Of a stretch of 64,000 nt of DNA, positions 1 to 64,000 are shown one piece after another. The stretch is from Heliocybe sulcata (taxonomy: Eukaryota; Basidiomycota; Agaricomycetes; Gloeophyllales; Gloeophyllaceae). How positions within the stretch are numbered: the stretch's first letter is position 1; each line of letters begins with the position of its first letter. The DNA is taken from the NCBI GenBank assembly GCA_004369045.1, contig ML213507.1, forward strand, positions 1,476,914 to 1,540,913. Direction: 5' to 3'. Position numbers and translations under genes: made by a program. Under the pieces are notes generated by a model that was not told the DNA's origin, did no database searches, and saw only the letters and a list, made by a program, of their open reading frames with translations.

Positions 1-38
1 TAAGAAACATGACAGAGTATACGTACCTTTCCTGTAGC

Positions 39-167
39 ATGGCGGACGAAGTGAGTGTAGCTGTTGCGAGAAATGAGCGGTGGAAGGAGCTTATATTGGA
101 TCAGGAGGCAATGCCAGCGGAAGAAGTCAGGAGATTGCACTGTATAATGGCCATGCTTGGCAAGTGA
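39..167 (+). CDS. possible last exon of a gene entering from the left
   Basis: A 42-codon open stretch starts at an ATG directly after a pyrimidine-rich CTTTCCTGTAG that looks like a 3' splice site, and ends in TGA. The peptide is charged and helix-like (RNERWKELIL, then MPAEEVRRLH), which is more protein-like than its surroundings. If real, it is probably the C-terminal exon of a gene lying mostly outside the window, so the ATG need not be the start. No family was recognised. It could also be chance. Confidence 0.25.
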   Translation: MADEVSVAVARNERWKELILDQEAMPAEEVRRLHCIMAMLGK

Positions 168-627
168 CGCTTCTTATCCATTTGCCGAAGATCTGCGGGC
201 AGATATGCTGGTTGCTCATTGGTCAACCGGTCGTCGATGGTGACCTGCTGACAAGCTTTTATATAGAGCCATCGTACCGCAAATGTAGAGCGGCTCGAGC
301 TACACCAGCAATTTCAGACGATCTCAAAGTCTGTAGCATCTGCGAAAGGGACTACCCAAGTCCCGGAAGCTGGCGGTTAACGTGAACTGTTGTGGCGCAG
401 TCGTACGACCGTATAACGTCCGCCACAAGCTGGGACAAATATCAGTACTCGAAATTGCCGCTCATTCCCTTTCGATCTCGAAGCTCCTGGACGCAATCTA
501 GAATACTGACTCAGTTTGTATCGCAGCCGGAGCTAAGAGATTTGATGTGATGTCTCCGTATATCCGAGCCTCTGGCATTACAAAACAGTATCCTCCCTGT
601 TTAGCTCTGCTCTACCCGCCATTATCG
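168..627. other. intergenic, nothing recognised
   Basis: No supported gene, RNA or repeat was seen. Open frames here are short and lack domain similarity. Confidence 0.5.
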
Positions 628-1569
628 TCAGGCGAGGAAGCCAGCCACAAGCTGCATGTATCGCTCCCGCTCCTCCCAGAAAGGCGAGTGTGTCGAGTTT
701 GGAAACGTGACCCACTTCACCTTCTGTATCCCGTCAAAGAAAGGTTTCACGACGTAGTCTTTTGATATGTCGTTGGCACCGTTGATGACGAGGGTAGGAA
801 CTTTGATCATGTGGAGGCGGTCAATGATGGACCAATCTTTCAGGATCCTACCCTCATATTAGCAATCAAATGTAGGCATTAATGAATAGGATGCTCACGG
901 AGCCATTGCCACCGTAGGATCGCCGTTCTCTCCGAAGACTTGGTCTAGCGTATCGGTGTACTCTTTCGGGATCGGACGCAGAGTGCACCCATGGACGGCG
1001 TGAAACTGCAGCAGAGCCTCGTGGAACGCCTTCGGATCGGACATGCCCTTCATCATCCCGGCTTTCACCTCGTCCGGGAAAGCCTGCCAAAGCTCCGCGT
1101 TCGCTCGGTTCCACAGGCTCGACGAAGCGAGCGAGTCCGTGAGGATGAGACGTCGAAGCCCCTCTGGCTGCCTCCGCACTGCAAACTCCGAAGCCAGGAT
1201 CCCGCCCCACGAGTGGCCGACGATGCTGAAGGCATCCTCGATTCCCAAGTGTCGGAGTAGGTTGACGAGCTCGTCGATGAAGAGATCGATGGTCCAGAAC
1301 GTGGGAGGCTTGTCTTTGAGATGCGTGGAACGACCGTTGCCGAGCTGGTCGTATAGAATGACGGGGGTGTTATTCTGGGCCAAGAGGTCTGCGAACGGAA
1401 CAAGGTAATCGTGGACCAGTCCAGGACCGCCGTGCAGGGCAATGAGGGGCGGATTGGTGTTGCCCTTCAAGTCACCGAAGACCTTGTAGTATGTATGGAA
1501 AGTATCTCCTTCGTGATCGAAAGGAATGAGACCTCCCTTGAGGGCCATGATGTCAGAATTAAAGGACAC
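628..1569 (-). CDS. proline iminopeptidase-like alpha/beta hydrolase (S33)
   Basis: Two exons (899-1569 and 628-847) joined by a 51-nt intron with a GTGAGC donor and a TGCTAAT branch-like motif give about 296 aa. The family cleaves N-terminal proline or amino-acid amides; fungal members are cytosolic proline iminopeptidase or L-amino-acid amidase-like enzymes. The oxyanion-hole segment HGGPG lies near residue 46 and the nucleophile elbow GHSWGG near residue 118. The acid is expected in NGANDISKD and the histidine in STHSPFWEE near the C terminus, so the catalytic triad is complete. Length fits the family. There is no signal peptide. The exact substrate cannot be told from sequence. The neighbours do not suggest a pathway. 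Confidence 0.85.
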
Positions 1570-2145
1570 GGGATAGAGTCGATTTACGCCGGTCTGAAAG
1601 CTGAGTTAGAACGGCATGGCTGATAATGCGACGGATACTGACCGGGAAGACTCGTTCCTATCTCTTACGGGAACCAGCACGCAGACAGCCCAGTAATATA
1701 TGTGCAAGATACCCCCGGCCATCACGTGTGCTCCTGATATATGGGATTAGAGCTCTTGGAGGCACAAAGCAATGTAAGCGCTTACGAAAGCCCGTAGATC
1801 GCCGTACGCACATCCCAGCCCGAGATGCTCCACGGAATTTCATGAGATGGAGTGTGGCTATGCCATCCTCGCGATCGTCATCAATGTGCTTTGTTCCCGG
1901 CGTTAGTTAAGCGAATCCTGCAACACGGAGTGCAGCCCGAGATCACCGCTATACAGGTTTTAGATCTTCGTGACATGATACCAACCTCCAGTGTACCTTG
2001 CAGCTGTGGACAAGAGTCCTCCAAGTTTATATCCTGGGTGATGCAAGATGCCTGGACAACGGGGTGTCATAGAAGATAGCTGTTTCTCGTGTATTCAGCG
2101 AAACACAGATTAGTGGTACAAATTCAGCATGGACTATCCAGTCTG
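1570..2145. other. intergenic, nothing recognised
   Basis: This separates two same-strand genes. It should hold the hydrolase promoter and the 3' end of the next transcript's unit, but no clear TATA box or other motif was seen. Confidence 0.5.
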
Positions 2146-2969
2146 TTAGTCACGTCCCAATAGCCAGTCCTCCGACACTTGCTCCAGTTCCTCCGCAGTC
2201 ATATTCGCGTTCAGAAACTCAGTCATCGACATCGAGCGGTACTTGCCACTCGGGACGAGTGACTTCGCGTTACTCTCCGCGGGCTGCTCTGCACAAAGAC
2301 ACGGTTCGGTACTCCGCCACTTGGAATAGATGACGCGATGCTCACCTGGCTGGATCCCCCCTCCCAGGCTGAAATCGGGATACAGGAACTCCCGCTCCCG
2401 CTTCCTCTCGAGCTCTTCTGCCTCTAGAGCCTTGGAAGTGATACAAACCAGCGGCGACGAAGGATCATGGCGACGCGAGACTCTCAAGAACGCGGCAAAG
2501 TGGTCCACGTGGATCCAGTTATTCACGTTTAGGAGCGAGAACGTGGGGTGGCTGTACAATACGGGTGGAAGGAGCTGTGGAATCTGATTTCAACTTGCGC
2601 ATCAATAGAGAAGGGAGAGAGATGGACGTACGAAGTTCCGGTATGCCAGAACTTGGGCGATGGTAGCATTTAGGATAACCATATCCCGTTCACTTGAGGG
2701 CACGGCATTGCCACTCTTGATGTACATATACAAGGCCAGCGTGCCTTCCGTAGCCCAGGGAGACGGCGTGGACAAGCAGAATATGGACCCATCAGGGTCG
2801 ACTACCGAGCGGAGGGATCTGGGGAAAACCTAGCGTACATGTCTTCAAAATTAGCTGTCAACACCGGGGTAGAGCACGGAAAACGTACAGCGTCCCGGTA
2901 CTCTGTCAAAAAGCTTGGTAGGTTCAGATTCTCGTAATGACCGAGCGGAGTCATTGAATGCGATGCCAT
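2146..2969 (-). CDS. hypothetical protein, three exons
   Basis: Exons 2889-2969, 2632-2829 and 2146-2583 join in phase 0 (27, 66 and 146 codons) to give 238 aa. An in-frame upstream ATG at 2996 would add nine residues. The donor GTACGT and acceptor CAG are canonical at the second intron; the first uses GTACGT and CTAG. The protein is soluble, has no signal peptide or membrane segment, and carries an internal charged stretch (EAEELERKREREF). I did not recognise a family. The consistent splice phases and protein-like composition are the support. No functional hint comes from neighbours. Confidence 0.6.
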
Positions 2970-4770
2970 GGTGGACAGTTCGATCAGACAACCCACGATG
3001 CATTTACTGCTTTATACTGGCGACCCGGTGTGGCACTTCCCTGAGTTGGGCCACGGAAGCCACACAGGGTGGGAAATGTGGCACGCGGACTTGCCAGCCG
3101 GGACAAGGACAACGGGCGTGGCAACCAGAGACCAGAGCGACTGGAGCATGGACGGGCAACGGTGCCACAGGGACCAGCAAGAATGGAGCGGAACACGCAG
3201 CATGCTCCTTGGCCACATACCCTAGCTCAGGCCGGGCATTTCCAGGGTAGCAGATCGATACCTCCGTTTTTTTTTCGCACTCCAATAAAGCGACACAGCG
3301 GCTCTGCGGCGAAAGGTCCGTGTCACCAGATTGGTGGCCTCGTGCGGTACGTGCCTGTGGCAGAGTTCACGTCGCACGTCGTCAAGATAATATGCCACCC
3401 CTCACCACTTGAATCCGCACTCGACTGCAGCGACTTCTCTTTCCCAGTCTTCCTTCACCTGTCACCGGTATGGAGTTTGTCTCGGAGCTTTAGCTGGCTC
3501 GTCTGCCATATCCCTCTACAACCCAAAGGTATCAGCGGTGAGCGGGAAGAATCAGGGTACCATTCATGGTACAGAACGCATCCGTCTGCCTGGGCGTCCT
3601 TAGAGAAGTCATCTGACAGCGAAGTTCGACTGGCCCTGTCCGGGGAGAAGTAGTCACGATATTCGTTGACTCTTGGATACCAGTGGCGGCTGCTGCTACA
3701 CCGCAGCTCAAGACTGCCACATAGGACCGGACTCCGTCAGATTCACCTCGTCTCTACATTCCCGCAAAGCGAGAGTCGAGGCGATCCTTTGGCTCTTGAG
3801 GTCTTGGATCCCAAGTGACCGTAGTGATATCGGGATGATCGCTCTAAAAGCTGGGGGTGGACTGCGCAGAGGTGAATATGACGTCCGCGTACCGCGCGCT
3901 GACCGTGCCTCATGACAGCACTAACAAAACGTGCAGCTCCTGGCCTGTCAGTCTGAATAACCATTATCTGCGCTCGTTAACGGTACGGACCACTCACACA
4001 TGATCCAGGCCGAGGTTGCCTATCACGAGTCACAATTTATCGACCGCATACTACCCTCGAGCTGCTGCCAGAATCACTCGACGATCGAGGAGGAACTTGT
4101 TCCGCGGGGATACTTGGTGGCTGTACGTCGCGATCCTCCGCTCTGGATCGAGTACGGTGCGCGCACAGCTTCGTCGGAACGCCGGTGTTGCTTCTCATGG
4201 TAATGAAGATGCGTCGGGCTTTGGCTTGAAGGCAGCGATATCTTGCCGAGCATTATCGAGGTTTGAGGTACAGGAAGAGGTGCCCAACACGGCGGCGGCG
4301 AACCGTAAGCCTTGTCAGACGTTTGGGTCAAAATCAGACTTCAAGCTTCAGCAGCGGTGCGGATGCAGCTTGCCTTGACTGGCAGGAGCACCGCCGAATA
4401 TACATGCCCGGACTGGACCTGTTAGTGAACAATGAGCAGTGTACTTCAGATGGATATCGGGAAGGTGGGACTCAAACCCTACGAACCCTTCTCCTCCTTC
4501 CCTTCGAACACAAGAAGATCACAACAACAGCAGATACAGAAGAACCAGATCAATCGTGAAGAACAATCACCCATCCCGATTACTGATTCATTTCTGCTTC
4601 CTACATTAGAGCACTAGGAGAGTGTACATTATCCGAACGCATTGATACAACAGATTAGTCGATACATTTGGCGCCTTCAATATTCCTGGATCACCATGTT
4701 GTCCAAGATGAAACATAGAAAGAAAAGGGAGAAAAAAGAGATAATCAGCCAAGTCCAACGGGGGAAAAGA
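2970..4770. other. 1.8 kb gene-poor stretch
   Basis: Several overlapping open frames occur here on both strands. None shows a domain, a sensible exon chain or agreement between frames. An isolated T-arm-like motif near 4460-4480 on the minus strand has no tRNA body around it. I call nothing here. Confidence 0.5.
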
Positions 4771-6165
4771 CTACCCGCCCACCCCACTCAAGACCTTAAA
4801 CACCTCGCCCTGCCTCTCCCTGAATGCCCGCAGCCTCGTCAACCCCAGCGCGAGCCCATTCACCCGATTCGCAAACGCCACCGCCCGTCCTTCAACGCTC
4901 CTCCTCCCTCCTCCCCCTTCCTCCCTCTCTCGCTCGTTCCGGACATGATGCCCCACGCCCTTCTCGAGCATGTACCGCACCCTCTCGAGTCGAGGCGGAG
5001 GAATGTCCTCCCCGCGCGCCGCCAGCCGCATCGCATCCTCATCATCCTGCTCCTCCATCTCCCTCGCCGCGTTCCCAATACTCGCGAGCTCGATCATGAA
5101 CGGCTTCAGCTGCCGCGGACACTCCGCCAGCGTCAGCGTCTGGCCTAGCACACCCAGCACATCGCCGTCGTTCGTCACACACGTGGTCGCGACCTCGAGA
5201 ATAGCAAAGGAGACGGCGGCAAAGTACGCCCGGGGCGGGTCGACGGCGAGGAGATGCCGGATGGAGGGCTGCCGCTCGAGGACGTCGGCGAGGGAGGCGT
5301 ACAGGGTCTCGCGGATGAGCTCAATGGCAGGAGAGTGGGGAGTGAGAATAGAGGGCGAGGGCGGGCGGGAGATGGGGGACTTGGGGTCGATGAATTCGGT
5401 ATTGGAGGCAGCGGGGGAGAGGTAGCCATTTGAGGTCGTGGACGTTGTGCGGGTATGCGTGTGCGCGTAGGAGGGCGCTTGGGGGAGGTCGCCCGGGTCG
5501 GATCGCGGTGAAGGGTGCGGCGAGGTGGTGGTGGGCGAGGGCGAGGGGTCGTACGCTGGCGGAGGCTGGAAGCTCGCCCTGACTTTCCGAGTTGGCGCGC
5601 TCGGGCCCTCTCCTGCATCAATCGCCGCCTGCAAATCCCCCCCATACCGCTCCTGAAAGCTCCTCCTCTGACTAATCTCAATCGCCACCGCCCGTAGATC
5701 CGCAGCTATCCTCGACAAATTGGGATTCGTCGGCTGGGCGAGGGGCGGGAGGCTGCAGATGATGCGGGCGAGGTCGTGCTGGTGCTCGGGAGCCAGGTTC
5801 TGGATCTCAGGAACGGTGTTGGCCCAGACGGAGAGGAAGGCGATGAAGGCGGGCGGACAGTTGTCGCCGGAGAGTTGCATTGGCGGAGTGGATTTGTTCA
5901 CGCGAGGGAGAGGGACCGAGGGCGGGTTGGTGGTACAGCGGAGGGCAGCAAAGTACAAACATAGTGCGGGGCCTGGAGAGCGTTAGTGGAACTCAGTCAA
6001 TAGTGGATTGACTCACGCACCTGTGATCATGAGATCGCCCTCCGCGCTGCTGAGCATCTCGACATCGAGCAGACGCTCGACCTTTGCCTGCGTGAGGGAG
6101 GACTTGAGGTAGCTGTGGAAGCTGTTCTGAACATAGTCTTCTGATAGACGTTCCGATTCTGCCAT
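4771..6165 (-). CDS. hypothetical protein with Pro/Ser-rich linker
   Basis: A short first exon (6021-6165, starting MAESERLSEDY) joins a long second exon (4771-5972) across a 48-nt intron. The phase-1 join reads ITG/PAL and gives 448 aa. The N-terminal part is helical and includes a hydrophobic ALCLYFAAL segment just after the junction. Residues about 170-265 form a Pro/Ser/Thr-rich, probably disordered linker. The C-terminal part is again helical, with a hydrophobic AYFAAVSFAILEVATTCV stretch and an Arg-rich, Gly-rich patch. The architecture (folded part, disordered linker, folded part) suggests an adaptor or scaffold, but this is inference. No family was recognised. It looks like a conserved fungal unknown. 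Confidence 0.7.
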
Positions 6166-6544
6166 GGCGTGATGAAGCGTGTGCGAGAGGATCGTGCGCG
6201 TCTTTTGAAGCAGTGGCTGAGGCAAAGCGCTGCACCGCCTCCATTCCATGTCATCGCGCCCACGTGGGAGCACAGCTTCGGCATGACTCAGTGCCGGCTT
6301 GGCTTTGCATTGCCCGTACCTGCCTGCGCCCGAACATGGCTCGAGAGGAGTAGTGTACTCTTTAGCATAGGATATTACCGCAAGGGTGTTTTCTGATCAG
6401 AAATACCGCCTGCGAAAGGGAGTCACTTGTGATTGGCTGACGATAGACTGGGAGGAGGTCTATAAACAGCTTAGGCAGACCTGTATCTCATGTCCAGAGA
6501 AGGGGAGTAGACGGCTGATTGGCTGGCTTCGCGACATCCATTGC
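6166..6544. other. intergenic upstream of the 4771-6165 gene
   Basis: This is the presumed promoter and leader of the minus-strand gene starting at 6165. No clear core motif was found. Confidence 0.4.
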
Positions 6545-7130
6545 AACTGTATGGTTGTGATGCAAGTATACGCGTACCACCCTTGCATGTAAAAGAATTG
6601 TCGTCCGGGCTCCTCGGTAACAAGGACTGTCTTGACCTCCTGTGGCTAGGCCGCAGCGGAGCCATAGTTACGCGTGGATCCCAGACACAAAAGAAAGAAC
6701 AAGACAGATGAAGGATAACAGGGAGTAGCTGGCGTACATATATGCGCCTTCTAATATTTCTGTTCTTTCTAATACAGCCATCGCCTATTGCTGAGATCGG
6801 TTTCCTGCAGGTGTACACCGACGGGTGTCCAGTCCGGACAGTCGGATGCGCAAGAGAATCTTCGACACTCAGAGGGTAGCGGACGACCTGACACTAGCTG
6901 AGAGAATGCAGAGGCTGGTATGCATGACGCCTAGGGTACGGAATGGACGAGCCAGCGGTGAAAGGGAGGGGAGCGGAGGGACGGAAGAGAGAAACGGGAA
7001 GGGAGAGTCGCAATAACGTCCCCTTTATATATGGAGGACGCGTACGCACGGATCATCCGAGTTTTGTGAACTGACATTGCTGGGATGGACGACGCGTCAT
7101 GGACGTGACCGACTCGTGGCGGCTGGCGGT
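6545..7130 (-). repeat. left arm of a head-to-head duplicated TATA unit
   Basis: Read on the minus strand this segment is a diverged copy of 7300-7890 read on the plus strand. Shared blocks occur in the same order: a GTCACG...ATGACGCG upstream block, GGATGATCCGTGCG, CATATATAAAGGGGACG, a CT-rich leader, TGTCCGGACTGGAC, CCTGCAGGAAA, a GTACGCC block, CTGCGGCCTAGCCAC, and CGTATACTTGCAT. The ordered collinear blocks show common descent. A frame covering 6471-6818 stays open and shares short matches (IYVR, GTRILAS) with the other arm. Whether it encodes a peptide or an RNA is unknown. Confidence 0.65.
7024..7031 (-). promoter_or_regulatory. TATA box of left duplicated unit
   Basis: The minus strand reads CCATATATAAAGGGGACG followed by a CT-rich leader. 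The same arrangement is conserved in the right arm, which argues that it is a working or recently working core promoter. Confidence 0.55.
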
Positions 7131-7299
7131 CACATGCCCCTTTCCCAGGCCCGGGACGTTTGCTATGACAGTACTATGGCAAAGACTTCGTCGTGGATGA
7201 ATTAATGAATTTTATTGCATGCAGTAGTCCTCAACATTTTAGCTGGGCTTGTCTCAGATAAAGGATGGCAGGGCGGGCACTAGCGGCAAACGATGAACG

Positions 7300-7890
7300 A
7301 GGTCAGCCGTGACGTGACGGTCCACCGCTCACGGGTTTGTCACGTTTATGACGCGTCCATCCCGACGATGCCACTTCACATGCCACTTCACGAAAATCGG
7401 ATGGTCCGTGCGCAGGCGTCCTCCGCATATAAAGGGGACGCCCTTGCATCCCTCTTATGTCTCCCTCCGCTCCCTCCTTTCCCCGCTCGCCCACCCCTAC
7501 ATACACCAGACGTGGTGTACATCCCGCACACTGAGCTTATCTCAGGTGCTTTGCTACGCCGAATCATCTCCTGCGCCTCCGGCTGCCCGGACTGGACGAC
7601 ACGTCCGCGTGCACCGGGACCTGCAGGAAATCAATATAGCGATGGATGATGGGTCCTGCATCGGATATCGGAAGGCCCATATACGTACGCCGCCATCTTC
7701 CTATTATCCCCTCCTCTGTCCAAGTCAGACCCTGTATTATAGCTCTGGAGTCTACGCATATCTGCGGATCTGCTGCGGCCTGGCCACGGAAGATCAAGAC
7801 AGTCAAGCTTGTTGCTGAGGAGCGAGGGTGGCAATGCCACCACAATGGCACGCATATACTTGCATCGAAGTCGTACAATATTCGAACGTC
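7300..7890 (+). repeat. right arm of a head-to-head duplicated TATA unit
   Basis: This is the plus-strand partner of 6545-7130. Order of parts: upstream block with GTCACGTTTATGACGCG, TATAAA at 7428, a CT-rich leader, the conserved CCGGACTGGA at 7587, CCTGCAGGAAA near 7620, the GTACGCC block, GCGGCCTGGCCAC, and CGCATATACTTGCAT near 7850. The frame matching the open frame of the left arm is open from 7646 to 7906. A longer frame (about 156 codons, 7348-7818) in this arm is interrupted by stops in the other arm, so it is less likely to be the conserved product. No known family was recognised. Confidence 0.65.
7428..7433 (+). promoter_or_regulatory. TATA box of right duplicated unit
   Basis: The context is CCGCATATAAAGGGGACG followed by a long pyrimidine-rich leader, the same as in the left arm. 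Confidence 0.55.
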
Positions 7891-8332
7891 CCTATTACTC
7901 TCGTGAGTGCGCAATTTCTCTTCATCGGACGTGGGTTATGGGCTTTATTGCAATGATGTCCACATGAAGAAAGCATGTTATGGCACGACTGCCCCTCGCA
8001 TCATGGTGCTGGTGCCGACGCTGACAGGACCATTTACATGGGAGTTTATATCGACCAACCAAGGCTTGCTACTCGTTGCTCTACCGAATGTGCGCGGTCT
8101 TGCCGACTGCTTGTCCCGGGCAATAACAATAATCATAGAACATAGAGACACAACAGTGATATCAAAGCATCACGAAAGCAAGGTCGACATAACAGTCCAT
8201 AAACGACACATGAATGAGCATTAAACCCGACTATCGACAACTGGCTCAAGAAGGTACAGGCTCTGTGCTCTATCCCTATCTGCAAAGTACCTGGCATGCG
8301 GAATTAGTCGTGGAGTAGGAAACATCACCTCG
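7891..8332. other. intergenic, nothing recognised
   Basis: This lies between the right arm of the duplicated unit and the 3' end of the minus-strand gene at 8333. Nothing supportable was seen. Confidence 0.4.
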
Positions 8333-9136
8333 CTAGAACCCGGCCAAACACCCCTCGTCCTTCACCTCGAGCTCACAACTCTTCAGCCTACACGCCCGTA
8401 TAGCCTTGAACCGCCCATCCTCCTCATCTCCGCCTACTACCCTCGTTCTGCTCCGGCTTTTGCGTCGGAGTTTCGGACGCTCCTCGACAGGCGGAGGCGA
8501 GTACGGAAGCGACAGCGAATGGGGTGAATGAGGCAAGAAGGCGAGGTCAGGCTCAGTGAGAAAGTCGTCGAGGGACCGGTACGTCGCCTGCGAGTTCGGT
8601 ATGGCGAGCGGCGGGCGGAACCAGGGCGAGGACGGGGAGACGTCGAGCTCGCAGAGAAGCGGCACGATGCTGCTGTCGGATTCGTCGGACTCGGAGGAGA
8701 GGTCGGGGATGAGCGCGGGCACGGGGTGGATGTTTGGGGAGAGGGAGGCGGGGGAGCGTGAGCGTGAGTGCGAGGGACGGTGTGAGAAGACGGGTATGTC
8801 ATCCGCCGACGATCCTCCCTTGTCGGACACGGGCTGCTTCGGATGGCGTCACGGGTCAGCTCTGCTCTTATCAGGCGCGGGGGAAGTGCTCACCTGCGCG
8901 ACGCGCGGGTGGACGTGCCTGCCCGCTGTGTCGGCTGGGGGGTACGTCCTGCCAGGGCATCCGCGGGCAGGCAGCGCGCACGCGTTCGGGGCGACGACGA
9001 TGGGGGAGCGGTCGTAACTGGCGGGGGAGTGGGCGGGGAAGGAGCGCGTAAGGGTGGGTGAGGGCGGGAAGTGGACTTGGACGTGACGCGGGCGCGCAGC
9101 CCTGGAGGGTTTGAGGATGGGGCGGGGCTGGGACAT
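8333..9136 (-). CDS. conserved basidiomycete protein, RPILKPS start
   Basis: Exon 1 (8894-9136, 81 codons) joins exon 2 (8333-8836) in phase 0 across a 57-nt intron, giving 248 aa. The N terminus begins MSQPRPILKPS, then HVQVHFPPSP and YDRSPIVVAPN, a segment I recall from uncharacterised basidiomycete proteins. The middle is acidic and Ser-rich (SSESDESDSS). The C terminus has a basic RRKSRSRTR patch followed by KAIRACRLKSCELE. The composition suggests a largely disordered regulatory or nuclear protein, but this is inference and the function is unknown. Only the family resemblance is from memory. The splice join is seen directly. Confidence 0.65.
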
Positions 9137-12100
9137 TATGCGGTGGGGTTGGTGTCTGTCGTGAGGGTATACGTGGCGACGCGACCGGGGGGCCAGTGTT
9201 AACAGGACATAAACGCGGCCATGGTGAGGGTGGTCTAGTGTAGGTTTACGATGTTGCTAGAGTTATAACAGATGAGAGGCCGGGGTGTGCGGAGGTAGAG
9301 TAGCAGGAATCCGAGAAGATTGACTGCCCTGGCACGTTGCTGGTGAACTGTCAACGGCCACGCGCTGACCCAGGCAAGCCTGCTACGGGTCCTAGTCCAG
9401 CTGCAGATGCGAGAGCGCGCTCGCTGGCGAGTTGCTTGATGACTGTACACTGCAGCAGAGAGCTAGGCGGTGCTTGTAAATTTATGGCGACCAGGGCGGT
9501 GGAGGCGGAGCCTCCGGCACCGGGCGGCACTATGTTCACACGCATGACGTAGCGGGCGCACTCCGGGTGGCTGTGCACCGCCGACCTTCCTTTCCTTCAT
9601 CTCTCTTGTTGCGGATTTATTATCGCCGACAGCACTTTTTGTTGCGATACACGTTTGATCTTTCATTCCCGCCAGTGGGTGCTTGTTGTGAAGATGGCAG
9701 GCTGTGTTAAAATGCTTTACGTCTGCGATAAGGCCAAGCACCCTCGAGGACGGCCCGCCCTTTTGTTTCTCCAGAAACCGCAATCCGATGGTACTCCGGA
9801 GGCTTTGTGATACTGAGAATACAGTTGCATGTCGCGTGCTAATCCTCCGATAGACTTTGTTTTAGCTCAGACTCACTTCACACCAGGCGGTCATGGGTTA
9901 CGTGCTCCCTTCTCGCGCGTGAAGGTCATCCAGAAGTCTGTGCTTTCTCTCCGTCCATAAAGGTCTCACCGTATACCCGATAGATGGCGAGATGTATCGT
10001 CCAATGGCACGGCTTACGTCCGAGTCTCGACTTGCACGTCCACACTCCTCCACGTCCCCGGAAAACTTCAATCAACAGCACATCGTGTTGATTATGTTCT
10101 GCCCTCTCCTTCTGCACCGAATTCCGCATGACGTACGACCTTCTCATCGAAATGCTTCTCATCGGGACACTCGATCACAGAGTAAGTTATGACCTTAAAC
10201 CGCCTCATGGCCCCCTCCTTCCCTCTTCCGCCATCCCCCTTGTCAACTAGATGCATCGCCATGCGCCTGGGCCAACAGGCCTCCTTCCGGAATTCCGCTG
10301 TATGAGATGTGAATCGCATCCTTATTGGCCAGCGCTCCGGGACGCTCAGGACATCTACGACCCAGAACGCTCGGATGACACGCAGAGTGCTAACTTTAGC
10401 GGCTTGTCAAAGTTCGCGTTGCGGGTGTGATGTTTCGACCGGCCTAGGACTCTCGCGTTAGTCCGCTGATTACTCGTCCCTGCAGATACCCTCGGGCGAC
10501 ACGCCTATCGTCCAATGTCTGCACAGATGGGTGAGATATCCTTGCCATGTCTGCGGGGTTAGAGCCGCGGCTCACGCAAGATGGGTCCTAGTGAGTCGGA
10601 GAGATAATCGAGAAGCGCGGCCGCGACCACTGGCGTTAATCCTAGTGGCCACAGCCCGTTGTCCGAACTGCCGGACTACGCACGGTGGGTACTGCCTGAT
10701 GGAACTCAGATATGAAAAGGTCTCAGCCAGTAGCGTTAACCTGTCCAGTATCTGCGGGGATAGACGCACCTCACGCACAGTGGGTGCTTGTGGGCCACTG
10801 GGACAGACGCCACAGGGGCCATAACGCGGGGAGCCGATGGCTACTTGGTGGCACACACGGCCAATGTTGTCGACAATATTGCTTCTCGCAATTCGCGGCA
10901 CAATCTACTCCCGAAGGAGGGCTCTGTTCTTGAAGCGAGGTGCGCCGTCGTCTTATGTATCCTCCATTCTAGTTTAATCATAGACCGCGAACGGATCAAT
11001 CATTAGTTTCACGCCGATTGTGCTGCGGGGAAAAGGCGGTGGACGCACGCTTGGGCTCTGCGGCGTCATGGGCGACGTATACGCGGATGGCGTCCGTTCT
11101 CTCGTTCTTCGGCGTGAACCTGAGTGAGGTGATCCGTTCGTGGGATATGGTCTTCCCGGGATGAAGGAGGTGAGGAATGCCACGCCCGACGTCTGGAGCT
11201 CTCTTCTACCCGCCGACGATGCGCTTGAGCTTTGATTATGCAGATGTGGTCTATGCATGGGTTGAAAGCACCAGGCCTAGCTGAGTCCCACGGCTATACA
11301 ATGGTGCTCCTGATGATCACATCAATACGCGACATGTGTACGGCAGGTCGTCATCAGTCGCCTTTACATTTATGTTCACATCTGAGTTGTGATAGTAGGC
11401 AGTTCCGTCATCGCCCTCGTGGATTGTTGAGTGGCTGGAGTGGGACAGGCCCACAGATCTCTCGTCGCCGTCAACATGCTTCCTTGCATACCCTCGTATC
11501 TGCGGCGGCGGCACCCAATCCTGTCTTCGAGAATGGATTCGCAAGTCATGGCGAGGTCTGAATCGGAAGACGATATTGATCTTCAAATGGACGATCAAAT
11601 TGGGATGCAAGAGGAGCCAATCCTTCCCTATTCGCCTCCTCGCTGTCGTAACCCTTTCTGACCTTTTGCGAGGACAGAGCATCCTTACGCGGCAGGTCCT
11701 TGCGATGTGCAAGAGATAATGAGGTAGCGTTAGTCCCTACAGGGACGATAGTATGAGGTGCGGTTGGGTGCTTGGTGGCACTAAGGATCAGCCTCAATCG
11801 CTATTGACGCTACCGGAGAACTTCCTCCCACATTGGCGCCATACACTCGCCTGCGGCGGCTGGAATGGAGACGAGGATGCGATAAGGTATGGCCCTCGGT
11901 ACGTTCTGTTGTTGTTCTTGGAGAGGATGACGAGCTACACAGCACCATGGATCAACATGACAGCGGAGAACGAATGCAGACACTGCTCAGTGCTGACTAC
12001 GTCCTGCATTGTGCAGCCAGTTATATAAGACGGGGCGCTTGGTGTGTTCTATTCCTATCCTCCTCCATGCCGGTATAATCATAACCCGAGAGTGGCTCAA

Positions 12101-12975
12101 GTTACCATCCTTCAGAATGGATAGGTATGTATGGTCATCGCGTTCATTGTCCACTGCCTCGATACAGTTGAGGTGAACGAACGTATACGAGTAGGTCACC
12201 AGCCGGCACGCCGAGAGTGAGAGATGATAAGGAAACCCCGCGGCGTGAATCCTCATACTAATGCCACAGGGACGCTTGTGCCGGATACGACTTGTCACTC
12301 TGGATGGCGCCTTGATCAAGGTTGCCACCGCATTGATCCTGCTGGAGCTGTCTTCCACCGTAGTCACTCTTAGATGCTTGCCTTCTTTAGCGACTTGCGG
12401 CGTATTCTATTCATGTCCTTGGAGAAGACGGGACATTCACTGGCCAGGAACGGATTAATCGTATTCAGCTCGATATCGGGGACTGAATGGATATGCTGAT
12501 GCTTACATCCTCCGTAGCTCCGCGAAGTCGAAGTACGGCCACACCCACAGAAACACCACTGCTAATCATTGACCAACCTGCGACGTATAGCACGTACCTC
12601 AGGTGCTCGTCTGGTGGGTTCCTGTATTCATATGTATATTTTGACTTGTGGATACGCAGGACGTTACTATCTTACCTATCGGCGCTGGTGGCTATTGTGG
12701 CGCAGACCCACCGAGGTGCGTCGTCACCGCTGTCATTGTACGTCCTTGATTACCTTCGCCCTTATGAGGGACATCCCGGCTGTTGAATGCGTATCGAACG
12801 ATATCAGGGTCGACTGCGACTGAGGTACGTCCAGAAAATGTGGTCTTGCTGAAAGGATTCACGATTTCATTCAAATCTAAAGAGAAGATGTTCAAGTACG
12901 GCGAGTCAAAGGGAAGTTCAGCCTTGTCTATGTTCCGCGTTATCACAGTTCTCTCACATGGAGGTGTGTATCAGA
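9137..12975. other. 3.8 kb gene-poor region with degenerate repeats
   Basis: There is no convincing gene. Short frames around 11.3-11.8 kb (minus) and 11.99-12.37 kb (minus) look mildly protein-like but do not chain through splice sites. The main structure is the degenerate repeat listed separately at 10455-11790. Confidence 0.5.
10455..11790 (+). repeat. degenerate interspersed repeat (GCGTTA..TGGGT family)
   Basis: At least four related segments begin near 10455, 10633, 10733 and 11728 with GCGTTA followed by A/G and TCC or CCTGTCC. Most carry, 50-90 nt later, a CACGCAC(A/G)GTGGGT(G/A)CT-like or GTTGGGTGCTTGGTGG-like block. Copies are poorly conserved, so this is either an old tandem array broken by insertions or the remains of a repetitive element. 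No coding content was recognised. Confidence 0.35.
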
Positions 12976-13995
12976 CTAATACTGCTTCCTCTCTGAAGGG
13001 TCGATACCCGCAAGAACGTTCCGACGGAAGTCATCTGTATCGTTGACGCGCGGGAACGGTACGTCAGGGATCGGTCTTCACGTCAACATTCACGTCGTCA
13101 GGTATGAAGGTTAGAATCTCTAGGAGAGCTCAGGACGTACACCTGGAGGAACGACGCCAGCCTCTCCCATCCTTCCCCGACTTCGTACACGAGCAGCTGC
13201 TCGGCGGGGATGAGTTGTCTGACGTAGTCATTATGACGAGTGAAAGAGGTGGACAAGTCGGGGGAGCCGCGCTCTTCTCGGGGCGATGGGGGTCAGTAGG
13301 TGCGCGGAACTGAATATCAATGACTGACTGGTGCCGAGAGGCCCGTACTCCTTCCACCATTCGTGAGTGGCTGACAGGGCAGGCGGCAGTTTGGACAAGT
13401 CGCTCGCGGCGAGTAGGGTGTGTGCCTGTATGAGCGTGGCCTGCGCCGGTAGAGGTGAGAAGGAGCGTCCTGTACGCTGCAGCAATGTCCTCTACCTTCA
13501 TACTGGTCATCCACTTCTGCTTGTCGCGTACAGTCTTCGGATACGAGACGCTGAGCTGGTGCCGAAATTTGCACCCCAGACATGAGACTTACGAGAATGA
13601 ATTTCGCGTCCGGATATGCCTCGAAGAGCTCCTTCGGATACATCGAGGCGGGGTAGTCCAAGACGGATTTGTAGCTCGAAAAGAGACGGTCTAGGTCCTC
13701 AGACTTCCCCTTGCCTGAGGCGAAGCATAAGCAAGAGCGAGGAATGTTCATCACACACCGCACCTTCGCCGAAATCGCTCCAGACATCGTAGTCCTCCGC
13801 TTGTTTGTTGTGGAGGATCTTGAACATATGGTAGAAAGGCCCGAATCCGAGGATCTCCAGCGCTTCACCGAGTGACGAGGTCTTCTAGCGTTTCAGGCCC
13901 CGAAGGAGTTTTAGGATGTGACGAGAAGGACTCACTCCCGTACGCCCGTGGCCCAGGCAGATCACTTGGACGGGCGCTTGAGTGGGACGCATCAT
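12976..13995 (-). CDS. Sulfotransfer_4-type P-loop protein
   Basis: Seven exons (13936-13995, 13764-13884, 13593-13714, 13496-13534, 13329-13440, 13141-13276, 12976-13075) join with matching phases to give about 229 aa. The N-terminal VICLGHGRTGKTSSL is the PAPS-binding-like loop, followed by ALEILGFGPFYHM. Mid-protein DYPASMYPKELFEAYPDAKF and TVRDKQKW are typical of this family, and the C-terminal PFPRVND matches too. The family resembles sulfotransferases and is abundant in mushrooms, but a substrate is rarely known. Without splicing the locus looks like a broken pseudogene; with these introns it is intact. The exact acceptor of exon 6 (13276 or 13273) is ambiguous by one codon. Confidence 0.8.
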
Positions 13996-14051
13996 ACTTT
14001 ACTGTCTGGAGGTCTCAATATCGGTAGGATCGGAGAGGCAGAAAAACCACA

Positions 14052-14324
14052 TTACCTCTGCATGATATATAATGCATTTTGGCCCTGCTGGACGCCGGTA
14101 GGAGCATCTCTCTGCTGCGCAGTTGTATCGTGGAATCTTGATGACGTCCGCTGCTCTATCGAGCGTAAAGATAAGTCAGCAAGCAACATCTGGACGGTAA
14201 TAGAAGCAAAGTTATCCATAAGTGCTGCGGAGAACACAGAGATGTTCCTTAATGCAGTCGGCCATCCGGACTCGCCAGTTGCCTCATTCATCGTATGTAC
14301 ACTCACAGAGACGACGTCTGACAT
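14052..14324 (-). CDS. possible small protein behind a TATA box
   Basis: A 90-codon frame starting MSDVVSVSVHTM lies 77 nt downstream of a clear minus-strand TATATAAA (14401-14408). The middle (NISVFSAALMDNFASITVQM) is moderately hydrophobic. No family is recognised. A GTGAGT directly after the sixth codon could be a splice donor, so the frame may be misread. TATA plus ATG is suggestive only. Confidence 0.25.
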   Translation of the reverse strand: MSDVVSVSVHTMNEATGESGWPTALRNISVFSAALMDNFASITVQMLLADLSLRSIEQRTSSRFHDTTAQQRDAPTGVQQGQNALYIMQR

Positions 14325-14400
14325 GACTATTATGGCATAGTAAAGACAATGGTCGCACGACCACTCGCTCGGATGAGTAGACAGGCAAGACAATGACTCC

Positions 14401-14408
14401 TTTATATA
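14401..14408 (-). promoter_or_regulatory. TATA box-like element
   Basis: The minus strand reads CGTCTATATAAAGGAGTC, similar in layout to the TATA boxes of the duplicated unit at 7 kb. It lies upstream of the small frame at 14324. Confidence 0.4.
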
Positions 14409-16163
14409 GACGCGGGCAACGTCAGAATACAGCCCGCGTGTAAACAGCATGAACGTGACCCGCCTCTGAGTAGTATCTCTGTCGCCCGACCACTTGCCCG
14501 AGGAGTGCGATGCCCTCATTAACTAGCACTTCTAGCAGGTCGTGTAGAGCAGTATGCTGCTTCGCAAGTTCTGTCGTCCCAACCTGGCCAATGAAGGCAC
14601 AAAAGCAGGCCATAGAGATTGGGAGGATACATCAGGATGAGGACTGGCGGCATTAGGTAGCGCTATCATTGAAGTGCCCTGGTCGCGCAAGGAGCGGTAC
14701 TAAATAAGAAGCGAAATTCAGCAAAGGGCCTTATAACCAAAGGTGATGACCCTATCCATCGAGCGGATAACGCCACAGAGTATTTCCGAATAACCTCCCG
14801 CCAAAGCATATAGCTGAAGCGACATGCAGCCATGCGGCTGTATCCTGTTTCAATACTCAGTATTCTACTAGTTGCCTGGACGACACCTCATATGGTGCGA
14901 ATCGGCTCTACCGATTGCGTACTTCGACAGCTTGCAGTACCAGTGATAACGAGATGATTTGTCGCCTCAGTATTGCACATGTTCATAGACTTGATTGCAG
15001 CGATTCGATGCGTGAGGAGGAATTCCGTTATGCGGTGTATGTAGGCCTGGGAGCCTGGTAATGCGGAAGTGACGAAGTAGGAGCCGAAGCCACAAATCAC
15101 GTAGCACGTGATCTAGACATGAGGTGCACGTGCCTTCCGACTCTCGCCCGCCATTTCAGACATTGACGCGTGAAGAGAGAAGGTCATGCCGCAACGGAAT
15201 GCGCTATTCTTCCCCATCAAGAGACAGCAGAGTACCAACCTGTCGCCGTGGACCCTTCCATACCAAGGAACGCCGCCGCGTCCTCGCTACCAGCTGCCCA
15301 GAGTCTCTGAGGGATGAGTAACGAGGAGGGAGCGGTAACTAAAGTGCGAGACCTGCTAGTGGTTATGGCATACGCCTTCTGAGCTTCAGTATTCGCGAAT
15401 GGACCTTCAGTTTTTAAACGGTAGCGGCGCGGTCCTGGTCGGTGACTAGGGGGTTGCTTTCGGTAGTCAGCACGCATCCGAGCTGGAAAACTAGATGGTT
15501 GGACTGGACCGAAGTGGCAGGAAATAATGGAGAATACTGGAGGTGCTCGATGATTCGGAGTCATCCCTGGCACACATGAGTTATGAATCGCTCTTTCGAG
15601 TGCTGGAGGAAATCTTACATTCTATGCAGAAAGCATTGCCATCGATTCGGCGGCGGCAAACCATGCTTCGCGCAGCTGATGCTACCAACTTGAAGCTAAG
15701 CTATACATACACAGAACCTGAGAAATCGTCAATGACTAGATGAGGAGATGGTGAGGGATGCATGCACGAGAAATGCAGTAGTCATACCCTTCGATGCGCA
15801 ACAGTCCCGTGAGCGACTCCTGAGCTCGAATCCCGTGAGTTACAAGTGCACACATCAGTTCAACGTCCGCCCCACATCCGCTCGAGCGCGTGAGGCCCTC
15901 AACATTGCACCTTCCTAAAGTTCACCTTGTAGGTGTTAGGATAGAACACCTTCGGCAACAACTCCGCAATCCTGCTTCACCTCAGGAGGCGTCCGTCTAA
16001 CAGCCAGAGCGTCTATACCTACCTCTCTTCACAAGAACCAAAATACCCATCTTGTCCTGCGGATGTCAACAACGATTATTCAAGGTCCTCAGACCTCCAC
16101 CAAAATCGCATTCAAGCCATAGAATAGCACATACAATAGCATCATAGGGAGACGAAAGCGCGA

Positions 16164-19100
16164 TCAATGCAATGCCGCCGCCACGAGCTCTAGAATCTCT
16201 TTCGTGCTCTTGCCCATGTTTCTCACGTCCTTCATGATAGCCGGCCATACAGACCCGTGATGCGGCTCTGCTGCGACGCACTTCTTGACTACTCCTTCCT
16301 GGTGTTCCTGTATAGAACTTGCATCAAGAGCCTATCCACACGAGTTAGCCGGCAAACGCACCTTCGTCCCGTGCTGGTGTTCAAACTTGTACCACCACGC
16401 CCAGATATCACCGAGGTCCTCGTTCGTCTTGACAGCGCGCTCGAACCACTGCCGTGCCTTCTCAATCTTACGCTCCGCCCAGAACAATCTCGCGACGGTG
16501 CATATGATGACAGGGTCATCAGCCGACTTCTTGAGTGCGTCCACGGACCGCGATTTGCGGGATGGTCGAGGTTCGGCCCAGATAGCCATAGACCAGAGAG
16601 TCCCCGACGTCGGGCACTCTTGTAAAGCTATACGTCCGAAGTTAGAGAGCAAAATGGGATAGGAAGAAATATATATATACCTCGAGCGAGCATCGCCTTA
16701 GCCTGCGCAGTACCACCGGACCTCTCCTCAACCCCGACAGCCTCCGCCCACAACTGCTCGCTAGCGGGATTAACCTGCCGCGCCTTCTCCAACAGGGCGC
16801 GCGCCTTGATACTCTTCCCATCCGCTTCCTCCAGTCGACTAGCCAGTATCCATAACGTGATCTCTTTCGGGCATGCCTTGAGACCAGCAGCAAACGACGC
16901 CCGTGCAGCACCGTAATTCTTCTGGTCTTGGTAAATCTGGCCTTGGATCATATACAGTTTCGCGAACTTCGGGAACTTCGTCAGCGCTGTCGCGAGGATC
17001 TCAAGAGAGACCGCAGGCTGGCCGTGCTGGCGCTCAAAGACCGCGGATTTCATCCAGATCTATGAATGCGGAGGTGAACCGAATGAAGCAGCAATTCAAG
17101 ATGCAAGCTCGACTTACCCTAGCGGTGTCAGCAACCGTCCTCGCACGAGTGAGCAACTCCCTCGCGACACCAACTTCCCCATTCTCCGCCTCAAGCTTCA
17201 CGGCCGCCAGCCATATTTGCTCGCTCTCCGGATTTGCAATGAATGCCTTCTCCAACACCTCACGCGCAGAGGGTACATCCCCAGCGAGCCACTTCTCCTT
17301 CGCCCACATGAGCCACAACAACTCGCTCTGCGGGCAATGATGCACAGCCCTCGACAAGATCGCGTCCAATGATTCTTTCGTCCCATGCGCCTTCTCCAGC
17401 GCCGCCGCCCTCCTCCACAGGTCCCTCTTATCAGAAAAAACTTTCAGTGCATACGCAAGTATAGCCCGCGCGGTGCCCAACCGTCCCCTCGCCTCCGCAC
17501 TGTCCGCGTCCGAGATCCACGTATCCAGCCGATCCTCCTCCTCGATGTCCATAGCCACAGTAGCTTTGACAATCGCCTCACAAGTCCGTATCGATCCCTC
17601 CTCCTCACACTTCTCCGCCTCCTTCATCCACTGCTCGCGAGTGAGCAGCACCTGGTGCTTCCGTAGTGCACGCACACCGTGCTCAATCGCATTGTCCACC
17701 GCCTCCAGCGCCTTCTCGCGCTCAGAGTCGGACTTGGAGGTATCAGCGTAGGCTTCCTGCTCCAGCAACCTCCCAGCAGCTATCCAGATGTCGTGCGAGG
17801 TGGGCATGGCCTTGCGTGCTTTGTTGAGCACGGCTTTCGCTTTCTCCGGTGTCTCAAGGCGGGCGAGGGCGAGCCAGAGCTCCACAGACGTAGGGATGAC
17901 TTCGACTGCGCGGGACAGGAGAATGCGAGCATCAACGGCAGAGGATTCAAGGTTGACGGTTTCTTTCCACAATCGGACGGAGTTCGGGATGTGTTCAAGT
18001 GCTAGAAGGGAGCGCCGGTTAGAGACAGATCTGATGAAGAGGGAGTCCGGGTCCTACCTTTCCGTAGTACCCTCTTCTTTGACTTGATATCATGCTCCAG
18101 ATCTGCGGCAGCCAGCCAAATCTTGACACTCTGCCCAACATGCTGCACAGCATTCGCGAGTATGACTTTAGCGTCATCGTTGTTCTATGACACTATGAAT
18201 CAGTACAATGAGCGCTTACATAGTAACAGCGCACTCACGTGCAATCGCGCCGCCTCAAGCCAGACGTCCTCACTCTTCGGACAATGCTCGCACCCCTGCT
18301 TAATCAGCTTACGCGCAGCCACCATGCGACCGGCATGCTCCTCCAAACAAGCAGCAGCAATCCATCCTGGAGCATGCTTGGGGTTCGACTTGACCAGTGA
18401 ATCAAAGAGCTGCCGAGCACGCTTGATGTCGCCAATCTCAGCATCGGATTTGAGCACGACGGAGTTGAGCGAGGTGAGGTAGCCTTTCGGATCGACGGAG
18501 CTCGCGGAGCCTGATATAGAGGAAGTGCCGGATATCTGTAACCCAACGTTAGAAGAGTACACCTCTGAAAGTTTGAATGTCATTGCCTGATCCAGCTTCA
18601 ATGAAAGGATCTTGTCACGCGCTTGGCCGATCTCCACGAAGTTCGTCATGGTCCCATTCTCAAGCGGCGTCTCAAAACCTCCATTATCCTGTCGCCAAAT
18701 AACGTATCAATACCGGTTCCATCTCTACGAAACACGAACACTCGCCTGCTGCGCTGTATCCAAGGCATTCTCATACTCCGTCTTGGAGCGGTCGCCTACA
18801 AGGACACTGTCGGGTACAACGTATGTTCGGTCGTATATCTCTCTGCGACGCTTCCTGCGAGTGAGGTTGCCTACCTCCGGGATGCTCTCCCATTCTTCGT
18901 CCGTGACCGATGAGAGGCCGCGCTTCAGATCGGCGAATTGCTGCTGCAGTTTTGGTCGCTCCGCGCGTGTCTTGGAAAGTTCCTCTGCTTCACGTGCTTC
19001 CCTGGATGATAATTTGAGAAGCATTTCGAAGCGAAGGACATGTACTGCACACCTCCGAGCTCTCCGACGAGCATCCATATTCCTATCCACCTCCTCGTAG

Positions 19101-19432
19101 ATCATATCCGCCTCCTCATCGTCCGCCTCATACGTGCCCGACGCGAACAGCCCGTATTCATTGTCCGGGTCCTGGAATTGCTCCGGGTCGACTTCTTCGT
19201 CCTCTCCTCGCTTCCGCTTTGCTTCACTGCACAACAATGGGGCATTGAGTAACACTTCAATAAAGGCAGTCTAGCCAACTCACGCAATAGTTTCTTCTGA
19301 TGGACCCTCTCGTGCAGGACCGATATCAGAACGGGTCGTGAAACCGGATGCCCCACGACCAAGACCAGCGACATAAGACGCCGGCGCCGGCATCGACAGG
19401 AAAGCCAGCTTATTTGCTTTGTTCGCCGCCAT
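16164..19432 (-). CDS. PRP6: pre-mRNA splicing factor Prp6 (U4/U6.U5 tri-snRNP)
   Basis: The protein bridges U5 and U4/U6 snRNPs in the tri-snRNP in the nucleus. The N terminus [20 protein letters not shown] with [18 protein letters not shown] is the PRP1 N-terminal domain. It is followed by an acidic [20 protein letters not shown] segment and [16 protein letters not shown]. The rest is a long array of HAT/TPR-type helical repeats, for example [30 protein letters not shown] and [18 protein letters not shown]. The C-terminal exon reads [18 protein letters not shown] and ends VAAALH. About nine short introns interrupt the gene. Length, near 920-940 aa, fits the family. All exons stay open, so the gene is intact. 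Confidence 0.95.
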
Positions 19433-20104
19433 AATAAACGCTGAGGAAGAACGCTGAGGGTCGAAGACGGAGACGGCGAGAGCTTGTGGCCGCTGCACAA
19501 GTCAAGAAGAACGCGATGCAATACTGATGCAATGCAATACGGCTAGAAGTTGTTTGGCAAATACAAATAATCTGTAATGCTGACTAAGCGTTAGTGAGCG
19601 ATCTCATTGGCTGCCACAATGGCTGGGCCGGCCATGCGGCCTGTGGCTGAAACTTGAAAACCGTATCTTAACTGCCTGAATATGTGGTATCTGCTTCTAC
19701 CATCAGTTTACGAGCGAATCCGTGGAAATTGGCGATAAAATAATGCCAACATCCCTAAGAGTCCACGCTGACCAGTGTCCTCACTGGGCCGCTACACGCC
19801 AATATTGTCATGCTCAGTAGGCCATGTGCGAGTAGTCCGGCGCAGGAGAGGAACAGCGTCACTGACAAGCTGCTAACTCGAAGACGAGCCCAGAAAGTTA
19901 GGTACTTATAGTACAACACTTTTAACATAATCGCGGTATGCACGCTCCAGTACTGTTGTATGGATGACCTGTACAATAACTAATCCTTGTCACTGTTCTT
20001 CTTCGTTTATATCAATGAGTGCCGAATCCTAACAGATCTATGACAACCAAAGAAAATACGCATAAGACTATACATGCTACACCTGCACCGTCTACAACGC
20101 ATAC
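19433..20104. other. intergenic between Prp6 start and monooxygenase end
   Basis: This holds the Prp6 promoter side and the 3' flank of the next minus-strand gene. No core motif or RNA gene was recognised. Confidence 0.45.
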
Positions 20105-21845
20105 CTACCACCCTCTCTCAAACCCTGCAGGCAACTCCGGCAACTTATACCCATTTTCCCTTACCTCCTTCTCGGTGGTTTCATACACCTCATACGCATG
20201 CTTCTCAGAGTCATGCCCAAGCAGCCACTCTGGCGACGGCATCTCCACCTCTTCGCCGCGTGCCTCCGGCTTCTTCTTGTGCCACATATCGCGCACCTGC
20301 TCTCCGAAAAGCTGGGCTTTGCGAACACGCTGGTAGCTAAGAAAGACGATCAGATGAGTTGGCGGGTGGAAGACGAGTAGGAGCATACCGAATCTTCTCC
20401 CAAGTTTGGACCGCTAACCGCACATTCTCCTTACCCGCGAGCTGCAACGCAACAGCCAACGTGATCCCATCCTCAATAGCCTGCGACGCTCCCTGCGCGC
20501 TCGTACTAAAGTGCAAGTCAGAACCGCGCCAAACATCTTCAGACTACTATAAACGCACGGCAAGAATGGATGGGCAGCATCCCCGATCAACACTATCCGC
20601 CCACCCTTGCTGATCCATGTCGGCAGCGGGTCGCGGTACACGATTTTCCAGTCGACGCAAGACGGTGCCTTAGAAAGAATGGCGCGGCAGGTGGGGTCGT
20701 ACCCCTCAACGACTTTGAGAACGTCCTCCATCTTGCCGGGGAAGGACCAGGACTCCTCGATGTCAGCTTCGTCTCTAGCAACACCGTTGAGCATGCAAGT
20801 ATTTCAATCCATTTGAGGCTTACACACTTGTGAGTGATCACCCAGGACATGAGCCTTCCTCCTCGTGCGGTTGAGGTGAGCATGTGGACGTCCGGACCTT
20901 CGATATTCAACCAGTCAGCTGAATGCGATAGTCAACACAGGACTGCTAGTTCACCTATCCATCCATGGAAACAGTCCCCGTTCTCGGTCATGAACTTTGT
21001 CAAAGGGTCCTTATCGACGCCTTGCTCGTACGCATCGAACCACGCTCGGTAAACGGCGTAGCCTGACGACTTTGGCTTGTCATCGTACCCCTGGCAAACG
21101 TAGCGTCAGACTTCCGAATTATGGACGTACGTCCGAGTTTGCAGCGTACCAAGACCAGCGTCCTCGCCTTACTCCTCACACCATCCGCACCCACAACCAG
21201 GTCCGCGCTAATCTTCTCCCCATTCGACACCACCCAAGCCTCGCTCTCATTCTCGTCGTACTCAGTCACGTCCTGCGATAAGCGGATCTCGATCCCAAGC
21301 GTCCTGGCGAAGTTGAAGAGGATCTCGTGCAAAGCACCTCGGTGGCCACTGTAGTTGTGTGCGCCGTAACGCAGCTCCTCGAAGTGCTGCACGGTGAGAA
21401 TATCTCCGTTGGCGTCGTGCAGGGTCAGTTGCGATAGGTGGTTGCAGACCGGCCAGATCCTGTGGCGGAGTGTAAGTGAGCATGAATTGCGCAGAATGCG
21501 AGCGCTTACTCATCGTGCAGACCCCAGCGCTCGAAGATACGTCCGACGTTCGAACCAAAGCTGATGATCTGTCACTAGTTCAGTTATTGAGCAGGCGCAG
21601 CCATACTGGCTTCACGTACATCGCCTGGAACAGTGCTGGTTTTCAGTCATTTGCTCCTGACGATGGATAACTTGTCACTGACCAAGCGACTTTATCTCCC
21701 TGAACTTTTCCAGGACCAGCACTTCATGCCCCTTCCTCACGCACTCAATCGCGCACGCAAGTCCAGCAAACCCTGCTCCGACAATCACAACCTTGATCCC
21801 GCTCGACTTCGGCTCAGCGACTTTCGCGTAGTTGGGGTGCACCAT
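20105..21845 (-). CDS. class A FAD-dependent monooxygenase (salicylate hydroxylase-like)
   Basis: The start ATG at 21845 opens MVHPNYAKVAEPKSSG, followed by the dinucleotide-binding VVIVGAGFAGLACA. The DG motif appears as ADLVVGADGVRSKAR and the GD motif as IVLIGDAAHPFLP, so all three FAD_binding_3 fingerprints are present in order. Family members hydroxylate aromatic acids using NAD(P)H and O2. The C-terminal exon carries VRDMWHKKKPEARGE and ends AGFERGW. The gene has about seven short introns. There is no signal peptide. A TATA box lies 45 bp upstream. The exact aromatic substrate is not predictable, and no other catabolic gene adjoins it. Confidence 0.88.
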
Positions 21846-22439
21846 CTTGCTTGACTCTCTCTCATCCTATGCGCCCAGTCGCCAGGCCCTTTATACGCGC
21901 GAGAGAAGGGTAATCGGTAGAGCCCTAGCATGAGAACAGGTGCACAAGAAAAGATGTGAGTATGGGATGCAGCCAGCTATGGGATGGGCGGGGTCATGGG
22001 AGCGACGCTCGGTTCAGGAGTACACCACATGTCCCAGCCGGCGGGTCACGCTTTGCGAAGGGTCGGGCGGCGTGCAGCTCAATACTTGCTCCTTGTCTAA
22101 TCGTTGTCTAATAGGAGGCAGTAATTTTAATTAAGACGAGAAACCTGAAAGATGTGTCGGGTAAGTACTGGTGACCGGTGAGGACGTCCATTCCGTACAG
22201 TACTTGAAGCTTGACTCTGGCAGAACCATTGCTAATCTCGAAGCCCGGAAGACTTATGCATAGATGTTACGTGAAAGTCCGGTGAGGGATTCGACGTATG
22301 GTGAGGAAGTTCACTAGTGCACCGTACGTTTAAGGCCTCCTGATCATGAGACGAAAACGAGCTACCTTCCATATCTAGCAGGAGCGTTTCTTAATTTAGA
22401 ATACTCGCCGTTGATGATGGCGGGATCAAGGAAAGCAGC
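21846..22439. other. intergenic upstream of the monooxygenase
   Basis: Apart from the TATA box, nothing was recognised up to the start of the DERA fragment. Confidence 0.45.
21890..21895 (-). promoter_or_regulatory. TATA box of the FAD monooxygenase gene
   Basis: The minus strand reads CGCGTATAAAGGGCC, about 45 nt upstream of the ATG at 21845, with a CT/GA-rich leader between them. Confidence 0.6.
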
Positions 22440-22791
22440 TAATTCTTGAAGCCTGGTATGCGCTACATCCATCTCTTACTGACTCAGAGTTTCTGCACGG
22501 CCTTCTAGTTGCGAAAAACGCCATGGCAGCGATCGTTTACATCAAGATGAGCAGGTGCAACCACGCCACAGGCCATCAAAGTACTGCAAGGATTACGGTG
22601 AGTTCTCGCGCAGTCTCTTCACCGCTATCGCCTCAAAACTAGTATTGCACAACATTGGGACATGCGTCGTGAATGGCTTCCCGCATAAATCAAACTTGCC
22701 GAATGACGACCTTGCAGACTTCGTCCGTTCACGCCAGAATGGTCCCGCTGAGATCGAAATGGTCGTGAACATTGCTCAAGACAATGTATAA
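22440..22791 (+). pseudogene. truncated deoxyribose-phosphate aldolase copy
   Basis: This is clearly related to the intact aldolase gene at 24384-25330. It begins inside what is intron 1 of the intact gene and matches HPSLTDSE, the CTGCAAGGAT junction, GFPH and DDLADFVRS.QNGPAEI, then stops at VVNIAQDNV. The first exon and the whole catalytic C-terminal half are missing. Around the second intron the donor GT has become AT, and the intron is shortened. About 30 nt are deleted after GFPHK. It cannot encode a working enzyme. It abuts the 3' end of the HNH gene copy on the other strand. Confidence 0.8.
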
Positions 22792-22823
22792 AATGAAACA
22801 CTACAGCCAGGAAATGGAGACGG

Positions 22824-24097
22824 TTAAGCCCCGACATCAACTCCTTCTCGTGCAAGACGTGTAATGGCATAATGTAGAACTTCGGATGAGCCTCCGTCAG
22901 ATGCCAGTACTGTCGACGCTTCCAAATCGCGATCCAAGTCGTCGAGATACTCGGCCGCACCTGAAAGATGCGCGACTTTCGCACACGCCGCGTGTAAAGC
23001 GAGGAGCTCTGCGGACGGAAGTGGAAGGTGCTCTGGATCAGGCGTGGTGAATGTTACCAGTTCAGTGGGAGGAATAAGATCTGAATCCGTCCCTCGAATG
23101 CGATAGCAATTTGGAGCGTCCTGGTAAGGCTATCCGTAAGAATATAGGGGTCTCCAGCACTATAAAGTACTCACCGTTGCCTCCAACCATAGATTCAGTG
23201 TATCAAAGAAATGGTGTACATCCCATTGTAGTGTCATGACATTGCTCAACGAGTGCACGTTGGCACCATTCAGCTTGTCAACATTGTAGCCAAAACGCTT
23301 GAGGACAGCTAGCACGGACGCCGCATAGTCTTTCTAGATTTAATCAAATTATCAATTGGCTTGCCCTATGCTAGGCAAGTATCTTACTTTGGTGGGATCT
23401 TGATCCGACTTTTCAGTGGCAACATCGAGATACGTGGAAGCCGGGACTATATGAGCGCATTGCGTGGCCACGGGGGGGGCCGCCAGACTTGGAGAACTCA
23501 TCACTCGTAACACCGAGTGCTTTCTTGGCCAACAAGTCGATCCTTCCCGAAATAATGCATCGATAACGATCGCGGACAAGGGCCTGCAGGGACGAACACA
23601 TCAGAATGCCAAAACAAGTACAGAAATGCTCGTGAACACAACTTGTGCCTTCGCAGTCTGATGATCTTTGGGCGCCTCATGAGCGGAAGCCTCCCGCAAG
23701 GATCGGTCCCTGTCAAAAGATGTGCGACTGGAGTTTTCAGAACTCGGGGGAGTCCTCGTTCTGAATTTCCTAACTGGTGGTGACTACGGTCGAGCACCCC
23801 TTGACGTGAAACGATGTACTCACATGCACGTATGAAGCAGTGAACAAAGGCCTCTCCCAGGGCGCAGAGACGAACGGTGTCTTGATCGCAGGAGTGGATT
23901 GTTATTGCCACCTCCGCGAGTGCCTCATCTGAAGGTGCATGCAGGAGTAAATAGCCCAATACTCGCGCAGAGATGAGGTCTTGTTGACTCGAGACGGTCT
24001 TTTCAGAATGCAAACAGGTATTATATGCACTAATTGCATTGGGTAAAGTGGCGAATTTGTGCTCGATTTCGGACAGGGGCGGCAGGGGCTCAGGCAT
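22824..24097 (-). pseudogene. HNH nuclease domain protein, frameshifted copy
   Basis: This is a near full-length homologue of the gene at 42244-43522, with the same five-exon layout. It starts MPEPLPPLSEIEHKFATLP and later exons read ALVRDRYRCIISGR, CAHIVPASTY, YAASVLAVLKRFGYNVDKLN and AKVAHLSGAAEYLDDLDRD, ending at TAA 22824. The HNH_2-type core falls across exon 3. In that exon a run of eight G (23472-23479; C on the coding strand) shifts the frame between SDEFSKSGG and the histidine-bearing TQCAHIVP, so the catalytic part is out of frame. All other exons are open. It is either a young pseudogene or an assembly error at the homopolymer. Confidence 0.8.
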
Positions 24098-24383
24098 AAT
24101 GAGTGTTCTGGTTCAAGTGGCTGGCTGTTCCGTATCGAGTAGGAGTTTCTCCGCATTTGGAATGGGCCAGGGCTGTGGCGAATGCATCTGTGCATACTAT
24201 CGTGCAGTAACGTATCACGTCTTTATGGTAATAACAGCGTCCCTTTGACGGTAGTCAGTTTCACTCGGGCTCGGTCGCATGTGACCTTCTCGAGGATACA
24301 ATTAGACCGAAGGGTCCAGCCACGCTCAAGCTGATTCCCGGAGCTTTCATGCGGCAAACTGTATATTGTTGACATCGTCCTCC

Positions 24384-25330
24384 ATGCCATCCACCACACC
24401 ACTCAAACGCGTCACCGACATTGCAAGGTTGATTGACCATAGGTGCGCCGTCCAACTCTATCATAGCGAGATCAAGAAGAAGTGCCTGATCCTTGAAGTT
24501 CGAAGTTTGCTACACCCATCTCTTACCGACTCAGAAATTCTGCGTGGTCTTCAAGTGGCAAAGGACGCTAAGGTAGCGACGGCTTGCATCAAGGTGAGTA
24601 GCACGCAAATCAGGGAGATATCTTCTATATGATCAAACCATCGGGAAAACACAGCCGTACAGTATCCCAGAAGCCATCGAAGTACTGCAAGGATCAGGGT
24701 GAGTCCACACGCAGTCGCCCTACCACTACCGCCCTAAAACAAGCGTCGCACAGCGTCGGGATATGCGCCGTGATCGGCTTCCCGCACGGGAACAGCACCA
24801 CCCACATCAAAGTCGCCGAAGCAGCCGCAGCCATGGACGACCTCGCCGACTTCGTCCGTTCACCCCAGAACGGCCCCGCCGAGATCGACATGGTCGTGAA
24901 CGTCGGAAAGGTTTTATCTGAGGATTGGGGGTACGTGGAGCACGAGATCGCCGCCATCAACAAGGCCGTGGTCCAACGCCGCGGTGCGCTGAAGGTCATC
25001 TTCGAGAACGACTTCCTCAGCACCGAGCACATCGTCCGGCTTTCCGAGATATGCACGCGCGTCGGGGTCGCGTACGTGAAGACCAGCACCGGCTTCGGGT
25101 TCGTCAAGGCCGAGGGCTCGGCTTTGTATACCTACAAAGGCGCGACGGTGGAGCATATTCAGGTGATGAAGCAGAATGTCGGGCCCTCTGTGCAGATAAA
25201 GGCTGCCGGGGGCATTCGGACCCTAGAGCAGTTCTTGCAGGCGTATGAGGCAGGGGCGACTCGCTTTGGTGCGACTGCCACGGAGGCGATATTGAAGGAG
25301 GCTAGAGCCAGAGGGTATCCGGAGGAGTAG
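24384..25330 (+). CDS. deoxyribose-phosphate aldolase (DERA)
   Basis: It cleaves 2-deoxyribose-5-phosphate into glyceraldehyde-3-phosphate and acetaldehyde, in the cytosol, for salvage of DNA sugar. Four exons (24384-24442, 24506-24593, 24655-24698, 24754-25330) join in phase to 255 aa, the usual length. LIDHSLLHPSLTD opens the barrel. EIDMVVN carries the catalytic Asp (about 109), YVKTSTGFGF the Schiff-base Lys (about 173), and IKAAGGIRT the second Lys (about 213). The start ATG 24384 is chosen because the join of exon 1 restores DHS/LLHP. It is divergent from the HNH copy ending at 24097 (287 bp apart). The sequence is intact, unlike two relics at 22.4 and 42 kb. Confidence 0.93.
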
Positions 25331-27789
25331 GTGATACGTTCTCCAGTGTACCATATAATACTGCTTCGAACTGGAGGGAAGAACAAGGAGACAACGATGA
25401 CGCCCGAATGGCGCGATCATTCATATCTTCGATGTCATTAACACCGCGCAAGGCCATTACGGTCCACTATCTGAGACGTTTGGACTCAACAGGGTGCAAA
25501 ACAGTAAGTGTAGTCAGTGCTGTGAAAGTTGCCACATGTTGAGTGTAACGCTTACTGATTGAAAGAGAAGTAGGCGTTCTTCATCGAGATCCCAGATGAA
25601 GGTGGTTGCAGGACGGCGGTAAAGAGTCGAGAACACATTTCGTCGGCAAGACTAAAGCAGAGATACCGACGATTGTGCAGCGCGCGTATGGTGGGATCGG
25701 CTGGAGCATGTGAAGCAGGACCAGGATTGAGAAGGAGTGGTGCCCTTCAGTTCGAATGATGTCCCAGAGCCGAAGCAATAGAATAAACACAGTTGAGCGA
25801 TAGTGCAGGTGCTCACCAACCCATACAGAACGTGAAGAAAGTGGTAGGAGGTAAAGGGACGATGGTGCCGTACTCGGGGGCTGCGTCCTCATGGGAGACG
25901 CGCATCGGTCAAGTAGAGTCAGAACTCGCGACTGAGACGCAAGCAAGAAGGAGAAGGCCACAGTACAAGCGCGCGAGGCCATAGCGGATACGGCAGCGTC
26001 GGTGTATTGTAAGATCTCGGGTGACGGACGCACTTGCTAGGGAGCGTGACAATAATTCCCGCTTCAGCGGAACATCGATCAGTACTCAAGTACTCATTAC
26101 TCAGTCTTAGTCGATGGACAAAAACCAGTGTGAATTGGCGATCGGGTTAGCTATGATCGTGAGATGGAGATAGGCAAGACGGAGAAATCGCAGCAGAACG
26201 GCTTCCGAGAGATTGCGCCAGAATACCTCTTCCTAGCCATCTCCTGGATGATTCCGAGAATAGAGCTATAGATCAGAAGCTTGGGGATATCAACGGCTGA
26301 AGAGGGAACTTAGCTTCGGGGATCAGGACCATGTGAGACCGAGCCCGTACGCTGGTCCCCTCAAGTGTTCACGTAAAACCCGTCAACGGCGCAATTGGTA
26401 TTGTCGCAAGGGGTGGAGCAGTTCAAACGGGGAGCACGGGAAACACTTGAGCTACGCCGAAACATGGCAGGCAGTACTCCATCCATAAACCCAAGACAGA
26501 CATACGCAAATATAACTTACTGAACAATGTGAGTAATACTCGCGGGAGAAATCAGGAGCGGTAGTACGTCAATCGGTGAATGATTATCATGATTGACACC
26601 ACTGAACTTCATAGAGTCCACTTATCAGGACAGAACCAGCAAATGCCTGCGAAGGATCAATCAAGGGCGAGCTTTACCAACGCGACGCAGCACAAGCCTA
26701 AAGGTGCAAGCAATATTCTCCATATAATACGCTGTCGAGACCGAGTTAGCGTTAGCTGCTTTCTGACTGCTTTCTGCTTCATGGCTTCATGAGAGGAGGG
26801 GGCAGGAGGTGGAAGGCAAAATCCGGCGAATTTCAATCTTGCAAGTACAGCCACCCGCCACCCGGCTATCACCTGCCCTTTCCATTCCTCTCAAACCTCT
26901 AAGCGGAACGGTCAGATATCATATACGATATCTCTGCCGTCTTCGACTTTGTTCAACACCATTCCTGTTGAGCTACGCAACGAATGCTTCAATAAGCCCT
27001 ACCCATATACACATTCTGTCTGCCAGTCCTCTATCGTACGCCAACTCCAGGAATCCCAATAATTTTCATAATTCTCGCGTATCGTTGGGACCCTGCTGCC
27101 TTCAATCAAACTCACGGGCAACAAATGGCAAATGCAGACCCGGCAGCACGTCTACATCACGGCTAGCCTGATTTGCCTGCTGATGCGTTGGAATGATCAT
27201 GAAATAAGTACGATCCTTGGGAACAACTCCATGAGTGATGGTGCCGGGCATCCTTGGGCCTTGCCCGAGCCATTGCTCTTGGGCTACCCTTCCGGAATCC
27301 GCCGTCACTTCAAATCATCTCCATGAAGTACTACGATAGCGGAACTCAATTTACAACACCGAGGCTACTTATCGTGCATCTATAATCATGCATTGGACCC
27401 AAGGACAGAGCCAGGGACGAGTATAGGCACCTCAGCATGCCCAATAAACTACATACGTACGTGCGAGCTTCCTTCGGCAAGGAGTCGACGTGAGATTTAC
27501 CAAAGGTCCGTGTCCTGTTTCCTCGTCACATTTCAGCCATTGATGTTCCCATCACAAGGTAGCATCTCTCCCTGACTTGGTGCCCTGCCCGACTTCCGCG
27601 GTCGGGGAACGGGCTTCCACCGCTCCAGGGCCAGATACCCTACAGATCGGTGCCGGCATACAACAGCTCCCGAATCACGACTATGTAATTTGATTTCTGT
27701 ATGTCCATTCGTTATGGTCTGTGGAACCTCGACTCAGGGAATATAAAAGATGCGCCTACAGCCTGATCACCTGCTCCGCAACCCTCGCC
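25331..27789. other. 2.4 kb gene-poor region
   Basis: Only short unrelated frames occur. The sequence at 25.58-26.03 kb has a charged plus-strand reading but no start or splice chain. Nothing else was supported apart from the TATA box near the right end. Confidence 0.45.
27742..27747 (+). promoter_or_regulatory. TATA box of the 2OG oxygenase gene
   Basis: GGGAATATAAAAGATG lies about 45 nt upstream of the ATG at 27790. This also argues against any start further upstream. Confidence 0.6.
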
Positions 27790-29292
27790 ATGGTCAGCCC
27801 CTCCGTCGACTTCAGCACCGTCCCTGTCCTGGACTACTCCAAGGTCTACAACTCCGAGACCCGCGATGAATTCGTCCAGGAACTGCGCAACGCCGTCGTC
27901 AACGTCGGCTTCCTCTACCTCGCGAACCACTCTGTAGACCCCTCCGTCGTCGCGCGCATGACGGAGCACTACATCCCGCGCCTCTTCGCCTTGCCCCAGG
28001 AGGAAAAGGACAAGATCAAGATGGCAAACTCCCCGCACTTCTTCGGGTACACGGCCTTTGCCCGGGAGTTCACAAAGGAAAAGGCGGATCTGAGGGAGCA
28101 GTTCGACTTTGGTGTGCCGTTCGAGAACAAATACCAGCCGGGCGAGCCGGACTACAAGAAGCTGTGGGGCCCTAGTCAGGTAAGAGATGCGTCGCCAACT
28201 TACCTATCGTATGATCTGACGTGAAAGTATCACAGTGGCCGAAAGAGGAGCTCATCCCCGGCTTCAAAGAGACGTGGAACACCTACCTCGAGCAAGTCGA
28301 GCAGCTCGGGTACGACTTCCTCGCGCTGCTCGCAGAGTGCCTCGGCCTCCCTTCAGACGCTCTGCACGAGTTCATGGACAAGGACAAGAACATCCAAAAC
28401 GCAAAGGGCAACATCATGCACCAGGCCAAGGTAGAGAAAACACACGACGGTTATCGCAGATGACTGATCTCTCCTCAGATCGTCAAGTACCCGCCAGTGG
28501 GCACCGTCGAGTCCAACCAGGGCATCGGCCCCCACTTCGACGCCGGCTTCCTCACCTTCGTACGCCCATCTTCATCCCTTAACAATACACAAATCTCATC
28601 ACGCACACCCCCAGCTCCTCCAAGCCTCCCCCAATCCCGGTCTCCAAGTCCAAAACCTCACCGGCGACTGGATCGACGTCCTGCCCATCCCCGGCACCTT
28701 CGTCATCAACATCGGGAGAGGTACAGTCCCATTCGCTCGCTCTCCCCGTCTGCCCATTCTAACGGCGTTACCTAGCCCTCGAGCACGTCACGCAAGGACT
28801 CGCGCGCGCGACCTGCCACCGCGTCGTCGCCCCTCTCCGCGACACCTCCTCCCGCTACTCCATCCCCTTCTTCCAAGCAATGCGCCAGGAGCTCCGACTC
28901 AACGACATCCAATTCGAGTGTACGTCCCTGTCTCTCAAGTTAGACACGAATGGGGTCTAACATTACTCAAACACAGTCGCCCCGGAAATCCTCGCGCTCA
29001 AGGAGAAGAGAGGATACGTGGCAGATCGTGAAGGTACGTCTAACAGGCCGTGGTATTTCCAGACCGTGGTGATCATGCGTGTCAGGTGTGAACTACGCCG
29101 AGTACTCTACCGAGCCAGCGGGTACGGTCGCCTTGATTGGCCGCGTCAAGTACGTATACCTTCGTTAGGGGTTGAAAATTCCGACACTGACTTGGCGGCA
29201 TGTCACACAGGAGCCATCCCGATGTCGCTCAACACCACTACCCGGAGCTGACGAAGCAGCTCTTCCCCAACGGATTGCCGGCTTGGGCATGA
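27790..29292 (+). CDS. 2-oxoglutarate/Fe(II)-dependent dioxygenase, IPNS-like
   Basis: Eight exons give a protein of about 350 aa starting MVSPSVDFSTVPVLDY, the typical N terminus of isopenicillin-N-synthase-like oxygenases (DIOX_N). The iron ligands are visible: GIGPHFDAGFLTF supplies His and Asp, and ALEHVTQGLARATCHRVVAP supplies the distal His. The 2-oxoglutarate-binding Arg lies in SRYSIPFF (RxS). The C terminus reads HHYPELTKQLFPNGLP. Family members hydroxylate or oxidise small molecules; the substrate is unknown. Introns are short with canonical ends; the first follows LWGPSQ. There is no signal peptide. No biosynthetic cluster surrounds it. Confidence 0.88.
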
Positions 29293-30034
29293 GTCAAGGT
29301 CGTACGCGGTGCAGCAGGAAGATATATATGTATATGAATATATAGTGTGTTAGATGTAGCATTGGCAATAAGAGGGTCATTTACTTGTATACGCAGGACA
29401 CCAACAAGGCACCATGTCCAGTCGCAGACTGCATCAACCGGGCGTAACCCGGTAAGACAACAATAACCCGATGGTATTGCAATGCAAGTAAATACACCAA
29501 TGAAAAAGTACATACACATGAAAACCGACAGCAATGCAAGTGGAGCGAGGGAGGTGGGTGTACAGACAAGGACTTCGACGAGGTACGGTTTTGGAAGCAA
29601 GAAAACACGCGATGAGAGATATACATACGAGACGGATGGCAGCACTAGATGGATAATAGGAACAATACTATCCGGCGGAAAGACGAGCGGAATCCAGCTT
29701 CTATCATACTTTGACATCACAGCTAGTGCGAGTCTCAGTAGTAGCCAGTCCGCTGCCGTCCGCCTAGGAAAGTAGCATGCAATATTAGAGCGTACAGATG
29801 GAGGAAGTAAAACTGAACCATAGAGTACACCAAAGAGAACCCAGCGACGTGCCTCCGCGCAACAATGTTGACGACCAGAGCCGACGCCACCGCTTCTGGA
29901 ATCTTGTCTTTGACATCACAAGTCGTGTGTGCGAGGATGCTTGACGCGGGAATGTGATGCCTTACATAGCCCGAGTCTGAATCGGGATCTTGACGTTCGT
30001 GAATGGAATTCGTTACTGTGGGACCAGCCTCTAG
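29293..30034. other. convergent intergenic region
   Basis: This lies between the 3' ends of the oxygenase (+) and the BCS1-like gene (-). It presumably carries both 3' UTRs. No gene was seen. Confidence 0.5.
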
Positions 30035-32656
30035 TCACGCCTGCGCGCTGGCATCGTCCGTCAGGCTAACCCAAGACGCCGCCTGCGGGGAATCTGGGGT
30101 TTGGTCCTCGTTGGACGGGAACGACACGGCCACAGGGACGGGAGCGGGTATGTTATTTTCGGTCTTCGGTTCACCTTCCGCAGGAGTCGCAGGGGTTGGC
30201 GATGGCACCGGCGTCGCCTCAGACTCTACCTTCTTTTCCTCCTCAGCCTTCTTCTGCTCTAGTAGGAGCTTTTCGAGCTCTGCGCGCTTCTCCTTCTCGG
30301 CTTCAATTCGACGCTTCTCGCGCTAATTGAGAATGATTGGTCAGCAGCGAACAGCAACACGTCAGAGTATCTCACCTCCTCTTTCTCCTTGGCCTCTCGA
30401 GCCTCCTTCTCCTTCCGGAGCTTCTCCTTGAGCTCGCGCTCTGAGATGACCCATGCAGCGGCGCCCTCAGCGGCAGCCTCAGGTCTGCTCTTATTCTTTA
30501 GAAGGTCTATATTAAGGAAAAAGCATATGTCAGCGCCGTGCCTACATGAACCTTCGAACGCACCAATCCCCTCCGCGAGGTCCCTCATCCCGCATCATAG
30601 GTGGAATCAAATCATGAGAAAAACCCGCCAGGGCACACAGACAAGTCGGTAACGGGACCACTCACATCCTTGCAGCGCAGCAACGCTAAACTCTTCATCG
30701 GGGATCGAGTCCGCGAACTTCTTTCCGAGCTCTGCGAGCTTGGCGTTGCTTAGCGGCACCGCCGAATGCTTGTAGCTGGCAAGGTGCTCCTCCACCGGTG
30801 GCGGGAGGTACGCTTGGTTCTGCACGGTAGCATACATGCTGCTCACTCTTGACCTCCCTCTAGAGGAAGACGACGCTCGGCTGGTACCCGACGGCGAGCC
30901 CGGAGTTGAACCCGTAGCGGACGACGACGCCAACGAGGTAGAGGAAAGGGACGGTAGAGAGAACAGCGAGGAAGGGATGCTGGACGACGGGGCAGGGGAC
31001 GGCGGGGTTGGAATGTCAATGCCTTCGAGCTCGGCTTCATCCTCGGGTCGCAACTTGTCCTCACCGTCGCGCTCATCAGTAGACGGGAAGAAGTTCCTAA
31101 AGAGCTGCTCGGCCTGCCACTTGCTCGCGTTCTTGAATTCGATCCAAACGTCCATCCGGCCGGGCCGGGACAAAGCCGGGTCGAGCCGCTCGAGGTGATT
31201 GGTGGTCCTGATTTCATCAGCGATATTGTTATCAGATCCCCGATCACCGCGTTATAAAACTTTCGGACACTCACGCAAAAAGCAGACGCCCCTCTGCGGC
31301 GGCGACACCGTCCAGCGCGTTCAGCAGGCCGCTCAGACTCAGCGTGTTCACGTCGCTGAGCTGGTCCTTTCGGCGACGGCCAGACGAGTCTAACGAATTT
31401 CCGTCGTCTTGATTGTTGCTGGCATTGTTATTGCTGTCCTTCTTGTCCTTGTCCGGCGTGCCAGTCGAGGTGCTGTCCCTGGTTACACTGCGCGTGAAGG
31501 CGGCGTCGAGGTCCTCGAGGAGAACTATGCATCTTGCCGGGACGCGGCCCATCAGCGTGGTGAGCGTGCTGTCATTGATCCACGAAGAGGACAGGGACAC
31601 GACGTAGATATCGAGCATAAGCTCGCCCGCGATTGAGTGGATTAGCGAGGACTTGCCCGACCCTGGAACACCATAGAGGAGATAACCGCGGCGGAAGGGG
31701 ATACCTCGGTCGGCGTACCACTACGAAGATGGTCAGTTTCAGCACGTACAGGATGGAGACGCTCTCTCGCACCTTCTCTGACTTTAGGAAGTCTTTCGTG
31801 TCGTCCAGGAGCATCTCCTTTACACCCGGGTTCAGTACTATGGACGACATGGGGCGCTTATGACGGGAGTCGGTCCACCGCCAGCTGCCATGCGAATCGG
31901 CAAAGTAAATCTGAATACGGTGCACCGCCTCGGCCTCATACTCTCTTTTGGCCTGCAGGACCAGCTGCTTAAGGATGGAGTTACTCCTGGCGACGACGCT
32001 ATCAAAGACGTCAGCAATCAACAATCGCCGCACTTGTCCAACCTCCTACCTTATCGACAGCACTTCGCAACCATTGGCCCTGCTCCTCTTGACTCTCAGC
32101 CAATGCCCTTTGTAGTAGATGGTATGAGTCGTGTCGAACGTCGGCTGGAACACAACCCGCGTCTTCACGCGTCCGGGGCAGTCATCATCCTCCGGCTCCT
32201 CGTCCTCATCCCCGAAGGAGTTGTCCGCAGTGGAGGAGTTGTAGATCGCGGACGAGGTGCGCGTTGTCGTCTCGAACTCTCTCGAGCGCTGCCACTCCGG
32301 GCGGCGCGAGAGCCAGAGCATGAGCCAGTCGTATGGGTAGTCCTCCTCGGAGAAGTGGGCCGTGAGGAAGAATGCTGTGCACGTAGGAATGACTCGTCAG
32401 AATGGAGTACAATACAGGTATCGTGATGAACGGATGACTCACAGTTGACAAAGTGCGACCTGCACACACATTGCGATGTCAACAACGCAGAACAGGTAAA
32501 AGAGAAGGGTGTGGTAAACGCTCACCAAGCCGAGGAACTCATCCTGCGGGCGGTCTCGACAGTGGTCCCGAGAACGACGAGCTTCATGCCGTCAATGACC
32601 GACGAGCCTCCGCCGCCGCCGACGAGGGGCTGCACCAGCGACTTGAGAGCGTCCAT
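30035..32656 (-). CDS. BCS1-like AAA ATPase, mitochondrial chaperone family
   Basis: It begins MDALKSLVQPLVGGG. The N-terminal region has a hydrophobic HFVNSFFLTAHF segment and the BCS1_N-like part with WLMLWLSRRPEW and GHWLRVKRS. The AAA core follows: Walker A GVPGSGKSSL, Walker B CIVLLEDLDAAF, a sensor region LSGLLNALDGVAAAEGRLLFA, and SRPGRMDVWIEFK. Between Walker B and the sensor lies a long Asn/Asp-rich insertion. After the AAA domain there is a Ser-rich stretch and a highly charged tail (REAKEKEE, EKEKRAELEKLLLEQKK). True Bcs1 inserts the Rieske protein into complex III, but this one, with its insert and long tail, is better called BCS1-like. Many fungal paralogues exist. Confidence 0.88.
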
Positions 32657-33099
32657 GACGGTTGTTTCTGCTCAAACCTGGTATGGTTTGGGGTGGGGGC
32701 AACGCTGCGAGTGGGGGCGGCAGGTTGGTGTGAACGCGGGGTATCAAGGGTGGTAGCGGTACTGCTATGCTTAGCACTGAATATATGCTGCTCGCTTAAT
32801 GCTGGCTGCAGTGACTCGAGTGTGAGTGAGTCAGTGTGCGCGGCGGTTGTGTGCAACGACGAGGACGCGTCAGCGCTTACGGGCGGAGATATGGCTAAGG
32901 GCAAGCCTCGTCCGCTGGGAGAATGGGCACGGCGCTTATATTCCGTTCAACGCCACCGCTTCGCTCTTGCCTTTTCTGCTCGACGCGCGCTTGCTTCGAC
33001 TTCCCGGGTCCCGAGACGCCACAGCACTGACTCGAGTCTGGCTATACTACACAGCTTTTCTACATACGACTCGACGACGGTAGAATATATCTTCAAGCT
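32657..33099. other. intergenic upstream of the BCS1-like gene
   Basis: This is the 443 bp between two minus-strand genes. No clear core promoter motif or other element was recognised. Confidence 0.4.
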
Positions 33100-34889
33100 T
33101 TAGGATATGTCCAGAGATAATCCTTCCACTGCCACACCCGCCTGCCACAACCCGAGCCGTCGCGCCATCCTGAGCAACATCGGTGCGGGGATAATAAGAG
33201 CGAAGCTTAAAGGCGTGAGCACGAGGAAGAGCAAGGTGAATAGGAGAGTTATCGACGGCTTGATGACTAGGAAGTAGAACAGCGCCCGATATGACGTCGG
33301 ATCTGTAAACTGCAAGCGGTGCAGGCCAGATGACGATGTGAAATGAACGGCAACGAGGCGATTGTGAAATAACCAGGAAGAAATTGTGATATGAGTGCAA
33401 GAAACGGGTCCGAGATAGTGGGATGAGCAACAGGTTGTTGTCAGAATAGGAAAGTTACAAGGTTTCGACTCATTCGACTCACCATTGCATACGTGTTCTT
33501 GTAGAACGATCGCTCGTAGACGAGGGGTGCCCTGTGCCCAGATCCGAACAATCGTGACTCCTCGTCCTCGTCTGTAGACTCTCGAAACCGAGAGAAGATA
33601 GGGAGAGGAGGGTAAGGCAGGGGATAAGGCAGGGGATCGTGAAAATACGATTGGAGGAAGAGCTGCGTGGAGGGAAGCGCCATTAGAACGAAGGTCAGAA
33701 TGCAAATAAGACAGAAGTGAGCTGGGCGTACCTCGGCTCGAGAGAAGGCTCTTGCGCCGAGAAGGTTGAGGAAGCAGAGGACGGCGCCTAAAGGAAGGGC
33801 CATAAGGAGGGTTGTACCTGTCTACATTCGAGAGGAGTGTCAGGTTCGTTCTAGGACGGTTGTATGAGGATGGAATGGCACCATGGTTCTAACAATCAGA
33901 ATCTTCATGGAAGCACGGAACGTGGCAAAAAAGGAACACGAATGGCACTCTCAAGTCAAGGTAGCATGGACAGCGGGAGAGAGGGAGCCCCGGGGAGGGA
34001 TGATACTCCAGATGCTGGTACAACGCTGTATGAGGCAAAGATGTGCATTTGGCCTGTCCCGAGACCGTTACCCTGCTACTCATACGGCCTGTACCCAGAA
34101 AAACTGCAGCTCCAGAACTTGAATCCGCTCATATCACATTCACAACAGAGTCCCATGGGAGCATAACGGACTTAACCCATCGGAATGAAGGACACTCACC
34201 AGCGTGAACACAAACAGGTATACCCAAACTGCTAGCGCGAATGGGAAGTTGACGACCAGAAGATGCGCCAGGCTCATCCAGTATCGCCGTCTTGCAAGCG
34301 GCCTCCAATACATCCTCCAGCTTCTTGACCGTCTGTTCCACGCAGCTGAAGGGGCTGACGACTCCTCCGATCCTTCACGCGGCGGGTGAGTGGGTAAAGG
34401 TGCATAATCACGATCGTTCTCGTCCAGATCCATCTCGTCGTCCGACTGGAACATCGAGAACACTGTATGCGCGAGAGATGGTGGACGAGTGGGATGTGTC
34501 CCTGAGCTCGCGGTCGACAAGTATGTAGACGTGTACGACGTTGTCCGAGGTCGAGGAAAAGGTGGCGGATTCACCGGCACTGGTGTAATATTGGGATTCG
34601 GATTTCTGGACAACCGCAAGCTGCGAGGCGATGACGGTGAATCCGGTGACAGTAGCGGCACTGTCTCGTTGATGTTGACAGCTAGAGTATCCAAGATCTC
34701 ATAGTTATCTTGTCCTTCACCCGTGGTAGCGGTAGGAAACCCGACATGCTCTGAACCTGAAGCAAGCGAGCGCCGTTGTCGCGTGCGTCTTGGTCTGTGC
34801 GATGGATACGGTGGAGGCGGATCGTGGGCGTCGACGGCGTTGCCCAGAAGAGGTCCAAGGTCGGGAGCGGCATCCTGCATAGTGGTCAT
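33100..34889 (-). CDS. multi-pass membrane protein, putative sensor-like domain
   Basis: Four exons (34200-34889, 33732-33821, 33483-33662, 33100-33309), all joined in phase 0, give 389 aa. The first about 205 residues are Pro/Ser-rich and cytosolic-looking (MTTMQDAAPDLGPLLG, PPPPYPSHRPRR). Then RRRYWMSLAHLLVVNFPFAL starts the first membrane segment. TGTTLLMALPLGAVLCFLNL is the second, and the last exon holds two more (FYFLVIKPSITLLF and PLSFALIIPAPML). The pattern of paired membrane helices with a short loop resembles the bacterial-type putative sensor domain (PF13796 type); this is inference. A 378-nt intron (33822-34199) is unusually long for this window. It ends about 100 bp from the tRNA gene. 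Confidence 0.7.
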
Positions 34890-34990
34890 GTTTTCGATTG
34901 AAGATAGGTATAAGGAGAGCCGACACCAGCTGACGCGCGGGCGAAGTATGCCTGGTTGGTTCTCATTATATGTAGCCACGCCACAACCAA

Positions 34991-35080
34991 GACACGATGG
35001 CCGAGTGGTTAAGGCGAGAGATTCGAACTGCACATATCTCTTGGGCTCTGCCCGCACAGGTTCAAATCCTGTTCGTGTCG
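34991..35080 (+). tRNA. tRNA-Ser(CGA) with 8-nt intron
   Basis: The acceptor stem GACACGA pairs with TCGTGTC (35073-35079), and the discriminator is G. The D arm is GGCCGAGTGGTTAAGGC. The anticodon stem AGAGA (35017-35021) pairs with TCTCT (35037-35041). The loop reads TT-CGA-A, then the intron CTGCACAT (35028-35035), then A. The long variable arm TGGGCTCTGCCC and the T arm ACAGGTTCAAATCCTGT confirm a class II serine tRNA. Body and T arm closely follow fungal tRNA-Ser(CGA), whose genes commonly carry an intron at this place. Confidence 0.95.
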
Positions 35081-35108
35081 TTACTTCTGGACTTGTCCCT
35101 GAGCAAGC

Positions 35109-35113
35109 TTTTT
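35109..35113 (+). terminator. RNA polymerase III T-run terminator
   Basis: AGCTTTTTGGG lies 28 nt downstream of the tRNA end. A run of five T on the coding strand is the usual pol III stop. Confidence 0.55.
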
Positions 35114-35544
35114 GGGCGCCTCATACGATCACACGTTTTACGATGTTCTCGCACAGCTCGGGTTCTTTTCATTTTGCTCCCCGAGAAAGCAATGTCGTTA
35201 CCTCCGGCGACTCCGGAGCGGGAAGAGCTATATATGGAAAAGGCGGCCGTTCTTGACTGTTCCCGAGGCCGCAGCCGGTGGCGGCACGGGCGGGTCGCGG
35301 TCGGGGGGCAAGGAAATTCCCAGCATCATTTCAAGGCAGTTTGCCCTCGACTCCTTTCCTACCGTCGCATCATCCGTCTTCCTCGTCGTTACCGCCAGCG
35401 TCGGCCTCTCGTTCTTTTCTTATTTTATTTGCCATTTGGCTGAATCTGCGTGGCAACGGCGAATCCGCATCCCAACAAGGCCTAGCTCGCTTTCGTTGAC
35501 CTTTCTTCCCAACCACCACCACTGTTTTCCCCTCCGTACATATC

Positions 35545-36814
35545 ATGGGTTGCGTTCAGTCCGCCGGCGTTGATGAGGAGGCCAAGGCCCGTGAGTGCTG
35601 ACGCTTTGTCTGCGTCGAGGGTGTGGCTGACGGCGGGCCTCGCAGGCAACGATGAGATCGAGAACCAGTTGAAGCGGGACCGTATGATGGCGAAGAACGA
35701 GATCAAGATGTTGCTTCTCGGTGCGGGCGAGTCGGGCAAGGTGGGCGTGCTTCGGTGGACGAGTGTGCAGCGCTGACCCCCCGCCAGTCAACCGTCCTCA
35801 AGCAAATGAAGCTCATCCACCACGGCGGCTACAACGAGCAGGAACGGGACTCGTACAAGGAGATCATCTTCTCCAACACCATCCAGTCCATGCGCGCCAT
35901 CCTCGAGGCCATGCCCCAGCTCGACATCCCGCTCCAGCCCCAGAACGACGCCCGCCGCGCCGTCATCCTCTCCCTCCCGCCCCAGATCGAGGGCGACGTC
36001 CTCCCGCGCGACGTCGCCGACGCCGTCCGCGGCCTGTGGCGCGACCCCGGCGTCAAGGAGGCCGTCCGCCGCTCCCGCGAGTTCCAGCTCAACGACTCGG
36101 CCGTCTACTACTTCAACGCCATCGACCGCATGGCCGCCCCGGGCTACATGCCCACCGACCAGGACATCCTGCGCTCCCGTGTCAAGACCACCGGCATCAC
36201 CGAGACCACCTTCAAGGTCGGCGAGCTCACCTACCGCCTCTTCGACGTCGGTGGCCAGCGCTCCGAGCGGAAGAAGTGGATACACTGCTTCGAGAACGTC
36301 ACCGCGCTGGTTTTCCTGGTGTCGTTATCGGAGTACGACCAGATGCTGTACGAGGACGAGAGTGTGGTAAGTGCCGTCCTGGTCGACGACGACCTCACGT
36401 AATGATCTCTCGCCCAGAACCGTATGCAAGAAGCCTTGACGCTGTTCGACTCGATCTGCAATTCGCGGTGGTTCGTCAAGACGTCGATCATCCTGTTCTT
36501 GAACAAGATCGATTTGTTCGCGGAGAAGCTGCCCCGCTCGCCGCTGGGCGACTACTTCCCCGACTACCAGGGTGGCGACAACTACGACGCCGCCTGCGAC
36601 TACCTCCTGCACCGCTTCGTCTCGCTCAACCAGAGCGCGGCGACGAAACAGATTTACGCGCACTACACGTGTGCGACCGATACCCAGCAGATCAAGTGTA
36701 AGTCTGTGCTCTCACGTGTCGTAACCGATCTGACCGTGCCTGTTTGCAGTCGTGCTGAGCGCGATCCAGGACATCCTACTACAACTCCACCTGCGGGAAT
36801 GCGGGCTGTTGTAG
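35545..36814 (+). CDS. heterotrimeric G-protein alpha subunit (group I, Gpa1-like)
   Basis: Five exons (35545-35590, 35646-35740, 35788-36366, 36418-36697, 36750-36814) give 354 aa, the standard length. MGCVQSAG carries the myristoylation glycine and the palmitoylation cysteine. GAGESGKST is the P-loop, [12 protein letters not shown] is switch II, NKID and TCATD are guanine-binding, and the tail ends LRECGLL. The cysteine four residues from the end fits the Gi-like class. It relays receptor signals at the plasma membrane; in basidiomycetes this group is tied to pheromone or nutrient sensing. It lacks the extra insert of yeast Gpa1. All splice phases agree. Confidence 0.96.
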
Positions 36815-38678
36815 CGTGTGTCGGTCAGGCTCTCGCATTGTCGCTTACTACATGTACATGAACACTGGCCGCCCCGGTTCAATGCAACGTCTACTCCTGG
36901 ATCTTGGAATGTTATTTTCTAATCGTTTAGTATTCTCTTCTCTTGTGGTAACCCGGGTGGCGCCGAGTAATTTACAGATACATTGGACTCGGGGACCAGC
37001 GCTTTTTCTCACTTATTTCCTTTTTACACTGTGTATATATGGCCCCCCTGTTCAGTAGTCCGCAATCTCTATGCAATTCCGCTCCTTTAGCCTGATATAT
37101 ATGTCCTCCTCATGTTGTCAATTTATAATGCTTACAGTAATGTCGTGAATTGGAATGCTCGCAGTTTCCGCGCGGCAACTGCCGGTGCCACATTCTATGT
37201 GTGGCTCAGCTGACTGTGGAGAAGCAGGTTCGAATGAGGACTTGGATAGGTAAAGGATCTGCTTGCCACTGACCAGCATGTTGTCGTGAGCCGCGGGTGA
37301 TGCTACAGTAGAAGGGAGAAGAGGAAAGTAGTGTCACGTGACATACCCTTCCACACGGCTGTGGCATCGCTTAGTGCGTGCAGACCTTCAGCCCATCCCT
37401 GCTTCAAGCACGTCTGGTTGTCTCAATTGTACTTGATTTGTCGAAGATTTGTATCAATTTTGAGCTAATTTACGGTGCGACTACTCCTCAAGATCGCGTT
37501 CATAATATACGTCGTCAATATTCATGGCGTCTATATATTAGAATCGAGACATCGCCATTTGAGCCGAGAACCATCGCGCTGTACCACAAATTCGGGACAA
37601 ACGAGAACGGCCTCGACATGTCGGCAGTGGGCACTAGTACTGTCGTCCGAGGTAAACCTCCTGCGCATCAAGGCCACAATCAAGGTCCGACTATGATGGT
37701 GAGAGGAAATTCTCCGATTAAAGAACTTTACTGACACGCGATACGTTCTGGACGGCACTCGACTGGTGCTGAGGCACGCAATGGCATGGAAAGATGGTGC
37801 ATAGCCTATGATACGGATGTCAAGATGTCGGTGGGCTTAAGCCCTCTGCCACAAATTTAGGTGTGATTATACTCATATCCCCGGCATTTCGACTGTTAAC
37901 GTCTTATCCCTGTTACGCACTCATTATCCTAGAGGGCTTATGCAACTCAGCTCCCCGACATCAACTAGGCTATTCCCTATTCATGATCAAAACGGAGAGC
38001 CTGATCAGGTCACTAGATGACGAAGACATCACCGAGGTAGGCTGACATATCAGTACACCACCATTGCTCCCAAGTACCACAGCGGGCGCCTCGCTAACAT
38101 CATACGCTCAGGAGGATGTTTCAGAGGCTGGAAAAATAAACTGTCCGATTTGATACCTCCTGGAATCTGCTCAGTCTCAATGACCGGTTGGAACAGGGTC
38201 TGATGGATATCAACGCATTCGTTCCGTAGCGCACTCTGCTCACTGATCAGATCAGACGTAGGGCGTATGACTGGTGATGGGGTCAATAATAACCCCCGGT
38301 ATACGGTTCTGCCCAGGGTGTTCCACCCTCATATTAGACGCCACCATACGTCTGAAGCAAGATTAGCGTTTACAAGGCTATGATGCGACGCAGGCGATTT
38401 AATGAGTAAGTCACACCTGGAGATGTTATGGCTCCTGCTGCAGGGCGTCCAGCAGCAAGTCATTCAGGCAAAGTAGAACCTTTCCGACAGTGCTAGTGAA
38501 CGCCAGATCAGGTAGTAATACGCCGGCGTCGTTGGATATTGCACGTGAATTTTCAGCCGGGCGAAGGCCACAAAGTCGTTAACCCGGCGAGCCGCTTACA
38601 GTCTACTCTCGACGTCAAGAAATCCCTACGTAAAATTGTCAAGACGAAAACATATAAACAGAGGTAGTTTCCGGAGTA
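36815..38678. other. 1.9 kb convergent intergenic region
   Basis: This lies between the 3' ends of G-alpha (+) and PTR2 (-). An unassigned 118-codon plus-strand frame at 37378-37734 has no family or splice partner. Nothing else was seen. Confidence 0.5.
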
Positions 38679-40759
38679 TTATACTGTCTTTTCGTTGACG
38701 ACATGCTCTGGTTCCTCCTCCTCGTACGTCATAAACTCCTCGTTATCGATGTGCTTGTACCTGAACCAGAAAATAATGGTCTGCACAAACAGCGCGATAG
38801 CAGGTCCGGCCCAGACCCAAATGAGATGCGGCTAGCATGACAGCAGTTAGAGACAAATGTGACCAGAGCAAAGGCAAACTCACGTCGGTGATAGCGGGCG
38901 ACAAAATCTCGCCCAGTGCAGACGAGAGCGCGGTGGTGAACAGGAAGATCGACATCACGAGCGACTTCATCGACTTCGGGCTCCGCGCATACGCCATCTC
39001 GTACGCCGTCACGTTGCACAGACACTCGCTCAGCGCGCCGAGCGCGTAGTTCGGGATCTGCCACCACACGCTCACGGGCGACACGCCGTCGCCGTTGTTG
39101 GCGCACATCGTCGCGTAGTACCCGCACGGGTTCGTCTCGTAGATGCGGTACTGCACGATCGCGGCGATCGCGCCCGACAGCGCGGCGATGAAGAAGCCGA
39201 GCGTCATGCGCTTGATGGGCCCGAAGTTGATCTTGTTCCGGCGGAGGAAGGGGTAGAGGCCGTAGGTCATGATCGGGACCGCGACGATGATGGTCAGCGG
39301 GTTAAAGTTGCTCAGCAGGTCGTTCGGTGCGCCCCTTGTGGTCATGGTCGAGCCTGAACGAAAGCGATGTTAGCTGTACAAGCCTAGCTGTACAAGGGGA
39401 AGCTTGCCTTGGTTGGTAGAGACACTGCCAATACCACCGTCGTTGATGTTGTAGATCGGGAAGTAAAGGAAGATCTTGCACGCGTCGAACGTCCGGACGA
39501 CGTCGTCGACGAACTTGTCGTTCCAGTCAATCGGCTTGCCCCGGAGCGTCGTGATGCCCTTGGCGGCCAGCCGGGACGGTTTCGCGGCGTCCCAAAAGTC
39601 CTTCCTCCAAAACTTGCCCTTGTTCTCCTTGGCGGCAAGACCCCATATCTTCATGACCCTCCCGAGCTCGGAGCCGCTGGGCGGACTTTGGATGGTGCGG
39701 GTGTAGAGGAAGGCGAGGAGCAAGGGGAGGAGCATGAAAATGATCGTCGGCAGGAGGAACGCGAGCCAGTAGCCCACTAGCTTCTCGGAATACGTCGTCG
39801 CAAGCGCGAAGAAGGCACCGACGTTGATAAGGGCTGAAGGGTGCTGTCAGCAACATGTGCTGACCCATACAGGAATCTGCTTACCGTAGAAGATCAGCAT
39901 CAGACGCTGGATCGTGGCCTCGGGGTCGACAATGACTTTTTCGCCAGATTTCAAGACCTTGGTGTACGGCCTCTGGTGCTGGTACTGGTCCAAGATCGTC
40001 GGTGCGACGTTCGGCTTAAAGATACCGGCACCGATAGCCAGGACGAACAAGCTGATGATGAACGGCGCGATGCCTCGTCCGGCCTTCAGGACACTCGGCA
40101 GCGCTCCGAACACCATAATGATGTGGGCGGCAAAGCAGACCAAGACACCGATCAAGATAGTCTTGAAGCGGCCGAGTTTGGTATCAGCAACCCAGGCACC
40201 GAAGATGGGGACAATGTAGGCGAGGAATTGGAAGAGAAGGACGAAGGCGTTGGCGAACTGAAGGCCCTTGCCCAATGCACCCGCCGTCTCCTCTGAACCC
40301 TTGGGAGGCGCTCCCGCACCGTTACCTGAGTCTGTCGTCAATGCAAGCTCTGGTCACGCGAGAGGGTACATACCGCCTACCGGCAACGGGTACTCCATAA
40401 AGTTCGAGAAGACGGTCTGCGCGCCATAGTACGACGCACGCTCGGCGAACTCGACGAAGCAGAACAACCAGCAGACCCAGGGAATGGAGTCGGTGACTTT
40501 GCGCAGAGTGGCATGTTCCTCCTCAGTGGGGACGGGGTACTGATCATGCTCGTCGGTGGTGGCTGAGCGGCTGGAGCCCACTACGTCCACGTCTCCGTGC
40601 TTTTCGTCGATGAAGCCATCCGCGACAGCAATGGGCTTGATGACCTCGCCTGGAACGCGTGTCGTCAGGACGTCGGTCGTAATGTGGTCAGCAGCGACTC
40701 CAGCTGCGAATTGTAATATTAGAGCAGACTCAAAGGCTTTAAAGATAGAACGTACACAT
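38679..40759 (-). CDS. POT/PTR2-family proton-coupled di/tripeptide transporter
   Basis: It imports di- and tripeptides with protons at the plasma membrane. The first coding exon is only ATGT (40756-40759). A GTACGT donor joins it to CTGGAGTCGCTGCT, giving MSGVAADHITTD. The family signature EFAERASYYG follows in the first membrane region. Further helices include FANAFVLLFQFLAYIVPIFG, GVLVCFAAHIIMVFGALP and FLLPTIIFMLLPLLLAFLY. A cytosolic loop follows (KPSRLAAKGITTLRGK), then the second helix bundle with VSVWWQIPNYALGALSE and the ending PAITD/PHLIWVWAG. The acidic tail is NEEFMTYEEEEPEHV. The sequence is intact. Confidence 0.93.
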
Positions 40760-41918
40760 GCTGGCTTCCTTTCAGAACGGGAGTTCTAAGGTGGGTGGTG
40801 ACAGTCCTCGACACGGAGCCGGCAGGCAGGTTTCGCCGTCCTGTATTCTTATGCTCAACGAGCAAGCCGTCATTCCATCTTTTCTTATCAGCAGGCACCG
40901 GAGCACGCGATACGGAACTGTTATCATGCAACGGAGGACTATATACCTTGCCGAGAATAAGCTTCACCTCATTGGTCGGTTGTCTTGGGCGGGGCTAGTC
41001 CTGGCAGCCCACCATGTGAACAACCCGACGAATAGTTGGGAATTCGACCGCCAAGAAGTAATCGATCTGGGATGCATCATAGCACTGAGATGCGAGTGCC
41101 TCTTCCGGCGACTTACGCCTAGGTACTGCTGGTGATATGTAGCCTGATGGAAATGGACCTTGCGCAACCCAAGGACGCCGTCGCCGCGTGCGAAGTCTTC
41201 CCCTTCAGTAGTACCGACGGTATGTATGAACAACGCAAGTCGTCGTAGGCCAACCCTAGCTACACATCGGGCTGCGTCTGGATCAGAGAGACCATGGGCG
41301 GCAGGAGAGCTCCGAGAGTGCGACAGATAGCTTACCGATGGCGACTGTGGCGTGCCACTTGAAGTTAATTTGCACGCTACCCCAGATGAGATATAACAGT
41401 CTGATGGTGCAAAGTTGTGCCTGGCGATGGGGCATATAAGAAAGATTTTGGAGACTGTATTTGACGCTTATCATGATCGCGGTAAGCCAATGGATAGACG
41501 GGTCGAGCGCTGGAGATGGACAGGAATCGATATGGCACGCACCTCGGTCGTACCCAGGCTGTCGCTCCTAGGAGTCGAGATTCAATCTGCTAGGGGAAGC
41601 GATTGGTGATTGCCAGAGCATTCAAGTCAGGAGTCGACGACCGACAGCGACTGAGGAATATAGGCGACGGCGGCATGATCTGAACCAAATACTATATACG
41701 AAAGTACCTATATACTGTCAGCACTTCTAAGGTTTAGGGCGTTGATAGTTAAGTAGCGATGAGCAGTAGATATTGTCGACGTCTAAGATCCTATGATCCT
41801 TGGAGAGCCCCGTTGGCAACGAGACCCTCCTTTGTATAGCTGCAGTCGCAGTCATACCAAAGCGGGTCGGCCCCCTGCCTCACACGGATGCCCACAGCAG
41901 CACATATACACCTACGTT
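40760..41918. other. gene-poor region upstream of PTR2
   Basis: A minus-strand TATATAG near 40938-40945 could serve PTR2. An unassigned minus-strand frame at 40964-41233 shows no family. Otherwise nothing was recognised. Confidence 0.4.
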
Positions 41919-42110
41919 CTACTTCATCACCTGGATATGCTCGACCGTCGGGCCTTCGTAGGTATATAAAGCCGAGTCTCCGACCTTGACGAAGGCGGAA
42001 CCAGTGCTGGTCTCAGGAATGTGACGCCGATGAGAGTGCATACCTCGGAAAGGCGGGCGATGTGCTCGGCACTGAGAAAGTCGTTCTCGAATCTCGAAGA
42101 CGATTTTGGC
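41919..42110 (-). pseudogene. 3' relic of a deoxyribose-phosphate aldolase gene
   Basis: The minus strand matches the C-terminal part of the aldolase at 24384-25330: FENDFLSAEHIARLSEVCT, then SALYTYEGPTVEHIQVMK, ending in a TAG where the intact gene has Gln. Where the intact gene encodes YVKTSTGF with the Schiff-base lysine, this copy has lost a base, so the frame shifts and the lysine codon is gone. The N-terminal two thirds are absent. It lies divergent from the HNH gene at 42244, as the intact aldolase does from the other HNH copy. Confidence 0.82.
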
Positions 42111-42243
42111 AGAGCAGGAGTAGGACGTCGCCCGAACGGAGGAGCGAGACTGAAAGGCAAGTAAAGTAGTAGAGGCCCGACAGTGCGCGGAAAGAAAGAC
42201 GAGGTTAGCACTGAAGGCCACAGCTTAATCCAGAACACTCATT

Positions 42244-43522
42244 ATGCCTGAGCCCCTGCCGCCCATATCTGAAATCGAGCACAAATTCGCCACTTTACCC
42301 AGTGCAATTAGTGCATATAATACCTGTTTGCATTATGAGCGGTCCGTCTCGAGTCGACAACACCTCATCTTTGTGCGAGTATTGGGCTATTTACTCCTCT
42401 ATGCACCTTCAGATGAGGCACTCGCAGAGGTGGCAAGAACAATCCACTCCTGCGGTCAAGACGCCATTCGTCTCTGCGCCTTGGGAGAGGCCTTTGTTCA
42501 CTGGTTCATACGTGCATGTGAGTACGTTGTTTCACGTCAGGGGGTGCCTGAGCGCAGTCACCACCAGTTAGGAAGTTCAGAACGAGGACTGCCCCGAGTT
42601 CTGACTCCCCCAGTCGCAACTCCTTTGATAGTAGAGACCGACCCTTGCTGAAGGTCTCGATTCAAGACCCACCCAAAGATGATCAGACAGCAAAGGCACA
42701 AGTTGTGTTCACGAGCATTTCTGTATTTGTTTTGGCGTTCTGATGCGTTAATCTCTGTAGGCCCTCCTACGCGATGGTTACAGGTGCCTTATTTCGGGAA
42801 GATACGACCCATTGGCCATGGAAAGGCTCGATGTTCCAGTTGATGAGTTCTTCAAGTTTGGTCCTGCCGCCAGCACAGAATGCGCTCATATTGTTCCCGC
42901 TTCGACGTATTTCCATGTCAAGACTGATAATTTAGATCAAGATCCCAATAAAGTAAGATACCCACCTAAATATCGGGCACAAGTCAATTGACAGCTCGAT
43001 CAAATGTAGGAAAACTATGCGGCGTCTGTGTTGGCTGTCCTGATGCGTTTCGGCTACAATGTGGACAAACTGAACAATACCAACGTACATTCGTTATCCA
43101 ATGTCATGACCCTAGAGAAGAGTACGCACGACTTCTTCGATCAATTACGTCTATGGTTGGAGCCAACAGTGAGTGTTTCACCGCACCGGGGACTCGTCTG
43201 TCTTCCCTAACAGCCTCGCCAGGACACTCCGAATTGCTATCGCGTTCAGGCGTTGGATCCAAGGTATACTCATCCAGGGAGACAGCTGGTGACATTTAGC
43301 ACACCTGATCCGGAGCACCTTCCACTTCCGTCCGCGGAGCTCCTCGCTTTGCACGCGGTATGTGCAAAAGTCGCCCATCTTTCGGGTGCGGCTGAGTACC
43401 TCGATGAGTTGGATCGCGACTTGGAGATGTCGAACGTATTGGCATCTGACGGAGGCTCGTCCGAAGTCTTGTATCATGCCATTACACGTCTTGCGGGGGA
43501 AGGACTTGGTGTTGGGGGTTAA
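42244..43522 (+). CDS. HNH nuclease domain protein (HNH_2 type), intact
   Basis: Five exons (42244-42517, 42568-42701, 42761-42952, 43010-43168, 43223-43522) join in phase to 352 aa. The N-terminal helical part is MPEPLPPISEIEHKFATLP with YLLLYAPSDEALAEVA. A short Ser/Arg-rich linker leads to QTAKAQ/ALLRDGYRCLISGRYD, the start of the HNH_2-like fold. ECAHIVPAST supplies the Cys-His pair, and NVMTLEKSTHDFFDQLRLW the later Asn and His. The end reads LHAVCAKVAHLSGAAEYLDE. This family is very numerous in mushroom genomes and its biology is not known; nuclease activity is inferred from the fold. It is paired with aldolase debris. Confidence 0.82.
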
Positions 43523-44173
43523 TCTTTTGCGTTTTATGGTTGTATGATTCTATCGAACGATTCTATTCACCTCAGCTTGGCTTACAAGACACTTGCACGG
43601 AAAACGGTACAAGGTATGTGGGAGGCTATCCACATTGAAGCATGCGACACGAGTAACAGTGGCCCGTGTCACTTCTATGTCAAGACCGTTGTGAGTGTGG
43701 CCTTCCCAGAAGGCCACTACCGTCTCTGGTTTCATGCCTGCCGCCAAAGACGCAAGGTTTGGCCTTTCAAGGATCTCGCAGTTTCGAGGACGGCCTTCCA
43801 CAGCCGGCCCCAAATGTGAGTCCCACAGGGGGCGTCCTATCTCCAACGTGCTGTCAGTGGCCTTGCTGGAAGCCCACAGGCAGCCTTGTGTCCGGTCTAG
43901 GCGTAAACGCTCCTGGGGGCGAGTCTACTATGCTGCGAGGGTGCCAGAACAACAATCCTAGACGACACTTGCTCCGAGAGTAGTGCAAGGTATGTGCAAG
44001 ACCATCCGTAATTAATCACACAACGCGAGGACAGCGCGGTAGGTATACAATGACAACAACAGCTCCATTAAATAACGGGCTACTGGGCGCGAGTAAGGAC
44101 TCGGCCAGTCGAAAACACAGTAACATCGAGTACCAATCCACGAGAACAGCAGGACAAAGTAACAACTCAAACG
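43523..44173. other. convergent intergenic region with imperfect direct repeat
   Basis: This lies between the HNH gene (+) and the kinase gene (-). It holds two imperfect copies of a roughly 70-nt segment at about 43588-43655 and 43964-44036, both with GACACTTGC and CAAGGTATGTG in the same order. No gene was recognised. Confidence 0.4.
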
Positions 44174-47080
44174 TTACGACCGTTGCAATACTCTCCGGGC
44201 CTCCTCTCCCACCCTCCTCGCAGTCGCCACAGACGGCCGCGCAGCACCAGCTATCGTGCTCGCACTCGCCTGCTTCCTCACCGTCGTCTTCGCCGACGAG
44301 TTCGCCGCCGCCACTTTCACCAAGTGACCACTCGCGCGCGCTTTCAGCTTCGGTTTGGGTACCGCCAGAACGGCCGAACTCGACTGCACGCGACCCATTG
44401 AGACGCGCGCCCGCTCCGTCCGCTTGAGGAACGGACTCGGCAGGTTCTCTTCGTCTGCAAAGTCGTACCGCGGCGGGATCAGGGACACTGAGGACGTCCG
44501 CGAGAGCGTGCGCACGCGCGTCGTGGCGGTTGCCTTTGAGCTAGTTGATGGCTCAGAGGCGGATGCGATAACGGTGGCCGTCGACGACACAGCAGATTTG
44601 GGCCAGGTGGTAGAGGAAGACGAGGACGAAGACGAGGACGCTGTCGGAGCCGAACGCGACGCCACGAGGCCTGTGGTCTGCATGCTCGCCCTCCTGGTCA
44701 AGGTCGACATCATCGACGGCCTCCTCTTCAGCTTAGGCGGCGGGGCCGTCACCGTCCGATCCAGTCCCGCCCCGCTCCCGCGACTCGCCCTGCGCATGCT
44801 CACCCTCCTCTCCGTCGGGCTTACTGGCTCCTCCCTTCCCTTCCCCATCTCGCTCTCCGTCTCCGTCGTCTCTCCCTCCAAAGTGACAGTCTCATCCCCT
44901 TCCTCCGCGTCCGACTCAGCATCAAATATCTGGCTAAAGTTCAGCCCGACGTTCGGGGACTGGACAAAGAGCTTCGCGAGCTCTGACGGCGCGGGCGTGG
45001 ATAAAGCTTCGCCGGTGGAAGTCAGGATCACGCCTTTCATCGCAGAGGCGGGAGGCTCGGGGTCGGGGAAGAGCGAGGTCGATGTCGAGGCGAAGGTGCG
45101 CGTGGACTGCGATATGGGTGTCTCGAACACAGGGCGAGGCTCCTCCGCACCATGGGCTGCAAACCGAGACAAAGGCGCGAGGATATTCTTGACCTCTTCG
45201 AACGGGTTCTTGTCTCTCCGCTCTGCAAGCCAAGCCCAACCATTAGCCTCATACGCGCACACTCAAACCAGGACTCACCTCTCCGCTGACTCCGCCCTGC
45301 CGCCGGGGCCCCCTCCAGCGCTCTCAGCCTTGCTTCCAGCTCCCTCCTAATCTCCTCCACCCTCTCCCTCTCCTCTCTCATTTCACCCTCCCTCCTCTCC
45401 ACCCACACCATCCTTTCCTCCACCGCCGCCCTCACTCCCTCCTCTCTCTCCCTCACTCTCTCATTGATCATCGCTTGTTGCCGCTGCACCGCCTCGAGAA
45501 TCTCCTCCTCCCTCTTCTTCATGCTTGCAGCGACCTCGGCCTCGCGCTTCACCACAGCGGCCTTGAGCTCCTCCTCACGCTTCGCGACGGCGGTGCGGAC
45601 AGCGTGGTCGAGCTTTGACTGTTGCGCGGCGAGGACGGCGGCGAGGTGCGTCTCGCGATCTTTCAGGGCTGCTTCGCGCATGAGGAGCTCGCGCTCGCGG
45701 GCGGCCGCTGTTGCCTTGTGTATTTTGACTTGTGCGATCCTGCGCACATGAATATCCGAATCTGTGAGTGGAACGGAATAGCTAGAGAAGGGGAGGGGCG
45801 TACAGCTTTTCTGTCTCGGATACTTTCAAAGCGAGATCGATGCGTTCGTGCTGGAGTAGTTGCGCGGCGGATGGTCGCATAGCGGGCTACCGGGAATAGT
45901 ATCGGTCGAGAGTCTCGGCAGATAAACAGGGTACGTACATTCAGAGTGAGCATTGACTTGATAGTATTCCCCAGCGCCGTGCTGTACCCCCTCGGCATCG
46001 GCGGTATCCGCCCATTTCTGCCACAAGCAGCACACAAATAAGAAACGAGGAGCCTTAAGAAAGACGCAAGACTTGCCGAATGCACACGCTCAGCTCGGCG
46101 TGCGTCTTGGCTTCATGGAAGGGCGGCTTAAGCGCGCAAAGCTCGTAGACGAGGCAGCCGAGGGACCAGATGTCGGATTTAGAGTCGTACGCTTTTTCTT
46201 GCATGAGTTCCGGGGACATGTAGTAGGGGGTCTGTGGGCGGGTTGGGTTAGTGAATGGAGGGAAATGGATGGACATGGGCAGAGGAGAATGGAAGGACGC
46301 AGACTAAGATGGAGGGATGAGGAATAATTGATAGGGGGGTACGTACACCGACGTAGGTGTTTGCAAAGCTTGCTGTTCCGAGGGCTTTGGAGAGCCCAAA
46401 GTCGCCCAGTTTGACGGTATTTGCCTCGGAAAGAAAGACTGTGAAGGGTATAGTAGAATCGGCAAGGAAGGAGGAAGGAGATCCAGGTACACACCATTAT
46501 CTGGCTTCAAGTCGCGGTGCAAGACCTGCGGCCTCCTCTCCTTCCCATCAAACTCGCCGGCCCCTGCACTACTCGCCCGTCCATGTGTGTTCGGATGATG
46601 ACAATGATGTAGCGCCTGTAGTATTTGCATGAAATAATTCCATATGGTGTCCTCTGGGATAGTCCTGTTCTGTTTGGCAGCCTGCTGGATGATGGTGGAG
46701 AGGTCGCCGCCTCCGCAATACTCCATGAGAATGTAAAGGATGCCGCGGTCGTGGTCGATGTGCCGATCGTGGTAGCGGACGATATGTTCGTGCTGGAGGT
46801 CCTTGAGGATGTTTCTGCGACGTTCGTGAGATCAAGCCAACAGGAGCGCATGCTATACGCACACTTCTGCTACGATCTGCTTGCGATCTCGTTCGCTCAT
46901 CTTCTTGAAGTTGAGCTCCTTTCTCGCAAAGACCTTCCTACGTATTTAGCGCCGAGACAAGCTGCGCAGTGCCACAAAACACACCATGCCGTCCGACTTG
47001 CGTTTGACCTTTCTGATGATTCCAAAAGAGCCGTTGCCGATAATGTCGAGGCTCTCGTACAAGTCTAAATGCGACGCCAT
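44174..47080 (-). CDS. NIMA-related protein kinase (Nek2/NimA type)
   Basis: It is a Ser/Thr kinase of the mitotic NIMA family. It starts [20 protein letters not shown] (glycine loop), then [20 protein letters not shown] (catalytic Lys). [13 protein letters not shown] is the hinge, HRDLKPDN the catalytic loop, [11 protein letters not shown] the Mg-binding DFG, and [10 protein letters not shown] the activation segment end. [20 protein letters not shown] and [16 protein letters not shown] complete the fold. A long coiled coil follows (about 140 residues, [14 protein letters not shown] to [15 protein letters not shown]), as expected for Nek2-like kinases. The Ser/Thr-rich C-terminal region includes a nine-serine run. 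About eight introns. Divergent from SMC3. Confidence 0.93.
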
Positions 47081-47339
47081 TGTCGAGTGTCGAGGGTATC
47101 CAAGATGGAGGGAGGACGTGGTCTCGCTGTCTTCGCTGTGCGCTGGTTCAAGTCGGCGACGGCCAGCGCTTGTCTCGGTTCGCGACGACGTCACGTGGGC
47201 GCGTTCGAGGTGACAAGCACGCGATGTCGCGAAATGTCACGTCACCAGGCCCTCGCGCTCACGGCCTGGCCTGGTCTTGCTTTGTGGCTCGTCTCTGGTG
47301 GCTTAGGACTTCGCTGGCGGTCAGCGGCAGAACGCCAGG
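47081..47339. promoter_or_regulatory. shared promoter of NIMA kinase and SMC3
   Basis: Only 259 bp separate the two divergent start codons. The region contains GACGTCACGTGG, with a CACGTG E-box at 47192-47197, and further GTCACGT and TCGCGA motifs, but no TATA box. Co-regulation is inferred from the spacing. Confidence 0.5.
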
Positions 47340-52100
<4,761 letters not shown>

Positions 52101-54298
52101 TTAGGGTGTAGCAGAGTATGCACCTCGAAGCTCAGCGAGCTGGGATACTGAAGACACGTTAGTATGTGGATGAGAGCGGTACGAAAATGGGAGGCGTACC
52201 CGTGAGAGGGCAGTCTGCGCCGAAAATCTCCATCCCGGATGTGAGACTTGTTAGCATGGCGAGGACCCGATCGGGAGGGTAATTAAGAGGTCGGCTCGCG
52301 GGCGGGAGGGTCGGGATAATAGTTAGGTACCGGATGATCTCTTGCGATACTAGGTAACACAACATCTACACCCCCCATCCATCAGCCCCACTCCCAACCC
52401 ACGCACACAACACAAAGCGGTCTGGACTTACCCCCGTAATCGCGTTCACGGGCAACACCCGCGCCATATCTACTTTCTCCAGCGTCGCCACGAGGTTGCT
52501 CGCCACGCCCAGGCATTTGTTGAGGGCCGCGGTGTTGTCGGGTATGAATCGTGAATGCAGCTTTAGGGTTGCGAGGTGGAGAAGGCTGCATGTGATCATG
52601 CACGTCCGCGGGTCGAGCTGGAGGGTCTGGAGTGTGTCGAGGGGGAACAGGATCTGGCGGAGCTCGTCGATGTGAGCGTCGAGCGCGATGTAGTCTGCTT
52701 GTGCAGCATTATCTGCATGAGATGGAAATAGGAGTGGTGAGTAAGCGAGAGTCGGTGAGGTGAGGAGGTGTGCTCTTTACCGAGTTGGCGGAAGGCGAAG
52801 TGCGAGGCGCGCTCGAAGAGGATGACGGCTTGGAGTTGGTAGGCGAGCGAGCCGCCACCGCCGAGCGGGGCTGTTTGGTCTCTGCTCAGGAATTTAGGGA
52901 TCGTACGCGAGTACGCTGCACCCGGCGGGACCAAATTCTACACTCGCGTCACGTAAGGCCCGTCCAGAAAGAAAAAAAGAAAAGAAACCAATGCGCACCT
53001 GCTCATACCCGCTCACGTCCCACGGAAAAGGCGTATCAATCATCTCATCATTCCCCACCGTCGGCGGCATCCCCAACGCCGCCGCCCACACCTTATCCAG
53101 GAGCACCACCGTCCAAAACCCATTGATCCGCTCGCCCTCCTCAATCGCGTCCTGCGCCGGCGGGAGCGTCACGGCAAACTCCCCCCCTCCACTCAACGCA
53201 TCTCCGTCCGCGGCGCGGATCTTGTGCAGCCGGTGCCCGAGGGCGAGGGCGACGGCGGCGCTGGAGTGGTAGCGCGCCTCGACGACGCGGCCGGCGCGGT
53301 AGAGGTAGTGCGCGAGGATGACTTCGGCTTGGATGGCGTGGGTGACTTGGGTAGTGCGCAGGCCGGCGGGGACGAGGGCGAGTTGGTGGCGCAGGCGGGA
53401 GAGGAAGGTCGGTTCGTGCTGGTTGATGGAGGGGGAGGGGGAGAGGTGGGTGCCTGTGAGGTAGATGGCGGTCATTAGGGCGGGGAGTGGCCGGTTTTCT
53501 TGGCCGAGGGTCCCGCTGAGGATGGCGGCGCTGCGGAAGCGGGTCCAGTTCAGGAAGAAGCCGAACTGGGGAGCGTTTGGGAGGAAGGTGTCGATTCTTT
53601 GAATGTATAAAGTGTTAGTATTATGTTCGTGAGCGTGTCTCTCTTCAGTTAGGAAGCCTACAATGATTGCGCGATATGCGCCGGAGGTTCGTCATACTCC
53701 CACCACCCGGGTCCCGCAGGGGCACCTTGCTGAAAGGCAGACTGGTTCTGAGCACTATAGTGCAGCTGCCCAGCAGCTACAAAGGCCCTCTCAGCCGGAT
53801 TGACCTGCATATACGCCGGAAAGACCCCACCTTGGCTCGATGCGGAGGCTGGCGGTAGATTCAGTCCCTGGGCGGGGCTAGAACCTGCGTAAGCGCTCGC
53901 GGCAGGAGCATGAGGATCATGAAGGGTCACCGACGTTGAGGCGTGGCCCGGGTTCTCCAGCTCCTCGATGCGCGCTTCCAGCTCGGAGATGGTGTCCTGC
54001 AGGATCTGGGTGCGCGTGCGCCCGCCGTCGGCGTACTCGCAGTCTTCTTCGCGCCCGCCGCGCTGGCATTGGCCGCAGACTGGACGGGTGCCGTCGCATT
54101 TCTGTAAGGAGGAGGTTAGAATATTTAGGTCTTGTCGTGAGGCTTTGTAAGACGTACCATTTTTCGTTTTCTGGCGGGTTTCGACGGTTAGATGTCGTCA
54201 AATTGATAAGCGGCTACTTACCTGCAGTTCAGGCACGCCTTTCCTCTCTGAAGAGGCGTAGACGAACCCTGTGCAGATGTTTCAGGTAAGTTGGCCAT
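52101..54298 (-). CDS. Zn2Cys6 fungal transcription factor
   Basis: It starts MANLPETSAQGSSTPLQRGK, then the binuclear zinc cluster CLNCRKRKMKC...CGQCQRGGREEDC with spacing CX2CX6CX6CX2CX8C. A coiled dimerisation stretch follows (TISELEARIEELEN), then a Ser/Ala/Gly-rich linker with FPAYMQVNPAERAFVAAGQL. The fungal-specific middle homology region reads IYLTGTHLS, AEVILAHYLYRAGRVVEARYH and INGFWTVVLLDKVWAAALGMP. Part of the zinc cluster is on a 13-nt microexon (54158-54170). I place the end at 52101: a GTACGC donor and TACTAAC branch motif lead to a last exon VSQLAELRGAYSATP. Without that intron the stop is at 52159. The target genes are unknown. Confidence 0.88.
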
Positions 54299-54354
54299 GA
54301 TAGTTGTGCGTTAGTAACTTGAACTGATTTCTGCTCGGCAGGCACCAGCTGCCC

Positions 54355-54360
54355 TTTATA
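54355..54360 (-). promoter_or_regulatory. TATA box of the Zn2Cys6 factor gene
   Basis: The minus strand reads AGAGGTATAAAGGGCAG, about 60 nt upstream of the start ATG at 54298. Confidence 0.6.
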
Positions 54361-57023
54361 CCTCTGGTAGACGTAGCACCTTCGAGCGAAGTCAAGAAGG
54401 CGGTGCCATCACAATCGTCTGACTCGGTGTGTTGTGCGTTGTAGACAAGCTTCCGCCGCGAACGAATGGCCGACGGTAATATGGGCAAGCCGCGTCGGCT
54501 AAAAGACGGACCCTGCAGTGAGTAATCGACCGCATTAGCAAGATCATCCTAGCGACGGCGTACGACGGCGTCGGCCTGCATCGCGATTAGTCAAGGCACA
54601 CCATTCGTCGCTCATTACAGAGCACAGCCACACCACACGAGACTGCCGCATATGGAAAATGATGTCACGGCAAAACGGATTATTCAGCGAGCAGTCATCC
54701 GAAACGCTCCTTCAGCCAATCGTCGTCCATCCAGGCACGCAAGGTTCGAGGCGCTCACATCGGGTAAAACCGTTGCGCCGGCTCTCAATTCGGAATGCAT
54801 CCTGGGCTTACCTGCCGTCCCCGAGCATACTGGCCTCTGCTTTACAGTTAGGTTTGACAGTTTTATAGATGCACAGTCGAGTCATGTCTGAAGAAGTTGT
54901 ATGATGAATGCACGCAATGTCTAGATCCTCTCGGTCACCTGACTGAGCCTTCGGGCCTACACAGCAGTCGAGCCGAGGCATCAAACGGTGCTATGCCAGG
55001 CCCGATTTGCGATCAAGTCGATCGGTTGGACTCGCGACGGCCAAGTCGTCCGTGGTCGATGCCAACGCGCTGTAGCAGCTTTCGTGACATCTACGATGCC
55101 CTCGCTGTCTAAGCTCATAGCCGCTCATAGCGTACCAAGTTTCACGAGACGGTGCCAGGTACTCGCATAGAGTGAAGTAAGTTAGCCGGCCAGATTAGAC
55201 ATAGGTGCTTGGTATCCCAACCCGAGAAGCGCGGGTGGACAGTACATCCGCAGCGGGAGTGTCACAGTGGGAGTGTCACAGTATATAAGTCTTGTGTTAC
55301 CTCGCAGGCCAACCTTGCAATCGGGCTTCTCGGCTCAATTCCCCTAAACCCATGGAGTTGCGAAGTCGTGAACAAAGATGGCATCAGTAAGGTACCTCTT
55401 CCGGATTATGCCATCATTGATGTCGCTCGTTGGGTCTGCAGGTATGAATAGAAGCTTCGTCGACATGGTCCCGGAACGCTAGGAAACCATGCGACCATGT
55501 GCGAAACCTCATCTCTGTCGTCGTCTCTTGACGTGCTCTTGCCCGCGGACGAAGCATGCCGGCAGATAGCAGGGCAGGTTATATCCTTTGTCAGCCTTAC
55601 CCACCGCCGCCCGTCATCGTGGGTTCCCAGAAACTAAAGTAATGTACATTCTGTACGAAGTTTTGACGGTACACAGAACCGGTTTATCTCTCCGACGCAA
55701 GGCTGTGGGATGGTGGGAGTCAAAATGAGCAGTAGCACCGCCCCTAACCGATCTGCAAATCCCATTAAGTTCTGGGGTTCGCCTCGGTAAGTCCAGCCAC
55801 AGCAGTAACATCTCTGTCACTCAAACCGACGCCTCTCCTGACTTAACTAGGTACCAGGATGTTGATCTCTCGAGACGTGTATCAAGGTAAGCGCGTGGTA
55901 CCCATGTCCTGAAGTCCATTTCGTCTTCCGTGACCGTGGATGGTCGATCACGTCGTTCTCGGTAGTCCCATCAAAATGGTTTTCCACAGTCCGACTTGAC
56001 CTACACGATCGCCCACATATTCTCGGCGTCTCGTACTGCGGTAGTGTTGCTGGGGACTCGCACAAGTAACGTCGTCGCGGAGAGAGGTTTCTCGTCCGGA
56101 CGGCACATGTTTGATGTCGCTGACAGGAAAAGCGCCTTGGGCGAATATATATCACCGTTTTTGTTTACGCTCCCAACCAAGTTCCATAGGGCGGCCACTA
56201 CCGGCTGTCCGGGATAAACAAGCTGGCAACTGAGACCCTGCATGCAGTTATTCCTCTATTGCTGGGCCACGGCTACCTTCTGCCCAGAGTCGTTGATCGA
56301 TGCAGAATCATGCGACACGGACTCGATCGTCTCGCCGTCGCTGCTGGCGACTAACGAGATGACCAAACATCGCCGCGAATCCTATTAGTACTTCGCTCAT
56401 ATATCTAGAGTATTGGTGGGCATCGTCCCATGCCATGCCGCAGCGATGTCTTTCTGAACAGGCAGCCTTTCCTGCGGCGTACTCTGAGACTCTTCCATTT
56501 TTCGCCGTGCACTGTCTCGGGATGTAAATTACTCACTAATAGTCGCTTTTCGATTTCAGTCCATTTGACGAGAAGTAAAGCTTGACCTTTCGTCTAGGTC
56601 TTTCGGGTACTGTATCACTATTCTGATAGTACACCTGGCTGAGGCAGAGTTTTTTGGATGGACGAAACGGATAGTGTCTCGTATGAACAGAATCACATTT
56701 GGGCTGTACTTTCTACTTCACCCGTCGGACGTCGCCCGTACCTCGACTTCATCAGTGCGCTGCCTGTATTGGTTCTTCGCCTAGCGTCTACTCCAGGTCG
56801 CATGTTCAAGCGTTGGGTGGCGTTTGCCGTTAAGAGGCTTTTGTTGATACGAGGTGGAGCCGGCGCTGGTCCCTCAGATGTCTGAAGTCGTACGTTGGGA
56901 TGCGACCCTCGCCTCTCATAGGGTTGAGCCCGTCGTGTTATTCTCGTTTTCTATTCATAGCTACAAGATACAGTACGAAGAGAAAGCAATAAACAAATGA
57001 TACACGAACCGATTCATCTGAGT
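54361..57023. other. 2.7 kb gene-poor region
   Basis: It includes the promoter side of the Zn2Cys6 gene, a short tandem pair GGGAGTGTCACAGT near 55256-55285, and the hAT-like relic listed separately. A plus-strand frame at 56658-56885 has no family. Confidence 0.45.
55996..56217 (+). pseudogene. relic resembling a hAT transposase C-terminal domain
   Basis: An open stretch reads TSNVVAERGFSSGRHMFDV followed by DRKSALGEYI. The ERxFSSGR...R..L pattern resembles the dimerisation region of hAT transposases (typically ERLFSSG). Only about 60 codons remain and the rest of the element is not recognisable on either side. This is from family memory and could be coincidence. Confidence 0.4.
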
Positions 57024-58013
57024 TCATACACTCATCTTCATCGCGATACTCGGGTACGGATCATACCCCTCCACCACCACATCCTCCAACACAAAATCAT
57101 CAATACTCGCCACCTCCCTCTTGAACCTAATCTTCGGAAACTCCCTCGGCACTCTCTCCAATTGCACCTTCAGTGCATGCACATGGTCCTTGTACACATG
57201 CGCGTCGCCGAGCTGGATGACGAGCTCGTGCGCATCGGTGCCCGTGACGTGCGCGACCATGTGCGTGAGGAGGGCATAAGACGCGATGTTGAAAGGGATG
57301 CCGAGGCCGAGGTCTGCGGAGCGCTGGTACATGAGGCAGGAGAGTTTGGGTTTTGCGGAGGGGTCGTCGGCTGGTGGGAGGTGCACGTAGAATTGGCAGA
57401 GCATGTGACATGGCGGGAGGGCCATGAGCGGGATGTCTACCAGAGTCCGGTCACTGGGAGAACGAGGTTGAGATTCAGATGCAAGCGCACCTGCTGGATT
57501 CCAGGCACTCAGGATAATTCTCCTATCCGTTGGGTCCTCCTTGATCTTCCGAATACACTCCGCAAGCTGATCCACCCCCTGCCCCTCATAGTCCCCTTCA
57601 CAATCCGTATACCGCGCCCCAAAGTGCCTCCACTGGAACCCGTACACCGGCCCCAAGTCGCCTTCTCTCCTATGCCCCAGCCCCCGCTTCTCCAAAAACG
57701 CCTTCGACCCGTTCCCGTCCCAGATCTTCACGCCCTGCGAGGAGAGCAGCGTCGAGTCGGTGCTGCCGCGGATGAACCAGAGGAGCTCGGCAGTAATCCC
57801 GCGCAGAAATGTGCGCTTTGTGGTGAGGAGGGGAAAAGTGTTGTTCCCCAAGGAGAAACGGAGGGGCGGCGGGGCGAAGAGAGAGTAGGTGCCGGTGCCG
57901 GTGCGGTCGGGTCGTGGTGCGCCGGTTTCGATTACGGATTTGATGAGGTTAAGGTATTGGTATTCTTCATGGCTAGGGTTGGAGGAGGAGGGCATTGGGA
58001 CTTCGCCAGGCAT
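57024..58013 (-). CDS. thymidylate synthase
   Basis: It makes dTMP from dUMP and methylene-tetrahydrofolate for DNA synthesis. It starts [20 protein letters not shown], then [53 protein letters not shown] and [12 protein letters not shown] follow, then [12 protein letters not shown] with the catalytic cysteine, [20 protein letters not shown], and the C-terminal KMSV. A 54-nt intron (57437-57490) sits between WNPA and DIPLMALPP and has no stop, so the whole span also reads as one frame. Removing it gives 311 aa, the family's normal length. The 465-codon frame on the opposite strand is a shadow. Confidence 0.95.
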
Positions 58014-58036
58014 GTTGACTCGAGGTGTGAGACGCG

Positions 58037-58081
58037 ACGCGTAGGCGTGACGGGAGTAATTAGTAGCGTGACTCGACGCGT
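58037..58081. promoter_or_regulatory. two ACGCGT (MCB-like) boxes upstream of thymidylate synthase
   Basis: ACGCGT occurs at 58037-58042 and 58076-58081, that is 24-68 bp upstream of the thymidylate synthase ATG. MluI cell-cycle boxes of this sequence were defined at the yeast thymidylate synthase gene and bind MBF at G1/S. Here the function is inferred. Confidence 0.6.
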
Positions 58082-58535
58082 TTTCGCACGCCTTGTGCGT
58101 CTTTGCCGGTGGCTCTCCTGTGTTTGGCCGGCGCGGTCATCCTTGTCCTGCTTTCTTTTGTTCCGCTTTCTTTGTATATCAGAAATCATATATCTGCATC
58201 CTGTGGCTCTCACAGACACGACCACCCATATGGCTCTCTGGGTAAGCAATTCGCCGTCAGTAGGCATTTCGTTACCTTTTGCCCAGTTGGATTTGTCGAA
58301 TTCCCGACTTGAGTCTGGAGAGGCTCTGGGGCCATCTGAATCGGTACGACACATGAGCGCCGAGTACTATCCGCAGTCTGTCCTATTCACATAGTTTTTT
58401 GTCCAGTCGCCATGTCAACGGTCTATTCACAATAGTGTCTGCCTGGTTCCTCTCGACATGCCACTTTCGTTTCGCCGGCGCCTTTACACTCGGCGGTTTG
58501 CAACGGACCGTGGACCACCGCCACTAGGAGACTGG

Positions 58536-58541
58536 TATATA
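58536..58541 (+). promoter_or_regulatory. TATA box of the 58677 gene
   Basis: CTGGTATATAGGCC, followed by a pyrimidine-rich leader, lies about 135 nt upstream of the ATG at 58677. Confidence 0.5.
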
Positions 58542-58676
58542 GGCCTCGGTATGACTTGACCACTCGGAGAGATTAGAGCAGCATCTCATTATCCTTCCGT
58601 TTCTTCCTCACTTCTTTCCTTCCTTTGAACGTTCTCTCTTCCTCACATTAATTAAATCAGCTCGGAGTAACCCGCT

Positions 58677-59322
58677 ATGTCTGCTACGTTCCTCATGACA
58701 GCCTCGAACCAGCCGCTCAGCGTGCACGTACGTCCGTTCTCTCACCGGGTTATCGCCCGCTCACCACGCCTCCCCCAGCCCACCTCGTCCCAGCGCAACA
58801 AATCCCGCCTCTACATCCTCTTCTCCCTCTCTTCCTCTTCCCTCTCGCCCTCGCTCGTCATCGCACCTAAGAAGCCCGATCCCAGAAAGGTCCAGACCTG
58901 GCGCTTTGGGCTTAAGCACCACGGGTCCTTTGAGGGGAGGCAAGTCGTCAACTACGATCAGCGCATGGTCGCTGCCGTGTCGGTGTCGAAGCTCGACCCA
59001 GAAGTGACGAGCATGGGTCTCTCCATGCTGTTCTCCAGAGAGGTACCCGTGCGAGGAGGAGCTAGGGAGTGGGTGTGCGACGCTATCAACGTAAGCCCTC
59101 GGCCAGAATTTTTCATTCGACCCTAACTAATGACTGCCTTGATAGATGCTCGTCGAGAAAGATATAATCCCCCCGCTGCCTCTCAGCGCACATTCGATCT
59201 TCGAGAAAGGCTCTCGGTTCGCAGAGAGCGTCCAAGCATCTGAGAAATCCGGAGAGGAGAGTAGCGTGCCGACGTGCGATGTGGAAGGGACGCGAATTCG
59301 CTCTGAGATATCAAGAGTTTAA
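58677..59322 (+). CDS. hypothetical protein MSATFLMTASNQ
   Basis: Exons 58677-59090 and 59146-59322 join in phase 0. An additional 51-nt in-frame intron at 58728-58778 (GTACGT...CCCCCAG) is likely, giving 179 aa. Without removing it, the protein is 196 aa. The protein reads MSATFLMTASNQPLSVH then SQRNKSRLYILFSLSSSS and RKVQTWRFGLKHHG. The C-terminal exon is acidic and polar. There is no signal peptide and no recognised domain. It has its own TATA box and is divergent from thymidylate synthase (663 bp between start codons). The function is unknown. Confidence 0.65.
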
Positions 59323-59752
59323 TCAAGAGCCGGCAGCAACGACAGTCAAGACCGCACACGACATTTAGGGACCTTCCCTTCTAGTGGGGACATCATAACG
59401 ACTATGTGTCTCTTGCTGGGCAAGAGAAGATGGTCAAGATTATTATCTTTATTCTATTGGTATTTATGTGTTGGCTCGGGAAGCCACGACGACGGCTGTG
59501 CTTTGCGCATCACGTATCGATGTAGTTATTTATGCCTATGTATCACGACACAATGTATCCCTAGCCCTGTTGTCTTCCAGCTGTAATATATCGCAGCTAT
59601 CCGTGGCCGGACTGCTCTGTAGACTTCTCGCATCGGACCTATCCTACGACCTTGGTCCTCTTCCTGACCTCGACGCCACAATTGCCACATCCCGGCCCGA
59701 CGATACCCGCCGATCTCTTCGCGCCATAACCAGCCTCTCTGTCATCACGCCC
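59323..59752. other. intergenic, nothing recognised
   Basis: This is the 430 bp between two plus-strand genes. It is the promoter side of the Dap1-like gene, with no clear core motif. Confidence 0.4.
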
Positions 59753-60372
59753 ATGCCTTCGCCGTCCACGCTCGCCATCTACGCCCTCGCCCTCCTTGCG
59801 CCGCTCTTTCTCTACCGCCTCCTCTTCTCCAAACCCGCCTCGACGCCTGCGCCCGCAGCTGGCAACAGCGACGAGAAGCCAAAGACGATCATGCAGCCGC
59901 CGCGCGACGACCTCGCGCCGCCCAAGGACGACCCGTATACGCAGGAGGAGCTGAAGGCGTACGACGGGTCCGACGCGAGCAAGCCCATCTATGTGTCCAT
60001 CAAGGGTGCGCTGCGTGTCCTCTGCCCTCTGTGATGCGCGCTAATTCTGCTGGATGGGTGGTGCAGGTACGGTGTTTGACGTCACGCCCAAGAAAGACGT
60101 CTACGGCCCCGGGCGGTCGTACCACATTTTCGCGGGGAAGGATGGGTCGAAGGGTCTGGGGATGAGCAGCTTGAAGGAGGAGGATGCTGTCCCGGATTGG
60201 AGCACGTTGCCGGAGAACGAGGTGAAGGTATTGAATGACTGGCATGGGTTCTTCTCGTACGTGTCCGATCTGCTGGTTTGCTGGAGGGTCTGATGGATGC
60301 CCGCGTAGGAAGAGGTACAATATTGTCGGGAAGGTGGTCGACCTGCCTGACGCTGTCAAGGATAAGTCCTAG
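59753..60372 (+). CDS. Dap1/PGRMC-like cytochrome b5-fold membrane protein
   Basis: Three exons (59753-60005, 60067-60256, 60309-60372) give 168 aa. The N-terminal segment LAIYALALLAPLFLYRLLF is a single membrane anchor. The heme-binding MAPR domain follows: YTQEELKAYDGSDASKPIYV, then GTVFDVTPKKDVYGPGRSYH and FAGKDGSKGLGMSSL, ending YNIVGKVVDLP. Two Tyr in the GPGRSYHIFAGK region are typical of the heme site. Yeast Dap1 supports Erg11/CYP51 in ergosterol synthesis at the ER. It lies 645 bp upstream of squalene synthase on the same strand. The sequence is intact. Confidence 0.9.
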
Positions 60373-61016
60373 GCGGCCCGCATCGTTATGCTGTGATATG
60401 GAGACGAGTGCTCCTGCTGTCCTATTAACCCGTGTGTATCTATATTATGCCATGAATGTGATCTGTATTTGGACTCCGACTCGCGCTGAAACCTCTCAGC
60501 AATTTGGTTGCTAATGTCGCGGTTGCGGCGACGCTCCGCTCTGCTCCCGATGCTACCGTCGCGTCGCGTCCCTACGCCCCCCGCTCTTCTCGCACGTACC
60601 TTGTAACGCTCTCCGTGCAAGTGTCTTAGAAGCCAAGCAAGGCGACGACAATGTATAGAATGGCTGGATAGAATCCTACCATAAAATAAAGGATCAAGGC
60701 CCAGCATCAACTCGTTCTACCGCAAGACGTGTAATAGCATGATGCAAGACTTCGGATGTCAAGCCTCCGTCAGACGCCAATTGATTGGTCCAAATACGCG
60801 ATGTGGCGCGAGTCTGGACGATATTCCGTTTGGCTGCGTTTCCGCACGACTGACTTTTCACTGGGTCTCAAGGACAATTCTGACTGGCTGTGGTGTAGCA
60901 GTATATGGCAATCGTACGACCGCCCTAATGAAGTCGAACAAGCAGGCCAGCTATTTCTTGGGAACGTGCCGCTACCGCCTTTCACCCGCCCTCCTCCTCG
61001 CTGCTCCTCGCTGCCC
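60373..61016. other. intergenic upstream of squalene synthase
   Basis: This contains an HNH tail relic (60694-60780) and the presumed squalene synthase promoter. No TATA box or sterol-response-like motif was clearly seen. A frame running into the squalene synthase start is open upstream but not supported as coding. Confidence 0.45.
60694..60780 (-). pseudogene. 3' end relic of an HNH nuclease domain gene
   Basis: The minus strand reads LASDGG, then SEVLHHAITRLA, and stops at TGA, matching the last 28 codons of the HNH genes at 22824 and 43522 (LASDGGSSEVL...AITRLA). Only this tail remains. Confidence 0.8.
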
Positions 61017-62768
61017 ATGATGACTGCCATGTCGATGCTCGCGCTGCTCCTGACGCACCCGCTCGAGTTCCTGACACTCGCCCAGTTCTGGCTCTACCAC
61101 GACAAGAACAGGGACATCAGCAGTCCCTCGGAACATGCAACATCGGGATGGGACAGACAGTCTATGCGGCGCTGCTGGGAGTTTCTGGACCTCTCCGGTC
61201 GCAGTTTCTCTGCTGTTGTTAAGGAGCTCGATGGGGATCTTGCGCGGACAGTGAGTCGCTATTTTTTGCGGCGGACGAGGTGGGAGCGTTGTGCGGAGGA
61301 CATCTTCAATACATCGTCGTCGAGAGCCACTCTCAGCAGATATCAGAGGACGCCCATCTCGTCTGTCCGGGACAGCTGGGACAGTCAGAGGCTGTTGTCA
61401 CATCCCCGAGTCACAAAACGTTCCTCTCGGTGTGGCATCTTCACAGACATAGCTGACATCACTTGTGCCTGACAGATATGCTTGTTTTACCTCGTCCTGC
61501 GGGGGCTCGACACCATCGAAGATGACATGACCATCCCCGACGACGTGAAGCAACCCATCCTCCGGTCCTTCCACGAAAAGACAGTCACACCAGGATGGAC
61601 GTTCAAGGAGAACGGGCCGGATGAGAAGGATCGGCAGCTGCTGGTCGAATACGACGTGGTCGCCGAGGAGCTCAACCGTGTAGCCCCCGAGTGCGTATTC
61701 TCGTCTTCTCGTGCGCTCTTCCCTACTAACCGCGCCTGTCCAGCTGCCGCGACGTCATCGTCGACATCTGCCACAAGATGGAAGTCGGCATGGCCGACTA
61801 CGCACACAAAGCCGCAAGCACCAGCTCCCTCTATCTCGCCACCGTCGCGGAATACGACCTGTACTGCCAGTACGTCGCAGGTCTCGTCGGCGAGGGCCTC
61901 TCGCGGCTCTTCTCCGCCTCAGGCAAAGAAGCCGACTGGCTGCAATACCAGCTCGAGCTCTCCAATTCAATGGGCTCGCTCTTGCAAAAGACGAACATCA
62001 TCCGGGACTACCGCGAGGACGTCGAGGAGGGGCGCTTCTTCTGGCCGCGCGAGATCTGGGGACGAGAGGAGTACGGCGGGTTCAAGGAGATGGCGGAGAT
62101 GTACGTACCCGCGAACCAGGAGCGCGCGCTATGGGTGCAGTCCGGCATGGTCGTGGATGCACTGCGGCACGCGCAGGACTCCCTCGACTACCTGCGGCTG
62201 CTGAAGAACCAGACTGTCTTCAACTTTTGCGCAATACCGGCGACGATGGCGATGGCCACGCTGGAGTTGTGCTTTATGAACCCCGACATGTTCCAGCGAA
62301 ATATCAGGATCCGGAAAGCGGAGGCTGCGAGGGTGAGCTGCCCCGAAGCCTCACTCATTCATCGCACCGGTTCTGATGATACTTTCTGCAGCTCATCATG
62401 CGTTCAACAAATCCTAGAGGATGCGCATACATGTTCCGCGACTATGCACGGAAGATCCACGCGAAAGCCTCCCCCTCCGATCCCAACTTCCTCCGTCTAT
62501 CTGTGGCGTGCGGAAAGGTACGCCTCCCACCTCCCTCCTTCTCTCAATAACTCACATTCTTGTCCAGATCGAACAATGGTGCGAGCGGCACTACCCCTCC
62601 TTCGTCAACGTCGTGCAGGCGCAGGGCAATGCCTCGCAGCTCTTCGACCCGCTCGACACGCGCACTCGCATCGTCCAAGTCGAACAGAAGCAGGCCGAGG
62701 AGCTCCTCAGCAGGAAGCGCCGCGTGGATGGGAAGCCCGTTGCGCTCGAGACGCCCGCGGCGACGTAG
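61017..62768 (+). CDS. ERG9: squalene synthase (farnesyl-diphosphate farnesyltransferase)
   Basis: It condenses two farnesyl diphosphates to squalene, the committed step to sterols, at the ER. Five exons (61017-61250, 61476-61690, 61744-62332, 62392-62517, 62568-62768) give 454 aa. YLVLRGLDTIEDDM is the first Asp-rich motif. MGSLLQKTNIIRDYREDVEE is the second, followed by GRFFWPREIWG. YCQYVAGLVGEGLSRLF and FNFCAIPATMAMATLELCF are conserved. The first intron is 225 nt. The start MMTAMSMLALLL fits the family; the upstream frame is only chance-open. The C terminus ends KPVALETPAAT without the hydrophobic anchor most fungal enzymes have. This may be real or an unseen exon. Confidence 0.93.
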
Positions 62769-63626
62769 GAGGTCGCGTCGTTTGTCCCGGCGGCCTTCTT
62801 AGTGGTGCTTGATGTTTAGTCTGGGGATTGTCTGGAGTGTGATGCGGTTTACGGCTTAGCGGGAGGAAGGCATGCATGGATGGAGGCGGGGCAGGGATGG
62901 ACGGGTTGGCGTCCTGATGTGGTGCACAGCGCCGCACCGTTCGGCGCCATAAATCACGGATATAGTACCTACGTAGCGTAGCAATACATTCACCTTATTT
63001 ACATCGAAAGTCGACCAGTGAGAGGAGGCTGGCCCGCGCGGCACAGCCACCCGACGCGAGACAGTCGTTTGCTGCTGCCATCACTGCGTCGAGCGCGGTG
63101 TCAGCCTCTGCTTCCTTGTAAGCTATCTGTCGGTCTTGGCATACATCTTCGGTCCTCCACCATCTTCTTTGACTTGCCTTCAGTGTCTGGCTCGGCTCCT
63201 CTTGCTTGCGAAGAATCCGGACGCTCTCGGGGCTGCCGCCCCTCCTCAAGTCCCACGGTGCATCGCAGAAGTTTAGGATTAGTGGGAAGGAGGGTATGCA
63301 ATGTGGGGAAGTGGTTTTCAGGTGCACAAATCTCGTCATTCTTCACCTCTACGCTTTTATGCAGGGATCCGTTGCCATGCCCGCCACGGTGTAAGGGTTC
63401 AGGCACGTAGATCATTGATTAGATATATTAGCTGTCCATTTCGGGCGAGTTCCATAGCTACATATAGTCTATAGTGAATGCAAAGCCGCCACCAAGCCTT
63501 GCGACGCAAACCAAATAATGTCAAAGTGATGTCGCCACAACACGATCACGTGTACTCCGATGCTCTGGCGCGCGTGTTGAAGTTGATGTTTGCCTTCCTC
63601 TTTCGCGAGCTTTTCTCCCACTTGTG
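62769..63626. other. intergenic downstream of squalene synthase
   Basis: This contains the squalene synthase 3' end. The open frames here lack domains. Nothing was recognised until the transposase-like fragment at the right edge. Confidence 0.45.
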
Positions 63627-64000
63627 ACTTCTGTGGACACCCTTCCTCCCCTGTATGGCATCGACCTTCCCCGACACTGGATCGGACGGCGAAACACGTA
63701 CCTGCGTACGGGTCACCCGAAAGCCCTCTCCTCATTCCAGACTTACCTCAAGCGCGGTTGGAAGGCTCATCTAGCAGCCACGGTCAGTAGTCGTCCCTAC
63801 GAGACCGACATCGCACAGTGGCAATGCAACTGCGGGCGACAGATGTACGATGCTCATGCCCTATGCAAGCATCTAGTTCAAGCGGTCCCGTACCCAAATC
63901 CGAAGTTCTGGAGGACTGTCTTTAGGCGACGGACTACCCCGATCTATCGACACCCTGACTTCCTTCCCGCCGTTGAGCTTACCGGGACAATCGACGAATA
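63627..64000 (+). mobile_element. SWIM zinc-finger, MULE transposase-like fragment (runs off the edge)
   Basis: A plus-strand frame reads LPPLYGIDLPRHW, then GHPKALSSFQTYLKRGWKAH, then YETDIAQWQCNCGRQMYDAHA, CKHLVQAVPYP and FRRRTTPIYRHPDF. The CxC...CxH spacing of CNC...CKH is a SWIM finger, which in fungi is common at the C terminus of MULE-like transposases. The frame upstream of 63627 is interrupted by TGA in the neighbouring frame. The piece runs off the right edge, so its completeness is unknown. Confidence 0.5.

Follow-up and report, generated by a model that had tools for sequence, protein, structure and literature searches.

Two inverted HNH_2 genes, separated by about 18 kb in the window analyzed here (64,000 nucleotides, C5:1476914-1540913, from an assembly of 31.6 Mb in 51 contigs), each lie beside one half of a broken deoxyribose-phosphate aldolase (DERA) gene, and the two halves are complementary. 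On balance, this arrangement probably arose by local duplication of paralogues, an inversion of approximately 19 kb that split a spare DERA copy, and conversion between the HNH copies; the inversion, the conversion, and the sequence in which these events occurred are inferred from one genome. One such inversion explains the split DERA better than the copying, in inverted form, of an HNH-DERA pair that was already assembled.

Genomic setting

The window is fungal DNA with intron-bearing genes, the introns of which are short, and on the right it reaches the end of a 1.54 Mb contig. Because the genes are spliced, single-frame ORF calls fragment them. Four of the 10 neighboring ORFs had a Pfam match, namely, a DIOX_N dioxygenase domain, a G-protein alpha subunit, a PTR2 transporter, and a BCS1-type lid domain. 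We looked for a telomere next to the HNH cluster, and a run of four TTAGGG units was found nowhere in the assembly; the locus is therefore not labeled subtelomeric. The features of the locus are listed in Table 1.

Other repeats and frames were observed in the same region. Positions 6559-7133 and 7314-7866 form an inverted repeat (66% identity over 605 columns), and the two ORFs there had no Pfam match. An open frame at 63624-63998, also with no Pfam match, runs off the contig end and contains a CxC...CxH stretch, which in our view resembles a SWIM zinc finger. Three short direct matches (70–81%) connect 13167-13859 with L020:1499-2200, just outside the window and approximately 22 kb away, and suggest another local duplicate.

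Table 1 Features of the HNH_2-DERA locus, in window positions
Feature	Position	Strand	Structure or extent	Evidence
Left DERA relic	22414..22770	+	5′ half, last part of intron 1 through mid-exon 4	DNA alignment, tblastn
Left junction	22771..22823	.	DERA 5′ half joined to HNH 3′ flank	DERA match stops at 22770
Left HNH_2 gene	22824..24097	-	five exons, broken frame	exon map, three-frame translations; PF13391 match at C5:1500115-1500381
Intact DERA	24384..25330	+	four exons, 255 amino acids	open spliced frame, GT..AG introns
Right DERA relic	41829..42091	-	3′ half, with stops and deletions	tblastn, blastn
Right junction spacer	42092..42223	.	DERA 3′ half to HNH 5′ boundary, 132 nt
Right HNH_2 gene	42244..43522	+	five exons, open frame, 352 amino acids	exon map, PF13391
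Possible further remnant of HNH 3′ flank	43964..44007	+	44 nt	weak: 75% to 43588-43631, E 0.066
Third HNH copy, truncated	60593..60781	-	3′ end of the coding region (approximately 90 nt) and 3′ flank	77% to right copy, three-way alignment

A single-copy DERA gene and two complementary relics

The intact DERA gene is assembled from exons at 24384-24442, 24506-24593, 24655-24698, and 24754-25330. Its protein belongs to family PF01791 (27.6 bits; cut-off, 23.8) and matched 37 distinct solved-structure sequences, most of which are named deoxyribose-phosphate aldolase (best E value, 2.7e-35); residues 12-244 gave a near full-length alignment to the solved DERA sequences. A profile search of the 31.6 Mb genome returned this gene as the sole PF01791 match, and a whole-genome tblastn search with DERA hit four places, all in the window: one at the gene itself, one at the left relic, and two within the right relic. 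Thus, neither the PF01791 profile nor the DERA sequence found any DERA-like sequence in the genome outside the window.

The left relic aligned to DERA 24460-24901 with 279 of 442 columns identical, gaps counted. The right relic matched DERA from about 25001 to 25297 by tblastn, with TGA and TAG codons inside, and its DNA match was clear across DERA 25001-25182 (blastn, 82%). The relics do not overlap: the 5′ half lies on the left and the 3′ half on the right, and approximately 99 nt of DERA are absent between them. Compared with the intact gene, the left relic differs at 44 of 240 coding sites and the right relic at 56 of 289, third positions being the most changed in both (22/81 and 26/95, respectively); the intron sequence of the left relic differs at 34 of 117 sites. 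Non-overlapping pieces with similar divergence fit two halves of one DERA copy. The earlier note, which was made from the sequence of the window, overlooked both this complementarity and the closeness of each broken end to an end of an HNH gene.

Inverted HNH_2 genes with mosaic identity

The HNH repeat units at 22802-24117 and 42224-43544 are inverted relative to each other and share 79.8% identity over 1325 columns (E = 0). This HNH duplication is real and old, and it supports a local origin of the segmental duplication that was one of the two possibilities raised earlier. The right protein belongs to HNH_2 (PF13391), scoring above the cut-off of 21 over residues 145-247, with a modest 30.2 bits (E value, 4e-7), and its nuclease activity is only putative. 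By eye, it contains AHIVP, LSNVMTL, and HDFFD, and the pieces of the left copy contain AHIVP, LSNVMTL, and HHFFD; these stretches may hold the His, Asn, and His of the HNH motif. The frame of the left copy breaks at a run of eight C in exon 3, near 23.47 kb, which may be either a real lesion or a homopolymer error.

Identity between the two copies is uneven: 92% in exon 1, 86% and 88% in introns 1 and 2, and 69% and 59% in introns 3 and 4. At silent sites (four-fold degenerate plus intron), 138 of 159 were identical in the exons and introns 1–2 block (87%), compared with 125 of 189 in the rest (66%); the difference was significant by Fisher's test for a block boundary chosen after the identity profile had been seen (P = 9e-6; four-fold sites alone, 0.036; introns alone, 7e-5). 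Homology between the copies ends sharply 20 nt before the start codon. The mosaic identity suggests gene conversion, or else a crossover within the 5′ block. For the pair as a whole, dN/dS was 0.35 by NG86 (bootstrap, 0.25–0.51) and 0.49 by YN00, which indicates that constraint acted on the protein through much of its past; when restricted to the 5′ block, the ratio was 0.62 (0.33–1.22), which is not distinguishable from 1.

In addition to these two copies, which have the full gene plan and had been recognized in the earlier note, the window contains a third, truncated copy that had been missed. The 3′ flank of the right HNH copy is also present in the third copy. The possible further remnant downstream of the right gene matched the flank of the third copy over 38 nt (79%, E 0.005).

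Junctions between the DERA relics and the HNH genes

At the left, as noted earlier, an HNH gene is flanked by a truncated and an intact DERA, and at the right, the inverted HNH gene again stands beside a DERA relic. The accompanying claim that the genes meet each time at their 5′ sides is true of the intact DERA. It is also true of the truncated right relic, with the spacer in between, but the left relic meets the 3′ end of its HNH gene. The broken end of the left relic passes into HNH 3′ flank within approximately 10 nt, and this flank could be traced by eye against the third copy to about 22780. On the right, the spacer sets the broken end 132 nt from the HNH 5′ boundary, with the polarity that one inversion predicts.

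The right spacer had no detectable relative among the sequences compared. A DERA remnant hidden in it, with which the halves would abut, was considered but gained no support: when the spacer was compared with DERA 24850-25000, 551 of 2000 shuffles scored at least as high, as did 508 of the 634 other 132-mers of the window, and after removal of the last 20 nt, 742 of 2000 shuffles matched or beat the score. A local DERA alignment extends some 40 nt into the spacer, unsupported by the shuffle test.

Related HNH loci elsewhere in the genome

Outside C5, at least nine related loci were identified by a match to PF13391 or to the protein of the right HNH gene. They are spread over seven contigs: C1 has three of them, and C49, C38, C45, C22, C8, and C4 have one each; the C38 locus matched the C-terminal part of the protein only. 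No DERA sequence was found at these nine loci. Two kinase matches on C38:1493-6072 have the scores and frame lengths of two at C10:1109879-1114458 in reversed order, and C38 may therefore be a second haplotype or a duplicated contig. The C1 copies (C1a, C1b, and C1c; at 40.6, 45.2, and 54.4 kb, partly within C1:40001-46500) have the orientations -, -, and +, are approximately 75–80% alike, and form a cluster 40–55 kb from the contig start that also lacks DERA. Linked HNH paralogues in both orientations are thus found on C5 and on C1, the pattern expected of local segmental duplication with inversion. Six of the eight contigs carrying related loci have them within 55 kb of an end, a zone that includes at most 17.7% of the genome (binomial P of approximately 6e-4, for a limit picked after the placements had been seen and for contig ends that may be repeat breaks and not chromosome ends).

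Homology was confined approximately to the gene body in C5 left/right, C1a versus C1b/C1c, C49 versus C1a/C1b, and C8/C22, and in each of these comparisons it ended, by eye, no more than about 20 nt from the start-codon position; between C49 and C1b, it reached about 45 nt further 3′. C1b and C1c additionally share flanking sequence, approximately 270 nt on the 5′ side and 100 nt on the 3′ side, which shows that some copies came from plain segmental duplication, and the introns retained in the HNH copies exclude retroposition.

The ends of eight HNH units were compared with background pairs. Terminal inverted repeats were not above background in any of the eight, the lowest value being that of the left copy on C5 (34 of 278 background pairs as good). 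Target-site duplications were at background in seven of eight, with no consistent word; the C22 unit alone had an 8-nt word common to both ends (2 of 489 background pairs). The shared ends or target-site duplications sought on the advice of the earlier note accordingly stayed at background apart from this one word. Among the frames listed, inspection by eye of those flanking six of the nine other loci revealed no recognizable interrupted gene. A search of the HNH protein against viral_contigs gave six pattern matches and no confirmed relative, and no paper on HNH_2 families in Agaricomycetes was found in searches of open-licence papers. One paper names an HNH endonuclease as one of four fungal genes that were transferred and have a Ka/Ks above 1 (PMC11708051).

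Origin of the arrangement

Reversing the segment between the two junctions rejoins the DERA halves in the correct order and on the correct strand; one inversion is thus enough to explain where they lie. In the course of events that we favor, an HNH_2 paralogue cluster near the contig end would have duplicated locally, along with a partial second copy of the adjacent single-copy DERA. An inversion that broke inside that second copy on one side and at or within the HNH pair on the other would then have split it, leaving the 5′ half at 22.4–22.8 kb and carrying the 3′ half to 41.8–42.1 kb, and each half would have come to adjoin one end of an HNH copy. The second breakpoint may have lain between two head-to-tail HNH genes, or the crossover may have taken place inside two inverted HNH genes, one of them sitting within the second DERA copy. 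Later, the inverted HNH copies would have exchanged sequence over the 5′ block, unless the crossover itself lay there, and the present outcome would be one intact DERA, one open HNH gene, and one HNH gene with a broken frame. Against an inversion stand the DERA stretch missing between the halves and the unexplained right spacer; moreover, complementary pieces could result by chance if two copies were each partly lost independently, and relics of similar divergence are also expected from two duplications at about the same time.

The observation behind the inverted duplication of an aldolase/HNH module proposed earlier is confirmed. As an account of the whole locus, the duplication and inversion of a complete divergent HNH-DERA pair, with the right copy later losing the intergenic region together with the 5′ half of DERA, seems to us possible but doubtful; this course also requires the separate copying of a DERA 5′ fragment to the left of HNH. 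It would explain why HNH and the DERA 3′ half have the same relative order and orientation at both places, but it needs more events and turns the complementarity and the adjacent broken ends into coincidences. The complementary relic halves fit a simple duplication of the finished pair poorly, and nothing of the intergenic region 24118-24383 has a counterpart at the right site in a search to E 0.1.

Insertion of a gene-sized HNH unit into a DERA copy, followed by recombination with an inverted HNH gene that parted the halves, is unlikely. On the map, undoing a crossover inside the HNH genes does give DERA 5′ half, antisense HNH, and DERA 3′ half, and several HNH pairs lose homology close to the start codon; but the unit ends generally lack the marks of insertion, and the long flank common to C1b and C1c points to ordinary duplication for some copies. 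Gene-limited homology is the reason to retain the broader reading that fungal HNH_2 genes are mobile units of gene size, extending from the start codon to slightly beyond the stop and copying without promoter or flank, one of which entered a duplicated DERA before HNH recombination inverted the segment. The absence of terminal repeats and near-absence of target duplications make this quite improbable. The DERA halves could also be the split target of a free-standing homing endonuclease; no other HNH copy adjoins DERA. Spread of DERA as genome-wide cargo of HNH, the other origin raised in the earlier note, is rejected as extremely improbable: its sole support is the repeated adjacency of the two in this window, but DERA-like sequence was found nowhere else in the genome, and the related loci on seven other contigs lack it. 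Terminal repeats above background, consistent target duplication, and unlinked copies with the same cargo, as in a DNA transposon, were not found. The earlier note had held that arbitrary breakpoints with no shared ends and HNH copies elsewhere without DERA would reduce the case to an ordinary local duplication; this is largely what we observed, with no DERA-linked HNH copy off C5. The locus looks like ordinary turnover of a paralogue cluster, and nothing found speaks convincingly for a mobile element.

If the preferred reading by inversion holds, the locus preserves in compact form the rearranging effect that a small fungal multigene family has on its surroundings: repeated HNH genes served as recombination sites, and a neighboring metabolic gene was duplicated, split, and lost. 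If HNH_2 genes are gene-sized mobile units, a poorly known HNH family gains a mobility function; if neither holds, the locus is ordinary genome turnover. Compared with DeoC (PF01791), the intact DERA retains, in the alignment to its best solved match, the stretches VKTSTGF and KAAGGIRT, which presumably carry the active-site lysines, whereas the two relics each retain just about half of the gene. The genome contains several HNH_2 (PF13391) paralogues. It is known that inversions can break at duplicated genes and that copies of such genes can become pseudogenes. Here also, inverted homologous genes flank the segment, and one gene copy appears to be split between its ends.
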